58,194 nucleotides of DNA, taken from Azoarcus sp. Lineage in GTDB: Bacteria > Pseudomonadota > Gammaproteobacteria > Burkholderiales > Rhodocyclaceae. Shown in pieces: positions 1 to 58,194 of this stretch. The position numbers and the translations under genes are program-made. The DNA is taken from the NCBI GenBank assembly GCA_020725025.1, contig DYFV01000026.1:1-58194 (forward strand), in the 5' to 3' direction. The notes beneath the pieces are model-generated. The model saw nothing but the letters and a program-made list of their open reading frames with translations, had not been told where the DNA came from and did no database searches. Numbering within the stretch: the stretch's first letter is position 1; the number at the start of each line of letters is the position of its first letter.

Positions 1-74
1 TCGTGTTCTGCACCCACAAGAAGCTCGTGCGCCAGGTCGAGAAGCTCTTCCAGGTCGGCTTCACCTTCCTCTGA
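1..74 (+). CDS. trkA: Trk K+ uptake regulator TrkA, C-terminal end only
   Basis: The window opens inside this gene. Codons read from base 3 and end with TGA at 72-74, giving a 23-residue tail with the motif HKKLVRQVEKLFQVG. That matches the conserved last residues of TrkA, the peripheral NAD-binding subunit that gates the Trk potassium channel. The stop overlaps the start of trkH (TGATG), so the two are translationally coupled, as expected for partners. Only the tail is visible; the call rests on this motif and on the neighbour. Confidence 0.8.
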   Translation, partial: VFCTHKKLVRQVEKLFQVGFTFL

Positions 75-1531
75 TGCGCGGCTACTATCCCGTTCTGAAC
101 GCCCTCGGGCTGGTGCTGGGCCTCTTCGGGCTGGTGATGGTCTTCCCGCTCGCCGTGTCCTTCTATCTCGACGACGGCGCCACCCGCGCTTACGACGAGG
201 CGATCCTCATCACCTTCGGCGCGGGCCTGGCCCTGTGGGCCACCACCCGCCATGCCCGCCGCGACCTGCGAGTGCCGGACGGTTTCCTGCTGGTGGCACT
301 CACCTGGCTCGTCACCCCGGTCTTCGGCGGCCTGCCGCTGATCTTCTTCCTGCCCGAGCTCTCCTTCACCGACGCCTACTTCGAGGCCGCCTCGGGTCTG
401 ACCACCACCGGCGCCACCGTCATCGTCGGCCTCGACGCCCTGCCGATCTCGATCAATCTGTGGCGCACCTTCATGCACTGGATCGGGGGCATGGGGGTGA
501 TCGTGCTGATGGTGGCGATCCTGCCGCTGCTGGGCATCGGCGGCCGCCAGCTCTTCAAGGCCGAGACGCCGGGGCCGATGAAGGAGAACAGCCTGACGCC
601 GCGCATCGAGGAGACGGCCAAGGGTCTGTGGACGGTATACGTGCTGCTCACCATCGCCTGCGGGGTCTGCCTGTGGCTCGCCGGCATGGAGGGCTGGGAG
701 GCGCTCATCCACGCCTTCTCGATCATGGGCCTGGGTGGCTTTTCCAGCAAGGACGCCTCGCTCGCTTACTTCGACAGCGTGCCGATCGAGATGGTGACCA
801 TCGGCTTCGCGCTGATCGCGGGGGTGAACTGGGCCACCCATTACCTCGCCTTCCTGCGGCACAGCGTGCAGGCCTACGGCAAGGATCCGGAGATCCGCTG
901 GTTCTTCGTGGTGATGCTCGGCAGCGCGGTGCTGCTCACCGTCTACCTCGGCGAGGCGCACGCCCACGCCGACCTGCCGACGACCCTGCGCTACGTGGTC
1001 TTCCACGTGGTGTCCATCGCGACCTCGCTGGGCTTGGCCACCTACGATTACACCCTGTGGCCCATGTTCGCCCAGATGTGGATCCTCTTCCTGGGCAGCT
1101 TCGCCCCCTGCTCCGGCTCGACCGGCGGCGGCATCAAGATGATCCGCGCCATCATCCTCTACCGCCAGGTCTATCGCGAGATCGTGCGCTCGCTTCACCC
1201 TGGCGCGGTGCGCCCGGTGCGCATCGGCGGGAGCGTCGTGCCCGAGCACATCCTGCACGCGGTGCTCGGCTTCGGCTTCATGTACATGGTGAGCATCGTC
1301 TCGCTCACGCTGCTGCTCTCGGCCACCGGGCTGGACATCATCACCGCCTTCTCGGCGGTGGTGGCCTGCATCAACAACACCGGCCCGGGCCTGGGCTCGG
1401 TCGGGCCGGCGGGCAACTACCAGGCGCTCACCGACTTCCAGACCTGGGTGCTCAGCTTCACCATGATCCTGGGACGGCTGGAGATCTTCACCCTGCTGGT
1501 GGTGATGACGCCGACCTTCTGGCGGCGTTAA
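74..1531 (+). CDS. trkH: Trk potassium uptake channel subunit TrkH
   Basis: A 485-residue inner-membrane protein, the K+-translocating subunit of the Trk system. The four-fold M1-P-M2 architecture is visible through its filter-type loops: TTTGAT near residue 111, GLGGFSS near 220, CSGSTGGG near 350 and NNTGPGLG near 435, each between hydrophobic segments. Length is normal for TrkH. The start overlaps the trkA stop, which supports ATG at 74. A KdpDE-type two-component system is convergent downstream, so the locus groups potassium transport with potassium sensing. Confidence 0.95.
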   Translation: MRGYYPVLNALGLVLGLFGLVMVFPLAVSFYLDDGATRAYDEAILITFGAGLALWATTRHARRDLRVPDGFLLVALTWLVTPVFGGLPLIFFLPELSFTDAYFEAASGLTTTGATVIVGLDALPISINLWRTFMHWIGGMGVIVLMVAILPLLGIGGRQLFKAETPGPMKENSLTPRIEETAKGLWTVYVLLTIACGVCLWLAGMEGWEALIHAFSIMGLGGFSSKDASLAYFDSVPIEMVTIGFALIAGVNWATHYLAFLRHSVQAYGKDPEIRWFFVVMLGSAVLLTVYLGEAHAHADLPTTLRYVVFHVVSIATSLGLATYDYTLWPMFAQMWILFLGSFAPCSGSTGGGIKMIRAIILYRQVYREIVRSLHPGAVRPVRIGGSVVPEHILHAVLGFGFMYMVSIVSLTLLLSATGLDIITAFSAVVACINNTGPGLGSVGPAGNYQALTDFQTWVLSFTMILGRLEIFTLLVVMTPTFWRR

Positions 1532-1543
1532 GGCGCCAGGGAC

Positions 1544-1630
1544 GTAGCCCGGATGAAGCCGAAGGCGGAATCCGGGAGCGGCGGCGACAGGGTCGCGGTC
1601 GTCCCCATATTCCGCTGCGCTCCATCCGGG

Positions 1631-1633
<3 letters not shown>
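1544..1633. repeat. REP-like inverted pair between trkH and kdpE
   Basis: Two inverted copies of a REP-like element. The first runs 1544-1577 (GTAGCCCGGATGAAGCC, then GGCGGAATCCGGG). The second runs about 1606-1633 (ATTCCGCTGCGCTCCATC, then CGGGCTA). They can pair into one long hairpin between convergent genes and could act as a bidirectional terminator. The kdpE stop codon (TAG on the minus strand, 1631-1633) is the first three bases of the second copy. Related single copies lie near 3855 and 28785. Confidence 0.75.
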
Positions 1634-2328
<695 letters not shown>

Positions 2329-2332
<4 letters not shown>

Positions 2333-3798
2333 GAGATCTGATCGGGAAGCGCGGGCGGCTCCCCGCGCGGCAATTCCAGGGTGAACGCGGCGCCGCCACC
2401 CTCCCGCGTACCGGCCCGCACGCGGCCGCCGTGGGCGGTGACGACCGCCTGCACGATGGCCAGTCCCAGGCCTACGCCGGGAATAGGCGACTCGCTGCGG
2501 CCGCGGCTGAACTTCTCGAAGAGCTCACGCTCCCGGCCCGGCGGCAGGCCGGGGCCGTCATCGGCGACCACGATCTCGATCACGGCATCGCGCTCGCGGG
2601 CCGAGATCTCGATCAGGCTGCCGTGCGGGGTGTACTTCGCCGCGTTCTCCAGCAGGTTGCAGAACGCGCGCTCCATCATCACCGCGTCGATGTGCACCAG
2701 CGGCAGCTCGGCCGGCAGCGCGACCCGCACCCGGTGCGCCGCGAGCGGGCGCGCGAGCGCGCGCAGCGCAGTGCCCACGACCTCCTCCAGCGGCTGCCAT
2801 TCGCGGCGCAGCACGACCCGGCCGGACTGCAGGCGGGCCATGTCGAGGAGGTTGTGCACCAGCGCGCTGGTGCGCAGCGCCTCCTCCCGGATCGCCTGGG
2901 CGAGCTCCGCCTGCTCCGGGGCCAGGCGCGGGCCGGTGAGCGCCAGCGCGTCGGCGAGCCCGACCAGCGCCGTGAGCGGCGTGCGCAGGTCGTGAGAGAG
3001 GGCTGCCAGCAGCGAGTTGCGCAGCCGCTCCGAGGCCATGTCCACCTCGGCCTGCTGGGCCACGGCGATGTAATGGACGCGCTCAAGGGCGATCGCGGTC
3101 AGCGTGGCGAAGGTCTCGAGGAGGCGGTGCTGCTCGGGCGAGGGCGTTAGCGCGCCGGCGTCGAGCGCGACCGCGATCGTGCCGCGATTGCGCATCGGCG
3201 CCTGGAGGGGGAGATAGATCAGCTTTCCGGTGGGCGGCGGAGCGCCGTGGTCCCGATCCGGCGGCGCGGCCGGCCCCTCGCCGTCGGGCAACTGCAGGGT
3301 GGCGCGGCCGCCGCACTCCTCGCGAATGTAGCGAGCGGCGATCTCGGCGATCTGCTCCACGGTGAGGGAGGCGGAGAGCTCGCCCGCCATCCGGTACAGC
3401 GCCTGCGCGCGCCGCTCGCGGTCCTCTGCGGCGTCCCGCTGGGTGCGCAGGCCGGTGGCGAGCTCGGCGGTGACGAGGGCGACCGCGAGCAGCACCACGA
3501 AGGTCAGCACGTACTGCAGGTCGCTCACCGCGAGCGTGAAATGCGGCGCCACGAAGAAGAAGTCGAAGACCGCTACCGAGAGGAAGGCGGCGAGCACCGC
3601 CGGCCCGCGTCCGAGGCGGATCGCCGCGAAGAGCACCGCGGGCGGGAAGAGCATGGCGATATTGGCGAGGTCGAGGTGCCCGAGGAGCGGCGCACTCGCG
3701 GCCGCCACCACACCCACCGCGGCGGCGGCCCCCGCATAGGCGCGCCAGCCCGCGCGGCGGGCCGGTGGCAGGGCGGCGATGGGTTCGGTCGGGGCCAT
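2329..3798 (-). CDS. KdpD-like sensor histidine kinase lacking the N-terminal KdpD/Usp region
   Basis: A 489-residue membrane kinase matching only the C-terminal half of KdpD (the full-length E. coli protein is about 890 residues). Several transmembrane helices (about 20-115) form a DUF4118-type module, followed by a GAF-like linker (about 140-240), HisKA with His269 in LSHDLRTPL, an N box NLLENAAKYTP and the G boxes DDGPGLPP and GVGLGLAI. The N-terminal cytoplasmic KdpD domain (P-loop) and Usp domain are absent, and no reading frame for them precedes this gene. It overlaps kdpE by 4 bases. Full-length KdpD integrates K+ and other signals through the missing part, so sensing must differ here. 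Confidence 0.85.
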
Positions 3799-3849
3799 GG
3801 GCGGACTCTACCGCGAGCAAGGGAGTTGCGGTTGCGGTTCGCGGATGCC

Positions 3850-3876
3850 GCGGCTTCCGCTGCGCTCCATCCAGGC
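3850..3876 (+). repeat. REP-like element, single copy
   Basis: TTCCGCTGCGCTCCATCC followed by AGGC, a one-base variant of the element at 1606-1633. It lies between the 5' end of the kdpD-like gene and the 3' end of the crotonase gene. It carries no reading frame. Confidence 0.6.
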
Positions 3877-3898
3877 GATACAGCGTGCCTGCACGTAC

Positions 3899-4681
3899 TC
3901 AGCGGCCCCGGAAACGCGGCGTGCGCTTCTCCCGGAAGGCCGCGAGGCCCTCGCGGTAGTCCTCGGTATCGAGGAAGGCGAAGGCGGCGCGCTTCTCGGC
4001 TTCCGTGAGCGGCGTGCCGCGCATCAGCCGGTGCACCCACTCCTTGTGCCAGCGCGCCACCAGGGGCGCCCCGGCGGCGATGCGGGCGGCGCTCGCGCGG
4101 GCTTCGTCCATCACCTTCCCGTCATCCACCACCCGGGTGAGGAGCCCCTTCTGCAGGGCTTCGCGCGCGTCGAGGATGCGCCCTTCGAGCAGGATCTCCA
4201 GCAACACCGCCGGGCCGACCAGTGCGAGCAATCCGGCCATCTCGCCCGGATACATGGAGAACCCGAGCCGGTTGATGGGCGCGCCGAAGCGGGCCGAGGC
4301 GCCGGCGATGCGCAGGTCGCAGCAGCCGGCGATCTCCAGCCCGCCGCCGATGCAGGCGCCACGGATGGCGGCGATGGTGGGCACCGGGCAGGCGCGGATG
4401 GCATCGAGCGCCGCCGCGACCAGACCTTCGTGATAGTGCAGCGCATCGTCCACCGTGGCGCGCACGGTGCGGAACTCCTCGATGTCGCCGCCGGCCGCGA
4501 AGGCCTCCTCGCCCGCCCCGCGCAGGATCACGCAGCGGATCCCGTCGTTGGCGGCCAGCTGCCGCATGCCCGCCTCGAGGGCGCGCCACATGGCGGCATT
4601 GATGGCGTTGAGCTTGTCGGGGTTGGCCAGCGTGACGGTGGCGATGGTCCCGTCGATGTCGATGTCGATCTTTCCGTCCAT
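3899..4681 (-). CDS. Enoyl-CoA hydratase/isomerase (crotonase) family protein
   Basis: A 260-residue crotonase-fold protein. ATG at 4681 was chosen because it begins the conserved strand MDGKIDIDIDG and is preceded by AGGGA; the longer reading has no family similarity. The oxyanion-hole motif AFAAGGDIEEF and the helix GACIGGGLEIAGCCDL are clear, with the first catalytic Glu present in GGGLEIAG. The second catalytic Glu of true hydratases (QPEILLG in the rat enzyme) is replaced: the equivalent stretch reads APINRLG. It may therefore be an isomerase or another acyl-CoA-acting crotonase. It is divergent from the acetate permease genes, which fits acyl-CoA metabolism. The substrate cannot be told from sequence. 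Confidence 0.82.
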   Translation of the reverse strand: MDGKIDIDIDGTIATVTLANPDKLNAINAAMWRALEAGMRQLAANDGIRCVILRGAGEEAFAAGGDIEEFRTVRATVDDALHYHEGLVAAALDAIRACPVPTIAAIRGACIGGGLEIAGCCDLRIAGASARFGAPINRLGFSMYPGEMAGLLALVGPAVLLEILLEGRILDAREALQKGLLTRVVDDGKVMDEARASAARIAAGAPLVARWHKEWVHRLMRGTPLTEAEKRAAFAFLDTEDYREGLAAFREKRTPRFRGR

Positions 4682-4745
4682 GAATTTCCCTGAATCCGGC
4701 CGCCGCGAAAACCGCGTCGTCGCGCATCTTGCCCGGCGGGTTTGC

Positions 4746-4799
4746 GGTAGCGCAACTACCCTCCATACGAAATGGTATGGACTCATATAAATGTTATAT
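4746..4799. promoter_or_regulatory. Three consecutive palindromes in the crotonase/actP divergent promoter region
   Basis: Three inverted repeats sit almost end to end: GGTAG (4746-4750) with CTACC (4756-4760); CCATAC (4763-4768) with GTATGG (4775-4780); and ATATAA (4785-4790) with TTATAT (4794-4799). They occupy the shared control region of the minus-strand crotonase gene and the plus-strand DUF485/actP operon. At least one is probably an operator. No convincing -35/-10 pair could be assigned. Confidence 0.55.
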
Positions 4800-4887
4800 C
4801 ATCGCCTCCGCTGACCCGCCGCGACAGACGGATGGGCGGCAAGAGGAGGCGTGGAGAGGGCGTTTTTTCCACGAGGGAGAACTACAA

Positions 4888-5208
4888 ATGTCTGGCTCGG
4901 TGTACGCGCACATCCGGCGCAATCCGCGTTTCGCGGAGCTCGTCGCCCGGCGCACCCGCTTCGCGGCGGTGCTCTCGGCAATCGTTCTGGCGATTTTCTA
5001 CGGCTTCGTTCTGGTAGTCGCTTTCTACCCGTCCGTGATCGGGCAACGCGTGGCGGAGGGTTCGACCCTCACCGTCGGCGTCGCCGCCGGGCTGTTCATG
5101 TTCGTCTTCTTCTGGGTGCTGACCGCGGTCTACGTGCGGCGCGCCAACGGCGAGTTCGACGCGCTCAACAGAGAGATCGTCCACGCCGCGATGAAGGAGG
5201 CCAAATAA
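4888..5208 (+). CDS. yjcH: DUF485 family inner-membrane protein (YjcH type)
   Basis: A 106-residue protein with two hydrophobic helices (about 28-50 and 62-85) and charged ends, the size and layout of the DUF485/YjcH family, which is nearly always encoded before actP. ATG at 4888 is preceded by GAGGGAG at a proper distance. Its stop overlaps the next start (TAATG), so it is coupled to the permease. The family role is unproven; it is thought to support the symporter. Confidence 0.88.
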
Positions 5209-6884
5209 TGACCAACTCCCTCTTCGCACGCGCGGGCCTCGCCGCCCTCGCGCTGGGCGCTTCTGCAACCGCGCTGGCCAAGCCGGCCATCGAGGCGGCC
5301 GAGAAACAGCCGCTCAACCTCCACGCGATCATCATGTTCCTGGTGTTCGTCGGGCTCACCCTCGGCATCACCTACTGGGCAGCCAACCGCACCAAGTCCG
5401 CGGCCGACTTCTACACCGCCGGCGGAGGCATCACCGGCTTCCAGAACGGCCTGGCGATCGCCGGCGACTACATGTCGGCGGCCACCCTGCTGGGCCTGAC
5501 CGCGCTGGTGTATAGCAAGGGCGTCGATGGCTACATCTACATGATCGCCTTCTTCGTGGGCTGGCCCATCATCCTGTTCCTGATGGCCGAACGCCTGCGC
5601 AACCTGGGCAAGTTCACCTTCGCCGACATCACCTCCTACCGCCTCAACCAGGGCAAGGTGCGCACCATGGCGGCGGTGTCCTCGCTCACCGTGGTGTGCT
5701 TCTACCTGGTGGCGCAGATGGTCGGCGCGGGCCAGCTCATCAAGCTGCTCTTCGGTCTCGACTACACCGTGGCGCTCTTCGTGGTGGGCGGCCTGATGAT
5801 GGTCTACGTCGCCTTCGGCGGCATGGTGGCCACCACCTGGGTGCAGATCATCAAGGCCTGCATGCTGCTCTTCGGCGGCACCCTGGTGATGATCCTCGCC
5901 ATGAGCCAGTTCGGCTTCAGCTACGAGCGGCTCATCAAGGGCGTGACCGAGGTGCACAGCCTGGGCTTCAAGCTGCTGGCGCCGGGCAGTCTGCTCGCCG
6001 ATCCGGTGACCGCGATCTCGCTGGGCCTGGGCCTCATGTTCGGTACCGCCGGCCTGCCGCACATCCTGATGCGCTTCTTCACCGTGACCGACGCCAAGGA
6101 AGCGCGCAAGTCGGTGCTCTACGCCTCGGGCTTCGTGGGCTACTTCTTCAACGTGATCTTCCTGATGGGCCTCACCGCCATCATCATCGTCGGCCAGAAC
6201 CCCCAGTTCTTCGAGGGCGGCGAGATCGGCGGCAAGCTGATCGGCGGTGGCAACATGGTGGCGATGCACCTGGCCAACGCGGTGGGCGGCAACCTGCTGT
6301 TCGGCTTCCTGTCGGCGGTGGCCTTCGCGACCATCCTGGCGGTGGTGGCGGGTCTCGCCCTGGCCGGCGCCTCGGCCATCTCGCACGACCTCTACGCCCG
6401 CGTGATCAAGAAGGGCACGGCCACCGAGACGGCGGAGCTGCGCGTGTCCAAGTTCGCCACCATCGGCCTGGGCCTCGTCGCCATCGTGCTCGGCATCGCC
6501 TTCGAGAAGATGAACATCGCCTTCATGGTGGGCCTGGCCTTCGGCGTGGCCGCTTCGGCAAACTTCCCGGTGCTGATCCTCTCCATGTACTGGAAGGGTC
6601 TCACCACCCGCGGCGCGCTGGCGGGCGGCTATTCGGGCCTGGTGAGCGCGGTGCTGTTCGTGCTCTTCTCCAAGTCGGTGTGGGTGGACGTGCTCGGCTA
6701 CGCCGAGGCGATCTTCCCCTACACCCAGCCGGCGCTGTTCTCGATGCCGATCGCGTTCCTGTTGGCCTGGGCGGTGTCCAAGCTCGACAACAGCGCCGAG
6801 GCGCAGGCCGAGAAGGAAGCCTTCGGCGACCAGTACGTGCGCGCCCAGACCGGGTTCGGCGCGGCGACGGCCGCGGCGCACTGA
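5208..6884 (+). CDS. actP: Acetate/cation symporter ActP (solute:sodium symporter family)
   Basis: A 558-residue polytopic inner-membrane symporter. It begins with a hydrophobic leader ending at ATALA, as ActP does, then shows SSS-family landmarks: [19 protein letters not shown], the [11 protein letters not shown] helix, and [15 protein letters not shown]. Length and order fit ActP (549 residues in E. coli). The start is the ATG overlapping the yjcH stop. It would import acetate or other short monocarboxylates, and propionate is plausible given the propionyl-CoA operon further along; that last link is inference. Confidence 0.92.
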
Positions 6885-6890
6885 GCGTGG

Positions 6891-6920
6891 GGCGTCCGGC
6901 CGCGCAGGCCGGGCGCCTTT
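6891..6920. terminator. Hairpin terminator between actP and tadD
   Basis: An 11-bp stem (6891-6901 with 6907-6917, one G-U pair), loop GCGCA, then TTT on the plus strand. It lies immediately after actP and abuts the tadD stop codon, so it separates convergent operons. Confidence 0.75.
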
Positions 6921-7639
6921 CAGTCAGCGGGCGCCCGCCTCGGCGGCGCCCGCAGTTCGAAGCTCCAGGACCTTGTCCCGGATCTCACCAGCCGGGCAGT
7001 GGTCCGCGCCTCCAGGACGCGGGGCGCTCGCGGCGCGTCGGACGCACCGGCCGGGGACTGCTCGACCGGCATCAGCGGCATCGGCCTCGCCGCCGGGGTG
7101 CCGATCTCCTCGGCCGAGCTGCCATCCGCCGCGGCGTCGGCGCGCTCGGCGTTTTCCATCTCGCCCATACGCCGCCAAGCTGCCGCGAGGTTGCGCCAGG
7201 CCCGGCGGTTCTCGCGATCCAGCCGGACAGCGCGTTGCAGGGCTGCCGCGGCGCCCTCCAGATCTCCAGCCAGCATCAGCGCGTAGCCGTGATTGCCGTG
7301 CAGCCGGGAGGCCAGCGGCTCGAGCGCGAGCGCGCGTTCGAAGATCTTCACTGCCCGCTCCGTTTCGCCCCGCTCGGCGTACAGCACGCCCAGGGCGTTG
7401 AGCGGGTCGGGATCGTGCGGACCGGCGGCGACGGCACGCAGGTAGGCCGCCTCGGCCTCATCGTATCGACCCCGCGCGTGATGATGGCGGCCCAGCTGGT
7501 AGGCCGCCCGGGCCTCCTGCATGCCGTGGCGCACGGCGACGACCGGCTCCACGCTCCACGCGGGACGCTGATTGCCCTGGGTGGCGCACCCTGCGGCGAG
7601 CAACACGATCAGCGCGGCACCGAGCGGATGGCGTCTCAC
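6920..7639 (-). CDS. tadD: TadD-like TPR lipoprotein, Tad pilus assembly
   Basis: A 239-residue lipoprotein. A GTG start at 7639 overlaps the tadC stop (GTGA) and gives a signal peptide ending in the lipobox LAAGC. Tetratricopeptide repeats follow (about residues 40-145; motifs such as GRYDEAEAAYLRAV and ALNALGVLYAERGE). The tail is Pro/Ala-rich and unstructured. In Tad systems, TadD is an outer-membrane pilotin-like factor that helps the secretin assemble. It is the last gene of the Tad operon. The GTG start was preferred because internal starts would lose the lipobox. Confidence 0.87.
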   Translation of the reverse strand: MRRHPLGAALIVLLAAGCATQGNQRPAWSVEPVVAVRHGMQEARAAYQLGRHHHARGRYDEAEAAYLRAVAAGPHDPDPLNALGVLYAERGETERAVKIFERALALEPLASRLHGNHGYALMLAGDLEGAAAALQRAVRLDRENRRAWRNLAAAWRRMGEMENAERADAAADGSSAEEIGTPAARPMPLMPVEQSPAGASDAPRAPRVLEARTTARLVRSGTRSWSFELRAPPRRAPAD

Positions 7640-8592
7640 GGTGCGCCTCCCACCAGGGTCGGCAGCACCTTGACGATCCGGATCATCGCCGGCCCGGCGA
7701 CCACCAGCAGGATGGACGGAAAGATGCACAGCACCAGCGGGAAGATCAGCTTCACCGCCACCTTGGCCGCCAGCTCCTCGGCGCGCTGCTGGCGCTTCAC
7801 CCGCAGCATCTCGGAGTGGATGCGCAAGGACTCGCCCATGCTGGTGCCGAACTTTTCCGACTGGACCAGCATTGCCACCAGCGTGTCGATGTCCTCCACG
7901 CCGGTGCGCAGGGACAGGTTGCGCAGCGCCCGCTCCTTGCCGCTGCCGGCGCGAAACTCCAGGCAGACGAGCTGCAGCTCCTCGGCCAGGATCTCGCTCT
8001 TCAGGCGGATCTCGTCGGCGACGCGGTTGAGCGCAGCCTCCAGGCTCAGGCCCGCCTCTACGCAGATCGTGAGCAGGTCGAGGGCGTCGGGAAAGTTCTC
8101 GAAGATCTCCCTCTGGCGCTTCACGATCATGCGGTTGAGGACGAGGTTGGGTGCGTAGAAGCCGAATCCGCACATCAGACCGGCGTAGATGACGAGATCC
8201 TGCGTGGACATGTCGGCGCCGGTCACCGCCTTGAGCAGCACGATGAGCATCGGCAGGCCGAAGGCCAGGATCGACTTCACGGCGAAGAACAGCACCGGCG
8301 CGGACGGTGAGCGCAGGCCGGCCTGCATGAAGCGCCGGCGCAGCTCCGAGCCCTCCCAGCCTTCGTCCGGGATGGATAGCTTCGCAAGCGGCGCCGCGAC
8401 CTTCGCCACCGCCTCGATCCACTGCCCGGACTCCCCGGCGTTCTCGTTACGTACGGGCGGTGCCCCGACCACCCGCTCGAGCCGGCGCTGCGCCGCGTTG
8501 CGTGACAGGCTCCACCAGGCCGCGAGCGGGACGCCGGCTGCGGCGAGGAAGACAGCCGCCAGGAAGAGCAGTTCTGCTGAGGTATACGACAT
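7636..8592 (-). CDS. tadC: Tad pilus inner-membrane platform protein TadC
   Basis: A 318-residue type II secretion F-domain membrane protein. ATG at 8592 opens a membrane segment (LLFLAAVFLAAAGVPLAAWW). The GspF-type core holds the motif FPDALDLLTICVEAGLSLEAAL (about residues 150-171), and a C-terminal helix LIFPLVLCIFPSILLVV closes it. TadC pairs with TadB to form the platform on which the TadA ATPase drives pilin polymerisation. It sits 26 bases after tadB. Confidence 0.93.
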   Translation of the reverse strand: MSYTSAELLFLAAVFLAAAGVPLAAWWSLSRNAAQRRLERVVGAPPVRNENAGESGQWIEAVAKVAAPLAKLSIPDEGWEGSELRRRFMQAGLRSPSAPVLFFAVKSILAFGLPMLIVLLKAVTGADMSTQDLVIYAGLMCGFGFYAPNLVLNRMIVKRQREIFENFPDALDLLTICVEAGLSLEAALNRVADEIRLKSEILAEELQLVCLEFRAGSGKERALRNLSLRTGVEDIDTLVAMLVQSEKFGTSMGESLRIHSEMLRVKRQQRAEELAAKVAVKLIFPLVLCIFPSILLVVAGPAMIRIVKVLPTLVGGAP

Positions 8593-8618
8593 GGGTGATC
8601 GTCTCCGTGCCGGTCGGC

Positions 8619-9599
8619 CTACACGTGGATGCGCACGATACGCCGCATCCAGAGCGCCCCCACCACCATGAAGACGGCCGCCCCCTTCAGCAGCAGGATG
8701 CCGGTCGGATCGCGCCACAGGGTGGCCATGAACTCGCTGTCGATGAGATAGAGCAGGAAGCCGACGCCGAAGGGCAGCAGCGTCAGCACGAGGCCGGAGA
8801 AACGTCCTTCCGCGGACAGTGCCCGCACCCGACCGAAGAGCTTCAGGCGCTCGCGGATGATGGCGCTGATGTTGGCGAGGATCTCGGAGAGGTTGCCGCC
8901 GGTCTCGCGCTGGATCAGCACTGCGATGACGAAGAAGCCCAGGTCGGTGCTCGGGACGCGGGCGGCCAGGTTCTGCAGGGCGTCTTGGGCCGAGATGCCG
9001 AAGTTGATCTCGTCGAAGGTCTGCTGGAACTCCTCGCCCACCGGGGCGGGCAGCTCCGATCCGGCCATCTGCAGCGCGCTCGGCAGCGAGTGGCCCGCGC
9101 GCAGGGCGCGGCCGATCAGGTCGAGGGCCTCGGGCAGCAGCGTCTCGAAGCGCTTGAGGCGGCGGGCGCGGCAGTAGAACAGGTAGAAGGTAGGGGCGGC
9201 CGCGAAACCGGTGGCCGACACGAGGGCCACTCCCCAGGGATAGCGCAGCAGCAGGGCCCCCATCAGGCCCGCCACGCAGAGTCCGAGCGACATCCCGAGG
9301 TAGTTGGCGACGGTCCACCCGGTGCCCGATTGCATCAGGAAACGGTCCAGGTGGCCGATACGCGGCAGTTTCAGGAGGAACCGCTCCACGGCGGGGCTGT
9401 TGCTCGCGAGGCGCTGCTTGAGCAGCGACTGCTCGGCTGGGTCACCCTGCCCGCCCGTGGCGATCATCTGCAGCCGCCGGTTCAGCCGGGTCACCGCCGG
9501 GCCGCGGCTGGAATTCCACCACAGCCAGAGCCCCTCGACGGCGACGAACACCGCTACGAAGAGCAACAGCAGGGCGGGGAGCAGCGTGTCCTGGCTCAT
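8619..9599 (-). CDS. tadB: Tad pilus inner-membrane platform protein TadB
   Basis: A 326-residue inner-membrane protein with an N-terminal helix (LLPALLLLFVAVFVAVE), a GspF-like domain with LPEALDLIGRALRAGHSLPSA (about 175-195), and two C-terminal helices. This is the standard TadB/CpaG plan. It follows tadA by 13 bases and precedes tadC, the canonical ABC order. Confidence 0.93.
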   Translation of the reverse strand: MSQDTLLPALLLLFVAVFVAVEGLWLWWNSSRGPAVTRLNRRLQMIATGGQGDPAEQSLLKQRLASNSPAVERFLLKLPRIGHLDRFLMQSGTGWTVANYLGMSLGLCVAGLMGALLLRYPWGVALVSATGFAAAPTFYLFYCRARRLKRFETLLPEALDLIGRALRAGHSLPSALQMAGSELPAPVGEEFQQTFDEINFGISAQDALQNLAARVPSTDLGFFVIAVLIQRETGGNLSEILANISAIIRERLKLFGRVRALSAEGRFSGLVLTLLPFGVGFLLYLIDSEFMATLWRDPTGILLLKGAAVFMVVGALWMRRIVRIHV

Positions 9600-9612
9600 C
9601 TGGTCTGCCTCC

Positions 9613-10971
9613 TCAGGAGAAGCGGCGCGTCGGGTCGAAGTAGTCGTCCGGCAGGCGCAGGCCGAAGGCCTGCAGGCGCTCCTGGAAGCGCGGTCGCACG
9701 CCGCTCGCCGCGAAATAGCCCTCGACGCCGCCCTCGGACGTGAGACCGGTCTGCTTGAACGAGAAAATCTCCTGCAGCGAGACGACGTCGCCCTCCATGC
9801 CGGTGATCTCTTGCACGCTCAGGAGCTTGCGCTTGCCGTCGGGCAGCCGTCCAACCTGCACGATCACGGACACTGCCGACGCGATCTGCTGGCGCACCGC
9901 CTTGGGTGGCAGGTTCATGCCCGCCATGCCGATCATATTCTCCAGGCGGGCCAGCGCGTCGCGCGGCGTATTGGCGTGGATGGTGGCCATGGATCCCTCG
10001 TGGCCGGTGTTCATCGCCTGCAGCATGTCGAAGGCCTCTGCGCCGCGGACCTCGCCGAGGATGATGCGGTCGGGCCGCATGCGCAGGGCGTTGCGCACCA
10101 GTGAGCGCTGGGTCACCTCCCCCTTGCCCTCGATGTTGGGCGGGCGGGTCTCGAGGCGCACCACGTGGGGCTGCTGCAGCTGCAGCTCGGCCGCGTCCTC
10201 GATGGTGACGATGCGCTCCGTGGCGGGAATGCCGGCCGACAGGATGTTGAGCAGCGTCGTCTTGCCGCTGCCGGTGCCGCCGGACACGAGCACGTTGAGC
10301 TTGGCCGCGGCGAGCGCCCCGAGGGTCGCCGCCATCGGCTCGGTGAGCGTCTTGAAGGAGAGGAGGTCGCGCATCTTGAGCGGCACGACCGCGAAGCGCC
10401 GGATCGACATGATCGCGCCGTCGATCGCCAGCGGCGGAATGATGGCGTTGACCCGCGAGCCGTCGGGCAGGCGCGCGTCCACCATGGGGCTCGACTCGTC
10501 GACGCGCCGTCCGACGCGCGACACGATCTTGTCGATGATGGTCATGAGGTGCTGCTCGTCGGTGAAGCTCACGTTGGTCAGCTCGAGCTTGCCGCGGCGT
10601 TCCACGTAGACCTGGCGATGGGTGTTGACCAGGATGTCGGAGATGGTCGGATCGGCCAGGAGCGGCTCGAGCGGTCCCAGGCCCAGCATCTCCCAGCGGA
10701 TGTCGCGCACCAGGTTGCGCCGGTCCTGCTCGGTGAGCGCGACCGCCTCCTCGCCGAGGAACTGCTCGATCAGGGTCTTCAGCTCCCCACCCAGTTGGTC
10801 GCCGTCCAGGCGCTGCAGGCGGGCGAGGTCGACGCGGTCGAGCAGCGTCTGGTGGACCCGCTTCTTTGCCTCGAGATAGGCGCGGCGCGGCACGGCGTCG
10901 CCGTTAAGCGGCGCGGTGCGCGGTGGCGGAGTTTCGGTAACGGTTTCGAGGCGGCGCCGGAAGGACATCAT
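9613..10971 (-). CDS. tadA: Tad pilus assembly ATPase TadA/CpaF
   Basis: A 452-residue secretion ATPase of the VirB11/CpaF family, powering pilus extension and retraction at the inner membrane. Walker A GGTGSGKT lies at 231-238, the Asp box [10 protein letters not shown] near 258-267, Walker [13 protein letters not shown] near 302-313 and the His box [12 protein letters not shown] near 326-337. The N-terminal helical domain is normal length. The start could be the first or second of two adjacent Met codons. Confidence 0.96.
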
Positions 10972-10986
10972 GGCGGTCTCCTGCGG

Positions 10987-12150
10987 TCAGGGGCGGCGCA
11001 GCAGGCGCGTGAACAGCCCTTGCCCGCGCTGCACGGGTTGGTCGGCGATGAGCGATGCGAGCTCGGCCAGGCTGCGCGCCACCGGACTGCCGCCGTCGAG
11101 CTTGAGGATGGGCACGCCCTGGTTCACCGAGGCGGTGACCGAGCGGTAGTGGTTGGGCACGGTGGCGAACACCTTGTAGGCGAGCAGGTTCTCCGCGTCC
11201 TGGCGGGTGAGGTCCGAGCTGCGTTCGGTACGGTTGAGGATGGGGCGCACCTTGTCCGCCCCGTAGTCGAGGGTGCGGAACACGTCGAACAGGCGCTTCG
11301 CGTCCCGCAGGAAGGGGAGCGTGAGCTGGAGCACCGGATAGATCTGGTCCGACAGGTCGAGCGCCTGCACGCTGCAGGTGTCGAGCGACCGGCCGAGATC
11401 GAGGATCACGTAGTCGAACTGACCGCGGGCGAAACGGACCAGCGACTCGATGTGGGCGGGACGGACGTCGATCGCGTGGGTGGGGTCCTCGGGCGCCGCG
11501 AGCAACCCGTAGTTGGGCAGGATCTCGATCATGGCCGACTCGAGCAGGGCCAAGTCGATGCGCTGCATGTCGCGCGCGAGATCCGACAGGGTGACCGTCG
11601 GCTTGCGGTCGGACAGGTACAGGGCAGCATCCCCGAACTGGAGGTTGAGATCGACGAGCAGCACCCGCTTGCCGCAGCGGGCGGCGAGGGCGTAGCCCAG
11701 GTTGGTCGCGAGGAAACTCGAGCCGCTGCCGCCCTTGCACGACATGAAGGACAGCACTTTCCCGTGTCCCGGGACGGCCGCGCGCGGCCGGTGCAGGACG
11801 CGGTGGAGGGCGGCGCGCAGCTCGTCCGCACCGAGCGGCGCCTTGAGCACCTCGCGCACCCCCAGGCGCAAAGCGCGCAGGAGCAGCTCGGGCGACTCCA
11901 CTTCGACCACCAGGATGACCTGGAGCCCCGGGTAGAGCGGCGCCAGACGTTCCAGCTCGACGAGCTGCGGCACGCCGCCGTGGCGGCAGTCGAGCAGCAG
12001 CACGTCGACCTCGCCCCTCACCGGCAGGCCGGCCATGCCCGCCAGCGAGCCCTCGTGGATCGCCAGGTCGGAGACCAGGTCTACGCCCGCCGCGAGCCTG
12101 CGAAGGTCGTCGAGGTTCCTGTGGTCTTCGGAAACGGCGAGTGCTCTCAT
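10987..12150 (-). CDS. tadZ: TadZ/CpaE, MinD-like Tad pilus localisation ATPase
   Basis: A 387-residue protein with an atypical receiver-like N-terminus (about 1-115) and a MinD/ParA-like domain. The P-loop reads CKGGSGSSF (138-146): the usual second lysine of KGGxGKT is missing, a known feature of TadZ proteins. LLVDLNLQFGDAALYL and the helix DYVILDLGRSLD follow as in CpaE. TadZ places the pilus at the pole and recruits TadA. It lies 16 bases upstream of tadA. Confidence 0.92.
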   Translation of the reverse strand: MRALAVSEDHRNLDDLRRLAAGVDLVSDLAIHEGSLAGMAGLPVRGEVDVLLLDCRHGGVPQLVELERLAPLYPGLQVILVVEVESPELLLRALRLGVREVLKAPLGADELRAALHRVLHRPRAAVPGHGKVLSFMSCKGGSGSSFLATNLGYALAARCGKRVLLVDLNLQFGDAALYLSDRKPTVTLSDLARDMQRIDLALLESAMIEILPNYGLLAAPEDPTHAIDVRPAHIESLVRFARGQFDYVILDLGRSLDTCSVQALDLSDQIYPVLQLTLPFLRDAKRLFDVFRTLDYGADKVRPILNRTERSSDLTRQDAENLLAYKVFATVPNHYRSVTASVNQGVPILKLDGGSPVARSLAELASLIADQPVQRGQGLFTRLLRRP

Positions 12151-12178
12151 GAAGGAAAGGCCCTGCTGGCGTTGCGGG

Positions 12179-12691
12179 TCAGATGCACAAGGGGTTGTCC
12201 GCGCTGTTCAGGCTCTCGCCCGGGACCGAGGTCGAATAGGCGGGAATCGGGAAGCCCACCGAGACGAACGGGATCACCGGCGTGACGGTGAGGTTCTGGA
12301 TCCTGACCGTCACCGGCTCGCAGCTCGTGGCCGAGCACCCGCTGGTGGGATAGGTGATGCTGATCTTGTCGTCGGTGAGCAGCGGCAGGATGTCGCGCAT
12401 GCGCTGCTTGACCGTCGTGTCGCCGACGTCGCACACCGCAGCCACGCGCGCGCCGAGCCGGGTCGCCTCCACCGCGGTGGTGTAGACGTAGGCCACCATG
12501 CCCAGCTCGATCACGCCGATCACCAACGCGAGGAAGAGCAGCGAGGCGATCGCGAACTCCACCGATACGGCGCCGCGGTCGCGGCGGACCAGCCCTCGAC
12601 ATAGGGGCGGCGGAAGCCGCGAACGATCACCACGCGCAAGCCGAACCGTCGCATTCGCGGCCTCCGCCGCTCCCACAGAAGGCCTCCTCAT
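12179..12691 (-). CDS. TadE-like minor pilin / pseudopilin
   Basis: A 170-residue protein with a basic N-terminus and the TadE motif RGAVSVEFAIASLLFLALVI (about 41-60), followed by a small domain with Cys residues. Such pseudopilins are processed by the Tad prepilin peptidase. ATG at 12691 overlaps the preceding stop (ATGA), so it is coupled to its paralogue. The N-terminal extension before the motif is long (about 40 residues); a downstream start is possible. Confidence 0.82.
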   Translation of the reverse strand: MRRPSVGAAEAANATVRLARGDRSRLPPPLCRGLVRRDRGAVSVEFAIASLLFLALVIGVIELGMVAYVYTTAVEATRLGARVAAVCDVGDTTVKQRMRDILPLLTDDKISITYPTSGCSATSCEPVTVRIQNLTVTPVIPFVSVGFPIPAYSTSVPGESLNSADNPLCI

Positions 12692-13164
12692 AGCACCTGC
12701 CTCATGGTGGCGCTCACCGGCTCGAAGCTGATGGTGCCGAGCTGCGAGATGCCCGGAAAGATGGGCGTGAAGGTGTAGCCCGAGATCGTCACCTTCACCA
12801 GGTCGATCGGGCCGCTCCCGGTCGCCACGTTGGCGAAGGTCTCGCCGGGGCAGGCCGAGGCGTCGGCACGGTCGCAGATGGAGATCATGTCGACCGTGAG
12901 CCCCGGCACGATGGGCGTCGAGCCGGACGTCGAGCCGTAGAGCATCCGGTTCTTGGCCAGCGCGGTCGGGTACTCGGCGGGAACGGTCGGATCGAAGCCG
13001 GACAGGAAGCGGGCGCCGTCGCGTACCGCCTTGGTGAGCTGGTTGTAGGTGAACACCGCGCGGGCGATGTCGATGGCCGCCACCGCCATCAGGACGAGTG
13101 GGATCGACACCAGGGCCAGTTCCACCGCGGCCACCCCTCGCATACGTCGGCGCAATCCTGTCAT
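12688..13164 (-). CDS. TadE-like minor pilin / pseudopilin
   Basis: A 158-residue protein starting at ATG 13164, with the short basic leader MTGLRRRMRG and the hydrophobic TadE helix VAAVELALVSIPLVLMAVAA. The C-terminal part is predicted periplasmic and has two Cys residues (ICDRADASAC). It is a second TadE-family member in the locus, encoded 8 bases after the TadG-like gene and overlapping the next paralogue by 4 bases. Confidence 0.82.
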   Translation of the reverse strand: MTGLRRRMRGVAAVELALVSIPLVLMAVAAIDIARAVFTYNQLTKAVRDGARFLSGFDPTVPAEYPTALAKNRMLYGSTSGSTPIVPGLTVDMISICDRADASACPGETFANVATGSGPIDLVKVTISGYTFTPIFPGISQLGTISFEPVSATMRQVL

Positions 13165-13171
13165 GGTCGCC

Positions 13172-14395
13172 TCACTGCACCAGGGCCGGCACTTTCGGGC
13201 CGCCGGCCGACGGCCCGCCGGGCAGCCCGGAGGTGACGCACCCCGAGCTGATCTGGCGGGCGAGGCCGCGGTACTCGAGGTACATGTCCTCACCCGGCGC
13301 GTAGTTGGGATGCAGGATCAGGTAGCAGGCCCAGTCCACGATGCTCGTGGTGCCGTTGCTACCGAGTGCGTCGCAGTCGACGATAGGCCCGACCACCAGC
13401 CGGCGGTCCTGGCCTGCCTGGAAGTCGGAGAGACTCGCCCAGTCGTGGGGACTGGGCACGCTGACGTTGCCGAAGTCATTGGCCGGGCGTCGGATCTGCG
13501 CGAAATCGTCGAAGGCGTTGGCGCCGGCCGGCCAGGTGGTGTGGTCGTAAACCCACCCGCTCCAGTCGGGCGGCGCCTCGGCCGAAGTGAAGCTGCCGGG
13601 GCGGTAGATGCCAAGGCGGGTGTTCCATGCGCGCAGGAGCGAGTCGATCTGGCCGGGGTGCGAGCTGACCGTGTTGGTGTCGTTGAGGTCGCACTGGCCG
13701 TTGCCGGCGATCAGCCCGGCGAGATCCGGCGTGCGTTCGTAGCCGGGGTATTGGATCCATTTGAACGCACCCTCGATTCCTCCGCCCGCCTCCAGCCGGC
13801 CATGGATCCATTGGCCGACGGTCATACCGTAGGGTGGCGTATCGGCCTGTTTGCACACGGCCAGCGGCAGCGCGCAGTTGGAGACTGCGGGCTCGAGGGA
13901 GGCGACCGCGGTTGCCGCCGCCTGTCCGGGGCCGATGTCTTCGCCGGGCAGCAGGTTCACCACGTGGATGAAGAGCGGCGGGATGTTCGTCTCGTACAGG
14001 GTGCAGCGCGCGTAGCGCATGTCGAGCACCTCCGCGGCGGGTACGGCGCTGCGGTTGCGGTAGGTGCCGCCCAGGGTGGCGCTGAAGGTCACCGAGTCGT
14101 CGGGGGAGATCGTCGCCCCGGTCTCCTGTGTCCCGACGAGGTTGCGCGTGCCCGCGGTGATGCCGTAGTTCTCCGCCACGGTGAGCTGGTCGGTGTTGGC
14201 GCCGGTGAGCGCGGCGGCGGCGGCCAGGGCGCAGGCGTCGGCGGCGTTCTGCAGCTCGGTCTTGCTCACGTAGAGCCGTCCGGCGTCGGTACCGAGTGCC
14301 ACGAAGCCGAGCAGCAGCACCGACAGGACGATGAATGCGACGGCGATGGCGCCGCGCTGCCGGGACGGGCCGGGGGGAATGATCCTGGGGCGCAT
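13172..14395 (-). CDS. tadG: TadG-like pilus assembly protein
   Basis: A 407-residue protein. ATG at 14395 gives the motif RQRGAIAVAFIVLSVLLLGF, then TDAGRLYVSKTELQNAAD, the signature of the TadE/G-like N-terminal domain (helix plus amphipathic segment). The rest is a large Cys-containing periplasmic domain without recognisable subdomains. TadG proteins are thought to anchor or tip the pilus. It sits between a small lipoprotein gene and two TadE paralogues. Confidence 0.85.
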   Translation of the reverse strand: MRPRIIPPGPSRQRGAIAVAFIVLSVLLLGFVALGTDAGRLYVSKTELQNAADACALAAAAALTGANTDQLTVAENYGITAGTRNLVGTQETGATISPDDSVTFSATLGGTYRNRSAVPAAEVLDMRYARCTLYETNIPPLFIHVVNLLPGEDIGPGQAAATAVASLEPAVSNCALPLAVCKQADTPPYGMTVGQWIHGRLEAGGGIEGAFKWIQYPGYERTPDLAGLIAGNGQCDLNDTNTVSSHPGQIDSLLRAWNTRLGIYRPGSFTSAEAPPDWSGWVYDHTTWPAGANAFDDFAQIRRPANDFGNVSVPSPHDWASLSDFQAGQDRRLVVGPIVDCDALGSNGTTSIVDWACYLILHPNYAPGEDMYLEYRGLARQISSGCVTSGLPGGPSAGGPKVPALVQ

Positions 14396-14423
14396 GGCGG
14401 GTTCCCTGGGCGAAGCGGGCGGC

Positions 14424-14747
14424 TCAGCGGCCGCCCCCCGGCGAACCGGTGCCCACCCCGATCGTGAAGACGCTGTAGGGCTGAGGCGGCTCGCTGAACG
14501 AGCGGTAGTAACGGTCCATGGTCTCGCGCGCGGTGCGTCCTTCCAGGCCGTCCACCGGGCGGTCGGCGTTTGCGACGCTTGCATTCGGATCGCGCCGCTG
14601 CTGGTAGGCGGTGGTCGTCACCGCCTCGCCGAAGTGGGCGTCCCAGTGCGGGGTGGTCGCCACGCAGCCGGCAAGCCCCAGGCATGCGGCGAGCGGCGCG
14701 AATCGGGCGATCGGTTCGGGAAGTCTGGGCATGGTCGTCGTCCTCAC
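14424..14747 (-). CDS. Small Tad-locus lipoprotein
   Basis: A 107-residue protein with a signal peptide and lipobox LGLAGC (Cys about residue 28), then a polar mature part containing HWDAHFGEAV and ending in a Gly-rich tail. It overlaps the secretin gene stop by ATGA, which favours ATG at 14747 although an internal Met (residue 6) would also work. Its place directly after the secretin suggests an outer-membrane accessory lipoprotein. No family was recognised beyond its frequent presence in Tad loci. Confidence 0.75.
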   Translation of the reverse strand: MRTTTMPRLPEPIARFAPLAACLGLAGCVATTPHWDAHFGEAVTTTAYQQRRDPNASVANADRPVDGLEGRTARETMDRYYRSFSEPPQPYSVFTIGVGTGSPGGGR

Positions 14748-16615
14748 TCGAGATCGAAGCCGCCGCCCCGCGGGCCGGCGCTGGCGGGCTCGCTGACCGG
14801 AAGCGGGGCCGGTGCGGCAGGGGTGGGGGCGGGGGCTGAACCTTCCAGCTTCCCGCCCAGGATGACCTGCTCGCGGGTCGGTTCGACGTAGTTGTCGGTG
14901 GGCAGCCGGTAGTCGGCCGGCAGCGGTTTCACCAGGCGCGGGGTGATCACGAACACAAGCTCGCTGCGGTCGGTCTGGAAGCTGGTGCTGCGGAAGAGCG
15001 CGCCGATCACGGGCAGTTCGCCGAGGACCGGGAAGGCCTCGATGTTGCCGGTGACGTTGTTCTTCATCAGTCCGCCGATGGCGAAGCTCTGGCCGTCGTA
15101 GAGCTGGACGGTGGTGGCTGCCTTGCGGGTGGTGAAGGCTGGAAGCACCGTCGTAGCACCGGTGACGGTGGAGGTCAGAGTGACGCCGCTCGCGCTGAGC
15201 TCGGAGACCTCGGGCGAGACGTCGAGGTTGATGCGCCCGTCGGCGAGCACGGTCGGCCGGAACTTCAGGCTCACCCCGAATTCCTTCTCCTCCAGGGTGT
15301 AGCTGGCGATCCCCGTCCCGTTGTTCTGGAACACCGGAATGAAGATCTTGCCGCCGGCGAGGAAGCTGCCCTCCTTGCCGCTGATCGCCATCACCGTGGG
15401 CTCGGCCAGGATCTTGACCAGGCCGTCCTGCTTGAGCGCGTCCACGCCGACCGCGGTGGCGCTCTTGCCGCGGGCGATCGGTACCGTGGTGGTGGAGCCG
15501 GAGCCCGCGGGGGCGGTGAAGATCGAGGTGGTGGAGTTGTTGGCGGTGGTGCCGTTCACGCCCAGTCCGACGGTGCCTACCCCCGGTACGACCGCCGTGC
15601 CCCGCACGGTCGTGTTGCCCACCGTGGTGGCAGTGTCGACCTCGGCGAGGATGTTCGAGATGCTGCCGGCCACCGCCCCCTGTCCGCCCAGGATGCCGGA
15701 GAGAAAGCGGATCGCCGAGCCGTCGGCGAGCGCATAGGCGCGCGAGAAGTTGATGCCGAACTGGTCGAGCACCGTCTTCGAGATCTCGGCGACCTTGACC
15801 TCCAGCATCACCTGCTGGGGCGCGCCCACCGCGAGCAGGTTTACCACCCGGGCGAGGAGCGGCGCACCGCCGGCCTCGCCCTTCTCCTTGGCGCCGCCTC
15901 CGCCACCCTGTCCACCCTCTCCCGAGATGCCCTGCTGGTAGGCGCTGCGCACGTAGGCGTTGGCGATGGACACCACCTGCTCGGCTGCGACCGGATTACT
16001 CACGGTGCCGCTCAGCACCAGGCTGTCGGCGGCCGAGGACACGGCGACGGTCTTCTCGGCTGGGAAGAGCTCGGCGAGCTTGATCCTGAGCGCGTCCACG
16101 TCGATCCCGACCACGATCTCGATCAGCATGCAGCGCCCGCTCTCGCCTTGCAGGATGGCGTTCGTCGATCCGATCCGCCCGCTGGCGAGATAGAGCACTT
16201 GCGGGCTCACCATGCGGCTGTCCACGATCTGCGGATCACCCTGGGTGCGGCGCACGATCGGCTCGGGCAGGTTGATGAGGGTGGACTTGCCGGCGCTCAG
16301 GTGGACCGTGACCGGGTCGGTGAAGCCCCCCGCGCAGGAGGGGCCGTTCTGCGCCGCAGCCCGGGTACCGCGCGTGCCGGCGCGCTGGTCGACAGCAGCG
16401 AGGCGCACGGCGGGCGTGGGTGCGACTGCCGTCATGCCCTTGCCGGCCTGGGCGTTGAGGGTCGCCGCCTCGACGGCGACCTGGGCCTGAGCGGGCGCCG
16501 GGGCGGAGGCCGACAGGGCGGCGAGCAGCAGGAGTCGGCCACTGTGCAGGCGGGGCGGCCGGGCGGAGGAACGGCGAAAGGGGGCGCGCATGATGGACAG
16601 TCCGTTCAGAAGCAT
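14744..16615 (-). CDS. rcpA: Tad pilus secretin RcpA/CpaC
   Basis: A 623-residue outer-membrane secretin. A signal peptide (LLLLAALSASAPAPAQAQ) is followed by the pilus-assembly N-domain (VHLSAGKSTLINLPEPI), a BON-like/N1 segment, and the C-terminal secretin domain with VMLEVKVAEISKTVLDQFG and the final VPVLGELPVIGALFRS motif. It ends in a Pro-rich tail. ATG at 16615 overlaps rcpC; an internal ATG at 16591 (MRAPFRR) is an equally good start. It forms the gated channel for the Flp pilus. Confidence 0.93.
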   Translation of the reverse strand: MLLNGLSIMRAPFRRSSARPPRLHSGRLLLLAALSASAPAPAQAQVAVEAATLNAQAGKGMTAVAPTPAVRLAAVDQRAGTRGTRAAAQNGPSCAGGFTDPVTVHLSAGKSTLINLPEPIVRRTQGDPQIVDSRMVSPQVLYLASGRIGSTNAILQGESGRCMLIEIVVGIDVDALRIKLAELFPAEKTVAVSSAADSLVLSGTVSNPVAAEQVVSIANAYVRSAYQQGISGEGGQGGGGGAKEKGEAGGAPLLARVVNLLAVGAPQQVMLEVKVAEISKTVLDQFGINFSRAYALADGSAIRFLSGILGGQGAVAGSISNILAEVDTATTVGNTTVRGTAVVPGVGTVGLGVNGTTANNSTTSIFTAPAGSGSTTTVPIARGKSATAVGVDALKQDGLVKILAEPTVMAISGKEGSFLAGGKIFIPVFQNNGTGIASYTLEEKEFGVSLKFRPTVLADGRINLDVSPEVSELSASGVTLTSTVTGATTVLPAFTTRKAATTVQLYDGQSFAIGGLMKNNVTGNIEAFPVLGELPVIGALFRSTSFQTDRSELVFVITPRLVKPLPADYRLPTDNYVEPTREQVILGGKLEGSAPAPTPAAPAPLPVSEPASAGPRGGGFDLE

Positions 16616-17415
16616 TCGAGTCGTCTTTCGGTGCCGACGAGGGTGTCGATGCAGGTGCGCGCGGCGCGCGGCGCCGCGGTGCGCACGATCCTCGGACGCG
16701 GCGGGGCGGGCTTGGCGAGGCCAAGCAGGCTCTCCTTGGTGGCGCCTACCGTTCGCACCGGATCCGGATCGATCTGGTTACGCAGCACCAGCGAGAGCTG
16801 GCCGACGCTGCGTGCGAGGTCGATCGCCTCGGCCTGGGCCGGCGTGACCTCGAGTGTGACCGCATTGACCACCTTGGGCTTGGTGTCGTCGCGGCTCGCT
16901 TCCTGTGCCACCGCGAGCACCAGGATCCGCTCCAGGACGATTTTGGAGATGCTCGGCGCATTCCGGCCGGCGCGCTCGTCCTTGGTGTTCACCACCACGT
17001 CCACATAGTTGCCGGGCAGTGCGAAGCCGGCGACGCCGACTACGTCGTTTACCCGCACGGTGATGGCCCGCTTGCCTTCGGTGATGATTGCCGAGAGCCC
17101 GCCCTTGGAGCCCTTGGGGGCGAGCTTCGACTCGAGGATGACTTCGTCCCGCTGCAGGCCGACGCGGGCCACGCGGCCTTCGAGCGCGCCCAGGTCGGAG
17201 AAGGCGCTGGCCGGAACCGCTCCGGTCGGCCAGTCGATCAGGCGGATCTGTTCCCGGGCCAGCACCTGCCCCAGGTGGACGTCGACGGAGGCGACCGCCA
17301 CCTTGGTCGTCGCCAGAGCGGTCTGCTGGTTGAGCCAGCGGGCGGCGAGAACGATCGCCAGCAGGCCGGCGACGAGCGAGATTCCGATCATCATCAGGGC
17401 GCGCGCGTTTCTCAT
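16606..17415 (-). CDS. rcpC: Tad pilus assembly protein RcpC/CpaB
   Basis: A 269-residue protein with one N-terminal membrane helix (ISLVAGLLAIVLAARWL), a SAF domain (about 38-105) and the CpaB-type C-terminal domain. The motif VVGVAGFALPGNYVDVVV is diagnostic. It is periplasmic, associated with the secretin and peptidoglycan. It overlaps both neighbours (AAA ATPase upstream by 4 bases, secretin downstream by 10). Confidence 0.93.
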   Translation of the reverse strand: MRNARALMMIGISLVAGLLAIVLAARWLNQQTALATTKVAVASVDVHLGQVLAREQIRLIDWPTGAVPASAFSDLGALEGRVARVGLQRDEVILESKLAPKGSKGGLSAIITEGKRAITVRVNDVVGVAGFALPGNYVDVVVNTKDERAGRNAPSISKIVLERILVLAVAQEASRDDTKPKVVNAVTLEVTPAQAEAIDLARSVGQLSLVLRNQIDPDPVRTVGATKESLLGLAKPAPPRPRIVRTAAPRAARTCIDTLVGTERRLECF

Positions 17416-18809
17416 GACTGGTCACTCCGGACGGAATGCGGTGGGGGCTCGCCGGGCGCGGCGGACTGCGGCACGCGGATCCCTTCACCCGTGGTGGAGA
17501 AGTACGCCTCCCAGGCGCGGGAGAGCGATTCGGGGGTGAGGCAGGCCGGGGCGCCCTCGTAGGCGGCGAAGTCGCGCACCCGGCCGACGAGGTCGCCGGG
17601 ATGGCAGGCGAGCAGCTCGCGGCCTTCGCGTCCGTGGCGCTCGGCGATGAGCCAGTCGAGGGCCGCCGCGTCGAAGCGCACGCCGAGCCGGTCGCAGGCC
17701 CGCTCGAAGATGCGCCGGTAGCGCTCGCGGTCGAGCGCACCCAGCCGGATCTTGTAGCCGAAGCGACGCACGAAGGCATCGTCGGCCAGGTCCTCCGGGC
17801 GCAGATTGGTAGAGAAGACCACCGCCAGGTCGAAGGGCACCGCGAAGCGGAAGCCGGTATGCAGCGAAAGGTAGTCGCGCCGCCGGTCGAGCGGCACGAT
17901 CCATCGGTTCATCAGGTCGCGGGGCGACACCAGCTGGCGGCCGAGGTCGTCCACCACGAAGAGCCCGCCGTTGGCCTTCATGTGCGGCGGCGCCTGGTAG
18001 TAGCCCGTCGCCGCGTCGTGCTGCAGGTCCAGCATGGAGAGCGTGAGCTCGCCGCCGGCGATCACCACCGGCCGCCGGCAGCGCACCCAGCGTTCGTCGC
18101 GATCCTCCCGCATCAGCGCGGCACCTTCCTCTTGCGTCACCGGCTGGTGCACCAGGGGATCGAAGACCTGGATGATCTCGCCGCCCACCGTCACGGCATA
18201 GGGCACCGCGATGTGCCCGGGCAGCAGGAGCGCCAGGTGTTCGGCAAGATAGGTCTTGCCGGTGCCGGCCGGCCCGTGGATGAGGATGGCGCGGCCCGAG
18301 TTCATCCCCGCGCCCACCTGGTCCACCACTTCCGGCGCCAGCTCCAGCCCCTCGAAGGCGCGGCGTACGTAAGCGGCGTCGAGCGGTGCGTGGCGCGCCG
18401 ACTGGGCGGCGACGGTGTCGCAGTACGCCTCGAGGGTGACCGGCGCCGGCCCCGCATACTGGCAACGGGTGGCGGCCTCACGGGCGAAGGCGCGACCCAG
18501 GTCGGTGAGCTGGTACTCGGCCTCGGCCTGGAGCGCCCGATGCGCCGCGGTCTCCACCAGGCGCTCGGCGCGCAGGAAGGCGAGGACCTCGGCCACCAGG
18601 GTGGGCGGCAGACGAGTCTGCCTGGCAAGTTCGTGAAGACCTTGCTTTCTTCCCCGAGTGAGAAGCAACTTGGCGCTCAGCTCGGCAACCTGAGTCGCGT
18701 CCAGTCCCGATTCCGCCAGGCTGCGCGGCGAACGCGCGGAGCGCGGCAGCGGGGCACCGATCGTCGCGTCGGTCTCGGGGAACGGCTCATGGAGCATTGT
18801 GGACGCCAT
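17412..18809 (-). CDS. AAA+ (MoxR-like) ATPase embedded in the Tad locus
   Basis: A 465-residue cytoplasmic ATPase starting at ATG 18809. The N-terminal part (about 35-115) looks like a winged helix (LHELARQTRLPPTLVAEVL, then YQLTDLGRAFA). A AAA+ domain follows, with Walker A GPAGTGKT at 179-186, Walker B GGLFVVDDLG near 277-286, and sensor-1-like FSTNLRPEDL. It is not one of the classical Tad components, but the overlap with rcpC and the 5-base gap from tadV place it in the operon. Possible roles are remodelling of a Tad component or regulation through the winged helix; neither is shown. Confidence 0.85.
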   Translation of the reverse strand: MASTMLHEPFPETDATIGAPLPRSARSPRSLAESGLDATQVAELSAKLLLTRGRKQGLHELARQTRLPPTLVAEVLAFLRAERLVETAAHRALQAEAEYQLTDLGRAFAREAATRCQYAGPAPVTLEAYCDTVAAQSARHAPLDAAYVRRAFEGLELAPEVVDQVGAGMNSGRAILIHGPAGTGKTYLAEHLALLLPGHIAVPYAVTVGGEIIQVFDPLVHQPVTQEEGAALMREDRDERWVRCRRPVVIAGGELTLSMLDLQHDAATGYYQAPPHMKANGGLFVVDDLGRQLVSPRDLMNRWIVPLDRRRDYLSLHTGFRFAVPFDLAVVFSTNLRPEDLADDAFVRRFGYKIRLGALDRERYRRIFERACDRLGVRFDAAALDWLIAERHGREGRELLACHPGDLVGRVRDFAAYEGAPACLTPESLSRAWEAYFSTTGEGIRVPQSAAPGEPPPHSVRSDQS

Positions 18810-18814
18810 GTCGT

Positions 18815-19333
18815 TCAGCCCCTCGTCGCGAGCCAGCACGCCACGCCCGACGCAATGGCCAGGGCGTAGGGAAGACGGGCAGCGGTCTTGAGCCCCAGCT
18901 CGCCCACGCGAATCGGCACCCCATGCGCGCGCAGGCTGGCTGCGTACAGGATATGCCGCACGTTCGCGACGGCGACCGAGGTCGTGTGGGTGGTGAGCAG
19001 GACGAACAGACCGAGCAGTCCGCCCGCGATGAAGGTGAACAGCGTGATCGGCAGTAGGGCCGAAGTCCCGGTGAAGCCGCCGACCACCGCCATCAGCTTG
19101 GCATCTCCCGCACCGACCAGGCGAAAGGCATAGAAGGGCAGCAGGACGAGAAGGCCGGCACCGGCACCCAGCAGCGACTCGCCCACCCCCGGCAGGCCGC
19201 CGTCGAGTAGCCCGAACGCCGGCCCGAGCACCAGCCCGGCGAGCACGAGGCGGTTGGGGATGCGTCGCTCGCGCAGGTCGTACCACGCCGCGGCGAGGAG
19301 CATGAGCGCCAGGGTCGATGTTTCCACGTTCAT
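18815..19333 (-). CDS. tadV: Tad prepilin peptidase TadV/CpaA
   Basis: A 172-residue A24-family prepilin peptidase with about six membrane helices. The two catalytic aspartates are visible: one in WYDLRERRIPN (about residue 18) and one in VGAGDAKL (about residue 69). ATG at 19333 was chosen; the longer upstream reading has no similarity. It cleaves Flp pilin and the TadE/G pseudopilins. It sits between flp and the AAA+ ATPase gene. Confidence 0.94.
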   Translation of the reverse strand: MNVETSTLALMLLAAAWYDLRERRIPNRLVLAGLVLGPAFGLLDGGLPGVGESLLGAGAGLLVLLPFYAFRLVGAGDAKLMAVVGGFTGTSALLPITLFTFIAGGLLGLFVLLTTHTTSVAVANVRHILYAASLRAHGVPIRVGELGLKTAARLPYALAIASGVACWLATRG

Positions 19334-19431
19334 CGTCCGGTCGAATCGCTGTTCGTTGGCCCGATACCGTTGCCCGCCACGATTCGCGCGGCGAGCGCGG
19401 GCGGGGCGACCAATATCGCCCCGCCCCGCGG

Positions 19432-19611
19432 TCAGCCGGCGTTGTTGATGATGGTCTGCACCTTGGTGCTGACCAGCGAGAAGATGTTGCCCAGGTTGAA
19501 CAGCTGCACGGCGGCGGCAACCGCGACCGCGATGAACGCCACCAGGATCGCGTATTCGGCGGCGGAGGCGCCGTCCTCGTCTTGAATGAACTGCTTCATC
19601 TCTTCCAGCAT
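19432..19611 (-). CDS. flp: Flp-type major pilin
   Basis: A 59-residue prepilin starting at ATG 19611, preceded by a strong GGAGG at 5 bases; an upstream ATG at 19623 would place that site inside the gene. The short charged leader ends in Gly, then ASAAEYAILV follows: the G-X4-EY Flp motif for cleavage by the Tad peptidase. A 20-residue hydrophobic helix and a short polar tail follow. It is the first gene of the Tad operon and should be the major pilus subunit. Confidence 0.95.
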   Translation of the reverse strand: MLEEMKQFIQDEDGASAAEYAILVAFIAVAVAAAVQLFNLGNIFSLVSTKVQTIINNAG

Positions 19612-19853
19612 CTCGACCTCCATCTATCAAGGAATTGCAACACCGGGGAATCCGGCCACCATCCGAAGCGGGAGACCCGCTCGGGAAGACTTCGCCAAGC
19701 CAGCCGAGGCGTCCGAGGGGGATCGCTTCATGCTGTCTCGAGGCCAGTTTGGCAGCCGCCTCCGCAGGCGTCATGAGGTTCTGGGACTAGTCGGAGCAGG
19801 GCTTTTGCGCTGGCCACGGCCATGACATTTGTCCTTGGTGCGATCGGTACGTG
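19612..19853. promoter_or_regulatory. flp upstream region with a shared regulatory motif
   Basis: About 240 gene-free bases upstream of flp. The only distinctive element is GGCCATGACATTTGTC at 19818-19834, which recurs with one change at 23837-23852, upstream of the glycan/methyltransferase operon. It is proposed as a binding site for a locus regulator. No core promoter was assigned. Confidence 0.45.
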
Positions 19854-21479
19854 CTATTCCTTCCATGCCAACTTGATCCTCTTTGCGTCGACGATTGCGG
19901 TCTGCCGTGGCTGCACCCGACGAGTCCGGACGTGGACCACGGCGACTTCGTCGGCGTAGAGGCGGCGCCAGCCCGGGAGGCGGTCGAGCAGCGCCGTCGC
20001 CGGCATGTCCGGGGCGAGCAGGGTCCAGGCGATGCCGTGCCTGTCGAGGAGCTCGGGCAGTGTGTGGAGCCGATCGAGCTTGGTTGCGCGGAAATATGTC
20101 TCCACGAACGCATCGCCGTAGAGGTCGGCGCGACCGTCGATGAAGGGCGCGACGCCGGCGAAGATGAGGTAACCGCCGAACTGGTAGGCATTCAGCACCG
20201 GCCCCGAGCGCGACGCGTCGCGCGCGGCCGCCAGCGCGGCCTCCGGCGTGAGCTCCGCCATGGGGCGGATGTCCGCGAGGCGGATCGTCAGCATGCTCGC
20301 GGCTGCCACCAGCGCCGTCGTCACCGCGATCGCGGCTGGCCGGGCCGGACGCGCCAGCGCGGCGAACAGCCGGTCCAGGCGCACCGCATGGTTCGCTCCC
20401 TCTGCGACGGCTCGCCACTGGGCCGCGAAGGGCGCGGCGACGATCACGGGCGCCAGAAGACCGAGCAGCTCGGCGTGGCGCGCATGCTTGAGCGACAGGT
20501 GCAGCAGCCCCAGGATCAGCAGGAGCCGGATCAGGGGCATCCTGATCCCCCGGGTGAGGATGACGGCGCCGGAGACCAGCAGCCAGAACTCCAGCGGCTG
20601 GAAGCGCTGGAAGTCCGGTGAGCGCCATTCGGAGAGCACGGCCAGCGAAAACTCCAGGTCGTGCACCTGCCAGGCGAACGCCCAGCCTTCGAGGCCATGC
20701 GGCGTGAGGAGCGAAGCTGCCAGCGCGGCCGCGAGGAATCCGCCCCACGCGCGCGCCGCCCGCCACCGCTCCATGGCGGAGGCGGCAGCGAGGACGGCCT
20801 CGGCCGCAAACATGCCCGTCAGCGCCAGGCCGATCGGGAAGCCGCCGTGGAGGTTGGCCCACAGCGTCATGAGCAGCGCGGCCGGGTAGGGCGGTGCACG
20901 ATCCGCTTCCCGCGCCCGCGCGAGCACGACGCACCACGCCACGACCAGCGGGAAGGCCAGCGCGTGGGGGCGCGCCAGCAGGTGGGGCATCGCCAGGCTC
21001 GCTGCCATGGCGACGAACATGAGGGCGTGGACCGGCTCGAGATGGCGCTGCAGGTAGCGCGTCAGGATGGCCAGCGCCACCGCCAGCCCGGCGGCCGGCA
21101 GCATGATCACGCCGCCCCAGCCGGCCCACTCGTAGGCCAGGGCGAGCAGGACTTCGGAAAGCCACTCGTGGGCGGTCCACGGTGCGCCGGCCATGGTGTG
21201 GGAGAAGGGATCGGCGGTCGGCACGGCGCCATGCTCCAGGATCCATCGGCCGGCCGCGATGTGCCAGTAGGTATCCGGGTCGTAGAGCAGCTCGGGGCGC
21301 CACAGCAGGCCGAGAAAGGCGCCGGCCAGTACCAGCAGCGGCCAGGACAGGCCGAGCACGCCTGCATCGGCACACCGCGCGGCCCGGCCGTCCTCCATGG
21401 CGCGGTCCCTGTCGGGGACGGGCGTCCCGCCGAGAAGGGCTGCCTTGCCCGTCGGCGCGGCGCTGTTCGTGTCATTCAT
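19854..21479 (-). CDS. Multi-pass membrane protein, GT-C-like (putative glycosyltransferase)
   Basis: A 541-residue protein with about ten membrane helices. ATG at 21479 was chosen because GGAG lies 6 bases upstream. The first lumenal loop has the motif YDPDTYWHIAAGRWILEHG, resembling the acidic catalytic loop of GT-C enzymes, and a soluble C-terminal part (about 440-541) ends the protein. It overlaps gtrA, so it belongs to the gtrB-gtrA module. A role in transferring sugars from polyprenyl carriers to an envelope target, possibly pilin, is inference. Confidence 0.7.
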   Translation of the reverse strand: MNDTNSAAPTGKAALLGGTPVPDRDRAMEDGRAARCADAGVLGLSWPLLVLAGAFLGLLWRPELLYDPDTYWHIAAGRWILEHGAVPTADPFSHTMAGAPWTAHEWLSEVLLALAYEWAGWGGVIMLPAAGLAVALAILTRYLQRHLEPVHALMFVAMAASLAMPHLLARPHALAFPLVVAWCVVLARAREADRAPPYPAALLMTLWANLHGGFPIGLALTGMFAAEAVLAAASAMERWRAARAWGGFLAAALAASLLTPHGLEGWAFAWQVHDLEFSLAVLSEWRSPDFQRFQPLEFWLLVSGAVILTRGIRMPLIRLLLILGLLHLSLKHARHAELLGLLAPVIVAAPFAAQWRAVAEGANHAVRLDRLFAALARPARPAAIAVTTALVAAASMLTIRLADIRPMAELTPEAALAAARDASRSGPVLNAYQFGGYLIFAGVAPFIDGRADLYGDAFVETYFRATKLDRLHTLPELLDRHGIAWTLLAPDMPATALLDRLPGWRRLYADEVAVVHVRTRRVQPRQTAIVDAKRIKLAWKE

Positions 21480-21906
21480 GTTCGTCTCCAAACGACAGAT
21501 GCTTGTGCAGGGGGTAGGCGAGGAGCGCGGTGGTGAGCACGACGATGCCTTGGCCGGGCACCGGGTGCAGACGGCCGACCTCGACGAGGAAGGGCAGCAG
21601 CACGAGGCTCGCCGCCACGAGGCCGAGGTGGTTGCGGTTGTAGCGCAGGAACTGCCGATGGGCGGCCCCCGTGCTGCGGAAGACGAAACGCCGATGGGCG
21701 AGGAAGGCGGCAGTCACCGAGCAGCAGTGGCCGATCACCAGGATCGCCAGGTAGTGGAGCCGGTCTTCGAGCAGCAGGAAGGCGAGGGCGAACACGGCAT
21801 AGCCCAGCACCGTGTTGAGGGCGCCGACGACCAGGAACCGCATGCCTTCGTGGCTGCGCCAGACCCGCAGCACCGGGCGTGGGAGGAGCGCGCGAGGCAT
21901 GCTCAT
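21472..21906 (-). CDS. gtrA: GtrA family membrane protein (putative polyprenyl-glycan flippase)
   Basis: A 144-residue protein with four membrane helices. The family pattern is visible: RFLVVGALNTVLGYAVF near the start, AFLAHRRFVF in the middle and YPLHKHLSF at the end. GtrA proteins are proposed to flip bactoprenol-linked glucose or similar. It overlaps gtrB by ATGA and the GT-C-like gene by 8 bases. Confidence 0.9.
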   Translation of the reverse strand: MSMPRALLPRPVLRVWRSHEGMRFLVVGALNTVLGYAVFALAFLLLEDRLHYLAILVIGHCCSVTAAFLAHRRFVFRSTGAAHRQFLRYNRNHLGLVAASLVLLPFLVEVGRLHPVPGQGIVVLTTALLAYPLHKHLSFGDEHE

Positions 21907-22973
21907 GGCGCGGGGGCGCCGTGTGCCTCCTCCTCGCGGGACATCACCGCCCCTCGCCCATCGCCGCGGCGTCTTCCCGGCGGGGCGAGCGACCCGGGCC
22001 GGAGCGCCGGCGCGCGCGCCGCGAGTCCGGCCGGGCGATGTTCATTCACGAGGTAGAGCGGCCGCCCCTTGGCCTCGTCGGAGAGCCGACCCAGGTATTC
22101 CCCGATGATGCCCAGCGCGGTGAGCTGCACGCCACCGAGAAACAGGATGACCGCCATCAGCGACGGATAACCGGCGACCGGGTTGCCCAGCAGGAGCGTG
22201 GCGCCGACGATGTAGCCGCCGAACAGGAAGGCAAGTGTGGCGGTGAGGATGCCCACGTAGGTGGCCAGCTTTAGCGGCGCGGTGGTGAAGGACGTGATGC
22301 CTTCGAGGGCGAAGTTCCACAGCCGCCAGTAGTTCCATTTGGTCTGGCCGGCGTGGCGCGGATCGCGGCGGTAGGGCACAGCCTTCTGCGGATAGCCGAT
22401 CCAGGCGAAGAGACCCTTCATGAAGCGATGGCGCTCGCGCAGCTGCAGGAGAGCGTCGACCGCTCGGCGGCTCAGCAGTCGGAAGTCGCCGGTATCGCGC
22501 GGAATGCGGACCTCGCTGATCCTTTCGATGACGCGGTAGAAGACGTGGGCGGTGATGCGCTTGGCGAGGCTTTCCCCGTCGCGCGCGCTGCGCTGGGCGT
22601 ACACCACGTCGTGGCCTTCCTGCCAGTGGCGGACGAGTTCGGGGATGAGCTCGGGCGGATCCTGAAGGTCGGCGTCGATGACCACCACGGCGTCGCCGCG
22701 CGCATGGTCGAGCCCGGCGGTGAGCGCGGCCTCCTTGCCGAAATTGCGCGAGAGGTCGACGAGCGCCACCCGCGAGTCCGTCATCCGCATGCGCTCCAGG
22801 ACTGCGAGGGTGCGATCCCGGCTGCCGTCGTTCACGTAGACGATCTCGCAGTCCAGCGGCAGGAGATCGAGTACGGCGACGAGGCGGCGCTGGAAATCGG
22901 GCAACACGTCTTCCTCGTTGTACGCGGGGACGACCACCGAAAGGAGCAGGCCGGAGCCGTGACGCGCGTTCAA
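21903..22973 (-). CDS. gtrB: GtrB-like family 2 glycosyltransferase (polyprenyl-phosphate glycosyltransferase)
   Basis: A 356-residue enzyme. The GT-A domain (about 10-235) shows VVVPAYNEED, NDGSRDRT, the metal-binding VIDADLQDPPE and the acceptor motif DTGDFRLLSRR. Two C-terminal membrane helices follow (about 245-310), then a basic tail. This is the dolichyl-phosphate-mannose-synthase/GtrB plan: transfer of a nucleotide sugar onto polyprenyl phosphate. It overlaps the methyltransferase and gtrA genes by 4 bases on each side. Confidence 0.92.
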   Translation of the reverse strand: MNARHGSGLLLSVVVPAYNEEDVLPDFQRRLVAVLDLLPLDCEIVYVNDGSRDRTLAVLERMRMTDSRVALVDLSRNFGKEAALTAGLDHARGDAVVVIDADLQDPPELIPELVRHWQEGHDVVYAQRSARDGESLAKRITAHVFYRVIERISEVRIPRDTGDFRLLSRRAVDALLQLRERHRFMKGLFAWIGYPQKAVPYRRDPRHAGQTKWNYWRLWNFALEGITSFTTAPLKLATYVGILTATLAFLFGGYIVGATLLLGNPVAGYPSLMAVILFLGGVQLTALGIIGEYLGRLSDEAKGRPLYLVNEHRPAGLAARAPALRPGSLAPPGRRRGDGRGAVMSREEEAHGAPAP

Positions 22974-23722
22974 GGGACCGCTCCCTGTATGGGTGGTGCG
23001 AGCACTGCGATCACCGAGGTGCCGAAGGGAAGGAAAGCGCGCGAGACCAGCGGCGCCTCGGCGGTGAAGATCGCCTGAAGCACCCGGTTGATGGCGGGCG
23101 AGGGCAGGGCGGTGCCGGTGCTCGTCCCATTACCGAGGAAGCGGTCGGCCAGGCGCACGGCGGCGGCGAGCGGAAACAGCAGCGTGTTGAAGTAGCCGGC
23201 GCGGCGCACCGTCAGGCCGCAGCTGCGCGCGAGGCTGGCGAGCCGGCCCGCCGTGTAGCGCCGGAAGTGGTGATGGCTTCGGTCGTGGGCGCCGAAGAGC
23301 CAGGCGTAGGCCGGGACCGTGAGCAGCAGGTGGCCGCCCGGACGGACCAGCGCCGCGGCGGCAGCGAGGGCTGCCGCGTCGTCCTCGACGTGCTCGAGGA
23401 CGTCGAGCAAACAGACCAGGTCGAAGCTCCCGGGCCGAACGGGGAGCGGCCCGGGCAGGCTGCCGGGGAGAATCTCGATGCCGGTGCACGCGGCCGCGTG
23501 TCGTCGCGCGAACTCGTCCAGCTCGATGCCGCAGGTCCGGCCGAAGTGCCGCAGCATGCCGAGATTGCCGCCGCAGCCGCAGCCGATCTCGAGGATGCGC
23601 GCAGAGGAGACTGCGGGCAGCTCCAGGCGTCCGACCACCGCGGCGACGATCTCGCGCCGGGCGACGAACCACCAATGCGTGTCCTGGACCCTCGCCAGTT
23701 CCTGGTAAATCTCCGCGTCCAT
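22970..23722 (-). CDS. Class I SAM-dependent methyltransferase
   Basis: A 250-residue Rossmann-fold methyltransferase. ATG at 23722 (MDAEIYQEL) was preferred over a GTG ten codons upstream. Motif I EIGCGCG is at 45-51, the acidic end of strand 2 is CGIELD, motif II is LVCLLDVLEHVEDD and motif III is LVRPGGHLLLTVPA. The Met_trans_12-like layout with HHHFRRYT is common next to GtrB-type transferases. It probably methylates a sugar or lipid carrier; the substrate is unknown. Confidence 0.86.
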   Translation of the reverse strand: MDAEIYQELARVQDTHWWFVARREIVAAVVGRLELPAVSSARILEIGCGCGGNLGMLRHFGRTCGIELDEFARRHAAACTGIEILPGSLPGPLPVRPGSFDLVCLLDVLEHVEDDAAALAAAAALVRPGGHLLLTVPAYAWLFGAHDRSHHHFRRYTAGRLASLARSCGLTVRRAGYFNTLLFPLAAAVRLADRFLGNGTSTGTALPSPAINRVLQAIFTAEAPLVSRAFLPFGTSVIAVLAPPIQGAVP

Positions 23723-23800
23723 AGCCGCCCATGCCGAAGTCGAATGTCGCACCGCGTCCGTGTTCAGTGTGGCCGGGCGGACGCGTCCGGGAATGAGCGG

Positions 23801-23852
23801 ATGCGACTAGCGAAAGTGGTCGCATTCGACCGGGATGGCCATGACATCTGTC
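23801..23852. promoter_or_regulatory. Inverted repeat plus shared motif upstream of the glycan operon
   Basis: ATGCGAC (23801-23807) pairs with GTCGCAT (23819-23825). It is followed by GGCCATGACATCTGTC (23837-23852), within which ATGACA and TGTCAT form their own inverted repeat (running to 23854). Both elements have relatives near 24345-24371, and the second also near 19818. Probable binding sites for a regulator encoded nearby. Confidence 0.5.
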
Positions 23853-23865
23853 ATCCCCCGATGCT

Positions 23866-24264
23866 TCAGCTCGCTGCGCGGCGGATGGCGGCGAGCAGCT
23901 CCTCGCCGGGCGCCGTCTTGAGGACGAAGCCTTCGGCGCCCAGGCGTTGGGCGCGCCGGCGTACTTCCGGGTCGCTGAGGCAGGTGAACACCACCACCGC
24001 GGCATGGCAATCCGCGCGAAACACGGGAATGAGCCGAAGGCCGTCCTCGCCCGCCAGGTCTGCGTCGAGGACGACGATGTCGGGTGCGGTGCCGCGTGCG
24101 AGCGCCAGCGCCTGACCGGCGCAGCGGGCCCGGCCGACCACGCGCATGCATGGCGCCTCGCTCTCGATCAGCGCACTCACGCCGGAGAGAATGGCGCGCT
24201 GGTCGTCGACGAGGAGGATGCTGATCGGGAGTCGAGGCGGAGCGTCGGGCATCGGGCCGTCCAT
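23866..24264 (-). CDS. Stand-alone receiver-domain response regulator
   Basis: A 132-residue single-domain receiver: acidic pair in LLVDDQ, phospho-acceptor Asp67 in IVVLDADL, conserved Thr in VVFTCLSD, and Lys116 in GFVLKT. There is no output domain before the stop. The sequence is closest to NarL-type receivers and may be a phosphate sink or allosteric partner for the nearby kinase (25339-27045). It lies between the glycan operon and the LuxR-type regulator. Confidence 0.85.
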   Translation of the reverse strand: MDGPMPDAPPRLPISILLVDDQRAILSGVSALIESEAPCMRVVGRARCAGQALALARGTAPDIVVLDADLAGEDGLRLIPVFRADCHAAVVVFTCLSDPEVRRRAQRLGAEGFVLKTAPGEELLAAIRRAAS

Positions 24265-24344
24265 GCATGCGGCAACGGCCGCGGGTGGACAAACGCTACT
24301 GGGGGGCGGTCGGCGGCGCCATGGTAAGACGCGCCCGCGCAGGA

Positions 24345-24371
24345 CATGACAAAGCGACTAGATGCAGTCGC
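24345..24371. promoter_or_regulatory. Putative operator upstream of the stand-alone receiver gene
   Basis: CATGACA (24345-24351) is followed directly by the inverted repeat GCGACT (24354-24359) and AGTCGC (24366-24371). Both half-sites resemble those at 23801-23852. The site is about 80-105 bases upstream of the receiver gene start. Confidence 0.4.
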
Positions 24372-24521
24372 CTTGCCCGGGGCTCGACCCGCATGGAGTC
24401 GAGGACGCAATCCACCGGCAGCGGTCGAGTCAGCGGGGGGACTCCCGGATTGCGGTCTGCGGTCCGAACGGGTGAGCGGCTCGGGCGATGCCCGAGCGGA
24501 AAGCGGTGCTCCGGATGCGCG

Positions 24522-25199
24522 TCAGTTCGCCGCGCCGAGCCCGTGTTCCTTCGCGTAGAGGTAGAGCTCCAGCCGGCCGCGCACGCCGAGCTTGTGGTAG
24601 ATCACGGTCAGGTGGTTTCGCAGCGTGTGCTCGCTGATGCCCAGGTCGGCCGCCAGGACCAGGCTCTTGGCGCCCTTGTGGCGGAGGACGGTGCGGATCA
24701 CCTCGTGCTCCTTGGCGGTGAGGCTGGCGATCTTGGGCGCGTCGTCGTCCGGCGCGGAGGGGCCCCCGGTCAGCGCGCTCATCACGCTGCCGATCAGCGC
24801 ACGGTTGAGCCAGACCTCGCCTTCGTGGACCTTCTCGATGGCGCGCAGCAGGGTGTCGACCGGCTCTTCCTTGCGCACCACGCCACGGGCGCCTCCGAGC
24901 ACCGCGCGGCGATGGCTCTCCTCGTCCCGTGCGCCGGTGAGCACGAGCACGCGTGCGCGCAGCTCGCGCAGCAGCTCGCCGAGCGAATCGGCGCAGTTCT
25001 CGCCACCCAGGTCGAGGTCGAGCACGATGACGTCCGCCTCGCGGCATCCCGCCGCGCAGCGCATCTCGGCGAGGCTGGTCGCCGTCCCCACGAGACGCAT
25101 GCGGTCGGCCGCGCTGTCGATCAGCCGCTCGAGCCCCCACAGGGTGGCGCGGTGGTCATCGACCAGGAAGACCCGAATGGGATTGTCGGTTGCGAGCAT
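24522..25199 (-). CDS. NarL/LuxR-family response regulator
   Basis: A 225-residue regulator starting at ATG 25199. The receiver has VDDH, Asp61 in VIVLDLDL, and Lys110 in VVRKEEPVD. The C-terminal LuxR-type HTH (about 155-220) reads LTAKEHEVI, then LGISEHTLRNHLTVIYHKLGV. It is encoded downstream of a HisKA_3 kinase in the same direction, the usual partner arrangement. Likely targets, judged by the shared motifs, are the adjacent glycan and Tad operons; that is inference. Confidence 0.9.
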   Translation of the reverse strand: MLATDNPIRVFLVDDHRATLWGLERLIDSAADRMRLVGTATSLAEMRCAAGCREADVIVLDLDLGGENCADSLGELLRELRARVLVLTGARDEESHRRAVLGGARGVVRKEEPVDTLLRAIEKVHEGEVWLNRALIGSVMSALTGGPSAPDDDAPKIASLTAKEHEVIRTVLRHKGAKSLVLAADLGISEHTLRNHLTVIYHKLGVRGRLELYLYAKEHGLGAAN

Positions 25200-25338
25200 C
25201 GTCGTTCTGCATGACCGTGTTGCCGTTATTCTTGCCCCCCTGCAATGCGGGGCCAATTCCAGGAATGCGGTAATCACGCGCTGCCGCGTCTGCGCGAATC
25301 CCGATACCCGTCCCGGGTGTCCGCACCTGCCCGGGCGT

Positions 25339-27045
25339 TCAGCCCCGGTCCGGCGATCGCGGGATGGTGACGACGAGCTCGGTGACCCCCGGGTGGCGCA
25401 GGTCCACGGTTACCCCGCCGTTCAGCGATTCGGCTCGTTCAGCGATCGAGCGCGGGACGAACTGACCGGGCGGTGCGCCGGGACCGTGGTCGTTTCCGAT
25501 GCGCAGGACGAAGGCCTGCGGCTCGACCGTAACCTGGATCTCGGCGCGGGTGGCCCGGGTGTGGCGGCGGATGTTGGTCAGTGCCTCGCTGATCAGGTGG
25601 AGGAAGGCATCCGAGAGCTTGCGGTTGATCGGGATATCACCTTCGCAGTCGACTGCGACCTCGATGCCGAAGAGCTCCGAGAAGCGCTTGGCCTGACGGC
25701 GCAGGGCGGGGCATAGGACGTCCGCGCCGCGTCCGGCGCCGCCGCGCATGCTGGAGACGGCTTCCCGCAGCTCGTGCAGCTCGTTGTTTACCATCTCCTG
25801 CAGCGCGGCGATGTCCCGGTGGAGGGAGTTGTCGGGCGTGGCCTTGCGCGCGAGTGCCTCGACGCCGTACTTGATGCCCAGGTAGGGCTGGATGGCAGTG
25901 TCGTGCAGGTCGCGCCCGATGCGCGCACGCTCGGTCGCCATCGCCTCGTCGGATAGCTGCTCCAGCAGGCTGGCGTTCTCGATCACGGGCGCGAGCTGCT
26001 CCATGACGTGGAACAGCAGCTCGGCGTCGCCCGAACGGTGCCGTCCGCTCGCCGAGTCGAGGAGCAGCCAGCAGGGGTGGGGAGAGCGCCGGCAGACGGG
26101 AACGGCCACCAGCGAGTGCGCCTCCAGGAGGCCGGCGAGTTCGTCCATGGGTGTGCGTGCCTCGCTCGTGGGCCGCCGTCGTGCCACGTGGAATCCGCTG
26201 TGGCGGCGGATGCGGCGCTTGCCCATGAAGTGCGCCACATGGTGCACGCTGGCGACTTCACGTGGCAGGCGCGAGAAGCCGCCGAGAAGGGCGTCGACCA
26301 GCTCGCCGTGCAGCTCGACGACCCGGGTGTGCCGGTCGCCGCGGAACAGACGCGGTTCGCAGCCCGGCAGCCAGATCAGCAGGAGCCCCAGATCCGCAGT
26401 GAAGTGGCGCTCCAGGGCCTGCAGCACGATTGCGGCGACCCGCTGCAGACCCAGCCGCGGGTCGGCCTGCTCCAGCAATCGGTCGGCGATCGTCACCTGA
26501 TCGTTCATCTGCACGCCCGACCGCGCCAGACCCGCCACGATCGGGCCTAGGCCCAGGATCGAGAGCGGGAACAGCATCGACTCCATGGAAACGACACCGC
26601 CGTGCTGGGCGCGGGCGATGATCACGGCGCCTGCGGTGGCGAACAGGGCTACGGCGAGACCCGAGGCGAAGCCGAAGCTCAGGGAGGCGAAAAGCACGGG
26701 GAAGAGGAGCAGCAGGATGAAGAGGCTGCTCGGCGTGGCGACCAGCCAGGCGATGAGAAGGATCGCGAGGGCGTCGATCCACGACGCCAGCGGCGACGAT
26801 ACCGGGTGGCGGTCGCTCGCTTCGCGCCAGCCGAGCCAGCCGGCGTAGACCGTGTAGCACAGCACCACGAAGGCAACCGCCGGCTGCACGACCGCGGACA
26901 GGGCAAGCGACTCGATCGCGGCCACGATGGCGATGATCACGCGGATGTTGGCGAGCGCGCGCCGCAACTCCGGGCTCGCGTGCGAGCCCGCCCGCGCGAC
27001 AGCCGGTGCGGGCAGGGCGTCGGAACTGACGCTGGTTCCGTCCAT
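25339..27045 (-). CDS. HisKA_3 (NarX-type) sensor histidine kinase
   Basis: A 568-residue membrane kinase starting at ATG 27045, with GGGAGG upstream. It has five or six helices (about 33-175), a GAF-like cytoplasmic region (about 185-355), a dimerisation/phospho-acceptor region with His381 in [12 protein letters not shown], and an HATPase domain with [14 protein letters not shown] and [11 protein letters not shown]. This is the NarX/DegS type that pairs with LuxR-family regulators, and the next gene is one. The signal is unknown; there is no periplasmic domain of note, so it may sense membrane state or an intracellular ligand. Confidence 0.88.
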
Positions 27046-27331
27046 GTGTGGGGCCTCCCTCGGCAGTGGCGTTTTCCACGCACTTGCACGGCGCCAGCCC
27101 GTCCGGCGGACGTACCGCGTGCCGATCGACGGAAATGTTATGAAACGTTTTTGCGGCGCACAATCCGGAAAACCGGTATGCCGCCGCTCCGGGTTCCCCG
27201 GACTGGGGCGCCGTCGACCCGGTGTTTGGTGCCCGATGTGCGGCATCCGGTCTGCCGCCCCGAGGGAATCCCCCGCAGCGCAGGGCGTCCAATGGCGCAA
27301 TCCGCCACCAGCCGGCCGAAGGAGAAGGGTC
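27046..27331. other. Divergent promoter region between the kinase gene and fumC
   Basis: About 285 bases without a supported gene. An AT-richer patch at 27130-27160 (GAAATGTTATGAAACGTTTTT) stands out from the GC-rich surroundings and may hold a promoter. The fumC Shine-Dalgarno site (AAGGAGAAGG) lies at the end. No repeat or RNA structure was recognised. Confidence 0.4.
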
Positions 27332-28738
<1,407 letters not shown>

Positions 28739-28784
28739 GCCGGCGTCGCTACCGGGACTCGATGTTTGGGCGCAAGCCGCCGTT

Positions 28785-28813
28785 CCCGGATTCCGTTGCA
28801 CTCCATCCGGGCT
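28785..28813 (+). repeat. REP-like element, single copy
   Basis: CCCGGATTCCGTTGCACTCC, then ATCCGGGCT: a variant of the element near 1606 and 3855. It lies between the convergent fumC and gntR genes, where its own inverted ends (CCCGGAT with ATCCGGG) could form a terminator-like hairpin. Confidence 0.65.
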
Positions 28814-28833
28814 GCGCGTCCTGCCGGCGCTCC

Positions 28834-29523
28834 TCAGGCGACCTTGTCCTTGTTCTTCGCCTTGGCGATGCGCGCGAGCGCCGCGCGGCCGCTGCCGATG
28901 TGGCGGCGCATGTGCTGCTCGGCGCCCTCCGCGTCGCGCGTGACGATTGCGGCGAGGATGTCCCGGTGCTCGGCGAGGGACTGGTCGAGCCGGCCCTCGC
29001 TGAAGAGCGAGTGGTGGCGCGAGAGCTTGATCACCTTGCGCAGGTCCTCGATCACGTGGAGCAGCCACTTGTTGTCGGCGATTTCCTGCAGCGCGCGGTG
29101 GAAGGCCTGGTTGGCCTCGAAGAAGCCGTCGATGTCCTCTTTGCGCGCTGCCGCCTCGAGGCGCGCGTGGATCTCGCGCAGCCGGTCGAGGTCGGCCTCG
29201 CTCGCCTTGGTCGCGGTCTCGCGGGCGCACTGGCCTTCGAGCAGCGTCATCACGCTGAAGACCTCGTCGAGATCGCGGTCCGAGATTTCGGTGACGTAGC
29301 AGCCGCGGCGCGGCTTCAAGGTCACCAGCCCCTCGGAGGCGAGCACTTTCAGCGCCTCCCGCAACGGGGTGCGCGAGATGCCGTACTGGTCGGCGAGCGC
29401 CTGCTCGTCCACCCAGGTGCCGGGCGGCAATTCGTGGGAAAAGATGCGCTGGCGCAGCCTTTCGGCTACTTCCTGATAGAGGGCGAGGGGAGCGATGCGG
29501 GAGCCGGGCATGGGGTCGTTCAT
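28834..29523 (-). CDS. GntR/FCD-family transcriptional regulator
   Basis: A 229-residue DNA-binding regulator. The N-terminal winged helix (about 12-78) has LPPGTWVDEQALADQYGIS, then RTPLREALKVLASEGLV. The C-terminal FCD domain (about 88-215) has the metal/ligand-binding pattern with FHRALQEIADN and SLAEHRDILAAI. It is divergent from the methylmalonyl-CoA mutase operon. A palindrome inside that operon's promoter recurs upstream of the epimerase gene, so it probably represses propionyl-CoA metabolism in response to an acid or CoA intermediate. The ligand is unknown. Confidence 0.88.
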   Translation of the reverse strand: MNDPMPGSRIAPLALYQEVAERLRQRIFSHELPPGTWVDEQALADQYGISRTPLREALKVLASEGLVTLKPRRGCYVTEISDRDLDEVFSVMTLLEGQCARETATKASEADLDRLREIHARLEAAARKEDIDGFFEANQAFHRALQEIADNKWLLHVIEDLRKVIKLSRHHSLFSEGRLDQSLAEHRDILAAIVTRDAEGAEQHMRRHIGSGRAALARIAKAKNKDKVA

Positions 29524-29828
29524 TTCCCTAAGCGCGGCAGGTTTGCCGCTGTTGCATTCATAATTATGGATAAAGTATTATTTGCCGGCCGGTACAAGTC
29601 AACTTCCGGTGTGCGGCGTAGGATGGGAGCCCTTGGCCGAAAGGCCGAGCGAAGGAGAGGGAGCCTCGCCGCATGCAGGAGCGTCGGCGGCCGCCCGCGG
29701 CGTTTGTTTCCGCGGGCGGTCTCGTCGCCGCCGGGGTGCTCGGCCCCGGCCGCCGACATGCAGGACCGGACGCATCGCACATCGAATCGCCGCCTCCACG
29801 CGCGGCCCCTGGAACAGAGAGGTAAGTC
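29524..29828 (+). promoter_or_regulatory. Promoter/operator of the methylmalonyl-CoA mutase operon
   Basis: A candidate promoter reads TTGCAT (29552-29557), an 18-base spacer, then TATTAT (29576-29581). The spacer contains the perfect palindrome CATAATTATG (29559-29568), well placed for a repressor. The 14 bases at 29556-29569 share 11 positions with 44375-44388 upstream of the epimerase gene. The remaining leader (about 29590-29828) is GC-rich with no supported gene. Confidence 0.6.
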
Positions 29829-31994
<2,166 letters not shown>

Positions 31995-32018
31995 CGGACG
32001 CGGGACTTGAACCGGCCG

Positions 32019-33008
32019 ATGGATCTGCCCGTCCAGCTCGACCCCGCCGACCAGGCCCTGGTGGACGGGGTCCTGGCGCGCCGGCTGCGCCCGCTCGCCA
32101 AGACCATCACGCTGATCGAGTCCCAGCGCGAGGACCACAAGGCGCGCGCCCGCGCGGTGCTCGAGGCGCTGCTGCCGCACACCGGCGGCGCGCTGAGGGT
32201 GGGCATCTCCGGCGTGCCGGGGGTGGGCAAGTCCACCTTCATCGAGGCGCTCGGGCTCTTCCTCATCGAGCAGGGGCATCGGGTGGCGGTGCTCGCGGTC
32301 GATCCGTCCTCGTCGGTCACCGGCGGCTCCATCCTGGGCGACAAGACCCGCATGGAGCTGCTCTCCCAGCGGCCGGAGGCCTACATCCGGCCGAGTCCCT
32401 CGGCGGGCAGCCTCGGCGGCGTGGCGGAGAAGACCCGCGAGACCCTGCTCGCCTGCGAAGCGGCGGGCTTCGACGTGATCATCGTCGAGACCGTAGGCGT
32501 GGGGCAGTCGGAGACCGCCGTGGCGGGGATGACCGACATCTTCTGCCTGCTCCAGCTTCCCAACGCGGGTGACGACCTGCAGGCGATCAAGAAGGGGATC
32601 ATGGAGATCGCCGACCTCATCGTCATCAACAAGGCGGACATCGACGCCAACGCCGCGCAGCTCGCCAAGAGCCAGATGAAGAGCGCGCTGGCGATGTTCC
32701 GCCACGCCTCGCCCAACTGGACGCCGCCGGTGCTCACCCTCTCGGCGCTCCGTAAGGAGGGCATCGCCGCGTTCTGGCGCGAGGTGCTGCGCTTTCGCGA
32801 CACCCTCGGCGCGACCGGCGAACTCGACGCCAAGCGCCGCCACCAGGCGCTGTCGTGGATGTGGGAGATGATCGACCGGGGCTTGCGGAGCCGTTTCCGC
32901 AATCACCCCAAGGTGCGCGCCGAGCTCGACGCGCTCCAGGCGGCGGTGGATGCCGGAACCACCACGCCGTCGGCCGCCGCCGCGCGGCTGCTGGGCTTTA
33001 TCGACTGA
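32019..33008 (+). CDS. meaB: MeaB/ArgK-type G3E GTPase, mutase B12-loading chaperone
   Basis: A 329-residue GTPase that protects methylmalonyl-CoA mutase and gates its adenosylcobalamin loading. Walker [10 protein letters not shown] (about 68-76), the loop [18 protein letters not shown], the ETVGVGQSE switch and the NKAD base-recognition motif are present. ATG at 32019 is taken as start; a TTG four codons upstream (32007) is possible and neither has a strong ribosome site. Only 24 bases separate it from the mutase, and both are co-transcribed. A GC hairpin (33018-33038) lies between it and pccB. Confidence 0.93.
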
Positions 33009-33063
33009 TTTTTTTCCGGCGGGCCGCCGCGGCCCGCCATGGGACTGCCAAGGAGAACCTTCA

Positions 33064-34599
<1,536 letters not shown>

Positions 34600-34621
34600 G
34601 CGTCGGGGAGGAAAACTCGAA

Positions 34622-36610
34622 ATGTTCAAGAAGATCCTGATTGCGAACCGTGGCGAAATCGCTTGCCGCGTGATCAAGACCGCCCGCAAGATGGGCATCC
34701 AGACCGTGGCGGTGTACTCCGAGGCCGACAAGGACGCGCTGCACGTGGAGCTGGCCGACGAGTCCGTGTGCATCGGACCGGCGCCGTCGAAAGAGTCCTA
34801 CCTGGTGATGGACAAGATCATCGCCGCCTGCAAGCAGACCGGCGCCGAGGCGGTCCACCCGGGCTACGGCTTCCTCTCCGAGAACGAGGAGTTCTCGCGC
34901 CGCCTGGAAGAGGAAGGCATCAAGTTCATCGGGCCGAAGCACTACTCGGTCGGCAAGATGGGCGACAAGATCGAGTCGAAGAAGCTGGCGATGGAGGCGA
35001 AGGTCAACACCATCCCCGGCTACAACGACGCCATCGACTCCCCCGAGCACGCGGTGGAGATCGCCAAGGGCATCGGCTATCCGGTGATGATCAAGGCCTC
35101 CGCCGGCGGCGGCGGCAAGGGCCTGCGCGTCGCCTTCAACGACAAGGAAGCCTATGAAGGCTTCGCCTCATGCAAGAACGAGGCGAAGAACGCGTTCGGC
35201 GACGATCGCGTCTTCATCGAGAAGTTCGTGCTCGAACCCCGCCACATCGAGATCCAGGTGCTGGGCGACTCCCACGGCAACTACGTGTATCTGAACGAGC
35301 GCGAGTGCTCGATCCAGCGCCGCCACCAGAAGGTGATCGAGGAGGCGCCGAGCCCCTTCATCGACCCGGCGACCCGCAAGGCCATGGGCGAGCAGGCGGT
35401 GGCGCTGGCGCGCGCGGTGAACTACGAATCGGCCGGCACGGTCGAGTTCGTGGTCGGCGCCGACAAGAGCTTCTACTTCCTGGAGATGAACACCCGCCTT
35501 CAGGTAGAGCATCCGGTCACCGAGCTCATCACCGGGCTGGACCTGGTGGAGCAGATGATCCGCGTGGCTGCCGGCGAGAAGCTCTCCATCACCCAGGCCG
35601 ACGTGGGCATCAACGGCTGGGCCATGGAGTGCCGGATCAACGCCGAGGACCCCTTCCGCGGCTTCCTGCCCTCCACCGGCCGCCTGGTGAAGTTCCAGCC
35701 GCCGGCCGAGGTGCCGAACCAGGTCCGCGTCGACACCGGCGTGTACGAGGGCGGCGAGATCTCGATGTTCTACGACTCGATGATCGCCAAGCTCATCGTG
35801 CACGGCGCCACCCGCGACCAGGCGATCGAGCGCATGCAGGACGCGCTCAACGCCTTCGTGATCCGCGGCATCAGCTCCAACATCCCCTTCCAGGCGGCGC
35901 TGATGCAGCATCCGCGCTTCCGCTCGGGCAACTTCAACACCGGCTTCATCGCCGAGGAGTACCCGAAGGGCTTCGACGCCTCGATGGTGCCCCACGACGA
36001 TCCGGCGCTCTTCATCGCCGCCGCCGCCGCGCTGCACCGCGCGGGCGAGGATCGCGACGCGCAGATCTCCGGCCAGATGCCCGGTCACGAGCGCGTGGTC
36101 GGCGACGACTACACCGTGATCCGCGGCGAGGAGCGCTCGCTGGTGAAGGTCGTTCCGGCCGAGGGCGGCTACGACGTCACGCTCGGCGGCGAGCTGTTCG
36201 CCGTGCGCACCGACTGGCAGTTCGGCCAAGTGCTGATGAACGGCACGCTCAACGGCAAGCCCTTCACGATTCAGGTGGAGCGCAACGGCCTCAAGTACCG
36301 CCTCGCCCACAACGGCACCCAGGCCGTGCTGATGGTGATGAGCGCGCGCTGGGCCGAGCTGCAGGCGCTGATGCCGGTGAAGCTGCCGCCCGACCTGTCG
36401 AAGTTCCTGCTCTCGCCGATGCCGGGCCTGCTGCGCGAGGTCGCCGTGGCCGAAGGCCAGGAGGTGAAGGCCGGCGAGAAGCTCGCGGTCATCGAGGCGA
36501 TGAAGATGGAGAACGTTCTGAAGGCCGAGCAGGACGGCAAGGTGAAGAAGGTCGTCGCCCGTCCGGGCGCGAGCCTCGCAGTCGACGAGGTGATCGTCGA
36601 GTTCGAGTAA
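34622..36610 (+). CDS. pccA: Propionyl-CoA carboxylase alpha chain (biotin carboxylase/BCCP)
   Basis: A 662-residue protein. The biotin carboxylase domain (about 1-445) has ILIANRGEIACRVI, the ATP-grasp loop KASAGGGGKGLRVAF, and FLEMNTRLQVEHPVTE. A BT linker domain (about 505-575) follows, then a C-terminal BCCP domain with biotinyl Lys628 in EAMKMEN. GGGGAGG lies upstream of the ATG. It follows pccB by 22 bases and is the last gene before a strong terminator. Confidence 0.95.
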   Translation: MFKKILIANRGEIACRVIKTARKMGIQTVAVYSEADKDALHVELADESVCIGPAPSKESYLVMDKIIAACKQTGAEAVHPGYGFLSENEEFSRRLEEEGIKFIGPKHYSVGKMGDKIESKKLAMEAKVNTIPGYNDAIDSPEHAVEIAKGIGYPVMIKASAGGGGKGLRVAFNDKEAYEGFASCKNEAKNAFGDDRVFIEKFVLEPRHIEIQVLGDSHGNYVYLNERECSIQRRHQKVIEEAPSPFIDPATRKAMGEQAVALARAVNYESAGTVEFVVGADKSFYFLEMNTRLQVEHPVTELITGLDLVEQMIRVAAGEKLSITQADVGINGWAMECRINAEDPFRGFLPSTGRLVKFQPPAEVPNQVRVDTGVYEGGEISMFYDSMIAKLIVHGATRDQAIERMQDALNAFVIRGISSNIPFQAALMQHPRFRSGNFNTGFIAEEYPKGFDASMVPHDDPALFIAAAAALHRAGEDRDAQISGQMPGHERVVGDDYTVIRGEERSLVKVVPAEGGYDVTLGGELFAVRTDWQFGQVLMNGTLNGKPFTIQVERNGLKYRLAHNGTQAVLMVMSARWAELQALMPVKLPPDLSKFLLSPMPGLLREVAVAEGQEVKAGEKLAVIEAMKMENVLKAEQDGKVKKVVARPGASLAVDEVIVEFE

Positions 36611-36678
36611 CACAGCTTTTCGTTCGATAGGGAGGGAGAGCCGTCGCCGAGCGATCGGGGGCGGTTACCTGTCGAGGA

Positions 36679-36706
36679 GGGTCCGCCGAGGCGGGCCCTT
36701 TTTTTT
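36679..36706 (+). terminator. Intrinsic terminator of the mutase/PCC operon
   Basis: Stem GGGTCCGCC (36679-36687) with GGCGGGCCC (36690-36698), one G-U pair, followed by eight T (36699-36706). It lies 69 bases after the pccA stop. Confidence 0.92.
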
Positions 36707-37044
36707 GGGCTCGAGCGCCGCGGCGGGCGGGAATCCGTTCGTCTCCCCCGCCGCACCGCTCTTCCCGGCAGGCCGCCGAACGGCCTGCGGAACCTTCCGG
36801 GCGGCGGCAGGTCTATTTGCGCAAAAGTAAATCCTGCAATACCATTTGCGGACGCTTACCAAAACAATACTCGAGCCCACGCTAAGGGCCGTCTCTTAAA
36901 CGGCAGCGAGTCGCCACACCAACCCGCGACCTCCCAGACGCTGCCGATCGATCAATAGGTCACGGACCGGATTCGTAGTTGCGTCGTGTGTCTCTAGGCA
37001 CCATGGCTGCGGTCGCGTCCGTGTTTGTCTCAGGAGGACCACTC
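36707..37044 (+). promoter_or_regulatory. Upstream region of the KamA-like gene
   Basis: About 340 bases without a supported gene. There is an AT-rich patch around 36814-36880 with a perfect palindrome TTTGCGCAAA (36816-36825), a candidate operator. CAGGAGGACC near 37031-37040 is the ribosome site of the next gene. No core promoter was assigned with confidence. Confidence 0.4.
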
Positions 37045-38433
37045 ATGAGTGCGCAACTGCGTTCCGTCATGCCCGCCGTGCCGCCCAGCGCCGGCGTCGC
37101 CGCACCCACGCCGTTCAAGGTCTACACCCAGCGCGATCTCGAGCGTATCGAGGCCCTCTCCCGCCTCACGCCCGAGCAGCGATTCGAGATGAAGGTCGTG
37201 TCCTCGGTGCTGCCGTTCCGCGTCAATCAGTACGTGATCGACGAGCTCATCGACTGGAAGAACGTGCCCGACGATCCGATGTTCCAGCTTACCTTCCCGC
37301 AGCGCGGCATGCTTGCGCCCGAGCACTACGACCGTATCGCCGAGTTGGTACGGAGCGGCGCCGGCAAGGAGGAGATGGAGCGGGCGGTGGGCGCCGTGCG
37401 CCACGAGCTCAACCCCCACCCGGCCGACCAGATGGCGCTCAACATGCCCCGCGACGAGCACGGCAACCGCCTCGAAGGCATGCAGCACAAGTACCGCGAG
37501 ACCGTGCTGTTCTTCCCCAGCCAGGGGCAGACCTGCCACTCCTACTGCACCTTCTGCTTCCGCTGGGCGCAGTTCGTGGGCGACAAGGAGCTGCGCATCG
37601 CCGCCTCCGAGGCCGAGACGCTGCACGCCTACCTGCGCCAGCACACCGAGGTGACCGATCTCCTCTTCACCGGCGGCGACCCGATGGTGATGAAGACCCG
37701 CCATCTGCGCGACTATCTCGAGCCGATGCTCGCGCCCGAGTACGATCACATCCAGACCATCCGCATCGGCACCAAGGCGCTCACCTTCTGGCCCCATCGC
37801 TTCCTCGACGCCGAGGACGCGGACGACCTGATCCGGCTGCTCGAGCGCATGGTCGACGGCGGCAAGCACGTCGCCATCATGGCGCACTACAACCACTGGA
37901 AGGAGCTCGACACCGACGTCGCCCGGGCGGCGATCCGGCGCGTGCGGGCCACCGGCGCCGTGATCCGCGCTCAGGGGCCGCTCATCGCCCACATCAACGA
38001 CGACCCGGCGGTGTGGGCGCGGCTGTGGCGCGACGAGGTGAAGCTGGGCATCGTCCCCTACTACATGTTCGTCGAGCGCGACACCGGCGCCCGCAACTAC
38101 TTCGAAGTGCCGCTGGTGCGCGCCTGGGAGATCTACCGGGAGGCGATGCAGCAGGTGTCCGGCCTCGCCCGCACCGCGCGCGGCCCCAGCATGAGCGCGA
38201 GCCCCGGCAAGGTCGAGGTTCAGGGCGTGACCGAGATCGGCGGCGAGAAGGTCTTCGTGCTCCGCTTCATCCAGGGCCGCAATCCCGAGTGGGTGCAGCG
38301 ACCGTTCTTCGCCAAGTTCGACCCCGAGGCCACCTGGTTCGACGACCTCGAGCCTGCCTTCGGCGAGGAGAAGTGGTTCTGGGAGGACGAGTACGCCGCG
38401 ATCCGCGAGGAGAAGCTCGGACAGGCTGCGTAA
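37045..38433 (+). CDS. KamA-family radical SAM aminomutase-like protein
   Basis: A 462-residue radical SAM/PLP enzyme related to lysine 2,3-aminomutase. ATG at 37045 follows AGGAGG. The [4Fe-4S] motif CHSYCTFC has Cys164, Cys168 and Cys171. FTGGDPMVMK matches the SAM-contacting GGD motif. Near residue 389, SASPGKVEVQ has a Lys where KamA/EpmB have the PLP-binding KTP lysine. The Cys neighbourhood (FCFRWAQFVGD) and the long C-terminal extension (about 60 residues ending in WFDDLEPAFGEE, then KWFWEDEY) differ from classic KamA, so the substrate is uncertain. It stands alone between the propionate operon and the B12-regulated operon. Confidence 0.78.
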   Translation: MSAQLRSVMPAVPPSAGVAAPTPFKVYTQRDLERIEALSRLTPEQRFEMKVVSSVLPFRVNQYVIDELIDWKNVPDDPMFQLTFPQRGMLAPEHYDRIAELVRSGAGKEEMERAVGAVRHELNPHPADQMALNMPRDEHGNRLEGMQHKYRETVLFFPSQGQTCHSYCTFCFRWAQFVGDKELRIAASEAETLHAYLRQHTEVTDLLFTGGDPMVMKTRHLRDYLEPMLAPEYDHIQTIRIGTKALTFWPHRFLDAEDADDLIRLLERMVDGGKHVAIMAHYNHWKELDTDVARAAIRRVRATGAVIRAQGPLIAHINDDPAVWARLWRDEVKLGIVPYYMFVERDTGARNYFEVPLVRAWEIYREAMQQVSGLARTARGPSMSASPGKVEVQGVTEIGGEKVFVLRFIQGRNPEWVQRPFFAKFDPEATWFDDLEPAFGEEKWFWEDEYAAIREEKLGQAA

Positions 38434-38548
38434 CGGCTCTCTTGCCTTACCCCCGCCCGCCCCCGCCGGGGCGGGCGTGTCGCCAGATTCGAAGAACGGC
38501 GTCGCGAAACCGACATTCGCGGCGCCTTTTTCGTTAACATGCGCCCAC
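38434..38548 (+). other. Spacer between the KamA-like gene and the riboswitch
   Basis: It contains the inverted GC stretch CCCCCGCCCG, then CCCCGCCGGGGCGGGCG, around 38450-38477, a plausible hairpin after the KamA-like gene. TTTTTCG near 38527-38533 precedes the riboswitch. No gene. Confidence 0.4.
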
Positions 38549-38785
38549 GTTGGTGCTTGCGCCGCCCGTCCAGGGCGCGAAGTTAAACGGGAAGCAGGGC
38601 TCCCGCCGCGTGCGTCCATCCGGACCTCGCGCATGGGAACAACCTGCGCTGCCCCCGCAACGGTAAGCGATGCGGTCCTTCCGGACCGGACGCCCATCCT
38701 GCAGCCACTGGTCGCGTTTCCTGGAAACCGGCCGGGAAGGCGATGACGTCTCGCACCGCAGCCCGGATACCGGCCAACGAGGTGG
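38549..38785 (+). promoter_or_regulatory. Cobalamin (B12) riboswitch
   Basis: The conserved blocks of the cobalamin aptamer appear in order: GGTGC at the 5' end, GTTAAACGGGAAGC, the B12 box GCTGCCCCCGCAACGGTAA (about 38649-38667), GCGATGCGGTCC, CAGCCACTGG, CCGGGAAGGCGATG and the closing AGCCCGGATACCGGCC. This is a complete adenosyl/methyl-cobalamin-sensing leader. It controls the exbB-like, DUF2149 and cobN-like genes; bound B12 would reduce their expression. Confidence 0.96.
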
Positions 38786-39000
38786 ACGTTGCACGCTCGC
38801 CTGTGCGCCGTCTTGTGAGCCGCCCGGCCGTCGGGGAAGACGGAGGCGGCAACCCAGCAGTGACCCGACGATGACATTCCGACCCTCTGCGGCCGCCGTT
38901 ACGAAGCGGCCCTCCGCGTTCGCGCTCCTGCGCCGGACGCACGCCGCCTATCCGCTCGCGGCCGACACGATCCACGCCTGCGTACTTCCGGAGCTCGAAC
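38786..39000 (+). other. Long leader between the riboswitch and the exbB-like gene
   Basis: About 215 bases with no supported gene. A hairpin GGCCGC (38891-38896) with GCGGCC (38906-38911) lies in the middle and may belong to the expression platform. No clear T-run terminator is seen, so regulation may be at translation or through Rho. Confidence 0.4.
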
Positions 39001-39465
39001 ATGATTGAAAGCGGCATCCTCCAATTCACCCAGTTTCTCCTGCCGCCCGTCCTGCTGCTCCTCGCGCTCGCCTTCGCCTACGCGCTGTGGGTGGCCGGCA
39101 TGACGGCCATGGAAGCCTGGCAGCGCTGGCGTCGGCCGGGCTACACCGCCTTGCCGGACGACGCCGGGCACACCCTCGAGGAGCTCGAGATGCGCGCGCT
39201 GCGCCAGATCGAGCCTCTGCGCCTGCTGAGCCGGGTGACCCCGATGCTCGGGCTGATCGCCACCATGATCCCCCTGGGGCCCGCCCTGCAGGGCATCGCG
39301 GACGGTGCGGGCAATGGCGCCCTCGCCGTCTTCAGCGGCGCCTTCGGTGGCGTGGTGCTGGCCCTGGCCGCCGCCTCCATCGGCCTCGTCGCCTATTCGA
39401 TCCGCCGGCGCTGGCTGCTCGCCGAGCTGCTGGCGGTGCGCAAGGCACGGGGGCTCGCGGTATGA
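39001..39465 (+). CDS. MotA/TolQ/ExbB-type proton channel protein
   Basis: A 154-residue inner-membrane protein. It has a first helix at about 12-35, a cytoplasmic loop, and the conserved pair of helices with RVTPMLGLIATMIPLGPAL and the stretch FSGAFGGVVLALAAASIGLV, the MotA/TolQ/ExbB channel pattern. It is shorter than ExbB (about 240). In such complexes, proton flow between this subunit and an ExbD/MotB-like partner does work on a periplasmic protein. The partner here is the DUF2149 protein encoded next (ATGA overlap). Confidence 0.87.
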   Translation: MIESGILQFTQFLLPPVLLLLALAFAYALWVAGMTAMEAWQRWRRPGYTALPDDAGHTLEELEMRALRQIEPLRLLSRVTPMLGLIATMIPLGPALQGIADGAGNGALAVFSGAFGGVVLALAAASIGLVAYSIRRRWLLAELLAVRKARGLAV

Positions 39466-39806
39466 GCGCCAGGCACCTGCGCATCCTCGACGAGGACGAG
39501 GACGACCCGATGCTCTCGGCGGTGAATCTCGTCGACGTCTTCCTCGTGCTGGTGGTCGCGCTGCTCGCCGCGGTCGCCACCAGCACCCGCCAGGCAGCGC
39601 CATCCCCGACGAGCGAGGTCCGCGAGGCCGGCACGCCGCAGATGGAAATCGTCGTCACCGAGGACGGCCGCGAGGTGCGCTACAAGGGCACCGGCAGCGT
39701 CAGCGAAGGCCAGGGCGTGCGCGCCGGCACCGCCTACCGCCTCCAGGACGGCAGCATCATCTACGTTCCAGAGGAGCCGGGCGGCCGCCCGGAGGCCGCG
39801 CGATGA
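39462..39806 (+). CDS. DUF2149 protein, ExbD/MotB-like single-pass subunit
   Basis: A 114-residue protein: an acidic cytoplasmic N-terminus, one membrane helix, then a small periplasmic domain. The helix motif AVNLVDVFLVLVVALLAAV places Asp25 as in the proton-accepting Asp of ExbD, TolR and MotB. The gene overlaps both neighbours by ATGA. I infer that it forms a proton-driven stator with the ExbB-like protein and acts on the CobN-like protein; the family has no proven function that I know of. Confidence 0.82.
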   Translation: MSARHLRILDEDEDDPMLSAVNLVDVFLVLVVALLAAVATSTRQAAPSPTSEVREAGTPQMEIVVTEDGREVRYKGTGSVSEGQGVRAGTAYRLQDGSIIYVPEEPGGRPEAAR

Positions 39807-42800
39807 GGGCGGCGCTGAGCCTCTTCCTGCTCGCCGCCCTGTGGGCCAGCGGAGTCGCCGGCGCCCGCGAGCTGCTGTGGATCACCGCCGACATCACGCC
39901 CCCGGCGCGCACCGCCATGGTGGAGCGCATCGCCGCCGAGGGGGGCTGGCGGGTGACGCATCTGGACCATCCGCTGCAGTCGTCGCCGTCCGAGGCGGCC
40001 GGCGAGCGCGAGGCGCTCGCCCGGGCGTTGCCCCGCGCGGACATGGTGTGGATCGACGCGCCCCACCCCAGTGCCTACGCGCGCCTGGCCGGTGTTCACG
40101 GCACTGCGCTCGATGCCCACGCCGCGCGCCATCCTGGCCGCGTGGCATGGATCGTCGCCGACGCACCGGGCGCCGACGCGCGGCTGGCGGCCTATCTGCA
40201 TGCAGGCGGCGAAGCCAACCTGCGCCACGCCTTCGCCCTCGTCTCGGCCGTGGCCGACGGGCGCGCACCGCCCGACCTGCCGCCGCCGCGCCCCTGGCCC
40301 GAGCGCGGCCTCTACCACCCGGACGCGGACGCTTTCTTCACCGACGCCGCCGCGCTCGCCGCCTGGCAGGCGGACCGGCCGGCGCTCGCCGGCCGGCCGC
40401 CGGTGGCGCTGCTGGTGCATCGCTACCACTTCATCAACGGCAGCACCGACTGGCTCGACGAGTGGCTGCGGATGTTCGCCCGCCAGGGCCTGTTCGCCTA
40501 CGCGGTGTTCGGCCAGCGGGTGGACGCCGAGGGCTTGGCGGCGATGCTGGAGATTCAGGGGGCCGAGCCCCATCCCCGTGCCGTGGTGGTGCACCAGCTC
40601 ACCCCCCAGGGCGCGGCGCTGCAGGCGCTGTTCGAGCGCTGGGGCACCCCGGTGCTCGCCACCCAGCCCTACCGGGAGGGCGATGCGGCGGCCTGGGAAA
40701 AGGACGAAGCCGGCCTCGCCCTGTCGGACACGCCCTTCTACCTGGTGCAGCCCGAGGCCGCCGGGGCCATCGACCCGATGATGGTGGTGGCCCACGCCGA
40801 CCGCGGGCGGCGCGCGGTGCTGATCCCGCGCCAGGCCGAGGCGGTGGTCGCCAAGACCCGCCGGCTCGTGGCGCTGCAGGACCGCCCCGCCGCCGAAAAG
40901 CGCCTGGTGGCGATGGTCTACAACTATCCGCCGGGCGGCACCAACTTCGGCGCCTCCTTCCTCAACGTGCCCCGCAGCCTGGAGGAGGTGAGCGGCGCCC
41001 TCGCCGCCGCCGGCTACGACACCCGGCCCACCGCCGAGGCCGACTGGATCGCCGGGCTCAAGCCGCTGCTCGGCGCCTACTACGCGGACGCGGATCTGCC
41101 CGGCCTGCTCGCCCGCGGCGAGGCCGCCGCGCTGCCGCTGGCCGACTACGAGGCCTGGTGGCGGACCCTGCCGCAGCCGGTGCGCGCCCGCATCGAGGCC
41201 CACTGGGGGCCGCCCGGCGAGAGCCGCTACGTGGTCGAGCACCGCGGCGAGCGGGTGTTCGTCATCCCGCGCATGCAGGTCGGCAAGCTCGCCGTGCTGC
41301 CCCAGCCGCCCCGTGAGGAGACCCTGCGCTACGGCCAGAACCCCTTCATGCACCGCAGCCAGGCGCCCCTCTCCCACCACTACCTGGCGGTGTACCTGTG
41401 GGCGCGGGGCGCCGACGCGCTGATCCACTTCGGCACCCACGGCACCCAGGAGTGGGCGCCGGGCAAGGCGCGCGGGCTGGACGTTTGGGACGACGCCCTG
41501 CTGCCCCTGGGGGACGTGCCGGTGATCTACCCCTACATTGTGGACAACCTGGGCGAGGCCCTCACCGCCAAGCGCCGCGGCCGCGCCCTGATGGTCAGCC
41601 ACCGCACACCGGTGTTCGCCACCGCCGGTTTCGCCGCGGGCATGGCGCGCATGCACGAGCTGATGCACGAGTGGGAGATCGCCGACAACGGGCCTACCCG
41701 CAAGGCGCTCGAAGCCCAGCTCACCGAGCGCTTCGTGGAGCACCAGCTGCACCAGGACCTGGGCTGGACGGAGGAACGCATCCGCGCCGACTTCGAGCAC
41801 TTCATCGAGGCCCTGCATCCCTGGCTCGACCAGATGGCCCAGAGCTCCCAGCCCAAGGGGCTGGCGGTGTTCGGCCGGGTGCCCGACGAGACCCTGCGCC
41901 GCCAGACCATCCTCCAGGCCCTGCGCGCCCCGCTCATCGAGGCGCTGGGCGAGGACATCGACGAGGCCTTCCTCATCGACTACCGCGCCGTGGCGGGCTC
42001 GCGCCCGGCGCGCTGGCTGGAGGTGGCGCTGCGCGACGCCCAGGCGGCGAGTACCCTGGACCTGCGTCCGGCCTCGCCGGACAGCGCCGTGCCCAACCGC
42101 GCCGCGGAGCGTCCGATCGACAGCAAGGCCCTGTACGAGCTGGCACTGCGCGCCCAGGCCCTCGAGCGCCTCCTGAAGGTCGAGGGCGAGATGCCGGGCC
42201 TGCTGGCGGCGCTCGAAGGGCGCTTCCTGCCCGCGGCCTACGGCGGCGATCCGATCCGCAATCCGGACAGCCTGCCCACCGGGCGCAATCTCACCGGCCT
42301 GGACCCGAGCCGCCTGCCCACGCGGCAAGCCTACGAGGTCGCCCAGACCTTGTTCGATACTTGGCTCGCGGACTGGCGGGCAGCGAACGAGGGCGGCTAC
42401 CCGCAGCGGCTGGCGCTCTCGCTGTGGGCCGGCGAGACCCTGCGCCACCAGGGCATCATGGAGGCGCAGGCCCTTGTCGCCCTCGGCGTGAGGCCGGTGT
42501 GGGACGCCTCGGGGCGGCCCCGGGAGCTGGCGCTGATCCCGGCGGCCGAGCTCGGCCGGCCGCGGGTGGACGTGGTGCTGAGCGTCACCGGCTCCTACCG
42601 CGACCAGTTCCCCGCATTGATGGCGCTCCTCGACCGGGCGGTGGCGCAGGTGAGCGCGGCCGAGCCAAACGGTGAGGTGGCACGCCAGAGCGCCGCGGTC
42701 ATGGCCGACCTGGTGGAGCAGGGCGTCGCCCCCGAGCTCGCGCGACGGCTCGGGCAGGCGCGGGTGTTCGGCAACCGGCAGGGGGACTACGGCACCGGCC

Positions 42801-43813
42801 TGTCGGAAGCGGTGCAGGACGACCGCCTGCAGGCCCGCGACGCACGCCTGGGTGAGCTCTTCCTGCGCCGCATGAGCCAGCCTTACCTGGGCGGCGAGGC
42901 GGTGGACGGCGCGAGCGTGGAAGCGGCCGCCGCCGCCCTGGGGGCGCAGCTGCGGCGCACCGACGCGGCCCTCCTGTCCCGCAGCTCCCACCTCTACGGC
43001 ATGATGACCTCCGACGACCCCTTCCAGTACCTGGGCGGGCTCGCCGCGGCGGCGCGCAGCGCGGGCAAGGCGGAGGGGCTCCGGCTCTTCGTGAACAACC
43101 TGCAGGACGCGGGCGAGACCTTCACCCAGAGCGCGCAGCAGAGCATCGCCATGGAGATGCAGACCCGCTACCTGCACCCGGGCTGGATGGAGGCGCAGAA
43201 GGCCGAGGGCTATGCCGGGACCCTGCAGGTGCTCAAGGCGGTGCAGAACACCTGGGGCTGGCAGGCCACCGTGGCCGACTCGGTGCGCGCCGACCACTGG
43301 CAGGGCTTCTACGACGTGCTGGTGGCCGACAAACACGCGCTGGACATTCCCGAGTGGCTGGAGAGCCACCCCCAGGCCTACGCCCAGACCCTGGAACGGC
43401 TGATCCAGGCGGTGCGCCATGGCCACTGGGCGCCGGACGACGCCACCGCGCAGAAGCTTGCGGAACGCTACGAGGCCCTGACCCGGGCAGCGCCTCTGGC
43501 GCGGGAGCTGCCGTCGGTGCGCGCCTGGGTGCGCGATCGAATGGAGGCGCCAGATCCCGAGGTGGCGACGAAGGGCCTCGCGGTGGCCGAGGCGGCCGCG
43601 CCGACCCTGCCCGCCCCCTCGGCGGCCGCGCCGGCGGACGAGACGCCCGCGGGCGAGGTCGTCCAGATCCAGCGGGGTGTGCGTCTAGAGCGCCAGGAAG
43701 CGACCGACCCGCAGGAGCCGGCCGGGCGGTGGGCGCTCGCGCTGGTCGTGCTGCTTCTGGCCGGCGGGGCGGTGCAGCAGGCGATGCGGGGGCGGCGGCT
43801 GCGATCGGCCTGA
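39803..43813 (+). CDS. cobN: CobN-like chelatase subunit, predicted periplasmic and membrane-anchored
   Basis: A 1336-residue protein of the CobN/magnesium-chelatase H family. The conserved core is clear: YNYPPGGTNFGASFLNVP, HFGTHGTQEWAPGKARGLD, PVIYPYIVDNLGEA and SHLYGMMTSDDPFQYLGG. Unlike cytosolic CobN, it starts with a signal peptide (MRAALSLFLLAALWASGVAG) and ends with a membrane helix (WALALVVLLLAGGAVQQAM) and basic tail, so the large body should lie in the periplasm. No CobS/CobT is encoded nearby. With the B12 riboswitch and an ExbB/ExbD-like pair in the operon, a role in corrinoid or cobalt handling at the envelope is more likely than classical cobalt insertion. Confidence 0.88.
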   Translation: MRAALSLFLLAALWASGVAGARELLWITADITPPARTAMVERIAAEGGWRVTHLDHPLQSSPSEAAGEREALARALPRADMVWIDAPHPSAYARLAGVHGTALDAHAARHPGRVAWIVADAPGADARLAAYLHAGGEANLRHAFALVSAVADGRAPPDLPPPRPWPERGLYHPDADAFFTDAAALAAWQADRPALAGRPPVALLVHRYHFINGSTDWLDEWLRMFARQGLFAYAVFGQRVDAEGLAAMLEIQGAEPHPRAVVVHQLTPQGAALQALFERWGTPVLATQPYREGDAAAWEKDEAGLALSDTPFYLVQPEAAGAIDPMMVVAHADRGRRAVLIPRQAEAVVAKTRRLVALQDRPAAEKRLVAMVYNYPPGGTNFGASFLNVPRSLEEVSGALAAAGYDTRPTAEADWIAGLKPLLGAYYADADLPGLLARGEAAALPLADYEAWWRTLPQPVRARIEAHWGPPGESRYVVEHRGERVFVIPRMQVGKLAVLPQPPREETLRYGQNPFMHRSQAPLSHHYLAVYLWARGADALIHFGTHGTQEWAPGKARGLDVWDDALLPLGDVPVIYPYIVDNLGEALTAKRRGRALMVSHRTPVFATAGFAAGMARMHELMHEWEIADNGPTRKALEAQLTERFVEHQLHQDLGWTEERIRADFEHFIEALHPWLDQMAQSSQPKGLAVFGRVPDETLRRQTILQALRAPLIEALGEDIDEAFLIDYRAVAGSRPARWLEVALRDAQAASTLDLRPASPDSAVPNRAAERPIDSKALYELALRAQALERLLKVEGEMPGLLAALEGRFLPAAYGGDPIRNPDSLPTGRNLTGLDPSRLPTRQAYEVAQTLFDTWLADWRAANEGGYPQRLALSLWAGETLRHQGIMEAQALVALGVRPVWDASGRPRELALIPAAELGRPRVDVVLSVTGSYRDQFPALMALLDRAVAQVSAAEPNGEVARQSAAVMADLVEQGVAPELARRLGQARVFGNRQGDYGTGLSEAVQDDRLQARDARLGELFLRRMSQPYLGGEAVDGASVEAAAAALGAQLRRTDAALLSRSSHLYGMMTSDDPFQYLGGLAAAARSAGKAEGLRLFVNNLQDAGETFTQSAQQSIAMEMQTRYLHPGWMEAQKAEGYAGTLQVLKAVQNTWGWQATVADSVRADHWQGFYDVLVADKHALDIPEWLESHPQAYAQTLERLIQAVRHGHWAPDDATAQKLAERYEALTRAAPLARELPSVRAWVRDRMEAPDPEVATKGLAVAEAAAPTLPAPSAAAPADETPAGEVVQIQRGVRLERQEATDPQEPAGRWALALVVLLLAGGAVQQAMRGRRLRSA

Positions 43814-43833
43814 CGGCCCACCTCCGCAGAAAG

Positions 43834-43860
43834 CAGAACGGCCCGCAACGGGCCGTTCTG
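43834..43860. terminator. Hairpin between convergent cobN and mce
   Basis: A perfect 12-bp stem CAGAACGGCCCG (43834-43845) and CGGGCCGTTCTG (43849-43860) around loop CAA. It lies 20 bases after cobN and 16 before the mce stop, so it can serve both. No strong T-run follows on either strand. Confidence 0.7.
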
Positions 43861-43876
43861 CCATTTGGGCCGGGCC

Positions 43877-44353
<477 letters not shown>

Positions 44354-44374
44354 GGCGGGCTCCTTGGATTAAGA

Positions 44375-44388
44375 ATTCATAATTGTCC
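44375..44388 (-). promoter_or_regulatory. Putative GntR operator upstream of mce
   Basis: ATTCATAATTGTCC matches 11 of 14 bases of 29556-29569 in the mutase promoter, including the whole ATTCATAATT core. It lies 22 bases upstream of the mce start codon, in an AT-rich patch suitable for a promoter. Confidence 0.5.
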
Positions 44389-44458
44389 TGCGACATTTGC
44401 AGAACTTCAATAAAAACAGTAAGATGCGCTATGTGACTTGATCCATATGTGCGTTATT

Positions 44459-44476
44459 TGTGCAACTTCTTGCACA
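44459..44476. promoter_or_regulatory. Inverted repeat upstream of the integrase gene
   Basis: TGTGCAA (44459-44465) and TTGCACA (44470-44476) form a perfect 7-bp inverted repeat with spacer CTTC, 19 bases before the integrase start. It may be an operator, or an RNA hairpin that hides the ribosome site. Confidence 0.5.
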
Positions 44477-44495
44477 CAGACGCGGGAAATAGACC

Positions 44496-45668
44496 ATGGG
44501 CATACATGCGCTCAAGACCGGAAAGTTTAGAGTACAAGTCCGCAAAAAGGGCCTTGCACCGTACGATAAAGTTTTCGATACCCTCGCCGAGGCGGAGGCG
44601 GCTCTCGCCGAGCGCGAGCGCCTGACGAGCCGCGCCCGGGCAGCGGACAGCACGCTTCGCGAAGTGTGGGATCTCTTCGTTTCCTCGACGGCCTGGCACA
44701 ACCTCGCCGAGAGCACGCAGAGCACTTACAAGCAAAATGTCCGGCCGGTGCTCGAAGAACTCGGCGACTACTCGCTCGCCGTCCTTGCCGACAATACAGA
44801 GATCGTGCGCCGGCACTTCGACGCCCGGACCCGCGAAGGGCGAGCAAATGAGACTGTGCGCCTAGAGATCGCATCGCTGTCCGCCGCGGTCGCTTTCGCA
44901 AAAGCTCGCGGCTACATCAGCTACAACTTCGTACGCCAGGTCGATCGGCCCTCGGTTAAGCGCCGGGTCCGTCGTGTCGCGCCTGTGGAAAAAGCCGGCC
45001 TGCAGGTAGCTGCGCTGAGTGATCGTGCTGCGGCCCAGCACGCGCGCTTCAATCTGATCTTAGGGTACGTCGGCTGCCGGCCTGGGGAGCTTGCGAAAGT
45101 GCTCAAAGCCGACATCAACCTCCCGCGGAGCGAGATTACGTTCCGCGGCACCAAAAATCGCCGCTCCCGGTGCGTCCATCTGCCGAGCGAGGCACACGGG
45201 CTTGTCCGCACGCAGTTCGCGATCAGCCCCGCCGAGTCGCCGTACCTTTTTAGTCGGCGCACGCGGGCGGGCGCGTACGCCCCATACAGCTACAACAACG
45301 GCCATCGACAGCTCAAGCGCAACGGGGTAGTCGATAAGACGTATCACCCGCACGCGATGCGGCGCGAATTCATTTCCCGCGCGATCGAGCAGTCCATCCC
45401 GCTCACGACGCTCAAGCATCAGACGGGTCACAAGTCGACCCAGGCCCTCGAAGCCTACGATGAAGCGTGCGCCACGGCTCCGGAAGTGCGCGCCGTTTTC
45501 GAAGCAATGACCCGGACGCAGAAAGACGACATGCTCGTCGCGATGGCGCAGCAGCTCGGGATGAGTCGCGAAGACCTGGAGCGCGTCTTCGGTGTGAAGG
45601 TACCGGATCCTAGCGGACTCATCAGCTTCGAGGAGCGCGTCGCCCGCAAGCGCCGGCCAGGCACGTAG
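44496..45668 (+). CDS. Tyrosine recombinase / integrase
   Basis: A 390-residue site-specific recombinase. The N-terminal arm and SAM-like core-binding region (about 1-150) precede a catalytic domain with Arg195 in GCRPGELAK, His286 and Arg289 in HPHAMRRE, His312 in HQTGHKS and the nucleophile Tyr321 in ALEAYDEA. This is the full R-H-R-H-Y set, so it is likely active. It opens the accessory region and points into it, directly beside the mce promoter, which suggests that one attachment site is near 44390-44490. No tRNA target was found. Confidence 0.93.
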   Translation: MGIHALKTGKFRVQVRKKGLAPYDKVFDTLAEAEAALAERERLTSRARAADSTLREVWDLFVSSTAWHNLAESTQSTYKQNVRPVLEELGDYSLAVLADNTEIVRRHFDARTREGRANETVRLEIASLSAAVAFAKARGYISYNFVRQVDRPSVKRRVRRVAPVEKAGLQVAALSDRAAAQHARFNLILGYVGCRPGELAKVLKADINLPRSEITFRGTKNRRSRCVHLPSEAHGLVRTQFAISPAESPYLFSRRTRAGAYAPYSYNNGHRQLKRNGVVDKTYHPHAMRREFISRAIEQSIPLTTLKHQTGHKSTQALEAYDEACATAPEVRAVFEAMTRTQKDDMLVAMAQQLGMSREDLERVFGVKVPDPSGLISFEERVARKRRPGT

Positions 45669-45669
45669 C

Positions 45670-45876
45670 TCACTCCACCCGCTCGTACCCGTGAGCGGTC
45701 CTACGCTTGTCGATGTCCGCGATCACCGCATCCGCCTCCTCCGCACTCCCCACGGGCACTGATCGCACCCGAGGCGGCGTCCGCCCGCCGTGCGCCACGA
45801 GCACGACCTGATTTCCGAAAAGATCCTCGGTCCGCTCGACTACGTAGTACCTGCCGTCATCCCGCACGTATCGCAT
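45670..45876 (-). CDS. WGR-like small protein
   Basis: A 68-residue protein starting at ATG 45876, with GGAGG upstream. The pattern RYYVVERTEDLFGNQVVLV, then HGGRTPPRVRSVPV, EEADAVI and KRRTAHGYERV, resembles a stand-alone WGR domain (DLFG, aromatic/Gly turn, HGYER-type end). WGR domains bind nucleic-acid ends in PARPs and occur alone in bacterial mobile elements. The WGR triad itself is changed to HGGR here. Role unknown. Confidence 0.65.
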   Translation of the reverse strand: MRYVRDDGRYYVVERTEDLFGNQVVLVAHGGRTPPRVRSVPVGSAEEADAVIADIDKRRTAHGYERVE

Positions 45877-45908
45877 GCCGCACCTCCACAGGCCGGACCA
45901 AGCCGACC

Positions 45909-45946
45909 TGTGGATAATTACAGCACACAAGATGACTTGTGGATAA
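45909..45946. promoter_or_regulatory. Two perfect DnaA boxes
   Basis: TGTGGATAA occurs at 45909-45917 and again at 45938-45946, both identical to the DnaA box TTATCCACA on the minus strand, 29 bases apart. They lie in the only AT-richer gap of this stretch, between the coupling-protein and WGR-like genes. They could be part of a replication origin of the element, or a DnaA-regulated promoter for the WGR-like gene. Confidence 0.6.
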
Positions 45947-45993
45947 CTCCTTTTGTACGGTCATCCCAGCCCGTTCCGACCGTCTCCCACGCG

Positions 45994-48009
45994 TCACAGC
46001 ACGTCGAAGTCGTCCACGTACTCCCTACCTGCCTTCGCCGGCTTCGAGGCAGACGCAGGCGCAGCCGGCTTGTCTGCCCCGGTGTCCGCCGGCTCGTCGC
46101 AAGAGAGCGGCTCATCCGTGATGGGATCATCCGAGTGAGGGTGATCCGAGATCGGGTCGACCGAGTCGGGCTCGCCCCACGCCTGGTCGGGCTCGAGGGC
46201 AGGCTGAGCGTGCTCGTACGGCTCGATGCGCTCTACGTGCGCGGGCACGGGGGCGGTCGGGGCGGCCGAGAGGTTCGGGTTGACCGGGAGGGATGCGGAG
46301 GAAGAGTGGGTGGGGGCGGAAGAGGGGCTGGGGGAGGACGAGAGCGGCTCGATGAGCGAGAGATCGATGTCACCTTCCCCGGCGTCGGCACCCTGCGCGG
46401 CATCCGCGGCAGCGGCAGATCTGGTGTGTGGTACAGCGGCGGGCGCGGGACGGATCACATCCGATGTGATCGGCGCCTTAATTGCCTGGCGTTGCGTCCA
46501 AGTCTCATCCTTGAACCACAACGACTGCTTGCCGTATATCGGCGGGCTGCCGGCTACGAAGACGAGCATGTCGCCCGGCACTTCGATCCGATCACCGTTC
46601 TTCACCGGCCCCGGTAGCCGCATGCACTCGTCCGGCGTCAATAAGGGACGGCTGATTGCTTGCAGCGAGATGGAGTGCGATTTGCCCGCGACGGAGAGCA
46701 TGCTGTCGCGCGAAGTCGAGATGTTTTGCTGATGAATCGTCGTAGTCCCACACATTTTGGAGAGCAGCTCGGCTGTCGAGACCTCGTTGGTCGGATAAGC
46801 AATGTGAATGTGACAGTTGCTGATGATCGAATCAGCCGCTACGCCGTAGGCCTTGGGGGACTTCATCTGCGCGAGATTCTGCGTGATCAGGAACATCCTG
46901 ATGCCGTACCCGGCGGTAAACGCGATCGAATCTAGAATCGCATCCAGTCTTCCAAACGCCGGAAATTCATCTAAGAGCAGCAGCAAATTGTGCTTCGGTT
47001 TCGCTTCGATGCTCTCCGTCAATCGCGCGATCAGCTGAGTGAGCAGAATCCGGATGAGCAATCGCACCCGAACCTGGTCACCGGGAGGCACGACAAGATA
47101 GAGCGACACCGGCTTGTCTCCGTGCATCAGATCGCTCAGCGCGAACTCCGAAACGGAGGTGTTCGCAGCAACCAGGGGATCTGCGAAAAGCGATAGGTTT
47201 GCAAGGGCGGAGCTGATGACGCCGCCACGCTCACGGTCAGCTTTTGTGAGCATTCGACCTGCCATGTCGCGCACAGCAGGATGGGTGAGCGTCGTCGTGC
47301 CGTCGGCCTGCACAGACCAGTAGTAGTGCTCCCCAGGCAAAGCATGTCGCGCCTCCGCGAGTGCTTTGAATGCCTCTGTCGTGGGGTCCGCCTCCGGGTC
47401 GGAAGGTGTCGCGAGAGCCATTCCGGAGAGGAATTCCAGGAGACCCGCGAGATTTTTCTTCTCGGCAGGCACGTCGGGTGAGTACAGCAAGTGCACCAGT
47501 GCGCCGGTTGTAAGATCGATCGCGGAATTGGTCCAGTGAGCGTTAGAGCCGTCTTTACCGGTACCTGTAGGATCCATCAGTATCGTTGCGATGTTCTGTA
47601 TGTCCCGAATCTCGTCAAGGGACTTCAGCCGGATCTCCGTGAGCGGGTTGTAGCGCACCGAACCCGCTTCTGGGGCGACTTTTCCGCCCGCTTCCAACGG
47701 CCGGGCGGTGGGATTGAACATCAGTACGTGCTGGCCTGCAGCGCGCCGATATCCTGCGGTCAAGGCCCAGTTCTCGCCCTTCAGATCTGTGACGACCACA
47801 GAATCCTGCAAGGTGAGCAGCGTCGGCACGATCAGCCCGACACCCTTGCCCGAACGGGTCGGTGCGAAGCACAAGATGTGCTCAGGACCGCAGTGCTTGA
47901 GATAGTGCAGCACGCCGGTCTCAGGTTCGAGCCAGCCGCCGACGATGACTGCACCACGCTTTGGCTTGGCAGCTTTGGGCTTGCGAAAGAGGCTGGAAAG
48001 CATGGTCAT
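45994..48009 (-). CDS. virD4: VirD4/TraG-type coupling protein, ATPase part
   Basis: A 671-residue type IV secretion coupling ATPase. ATG at 48009 overlaps the upstream stop (ATGA). Walker A FAPTRSGKGVGLIVPTLL lies at about 48-65, then VVTDLKGENWALTAGYR, Walker B NLLLLLDEFPAFG and the motif FLITQNLAQMKS. The usual N-terminal membrane segments are absent and are encoded by the upstream gene. The C-terminal about 170 residues are low-complexity, acidic and Pro/Ser-rich. Coupling proteins feed relaxase-DNA to a conjugation channel; no relaxase or VirB genes are in this window. Confidence 0.92.
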   Translation of the reverse strand: MTMLSSLFRKPKAAKPKRGAVIVGGWLEPETGVLHYLKHCGPEHILCFAPTRSGKGVGLIVPTLLTLQDSVVVTDLKGENWALTAGYRRAAGQHVLMFNPTARPLEAGGKVAPEAGSVRYNPLTEIRLKSLDEIRDIQNIATILMDPTGTGKDGSNAHWTNSAIDLTTGALVHLLYSPDVPAEKKNLAGLLEFLSGMALATPSDPEADPTTEAFKALAEARHALPGEHYYWSVQADGTTTLTHPAVRDMAGRMLTKADRERGGVISSALANLSLFADPLVAANTSVSEFALSDLMHGDKPVSLYLVVPPGDQVRVRLLIRILLTQLIARLTESIEAKPKHNLLLLLDEFPAFGRLDAILDSIAFTAGYGIRMFLITQNLAQMKSPKAYGVAADSIISNCHIHIAYPTNEVSTAELLSKMCGTTTIHQQNISTSRDSMLSVAGKSHSISLQAISRPLLTPDECMRLPGPVKNGDRIEVPGDMLVFVAGSPPIYGKQSLWFKDETWTQRQAIKAPITSDVIRPAPAAVPHTRSAAAADAAQGADAGEGDIDLSLIEPLSSSPSPSSAPTHSSSASLPVNPNLSAAPTAPVPAHVERIEPYEHAQPALEPDQAWGEPDSVDPISDHPHSDDPITDEPLSCDEPADTGADKPAAPASASKPAKAGREYVDDFDVL

Positions 48010-48428
48010 TCTCCGAGAAGGCCGGTTTTTTCGATGTCGCGGCGAACCGCCCATCGCGCGGATCCGTGTACGTCGGCCTCGGCGTGCACGGGCTGAGCGA
48101 GCATCCATTTCGCGGGGAAGACGATCAGGATGGCCGCATAGGCCCAATTGAGATGAAGGAATACACCAGCGAATGCAGGCACTTTTCGCAGCGCATCCCA
48201 ACCCCACCAAGCGTGCGGGGCCATCACCGGGTGGCCAGCGACCACCCCGAGCGGCTCACCGAGCTCGCGGAACCAACCGCCGGCCAACCTCGCCATCTCG
48301 ACAGCGGCCCAGGAACTCGCGATCGTGTGCGCGAGGACCTGCGACGCAAGCACGATGACGAGCAACAGGAGCCAGCGGCCGCCCGCGTTGTAGCGACCCG
48401 GCAGCGTGTAGAGCGGAGTCTCACTCAC
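48006..48428 (-). CDS. VirD4/TraG-type coupling protein, N-terminal membrane part (separate gene)
   Basis: A 140-residue protein with two hydrophobic segments (about 18-38 and 88-110) separated by a periplasmic loop. It ends in HGSARWAVRRDIEKTGLLGE. HGSARWA is the signature that in ordinary VirD4/TraG joins the membrane region to the ATPase domain. Here a TGA follows, and the next gene resumes in another frame with a 4-base overlap. The coupling protein is thus either naturally split in two subunits or broken by one frameshift. Confidence 0.85.
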   Translation of the reverse strand: MSETPLYTLPGRYNAGGRWLLLLVIVLASQVLAHTIASSWAAVEMARLAGGWFRELGEPLGVVAGHPVMAPHAWWGWDALRKVPAFAGVFLHLNWAYAAILIVFPAKWMLAQPVHAEADVHGSARWAVRRDIEKTGLLGE

Positions 48429-48441
48429 GACGTGCCCTCGC

Positions 48442-48873
48442 TCAGAAGCGATACCGGGCCATCAGCCCGACCGCGCTCTCGGAGCCAGCTACGCGACCGA
48501 CTTCCACGACCGCAGCCCAGCCGTAGCTTCGGTACCCGCTGCGATACTCGACTCCGAGCGCGCGGTAGTCCGCATCGACGCCGCCCATCAAGCGGCCGGC
48601 CTTGATGTACGGACTCAGGGTCCGACCGTCGTAGCCGAGCACGAGCGCCCCGTGGGAGTAAGTCGTGTCGCCAGCCGTCACGCCGACTTCGAGGCCGGCA
48701 CGGAGCCCGCTATTGCCGAGATCACCGTCAATGCCTGCTGCGACGCTGACTTGAGCGCCCGGGCCGGTGAGCGAGCGCACACCCATATCGACGTACGACT
48801 CGACAGCGAGGGCCGGGCCAGCCGCGAGCAAAGCGGCGGCGAGGGAGAGGGAAGGGATGAGTTGTTTGCGCAT
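48442..48873 (-). CDS. Small outer-membrane beta-barrel-like protein
   Basis: A 143-residue protein starting at ATG 48873, with a signal peptide cut after ALA (about residue 23). The mature part alternates polar and hydrophobic residues with many Gly/Tyr, and ends in GLMARYRF: a terminal Phe typical of outer-membrane barrels. Eight strands would fit. No specific family recognised. It precedes the split coupling-protein genes by 14 bases and may be co-transcribed. Confidence 0.65.
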   Translation of the reverse strand: MRKQLIPSLSLAAALLAAGPALAVESYVDMGVRSLTGPGAQVSVAAGIDGDLGNSGLRAGLEVGVTAGDTTYSHGALVLGYDGRTLSPYIKAGRLMGGVDADYRALGVEYRSGYRSYGWAAVVEVGRVAGSESAVGLMARYRF

Positions 48874-48981
48874 GATGATGGACTCCGAAAATGGGTATCG
48901 ATGTCCACATGTAGCGAAGTTATCGCCGGCGCCCGCACCCAGGGGTAGACTGGCGGGAAGAGAATGACGGGGGAGTGATGT

Positions 48982-49662
48982 GTGGCGCATTCGGGGATCG
49001 TAAGAGCGCTGCAGCGCGGGGATATTCACCGCGCGGTGATGCTCGCGCAAAGGGCCGTGCGGCAGGAGCCTCGTGTCGCGCTGGAGATGATCCAGAGCGC
49101 GGATCCTGCTGACCGTCCGCTGCTCGTCACGCTGCTACGTGACGTCATCACCGACTACCCACGCACCCTGATCGGTGCCCCTGTGCTTCTGCGCTGGAGC
49201 TCAGCGCGCGATATTCTTGAGCTGCCTGTCCCCGACTCACTCGATCCGAATCCGGACGAGGGGCTTGAATTCGTGGCCTGGCTGCCGCACAACGCCTACA
49301 TTCCCGCCGAGCTGCCGGCGCCTGGCGATCCTCCAACGACGGTGACCATCGCGACCCACTGCATCCAGTGTGCAATCGCCGTCTTCCGGGCCGCGGCCGA
49401 CGCGCCTGATCCCGCCGATCACGACATTGAGCACGCCTGGTGGGCGACGCTATTCAGCGCGACGCCCCTGCAGGATACGGTCTATCTATCAGCGCGCATG
49501 CTGCTGCCGTACCCGGATGCGCTCGAGGCAGCGCGGGTGCTCTACAGCACTGCGACCGCAGGCAAGCCGCCCGTGCAGCGGGCCGCGTTCCTGACCGACC
49601 ATGCGTGGGCGTGGGCCGTCGATGCGGGATTGCAGTACCGCACGCACCGGAGCGAGAGCTAG
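48982..49662 (+). CDS. Hypothetical protein (226 aa)
   Basis: A reading frame starting at GTG 48982, with GGGGGAGTG upstream, divergent from the barrel-like gene. It is mostly helical, with an N-terminal part rich in Arg/Ala (GDIHRAVMLAQRAVRQEPR) that resembles a degenerate TPR helix pair. No catalytic motif or membrane segment. Codon use looks genuine. Its last bases overlap the convergent DUF2442-like gene by 4. Confidence 0.55.
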   Translation: MAHSGIVRALQRGDIHRAVMLAQRAVRQEPRVALEMIQSADPADRPLLVTLLRDVITDYPRTLIGAPVLLRWSSARDILELPVPDSLDPNPDEGLEFVAWLPHNAYIPAELPAPGDPPTTVTIATHCIQCAIAVFRAAADAPDPADHDIEHAWWATLFSATPLQDTVYLSARMLLPYPDALEAARVLYSTATAGKPPVQRAAFLTDHAWAWAVDAGLQYRTHRSES

Positions 49663-50054
49663 CGCTCGCCCTCGTCCTCGTCCTCGTCCGGGACCGGATC
49701 GACGCGCTCAAGACCTACATCCGGGCCCCAATCCACCTCCGTTAAGCGCGCACCGGTAGCGTCGCCGTGGTGGAGATCGTCGAGCACATACCGCATCGTC
49801 TCCCGAGTAGCCGGGACCGACCGATCCCAAAGCATCTCGCGCGCGATCTCAATCCCGCCCGGCCAGCACACCGTCCCGAGCGCCGGATCCACAAAAGTCC
49901 GTGCAAACTCGGCCGGATCTTTCAATCCAGCGAATGGCGGCTTATCCAGCAGCGGGCGCATGTCGAAGCCCCGGCGCTGCCCGCCCTCGAATGCGATCAG
50001 CAGCTTGTAGTCCGGCCGCGCGATCACCGCTACGACATCCAGCAGCTCATTCAT
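49659..50054 (-). CDS. DUF2442-like protein
   Basis: A 131-residue protein starting at ATG 50054, with GGAGGGAC upstream. The first about 75 residues match the DUF2442 layout: YKLLIAFEGGQRRGFDMRPLL, then FVDPALGTVCWPGGIEIA. Such proteins often sit beside toxin-antitoxin-like or mobile-element genes, and their function is unknown. The C-terminal third is acidic (DPVPDEDEDEGER). Confidence 0.7.
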   Translation of the reverse strand: MNELLDVVAVIARPDYKLLIAFEGGQRRGFDMRPLLDKPPFAGLKDPAEFARTFVDPALGTVCWPGGIEIAREMLWDRSVPATRETMRYVLDDLHHGDATGARLTEVDWGPDVGLERVDPVPDEDEDEGER

Positions 50055-50127
50055 CGTCCGTCCCTCCCGCAGTCGATTGTAGCGGCTATCCCCCGTCTCA
50101 CTCCGCACGACGCGCCGCGCTTCCCGG

Positions 50128-50220
50128 AATCAGACATTTTTCAGACAGAACTGGCGGCAATCGAACAATTTTCAGACAGCATCGGGGCGAATCGTACATT
50201 TTTCCGACAAACAGGCCCGG
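50128..50220. repeat. Three tandem 31-bp repeats (iteron- or transposon-end-like)
   Basis: Copies at 50128-50158, 50159-50189 and 50190-50220 follow each other with no gap. Each starts AATC and contains an ACATTTTTCAGACAG-type core (variants ACAATTTTCAGACAG and ACATTTTTCCGACAA), then a GC-rich end. On the other strand the core reads TGTCTGAAAAATGT. The copies are upstream of the DUF2442-like gene and the 319-aa gene. Confidence 0.85.
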
Positions 50221-50605
50221 CGCGCTAGCTGAGTCAGCACAAGAGCCGACACCCCGCCGCCACGCGTCGTAATCGCGAAGCGGGGGCGTCCCGGTCCTTT
50301 CGCCCGCTCGATCGCCTCCCTCTACCACACCACGAATGAGGATCTCACAGCCAGAGCCGGGCTCCCCGCTTGCTCCCCGCGCCTGCCCGCCCGACCGCGC
50401 ACGACGTATGGATTTTTTACGCAGTTGGGATTCGCGGCGCTATACGGAGTGTCCAGCAGCGTCTTACAAGATGCCGCAGCAGACAGACCATATCCGCAAC
50501 CCCATCACGTCAAAGAGGAGGAGCCCCGGCTGCCATGCCGGAGGTCAGATACATGCATAGATAAAGGGAGATTTCGTTTAGAGCAGCGCAGTCGGGCAGC
50601 ATCAC
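50221..50605. other. Gene-free stretch upstream of the 319-aa protein gene
   Basis: About 385 bases with no supported gene. A small hairpin CCGGC, TGCCAT, GCCGG lies near 50526-50541, and AGGGAG occurs near 50566. The short readings here lack ribosome sites and family features. Confidence 0.35.
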
Positions 50606-51565
50606 ATGTCCGACACCAGCACCAGCACCACCCCAAGCACCAGTAGCAGCAGCACCCAAGCGGCATGGACCGCAGGCCAGGAAGGCTTGGTCGAAAAGGC
50701 CCTGCAAAAGAAGAACACTTTCTCGGAGAAGGACTGGGCCGAGGCCGAGGCCCGCCAGGCGCGTGTCGTAGCGTACATCCGCCGACACACCGACCTCCCT
50801 TGCGTCGCATTTGCCCAGGGCTTCGCGGCCGAGGCGACCGGTCGCGTTGAAGGTCTCCCGCATGAGCAAGGCATCGAACCCGCACTCGCAGACCTGCGCC
50901 TGGAGCGCGTCTATCAGCATCGTCCCGCGCACGTCCACATCGAAGTCTCGGGCACTGGCGCATACATCCCAGAGGGCGCTCCGCTCTTCGTCAAAGTCGA
51001 GAAGCTTCAGCAGCAGCAGCGCACGGGCGATGACAAGCTCATTATGCTCGTCTATGACAAATTCGCCGAGTCCGGCCGGGTGGGTGCGAAGGGCATCGCC
51101 TTGGCCATTCCCGCAAATGCCTTCGATTTTTCAGGGGATTTTCGCGCTCGGTACAGCGATCCGAAGGGGTATCACATTGCCAGTGTCCGTGGCCAGCTGA
51201 TGCTCGCGCTGCCGCCCACGACCGAATACCGGCTCACGCCCAGGCAATTTGTCGCGCACATCGAGCGCTCGCTCAATCGCGCGCACTATGACCGCCTCTC
51301 CCCGGAGCAGCGCTCCGCAGACGCGGAATTCCATGCCGCCCTCGAAGCCGACGTGACCCGCCGCCATGAGCTCGATCGCTCGTACCTCGATCAGCGTGCT
51401 CAGCTCACCCTCGCCGGCAATCGAGTCCGGCCGCTCGACCAGCGCGAGCAGCAGCAGCTCGCAAAGCTCGGTGCGCTCAATGCTGACGCGGTCGTCCGGG
51501 AGTATCGCGCTGCGATCGGCTGGCCCGAGCGGAGCCGCGACCGAGGCCTGGACCAGGGGCGGTGA
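50606..51565 (+). CDS. Unknown protein (319 aa) encoded before the CRISPR-repeat-mimic RNA
   Basis: The N-terminus is Ser/Thr-rich and probably disordered (about 1-20). A middle domain (about 100-215) has beta-like stretches (HVHIEVSGTGAYIPEGAPLF; KLIMLVYDKFAESG), and the C-terminal part (about 215-319) is a charged helical region. There is no signal peptide, membrane segment or recognised motif. It ends 50 bases before the promoter of the RNA array and runs in the same direction. It could be a replication, mobilisation or anti-defence protein of the element; none is supported by sequence alone. Confidence 0.6.
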   Translation: MSDTSTSTTPSTSSSSTQAAWTAGQEGLVEKALQKKNTFSEKDWAEAEARQARVVAYIRRHTDLPCVAFAQGFAAEATGRVEGLPHEQGIEPALADLRLERVYQHRPAHVHIEVSGTGAYIPEGAPLFVKVEKLQQQQRTGDDKLIMLVYDKFAESGRVGAKGIALAIPANAFDFSGDFRARYSDPKGYHIASVRGQLMLALPPTTEYRLTPRQFVAHIERSLNRAHYDRLSPEQRSADAEFHAALEADVTRRHELDRSYLDQRAQLTLAGNRVRPLDQREQQQLAKLGALNADAVVREYRAAIGWPERSRDRGLDQGR

Positions 51566-51615
51566 CGGGGAGGAGGGGGTAAGCGAGGAGCAGAACAGAA
51601 AATGACACCACCCTC

Positions 51616-51645
51616 TTGACAAGATGTCAATACTGTGAGAGTATT
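51616..51645 (+). promoter_or_regulatory. Promoter with two nested palindromic operators
   Basis: A perfect -35 box TTGACA (51616-51621), 17 bases, then GAGTAT (51639-51644) as a weak -10. TTGACA pairs with TGTCAA (51625-51630) around AGA, and AATACT (51629-51634) pairs with AGTATT (51640-51645) around GTGAG. The two palindromes cover the -35 to -10 interval, so a dimeric repressor could shut this promoter. It faces the repeat-mimic array. Confidence 0.65.
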
Positions 51646-51669
51646 CACCTCGTCGTCACGCAGCACCGA

Positions 51670-51696
51670 CGGCACCGCTGCGAAGCGGCTTAGAAG
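51670..51696 (+). repeat. I-F-like repeat mimic 1
   Basis: Stem CCGCT (51675-51679) and AGCGG (51684-51688), loop GCGA, tail CTTAGAAG (51689-51696). The tail differs from the type I-F 3' handle CTTAGAAA at one base. Loop is 4 rather than 5 nt. Confidence 0.7.
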
Positions 51697-51755
51697 CAAA
51701 ATGATCGCGACTCAGAAATGCCTAGCAATCGCAGGCAGATCTAAGCGATCCGCAG

Positions 51756-51783
51756 GACCACCGCCGGATAAGCGGCTCAGGAG
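51756..51783 (+). repeat. I-F-like repeat mimic 2
   Basis: 28 bases, the canonical I-F length: 5-base lead, CCGCC (51761-51765), loop GGATA, AGCGG (51771-51775), tail CTCAGGAG. The fifth base pair is a C-A mismatch. Confidence 0.65.
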
Positions 51784-51842
51784 AAAAGCATCCGCGCATG
51801 CGGATATGCTCCGCAGTAAGTGTCAAAGCATCGACACGATGC

Positions 51843-51870
51843 GATTACCGCCGGATAGGCGGCTTAGCAG
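51843..51870 (+). repeat. I-F-like repeat mimic 3
   Basis: 28 bases with exact I-F geometry: 5-base lead, CCGCC (51848-51852), loop GGATA, GGCGG (51858-51862), 8-base tail CTTAGCAG. The stem is perfect. It abuts the first I-E-like unit. Confidence 0.75.
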
Positions 51871-51898
51871 TCTCCCCCGCGCTTGCGGGGATGCTTCA
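51871..51898 (+). repeat. I-E-like repeat mimic 1
   Basis: Stem CCCCGC (51875-51880) and GCGGGG (51885-51890) with loop GCTT, then AT and GCTTC. Stem, 4-nt loop and the AT after it match the I-E repeat core (CCCCGC, GCCA, GCGGGG, ATA). Confidence 0.75.
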
Positions 51899-51902
51899 AA
51901 AT

Positions 51903-51927
51903 CATCCGAAAGGATGTGGATTTAAGC
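51903..51927 (+). repeat. I-C-like repeat mimic 1
   Basis: Stem CATCC (51903-51907) and GGATG (51912-51916), loop GAAA, tail TGGATTTAAGC. The tail resembles the I-C 3' end GTGGATTGAAAC. Confidence 0.6.
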
Positions 51928-51989
51928 GAGCTGGCTCTCGAAGCCATGCAAAGACGAGCATCCGTGTCGCCGGGCGCAAGTCTCAGCAG

Positions 51990-52017
51990 CACCTCCCCCG
52001 CGGTTGCGGGGATCGCC
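51990..52017 (+). repeat. I-E-like repeat mimic 2
   Basis: Stem CCCCGC (51996-52001) and GCGGGG (52006-52011), loop GGTT, then ATCGCC. Its 3' end overlaps the start of the second I-C-like unit. Confidence 0.75.
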
Positions 52018-52039
52018 CGCAAGGGCGTGGATTGAAAGC
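52014..52039 (+). repeat. I-C-like repeat mimic 2
   Basis: Stem CGCCC (52014-52018) and GGGCG (52023-52027), loop GCAA, tail TGGATTGAAAGC. The stretch GCGTGGATTGAAA (52025-52037) is identical to the conserved 3' part of type I-C CRISPR repeats. Confidence 0.8.
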
Positions 52040-52043
52040 GACA

Positions 52044-52082
52044 GCAAAAGGCCACGAGAAATCGCGGCCTTTTTGCTTTTTG
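52044..52082 (+). terminator. Intrinsic terminator of the repeat-mimic RNA
   Basis: GCAAAAGGCC (52044-52053) pairs with GGCCTTTTTGC (52066-52076, one extra T) around a 12-base loop, followed by TTTTT. It begins 5 bases after the last I-C-like unit. Confidence 0.88.
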
Positions 52083-52094
52083 CCTGTCACGTAC

Positions 52095-52137
52095 GACATA
52101 CCGACCGAACGTGCATTGCTCGGTCGGTCGGTATGTC
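52095..52137. terminator. Long perfect hairpin between the RNA unit and the pilus operon
   Basis: GACATACCGACCGA (52095-52108) and its exact complement (52124-52137), 14 bp, 15-base loop. It stands between the convergent repeat-mimic RNA and the pilus operon end (52144). It probably ends the minus-strand operon, though no T-run follows. Confidence 0.65.
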
Positions 52138-52143
52138 TGCCTG

Positions 52144-52635
52144 TCAATATGAGATCGTGAGCGCGAAAGTCCGCTGCGCGATCTCACCGCTGCTCAGGAA
52201 GCCACCGCCCGGGCCCGCTCCCGTCGCACGCACGTACACCGTCGCATCAATCTGCTCACCCATCGGCGCGCCGGTGTCCGGGGCTGTGCCCGAGATGCCC
52301 GGGCCGCTGGCCAGGGGCGTCGAACAGCTCGGGTCCGAGTAGAGCCCGACTTCGACCTGCTCGCCGCTCGTGAGCGTCGTGCTCTGCAGATCGAGATCCG
52401 ACTTGACCGTGTACGCTACACCCGCATCACAGATTGCAATGAGCTGTACAGTCGTAGTCGCCGGCGAAGCGAGATCTGCTGTCGACAGCGACTCTGCCGT
52501 AGCCGACGCCCAGTTGCAGGTCGGCAGCACGTCGACGGAGACCGGCACATCGACCGACAGCGATGCCGCTGACGCGAGGCTCGAGAGCGAGCCAAGAGCC
52601 GCTGCGATCAAGAATTGCTTGATATGTAGGGTCAT
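52144..52635 (-). CDS. Spore coat U/SCPU-domain pilus subunit (archaic chaperone-usher type)
   Basis: A 163-residue secreted protein: signal peptide ending ASA, then a domain with paired Cys residues (VLPTCNWA; LIAICDAG; DPSCSTPL) and the C-terminal motif AQRTFALTISY, the beta-strand end typical of SCPU/CsuA-type subunits. It is the last gene of a four-gene chaperone-usher operon. It could be a structural subunit or a short tip protein. Confidence 0.85.
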   Translation of the reverse strand: MTLHIKQFLIAAALGSLSSLASAASLSVDVPVSVDVLPTCNWASATAESLSTADLASPATTTVQLIAICDAGVAYTVKSDLDLQSTTLTSGEQVEVGLYSDPSCSTPLASGPGISGTAPDTGAPMGEQIDATVYVRATGAGPGGGFLSSGEIAQRTFALTISY

Positions 52636-52647
52636 TTCGAGGCTCCA

Positions 52648-53142
52648 TTAGTACGAGATAGTGAAGACATTGCTCAGCGTCGTGGTCACCGGGCCGAGTG
52701 CTGCTCGACGCCCGCTGCCGCGCACAATGCCGCCGGTCACAGTGAGCGTCTCATCCCCGCCCATGCCAGCGCTCGTGTACTGCATGCCGCTTCCGGTCGG
52801 TCCGAGCGGTATCCCGCCGAGCGTCGCGTCGACCATCTCGAGCTCGAGAGTCGACTCGGGTGTGACTTGCGACTGATATGCCCACGCATTGCCTAGCGCA
52901 ATGGCATACGGCGCATCCATCGAGCAGTTGACGGTAAGCGTGATGTCAGCCGGGACGCCGCTCGGGGTGAAGAGCTCAGCAGACTGCACTGAGCCAAGCT
53001 CGACTTGCTGCGCAGACGCAGTGCAGCTCGCGCCAATGCTGCCGCCGATCGATACACTCGTCGTGTCCTCGCCGGCGTGTGCGCTCACTGCAGCTGCGAG
53101 AGTGGCCGCTGCGAGCAAGGGGGTGGTGAATCTTTTTGTCAT
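52648..53142 (-). CDS. Spore coat U/SCPU-domain pilus subunit
   Basis: A 164-residue secreted protein: signal peptide ending AHA, mature part with GASCTASAQQVELGS and LTVNCSMDAPYAIAL (one disulfide pair), ending SNVFTISY. It shares the plan of the following gene, with low identity. It is probably the major subunit because it directly follows the usher gene (48-base gap). Confidence 0.85.
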   Translation of the reverse strand: MTKRFTTPLLAAATLAAAVSAHAGEDTTSVSIGGSIGASCTASAQQVELGSVQSAELFTPSGVPADITLTVNCSMDAPYAIALGNAWAYQSQVTPESTLELEMVDATLGGIPLGPTGSGMQYTSAGMGGDETLTVTGGIVRGSGRRAALGPVTTTLSNVFTISY

Positions 53143-53189
53143 GAGTAGAGTCTCCTCGGTTAGGGTTGGTAGTTGGATATAGCAGCGAC

Positions 53190-55382
53190 TCAGCCGCAGT
53201 CAGCGCGTAGCTCAGTGCCGATCTCGATTCGCGAAGGCACCTCGACCTCGAAGCGGCACTCGCCAGCGCGGCCCAGGTGCCGTCCTGACCGGAGACCTTC
53301 GACGTAGTAGCCTCCGTCCGTGAGCCGCCAGCCACGCTTTCCTGCGATCTCGACGACCGCGGCGGTTGCGCCGGCGACATCGAGGAGCACGCCTGGACGC
53401 TGAGCAGTGAGCTCCACGGTCACCGGGCCGTGGCGATACGGCGTGCCAGACGCGCTATCCACTGCGAGCAGGGTCGGCGGAAGTGAGTCGCTGTCGAGCT
53501 TGTAGATGTTGAGCAGGTATGCATTTGCCGGGAGGATCGCGACGCCTGCTGAGTCCGTCCTGCCAGCCATGCGCATGCCGTGCATGACCGGCACACCGGA
53601 CCCAGCATCCGGAACGTGCACGACGGCATACGCATCTCGGATTTCGCGCGTCGCGTGGAGCGACCCGGCTGCGGCTACGATTGCTCCAGTCGCGACTACC
53701 GAGCTTGCACCGCCTCGGCCGCCATCTAGCTGCGTCATCGAGCCCTGGATCTCGCCTTGCAAGCCGGCGTAGCTCACGTCCGCACGCTGGTATCCAGCGT
53801 GCTCGGATTGCGATGCGGTTAGCATTGCGCGCATCCCGGTGTAGCCCGAGCGCGCGTACTCGAGCGTCTCGACAGTCTGACTTCCGAGCGATCGGCCACC
53901 GTCCACTATGCTGCGGCGTGTGCTCACGGAGCCGCGCAGGCGGTCCCACGACCAGCGCAAGCTGGCGTAGACGGCGCGGGTCTCGCCCGAAGCCTCGGCG
54001 GAGATCGACGCCGACAGGCCGCTGCTGAGCGAGCTAGAGATGCCGATCGCGTTCCGCTCGTGCTCGCCATACCGAACGTGAGTCGCAGAGATCGACGTGC
54101 GGTCCGTGACGCGCCAGGTCGCCGTCGCTGTGCTCTGCCGCGCGATCGGGCGGCCGTCGAGGTCGCGGTGCTGCCCCGGCTCCGTCACGGCCGCAGCGAG
54201 GGAGTAGCGCGGCGTGGAGTAGTGATATGCAACGCGACCGAGCACGCCCTGCCCGTCATTGCCAACCGCAGCGGAGCCGATGAGCGTGCCCAGACGGGTG
54301 GCCCATGTCGCCGTCAAGCCCGCGCGGCCCGATGAGCCCGCAATCTCGCCGTGGCCCTCCAGCGTCAGCGTATCCGTGATGCCGCGGCTGTATGTCGCGC
54401 TCGCAAATCCAGGCCCGGTCTCATCGAGACGCAGACCTCGGCGCAGTGCGCCCGCCTCGAATGCGAATTCGGCGAGGCCCCCGCGGAGGTTGTACGGCGC
54501 ACCGATCAGCTCGGTCGTGATGAGCTGCGTTGCACCGGAGATGTCCGTCACCTGAGCCGTCACGGTGCCGCCCGCGGCATACGGGAGCTGGATGCCGTCG
54601 ATCGCGAAAGGACCGGCGTTGAGCTCCGCAGAGCCTGAGCGCCGACCGTCGACAAAGAGCTGTGCCGTGCCTGGGGCCGTGCTGACGCCGGAAAATGCGA
54701 GCGTAGGCCGGGTCACGTACCCCGGTTGCAGCGTGCGATCAGTGCGGTACTGCAAGCCAATGTAGCGTCCGGCCGCGCCCCAGGTGCCGGGCGTTGAATA
54801 GCTCGTGCCGAGGCGCAGGCTCTCGCGAGCGGCAGGCATGCGCAGAGTCGCGGACAGGTCGCCTACGATCGGGCGTGACGCGGAATTGACACCCAGGGTG
54901 CTCGCGATGTCCCAGCCGCTGGCAGTGGTGATGTGGCCCTCGAAGAGGCCGTACTGGCGCTCATGGCCAGCGAAATTGTCATGACCCAGGCGGTAATTGA
55001 CGTAAGCACCGGTCTCCGCGACCGGAGTAGCGCGCATCGGCTGCGCAAGCCTGACGCGTGACACCGGAAGCCGATCGGGGGGGAGCGTGAGCGTGGCAGT
55101 CAGCGTCGCGAGATCGACTGAGACTGTGCCGAGCGACGTGAGCTCCACGTGCTCGAGATGATCGATGTCGAGCCTGCGCCAGCCCTCGACCTCGGTCAGG
55201 CCCAGGGCCTCGAGGTCCTGGGGTGCGACGTAGTAGCGCCCGGCATCCTCTCGCACGAGCACGTCGCGTGCTGGCTGCCGGAGCCCGGCGACTTTAACGC
55301 CGAGAAGCATGTCCTGCGCAGCGGACGCAGCGCCAGGGAGCGCAAGCGCGAGGAGCAGGCAGAGCAGGCGCGGCCGCATCAC
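53190..55382 (-). CDS. Outer-membrane usher, archaic chaperone-usher pilus
   Basis: A 730-residue usher: signal peptide ending ASA, N-terminal chaperone-subunit binding domain (about 25-125), a long beta-barrel with the usher pattern FVDGRRSGSAELNAGPFAIDG and a plug-like segment, and C-terminal domains ending RIEIGTELRADCG. Length is at the short end for ushers (about 750-850). It overlaps the chaperone gene by 4 bases. It resembles CsuD-type more than FimD-type ushers. Confidence 0.9.
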   Translation of the reverse strand: MMRPRLLCLLLALALPGAASAAQDMLLGVKVAGLRQPARDVLVREDAGRYYVAPQDLEALGLTEVEGWRRLDIDHLEHVELTSLGTVSVDLATLTATLTLPPDRLPVSRVRLAQPMRATPVAETGAYVNYRLGHDNFAGHERQYGLFEGHITTASGWDIASTLGVNSASRPIVGDLSATLRMPAARESLRLGTSYSTPGTWGAAGRYIGLQYRTDRTLQPGYVTRPTLAFSGVSTAPGTAQLFVDGRRSGSAELNAGPFAIDGIQLPYAAGGTVTAQVTDISGATQLITTELIGAPYNLRGGLAEFAFEAGALRRGLRLDETGPGFASATYSRGITDTLTLEGHGEIAGSSGRAGLTATWATRLGTLIGSAAVGNDGQGVLGRVAYHYSTPRYSLAAAVTEPGQHRDLDGRPIARQSTATATWRVTDRTSISATHVRYGEHERNAIGISSSLSSGLSASISAEASGETRAVYASLRWSWDRLRGSVSTRRSIVDGGRSLGSQTVETLEYARSGYTGMRAMLTASQSEHAGYQRADVSYAGLQGEIQGSMTQLDGGRGGASSVVATGAIVAAAGSLHATREIRDAYAVVHVPDAGSGVPVMHGMRMAGRTDSAGVAILPANAYLLNIYKLDSDSLPPTLLAVDSASGTPYRHGPVTVELTAQRPGVLLDVAGATAAVVEIAGKRGWRLTDGGYYVEGLRSGRHLGRAGECRFEVEVPSRIEIGTELRADCG

Positions 55383-55975
55383 TGGACCCTATATTCAGCG
55401 CCGCTGCGGCCGACGAGGGCTTCGATGCCAGCAGCGGGGAGGCGGAGCTCTGCGCTCGAGCCAGGCAGCACGTAGAGCATCGTCGAGCGCTTGCCGTCTG
55501 CGTCGCGGTAGCCAGTGATGAGCTCCGTGACGGCCCCGGTATTCGCGACCCGCAGCGCACCCTCGTCTCCTCGCGTTACCGCGACCACCGGCTTTGCGCC
55601 GGGATCGGTCGGCGGGACAAAGACGGGCAGCGAGAAAGAGATCGAGCCGCCCTCGATAGCACGAATCATCAAGCGATACGTGCCCTCGACTGGCCCGCGA
55701 GGCACGCGCGAGAGCACTTTGATCGCCTGTTTGCCACCCGGCTGAACTTCAAAAACTGGCGGATACGCAAGGACCTCTCGCGTCGGGGATTGCGAATCCT
55801 GAGTCCACTTCAGGACGGCTACTTCGTAGCGTGCGATGCCTTTGTCGGTCGAGGAAAAGGTCAGTGTCTGGGATGGCTTGTCGAGATCGACGCGCAGTCG
55901 GTCCGTACCAGTCGCGTGAGCAAGGGGCGCGGCAGCGAGGGCGGCGAGAAGAGCGGGGAGGAGGGCAGTACGCAT
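55379..55975 (-). CDS. Periplasmic pilus chaperone, CsuC-like
   Basis: A 198-residue PapD-like chaperone: signal peptide ending HATG, first Ig domain with RYEVAVLKWTQ and YPPVFEVQPGGKQAIKVLSR, the EGTYRLMIRAIE strand, and a second domain. It delivers subunits to the usher encoded next. First gene of the operon, read leftwards. Confidence 0.88.
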   Translation of the reverse strand: MRTALLPALLAALAAAPLAHATGTDRLRVDLDKPSQTLTFSSTDKGIARYEVAVLKWTQDSQSPTREVLAYPPVFEVQPGGKQAIKVLSRVPRGPVEGTYRLMIRAIEGGSISFSLPVFVPPTDPGAKPVVAVTRGDEGALRVANTGAVTELITGYRDADGKRSTMLYVLPGSSAELRLPAAGIEALVGRSGAEYRVQ

Positions 55976-56290
55976 AATAGGCTCATGAGAAATGGATGGT
56001 CATGAACTCATATAGCGTCGCCGTCGAAAGCGTCGGCGCCGGGCCAGCCTCCCTGACTCCTCGGCGTTCTCCGACCGGCATCAGATCCGCCGGTTCGCTG
56101 CCACACATATGTGGTTCGGCTACCGCAGCCAGACAATGTCGGCATTATTTACATCGGGCACCACAAGAGGTACGGTACTTGTTTCCAAGACATTGTCACG
56201 ACACTGGAACTACCAGAACGGCATAGTAGTTGCTATCGAATCTCCGCACGCGAAACGGCGTTGCCATCCACAAGGAAGGGGAGGTTCGAG
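55976..56290. other. Divergent promoter region between the pilus operon and a lipoprotein gene
   Basis: About 315 bases with no supported gene. TTCCA and TGGAA near 56188-56214 frame a weak dyad, and AAGGGGAGG near 56274-56283 is the ribosome site of the next gene. No clear promoter was identified. Confidence 0.35.
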
Positions 56291-57727
56291 ATGAAAAAAC
56301 GACTCGCCGCCGTGATCCCGGCACTGTTTCTCAGTGCCTGTGGAACGGTTCCGCTCTTTGAGCAGCCGAACGAACTCGCTCAGAAATGGACCGAACGAAT
56401 GCAGCAGTACCGGATCATTCCGGTGTTTCCGCCCCGCGAAGACATCCAAGTGGGGGACATCTACCTTGCCTGTCTACCCAAGCGGAGTGGCGACCAGAAC
56501 CTCGTCTTCGACCTCGGCGAAGGGCCGGCACCCTTATGGGTTGCTTCTGCGCCCAAGGTGGTGGGAAAAGGGGGGCTGCTGGAAGAGTTCTACGCCACCA
56601 GGGTTGCGATGCCGGAAACGCGAGTGGTGGAGACGAATAAGCAGGGAGATGACGGCAACTTGCAGAAGGTCGCTTACAACGCGAGTAAAGTTCCGGTAAG
56701 TGACACAGTCTTCCAGTCCGGCGTCTCGAACCGACTTCGGGTGGTCTCTTTCCCTGAGTTCTTCTCCGTGAAGGCGAGCGGAGGCGGCATTAGCGGGCTC
56801 ATACCGACGCCCGCCGTTCTTGCGGGGTTTGCCGTTTCCGCAGACCAAGTCGAGTCCATCAGCGTGTCGATCCCGGTCGCCGAGTCCTACGGCCTGCCGG
56901 CCGCGGTGCTCGATCGAGCGATCAAAGGGATCGATGCCGACACCATGCAAATAATGCATGCCTTGAGAGAGAGTATGCGGAATCGACCGAAAGACCACAC
57001 GGAGTACTGCAACGGAGAAACCACACTAATTGCAGTGTCGGAAGTGTTTGCGGCAAGAGCGATCAACGTGCAGATGAACTTCTCGGAATCCGCAGCAGCC
57101 AAGCTCGACACCGCACTTTATCTTGACCCTGATTCCACCCGCGCTGCGGTACTCGACGTACTCAAGGCGCACTACACTCCGCAGCAGCAAAAGGAGACAG
57201 TGGCCGACCAACAGAACGGAGCAGTTGCGCCGGGCGCTGAGACGACGGCGGTGGCCGTCACATCCAAGACCCCGCCCGCCCAGCCGGTCAACGTTGACAA
57301 GAGCGCTGCGTTGATTCGTGAGCTGAATACCCTGATTGCAAGCGTCGATAGCCGGACGAAACGCGAATATCCGGGCGTTACCATCAGCGCCTACCGCGGC
57401 GCCACGGCCGGTATCACTATGGTGCGTGAGTTTTCGAACCCGGTTGTGGTCGGCTATCGTGGCGTGACGATCTCCACCGTAATGCCCGCTCGAGCTGAAT
57501 CTCCGACTGTCCCTAACGCACCCAAGCCGCCGGAAGAGCCGGCTCAAAGTCCGACGATTCCCCAGGATGCCAGCAACCAACCTCCGGCTGCGGATACTCC
57601 ACCGGTACCCAATACAAACGGTACATCCATTGTCAGCGGTATTTCGCCCCCCGGAGCAGGGAGTGCGGTCCTAAGCGTAACTAACAAGGAACTGCAGAAG
57701 CGCATCAAGGATGCCCCGGTCCGCTAA
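56291..57727 (+). CDS. Large lipoprotein of unknown function
   Basis: A 478-residue protein starting at ATG 56291, with GGGGAGG upstream; signal peptide MKKRLAAVIPALFLSAC with lipobox LSAC. The mature part has no recognised domain. Two short related stretches (YPGVTISAYRGATAGITM and VVGYRGVTISTVMP) occur near residues 355-400, and a Pro-rich linker (about 405-455) precedes the end. GC content and codon use are lower than in the core region, suggesting recent transfer. Confidence 0.7.
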   Translation: MKKRLAAVIPALFLSACGTVPLFEQPNELAQKWTERMQQYRIIPVFPPREDIQVGDIYLACLPKRSGDQNLVFDLGEGPAPLWVASAPKVVGKGGLLEEFYATRVAMPETRVVETNKQGDDGNLQKVAYNASKVPVSDTVFQSGVSNRLRVVSFPEFFSVKASGGGISGLIPTPAVLAGFAVSADQVESISVSIPVAESYGLPAAVLDRAIKGIDADTMQIMHALRESMRNRPKDHTEYCNGETTLIAVSEVFAARAINVQMNFSESAAAKLDTALYLDPDSTRAAVLDVLKAHYTPQQQKETVADQQNGAVAPGAETTAVAVTSKTPPAQPVNVDKSAALIRELNTLIASVDSRTKREYPGVTISAYRGATAGITMVREFSNPVVVGYRGVTISTVMPARAESPTVPNAPKPPEEPAQSPTIPQDASNQPPAADTPPVPNTNGTSIVSGISPPGAGSAVLSVTNKELQKRIKDAPVR

Positions 57728-57769
57728 AAGCGAAGCGCCGCACCCGTCACCACGATCTTTGTCTTTGAA

Positions 57770-57790
57770 GGGCCCGCGCATCGCGGGCCC
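57770..57790. terminator. Hairpin after the lipoprotein gene
   Basis: GGGCCCGCG (57770-57778) and CGCGGGCCC (57782-57790) form a perfect 9-bp stem with loop CAT. It lies between the convergent lipoprotein gene and the partial gene at the window end. No T-run. Confidence 0.6.
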
Positions 57791-57882
57791 CGTGGCGCTG
57801 CGCGTTGTCAGACACACTTACCGCCCGATGCCGGTCGGCTGGATGGTGATCACTAAAGCATCCATGAACGTGCGTATGCAGC

Positions 57883-58194
57883 TTATTGTAGGCGCTCGAT
57901 CAACATTGCCCAGAGCATTTCGCCGGCCCCTTCCTGGGAGAGATTGTCTTCGCGGTGTCGCATGTTCATACCCAGCGGCTTCAGATACATGCTCTGATCG
58001 TCATGTTCGACTGAAAGCGACTCGTTGTAGCTGTTTCCCCGAGCCGAGGGATCGTAAGAGAAGGCAATGCTTGAGCTCCGAAAGCCGCCTGAGCCCAAAT
58101 GGATACTGCATTCGCTTTCCCGTTTCCCCGCTCGGTAGATCGCGGCCGTGAAAGTGTTACCATCGACGCGGTGGAACCGGCCCTCGATCCCCGG
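57883..58194 (-). CDS. Hypothetical protein, C-terminal part (runs off the window)
   Basis: An open frame enters from the right edge and ends with TAA at 57883-57885, giving 103 residues. It has a plausible beta-rich composition (FHRVDGNTFTAAIYRAGKRE; ESECSIHLGSGGF) and an acidic/polar end (MLWAMLIERLQ). No family recognised. The start lies beyond the window. Confidence 0.6.
   Translation of the reverse strand, partial: PGIEGRFHRVDGNTFTAAIYRAGKRESECSIHLGSGGFRSSSIAFSYDPSARGNSYNESLSVEHDDQSMYLKPLGMNMRHREDNLSQEGAGEMLWAMLIERLQ

Follow-up and report, generated by a model that had tools for sequence, protein, structure and literature searches.

Can a single small RNA imitate the CRISPR repeats of three different type I systems? 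A gene-poor interval near the right end of the DNA studied here raises this question. A reading made from the letters only (the sequence-only reading) saw hairpins resembling type I-F, I-E and I-C repeats in one transcription unit, and proposed that they form an RNA anti-CRISPR (Racr) of three specificities. The window, by which we mean the whole 58,194-nt stretch that was analysed, is contig C49 of a 5.44-Mb genome in 142 contigs. To answer the question, we consider where this interval lies, how its units are built and arranged, whether relatives and suitable host systems exist, and how well other explanations fare.

Inserted DNA and the borders of the element

Positions 43877-44384 align in all 17 genomes of the genus, the present one included, and the window to the left of 44384 is chromosomal. 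Similarity ends just inside a conserved AT-rich site, GGATTAAGAATTCATAATTATGG, which is uninterrupted in 11 of the 15 relatives inspected (in one of these it is slightly altered). At the insertion, the GC content per kb drops from 0.69-0.75 to 0.58-0.68. The features that bear on the setting of the element are as follows.

44385..58194, no strand: inserted DNA of lower GC content that carries the element; left edge at the conserved chromosomal site, right edge beyond the contig
44496..45668, + strand: tyrosine-recombinase integrase (Phage_integrase, 1.5e-13; phrog_1, 1.1e-42)
45994..48428, - strand: TraG/VirD4-type coupling protein, its N-terminal part in a different frame from the rest
50606..51565, + strand: ORF for a 319-aa protein of an unnamed family, immediately 5' of the element
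51616..51645, + strand: promoter-like region, judged from its sequence and inverted repeats
52043..52078, + strand: intrinsic terminator, judged from folding against shuffles

Taken together, the conserved left site, the integrase, the fall in GC content and the TraG gene place the RNA about 7 kb inside inserted DNA that is probably mobilisable. An integrase and a TraG protein in a lower-GC insertion also suggest the mobile-element setting, away from cas genes, that is expected of Racr/SRU elements. The splitting of TraG between frames denotes either a pseudogene or a sequencing error. No relaxase or further T4SS gene was found among the 19 proteins searched with Pfam or the 10 searched with NCBIfam.

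The 319-aa protein matches nothing in Pfam, NCBIfam, PADLOC or PHROG. Its predicted fold (pLDDT 77.8) has no significant match in the PDB, HincII being among the weak structural matches. The protein is rare: the protein database holds nine homologs besides itself and viral contigs hold one distant match, with no relatives in 394 other genomes of the family or in plasmids. Ahead of its gene, at 50128-50220, are three tandem 31-nt repeats with a AATCRNACAWTTTTCMGACA-like start; they are not CRISPR-like and are possibly iterons or an oriT-like array. Farther to the left in the window, a cobalamin riboswitch (38534-38792, 67.8 bits) lies upstream of cobN.

The RNA element occupies the interval between the 319-aa ORF (50606-51565, + strand) and spore-coat-U-like genes on the opposite strand (from 52144), whose Pfam score is slightly below the cut-off. 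ORFs overlap the repeat-like units in two frames (51635-51925 and 51798-52160). The promoter that had been claimed for the unit stands in part. Its -35 box, TTGACA at 51616-51621, is perfect and sits within a palindrome, TTGACAAGATGTCAA (51616-51630), that is overlapped by a second one, AATACTGTGAGAGTATT (51629-51645); its -10 is weak, and no sigma-70-type site came out of the promoter scan. The claimed terminator is confirmed by a strong fold at 52043-52078 (-19.5 kcal/mol, z -5.0; equalled by none of 200 shuffles), which a simple terminator scan missed. Just 3' of the terminator, at 52095-52137, two 21-nt arms separated by 1 nt form a near-perfect inverted repeat, which may be an operator-like site or belong to a bidirectional terminator. 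Over 52040-52140 there is a weak match, under the gathering score, to the Rfam sRNA Atu_L6.

Repeat-like units and their modular arrangement

We searched for units by strict rules: a 5-bp stem, a loop of 4-5 nt and CTYAG for I-F; a 6-bp stem, a 4-nt loop and AT for I-E; and a 5-bp stem, a loop of 3-6 nt and TGGATTKAA for I-C. The 433 nt of 51650-52082 contain seven such units (two I-F, three I-E and two I-C), all on the + strand; elsewhere in the 58-kb window, with both strands scanned, there is a single match, an I-E-like one on the minus strand at 15711. The motifs named in the sequence-only reading are all in place, on the + strand. Among 20,000 dinucleotide shuffles of the region, an I-F match appeared in 31, an I-E match in 231 and an I-C match in 1, and none contained all three types. 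Similarity to CRISPR repeats hence exceeds that of shuffled sequence for each of the three types, if not for every unit.

Between 51668 and 52046 the units are arranged in four head-to-tail modules of about 87 nt, each ordered I-F, I-E, I-C and free of internal spacers.

51668..51757, + strand: module 1; I-F unit at 51670-51696 (model R1, see below, 15.7 bits; stem CCGCT/AGCGG, tail CTTAGAAG), followed by I-E and I-C slots that are degenerate
51754..51844, + strand: module 2; I-F unit at 51756-51783 (one stem pair broken, tail CTCAGGAG), I-E stem at 51790-51805 (ATCCGC/GCGGAT), degenerate I-C slot at 51815-51842
51841..51930, + strand: module 3; I-F at 51843-51870, I-E at 51870-51898 and I-C at 51900-51926 (I-C by the strict motif), a triplet packed into 84 nt (51843-51926)
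51927..51958, + strand: extra piece of 32 nt between modules 3 and 4, with a hairpin of its own (TGGCT/AGCCA)
51959..52046, + strand: module 4; degenerate I-F slot (tail CTCAGCAG at 51980-51987), I-E at 51991-52019 and I-C at 52012-52038, the last two overlapping and the I-C tail being exactly GTGGATTGAAA

Eight of the twelve slots are recognisable, and module 3 is the only complete triplet. The spacing of the units had been called irregular; instead, they form modules of constant order. The I-F units begin 86-87 nt apart (51670, 51756 and 51843), and aligning the four blocks brings the I-F, I-E and I-C slots into register. For the neighbouring pairs M1/M2, M2/M3 and M3/M4, none of 1000 shuffles aligned as well; for M2/M4, M1/M3 and M1/M4, 31, 153 and 220 of 1000 did. 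Coding DNA favours lags in multiples of three. A periodicity at lag 87 was matched in 8 of 1000 shuffles and also in 83 of 286 stretches elsewhere in the window; because so many other stretches reach it, this periodicity alone is weak evidence, and it is the module alignments on which we rely. Part of the likeness between modules is due to shared mimicry. The modules probably descend from a common ancestor via tandem duplication. Modules 1, 2 and 4 seem to be decayed in part, a feature that the sequence-only reading did not mention. With eight units in 370 nt, the element also departs from the "solitary" rule for Racr/SRU elements, under which no other repeat lies within 100 bp.

Covariance models built from genuine arrays were run over the whole window with filters off. 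Model R1 (I-F) comprises all 16 distinct repeats from 22 array-bearing loci (24 inspected) beside Cas6f genes of the host order. Model R2 (I-E) comprises 10 of 11 distinct repeats beside Cas6e genes of that order, a truncated one being omitted; 30 loci were inspected for it, 19 of them without any repeat. Model R3 (I-C) comprises 32 hand-picked repeats of 44 distinct ones from GTDB loci, and its tail is over-weighted because all 44 came from a pattern that fixed GCGTGGATTGAAA. R1 ranks 51843 (28.0 bits, E 1.6e-6), 51670 (15.7 bits, E 0.029) and 51756 (14.5 bits, E 0.076) as the top three of its eight listed matches; R2 ranks 51991 (22.3 bits, E 2.9e-5) and 51875 (21.5 bits, E 5.4e-5) as the top two of 29; and R3 places 52012 (25.3 bits, E 1e-4) first of five. 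Under R2 the module-2 I-E unit scores 9.2 bits (E 1.4) and is outranked by unrelated places, and R3 lists no match at the module-3 I-C unit (51903); these two units are putative assignments made from motif and position. At gathering score, no CRISPR family in Rfam matches the element. At a laxer threshold, the best CRISPR matches from Rfam are CRISPR-DR9, which falls on the I-C unit at 52010-52038 (23.9 bits against a gathering score of 45), and CRISPR-DR4, which falls on the I-F unit at 51848-51867 (21.1 bits against 35).

Direct comparison with the array repeats that we collected (22 I-F, 11 I-E and 45 I-C) gives a similar picture. The I-F units of modules 1-3 agree with their nearest repeats at 19/28, 21/28 and 23/28 positions, the I-E units at 18/29, 22/29 and 21/29, and the I-C units at 20/32 and 25/33. 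This overall identity of 62-82% to the collected repeats is below the figure of at least 90% in the Racr/SRU rule. For six of the eight units, equal identity was reached at none of about 1980 random places; 19 of 1987 equalled the module-2 I-E unit and 9 of 1977 the module-3 I-C unit, where the I-C control used 15 repeats and the observed value all of them. At 14/29, the module-4 I-F slot does not stand out from random places. All told, the observation is real and goes beyond what the sequence-only reading described: one stretch combines mimics of I-F, I-E and I-C repeats, a central claim that survives both the shuffles and the models.

The stems offer a further, internal line of evidence. Between copies, two-sided changes that keep pairing occur in one I-F, two I-E and two I-C pairs, and one I-F pair is broken (module 2). 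Shuffles reached the covariation scores of the I-F, I-E and I-C alignments in 334, 52 and 109 of 500 cases, respectively; pairing is found in 93-100% of cells in the real stems and in no more than 70% in slid controls. Since the alignments hold two to three rows, this covariation is only suggestive of stems maintained through two-sided changes. When the predicted transcript is folded with a pairing span of 60, the mean pairing probability is 0.87-0.98 for F3, E3, E4, C3 and C4, 0.76 for E2, 0.15 for F1 and 0.02 for F2. Unrestricted folding gives 0.56 for E2, 0.44 for C4, 0.40 for E3, 0.11 for F1 and 0.01 for F2.

Relatives of the RNA and CRISPR types of possible hosts

Blastn of 491 bases against plasmids and phages returned no match at E 0.01, and no phage- or plasmid-derived spacer, which would have marked a decayed array, was detected in this way. 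At E 10, short fused units matched plasmids (29 and 28 records) and phages (97 records); the 15 examined in each set are weak, partial matches. Six type-order patterns found 6, 6, 0, 0, 27 and 6 loci in viral contigs, with no multi-type element in their matched contexts. Three viral-contig loci, seen by eye to have no array around the match, look like ordinary solitary repeat units: one I-F-like (L162, 9140-9215, minus strand) and two that look like single I-C units (L018 and L020). A GTDB scan for I-E followed by I-C yielded 57 loci: 45 are arrays, having four or more I-C tails, and the other 12 have just one or two tails and are not part of an array. Twelve of the collected loci were flagged by a scan for two-type clusters. 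Two of these (L001 and L024) are the present element; by eye, the other ten are I-C arrays whose second match shares bases with the I-C hairpin or falls within or next to a spacer.

A DNA search of 61 relatives, the element's own genome included, gave matches in 14, of which 13 are pieces of 24-41 nt. Positions 51946-51973 match one chromosomal place in two genomes of the same genus (G002 and G006) at 26 of 28 bases, probably by chance or through shared gene sequence. Relatives of the RNA were found neither in plasmids, phages and viral contigs nor in 60 other genomes (at the DNA level) or the GTDB pattern scan, the patterns being strict and covering some orders of the types.

The statement that no cas gene is near holds for the 19 window proteins scanned with Pfam, which include no cas family. 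Further, Cas1, Cas6f, Cas6e and Cas8c have no match in the whole of the element's own genome, and Cas6f occurs in none of the 17 genomes of the host genus. The matching CRISPR types do exist in the host order: in an even sample of 349 genomes, Cas6f is found in 23, Cas6e in 37 and Cas8c in 35, with six genomes in two of these lists and one (G486) in all three. Such mixed type I systems among hosts fit an element that meets different type I systems while moving.

The closest single repeat to any unit, at 23/28, is the I-F repeat of G441 (L139), the nearest real I-F repeat to module 3. It comes from a divergent I-F locus with a CCGCC/GGCGG stem and an ...AGAAG end, and adjoins ORFs that by eye resemble Cas7f and Cas1. 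L139 is one of four divergent Cas6f loci of the host order (L139, L140, L141 and L142) with repeats of this or a similar stem, three of them ending in AAG, and with unusual neighbours that by eye resemble Cas7f and Cas1.

A candidate polyvalent decoy and its alternatives

From these observations we infer transcription, Cas binding and anti-CRISPR function of the element. We think it likely that the predicted transcript of the four I-F/I-E/I-C modules at 51668-52046 is a polyvalent RNA anti-CRISPR that decoys the Cas proteins which bind repeats in all three systems. Cas6f, Cas6e and Cas5c recognise and cut repeat hairpins. The RNA would be made when the element enters a cell, or on induction, and the resident Cas6f, Cas6e or Cas5c would bind, and probably cut, the cognate hairpins. 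The resulting pieces would bear 5' handles and no target-matching guide; we propose that they would, for that reason, nucleate dead Cascade sub-complexes and divert Cas proteins from genuine crRNAs. It would be the host that decides which system is hit, and having several copies in tandem would give each transcript a higher dose and accommodate variants of the repeats. Some observations speak against this reading: no relative turned up in the searches, F1 and F2 have low pairing probabilities, four slots are unrecognisable, the -10 is weak and Cas6f is missing from the 17 genomes of the host genus.

Binding and cleavage of the transcript at its hairpins would follow the example of RacrIF1. According to Camara-Wilpert et al. 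2023 (PMC10651486), Cas6f binds and cuts RacrIF1, which sequesters both Cas6f and Cas7f and forms a dead Cas6f-Cas7f complex; Racrs against I-C, I-E, I-F and V-A are reported to work; and even a non-targeting crRNA lowers interference through competition. The fuller account, to which we incline somewhat less firmly, is that of a spacerless, modular, pan-type-I RNA anti-CRISPR. Here a composite cassette of about 87 nt would have been tandemly duplicated, with its stems held by two-sided changes, and the transcript, borne by a broad-host-range integrated element, would jam the type I system of a new host.

The alternative that survives best, though we regard it as improbable, is that the RNA was once a multi-type decoy but has lost its activity and is decaying, as a dead or dying remnant, together with the element that hosts it. 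Motifs are unrecognisable in four of the twelve slots, F1 and F2 fold poorly in the context of the transcript, and the adjacent TraG is split between frames. However, all three types persist in module 3, module 4 still has its I-E unit and an I-C unit whose tail is exactly GTGGATTGAAA, and a strong terminator follows. Less credible still is a multi-type guide RNA, in which the transcript would hijack resident Cascades as crRNAs against rival elements or a host gene. Each handle within a module is followed by the next mimic, not by a unique guide, and phages and plasmids gave no match at E 0.01. Cut pieces would bear 5' handles, and the 26/28-base match of 51946-51973 to one place in two genomes of the genus could be taken for a guide, but this partial match begins 20 nt past the I-C handle, outside the seed.

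We see very little chance that the locus consists of ordinary CRISPR mini-arrays of three types that lie clustered and have decayed, the DNA between units being old spacers. Orphan arrays likewise have repeat-like units without cas genes, yet here a fixed order of three types is repeated four times, units touch or overlap so that modules 3 and 4 have no spacer-sized gaps, and the search of phages and plasmids gave no protospacer match. An orphan CRISPR array as such, which would have near-identical single-type repeats and evenly sized unique spacers, was rejected on similar grounds, namely three types, divergent units and no spacers inside modules. Equally slight is the prospect that the hairpins are unrelated to CRISPR (REP-like palindromes, regulatory hairpins or chance), for although GC-rich hairpins are common and CCGCCGGATAAGCGG resembles REP sequences, no shuffle in 20,000 held all three types, the I-F core has two exact matches in its own genome, both in the element (with two mismatches, 6 further places versus 4 for the reversed control), and the I-C tail GCGTGGATTGAAA occurs there once. 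Dispersed palindromes of the REP kind were discarded as a candidate because many copies would be expected, and the exact I-F core and I-C tail are confined to the element.

If the polyvalent decoy reading is true, RNA anti-CRISPRs can be polyvalent, with one small gene covering three repeat-recognition systems. This would help to account for the entry of promiscuous mobile elements into hosts whose type I systems differ. It would also mean that repeat cassettes can evolve as spacerless decoys, and that finders demanding solitary units of at least 90% identity overlook such elements. No multi-type Racr is named in the titles and openings of abstracts searched in the open-access literature, and the units described in PMC10651486 and PMC11656645 are solitary and single-type.

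Comparison with known systems places the element closest to the Racrs. Genuine I-F, I-E and I-C arrays of the host order and GTDB share its stem geometry and tails, but have one repeat type each and regular, unique spacers. Viral CRISPR mini-arrays also bring repeat units into mobile DNA that has no cas genes; as characterised in PMC11656645, however, they have host-identical repeats and one or two spacers against related viruses, whereas the present repeats are divergent and have no evident spacer. CreTA/CreA (PMC10097628) resembles it in that a crRNA-like RNA engages the resident Cascade; the present element differs in that no toxin RNA or guide match was recognised and no cas operon adjoins it. 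Like RacrIF1-3, RacrIC1 and others presented in PMC10651486, it is a non-coding repeat mimic with hairpin and tail, on mobile DNA and away from cas. Those Racrs are solitary and of a single type, in contrast to the three types, four modules of about 87 nt and 62-82% identity found here. SRUFinder discards matches below 90% identity and repeats with neighbours within 100 bp, and so would pass over the present element. The best reading, by analogy, is that the element would work like the known Racrs while falling outside their definition as solitary and at least 90% identical.
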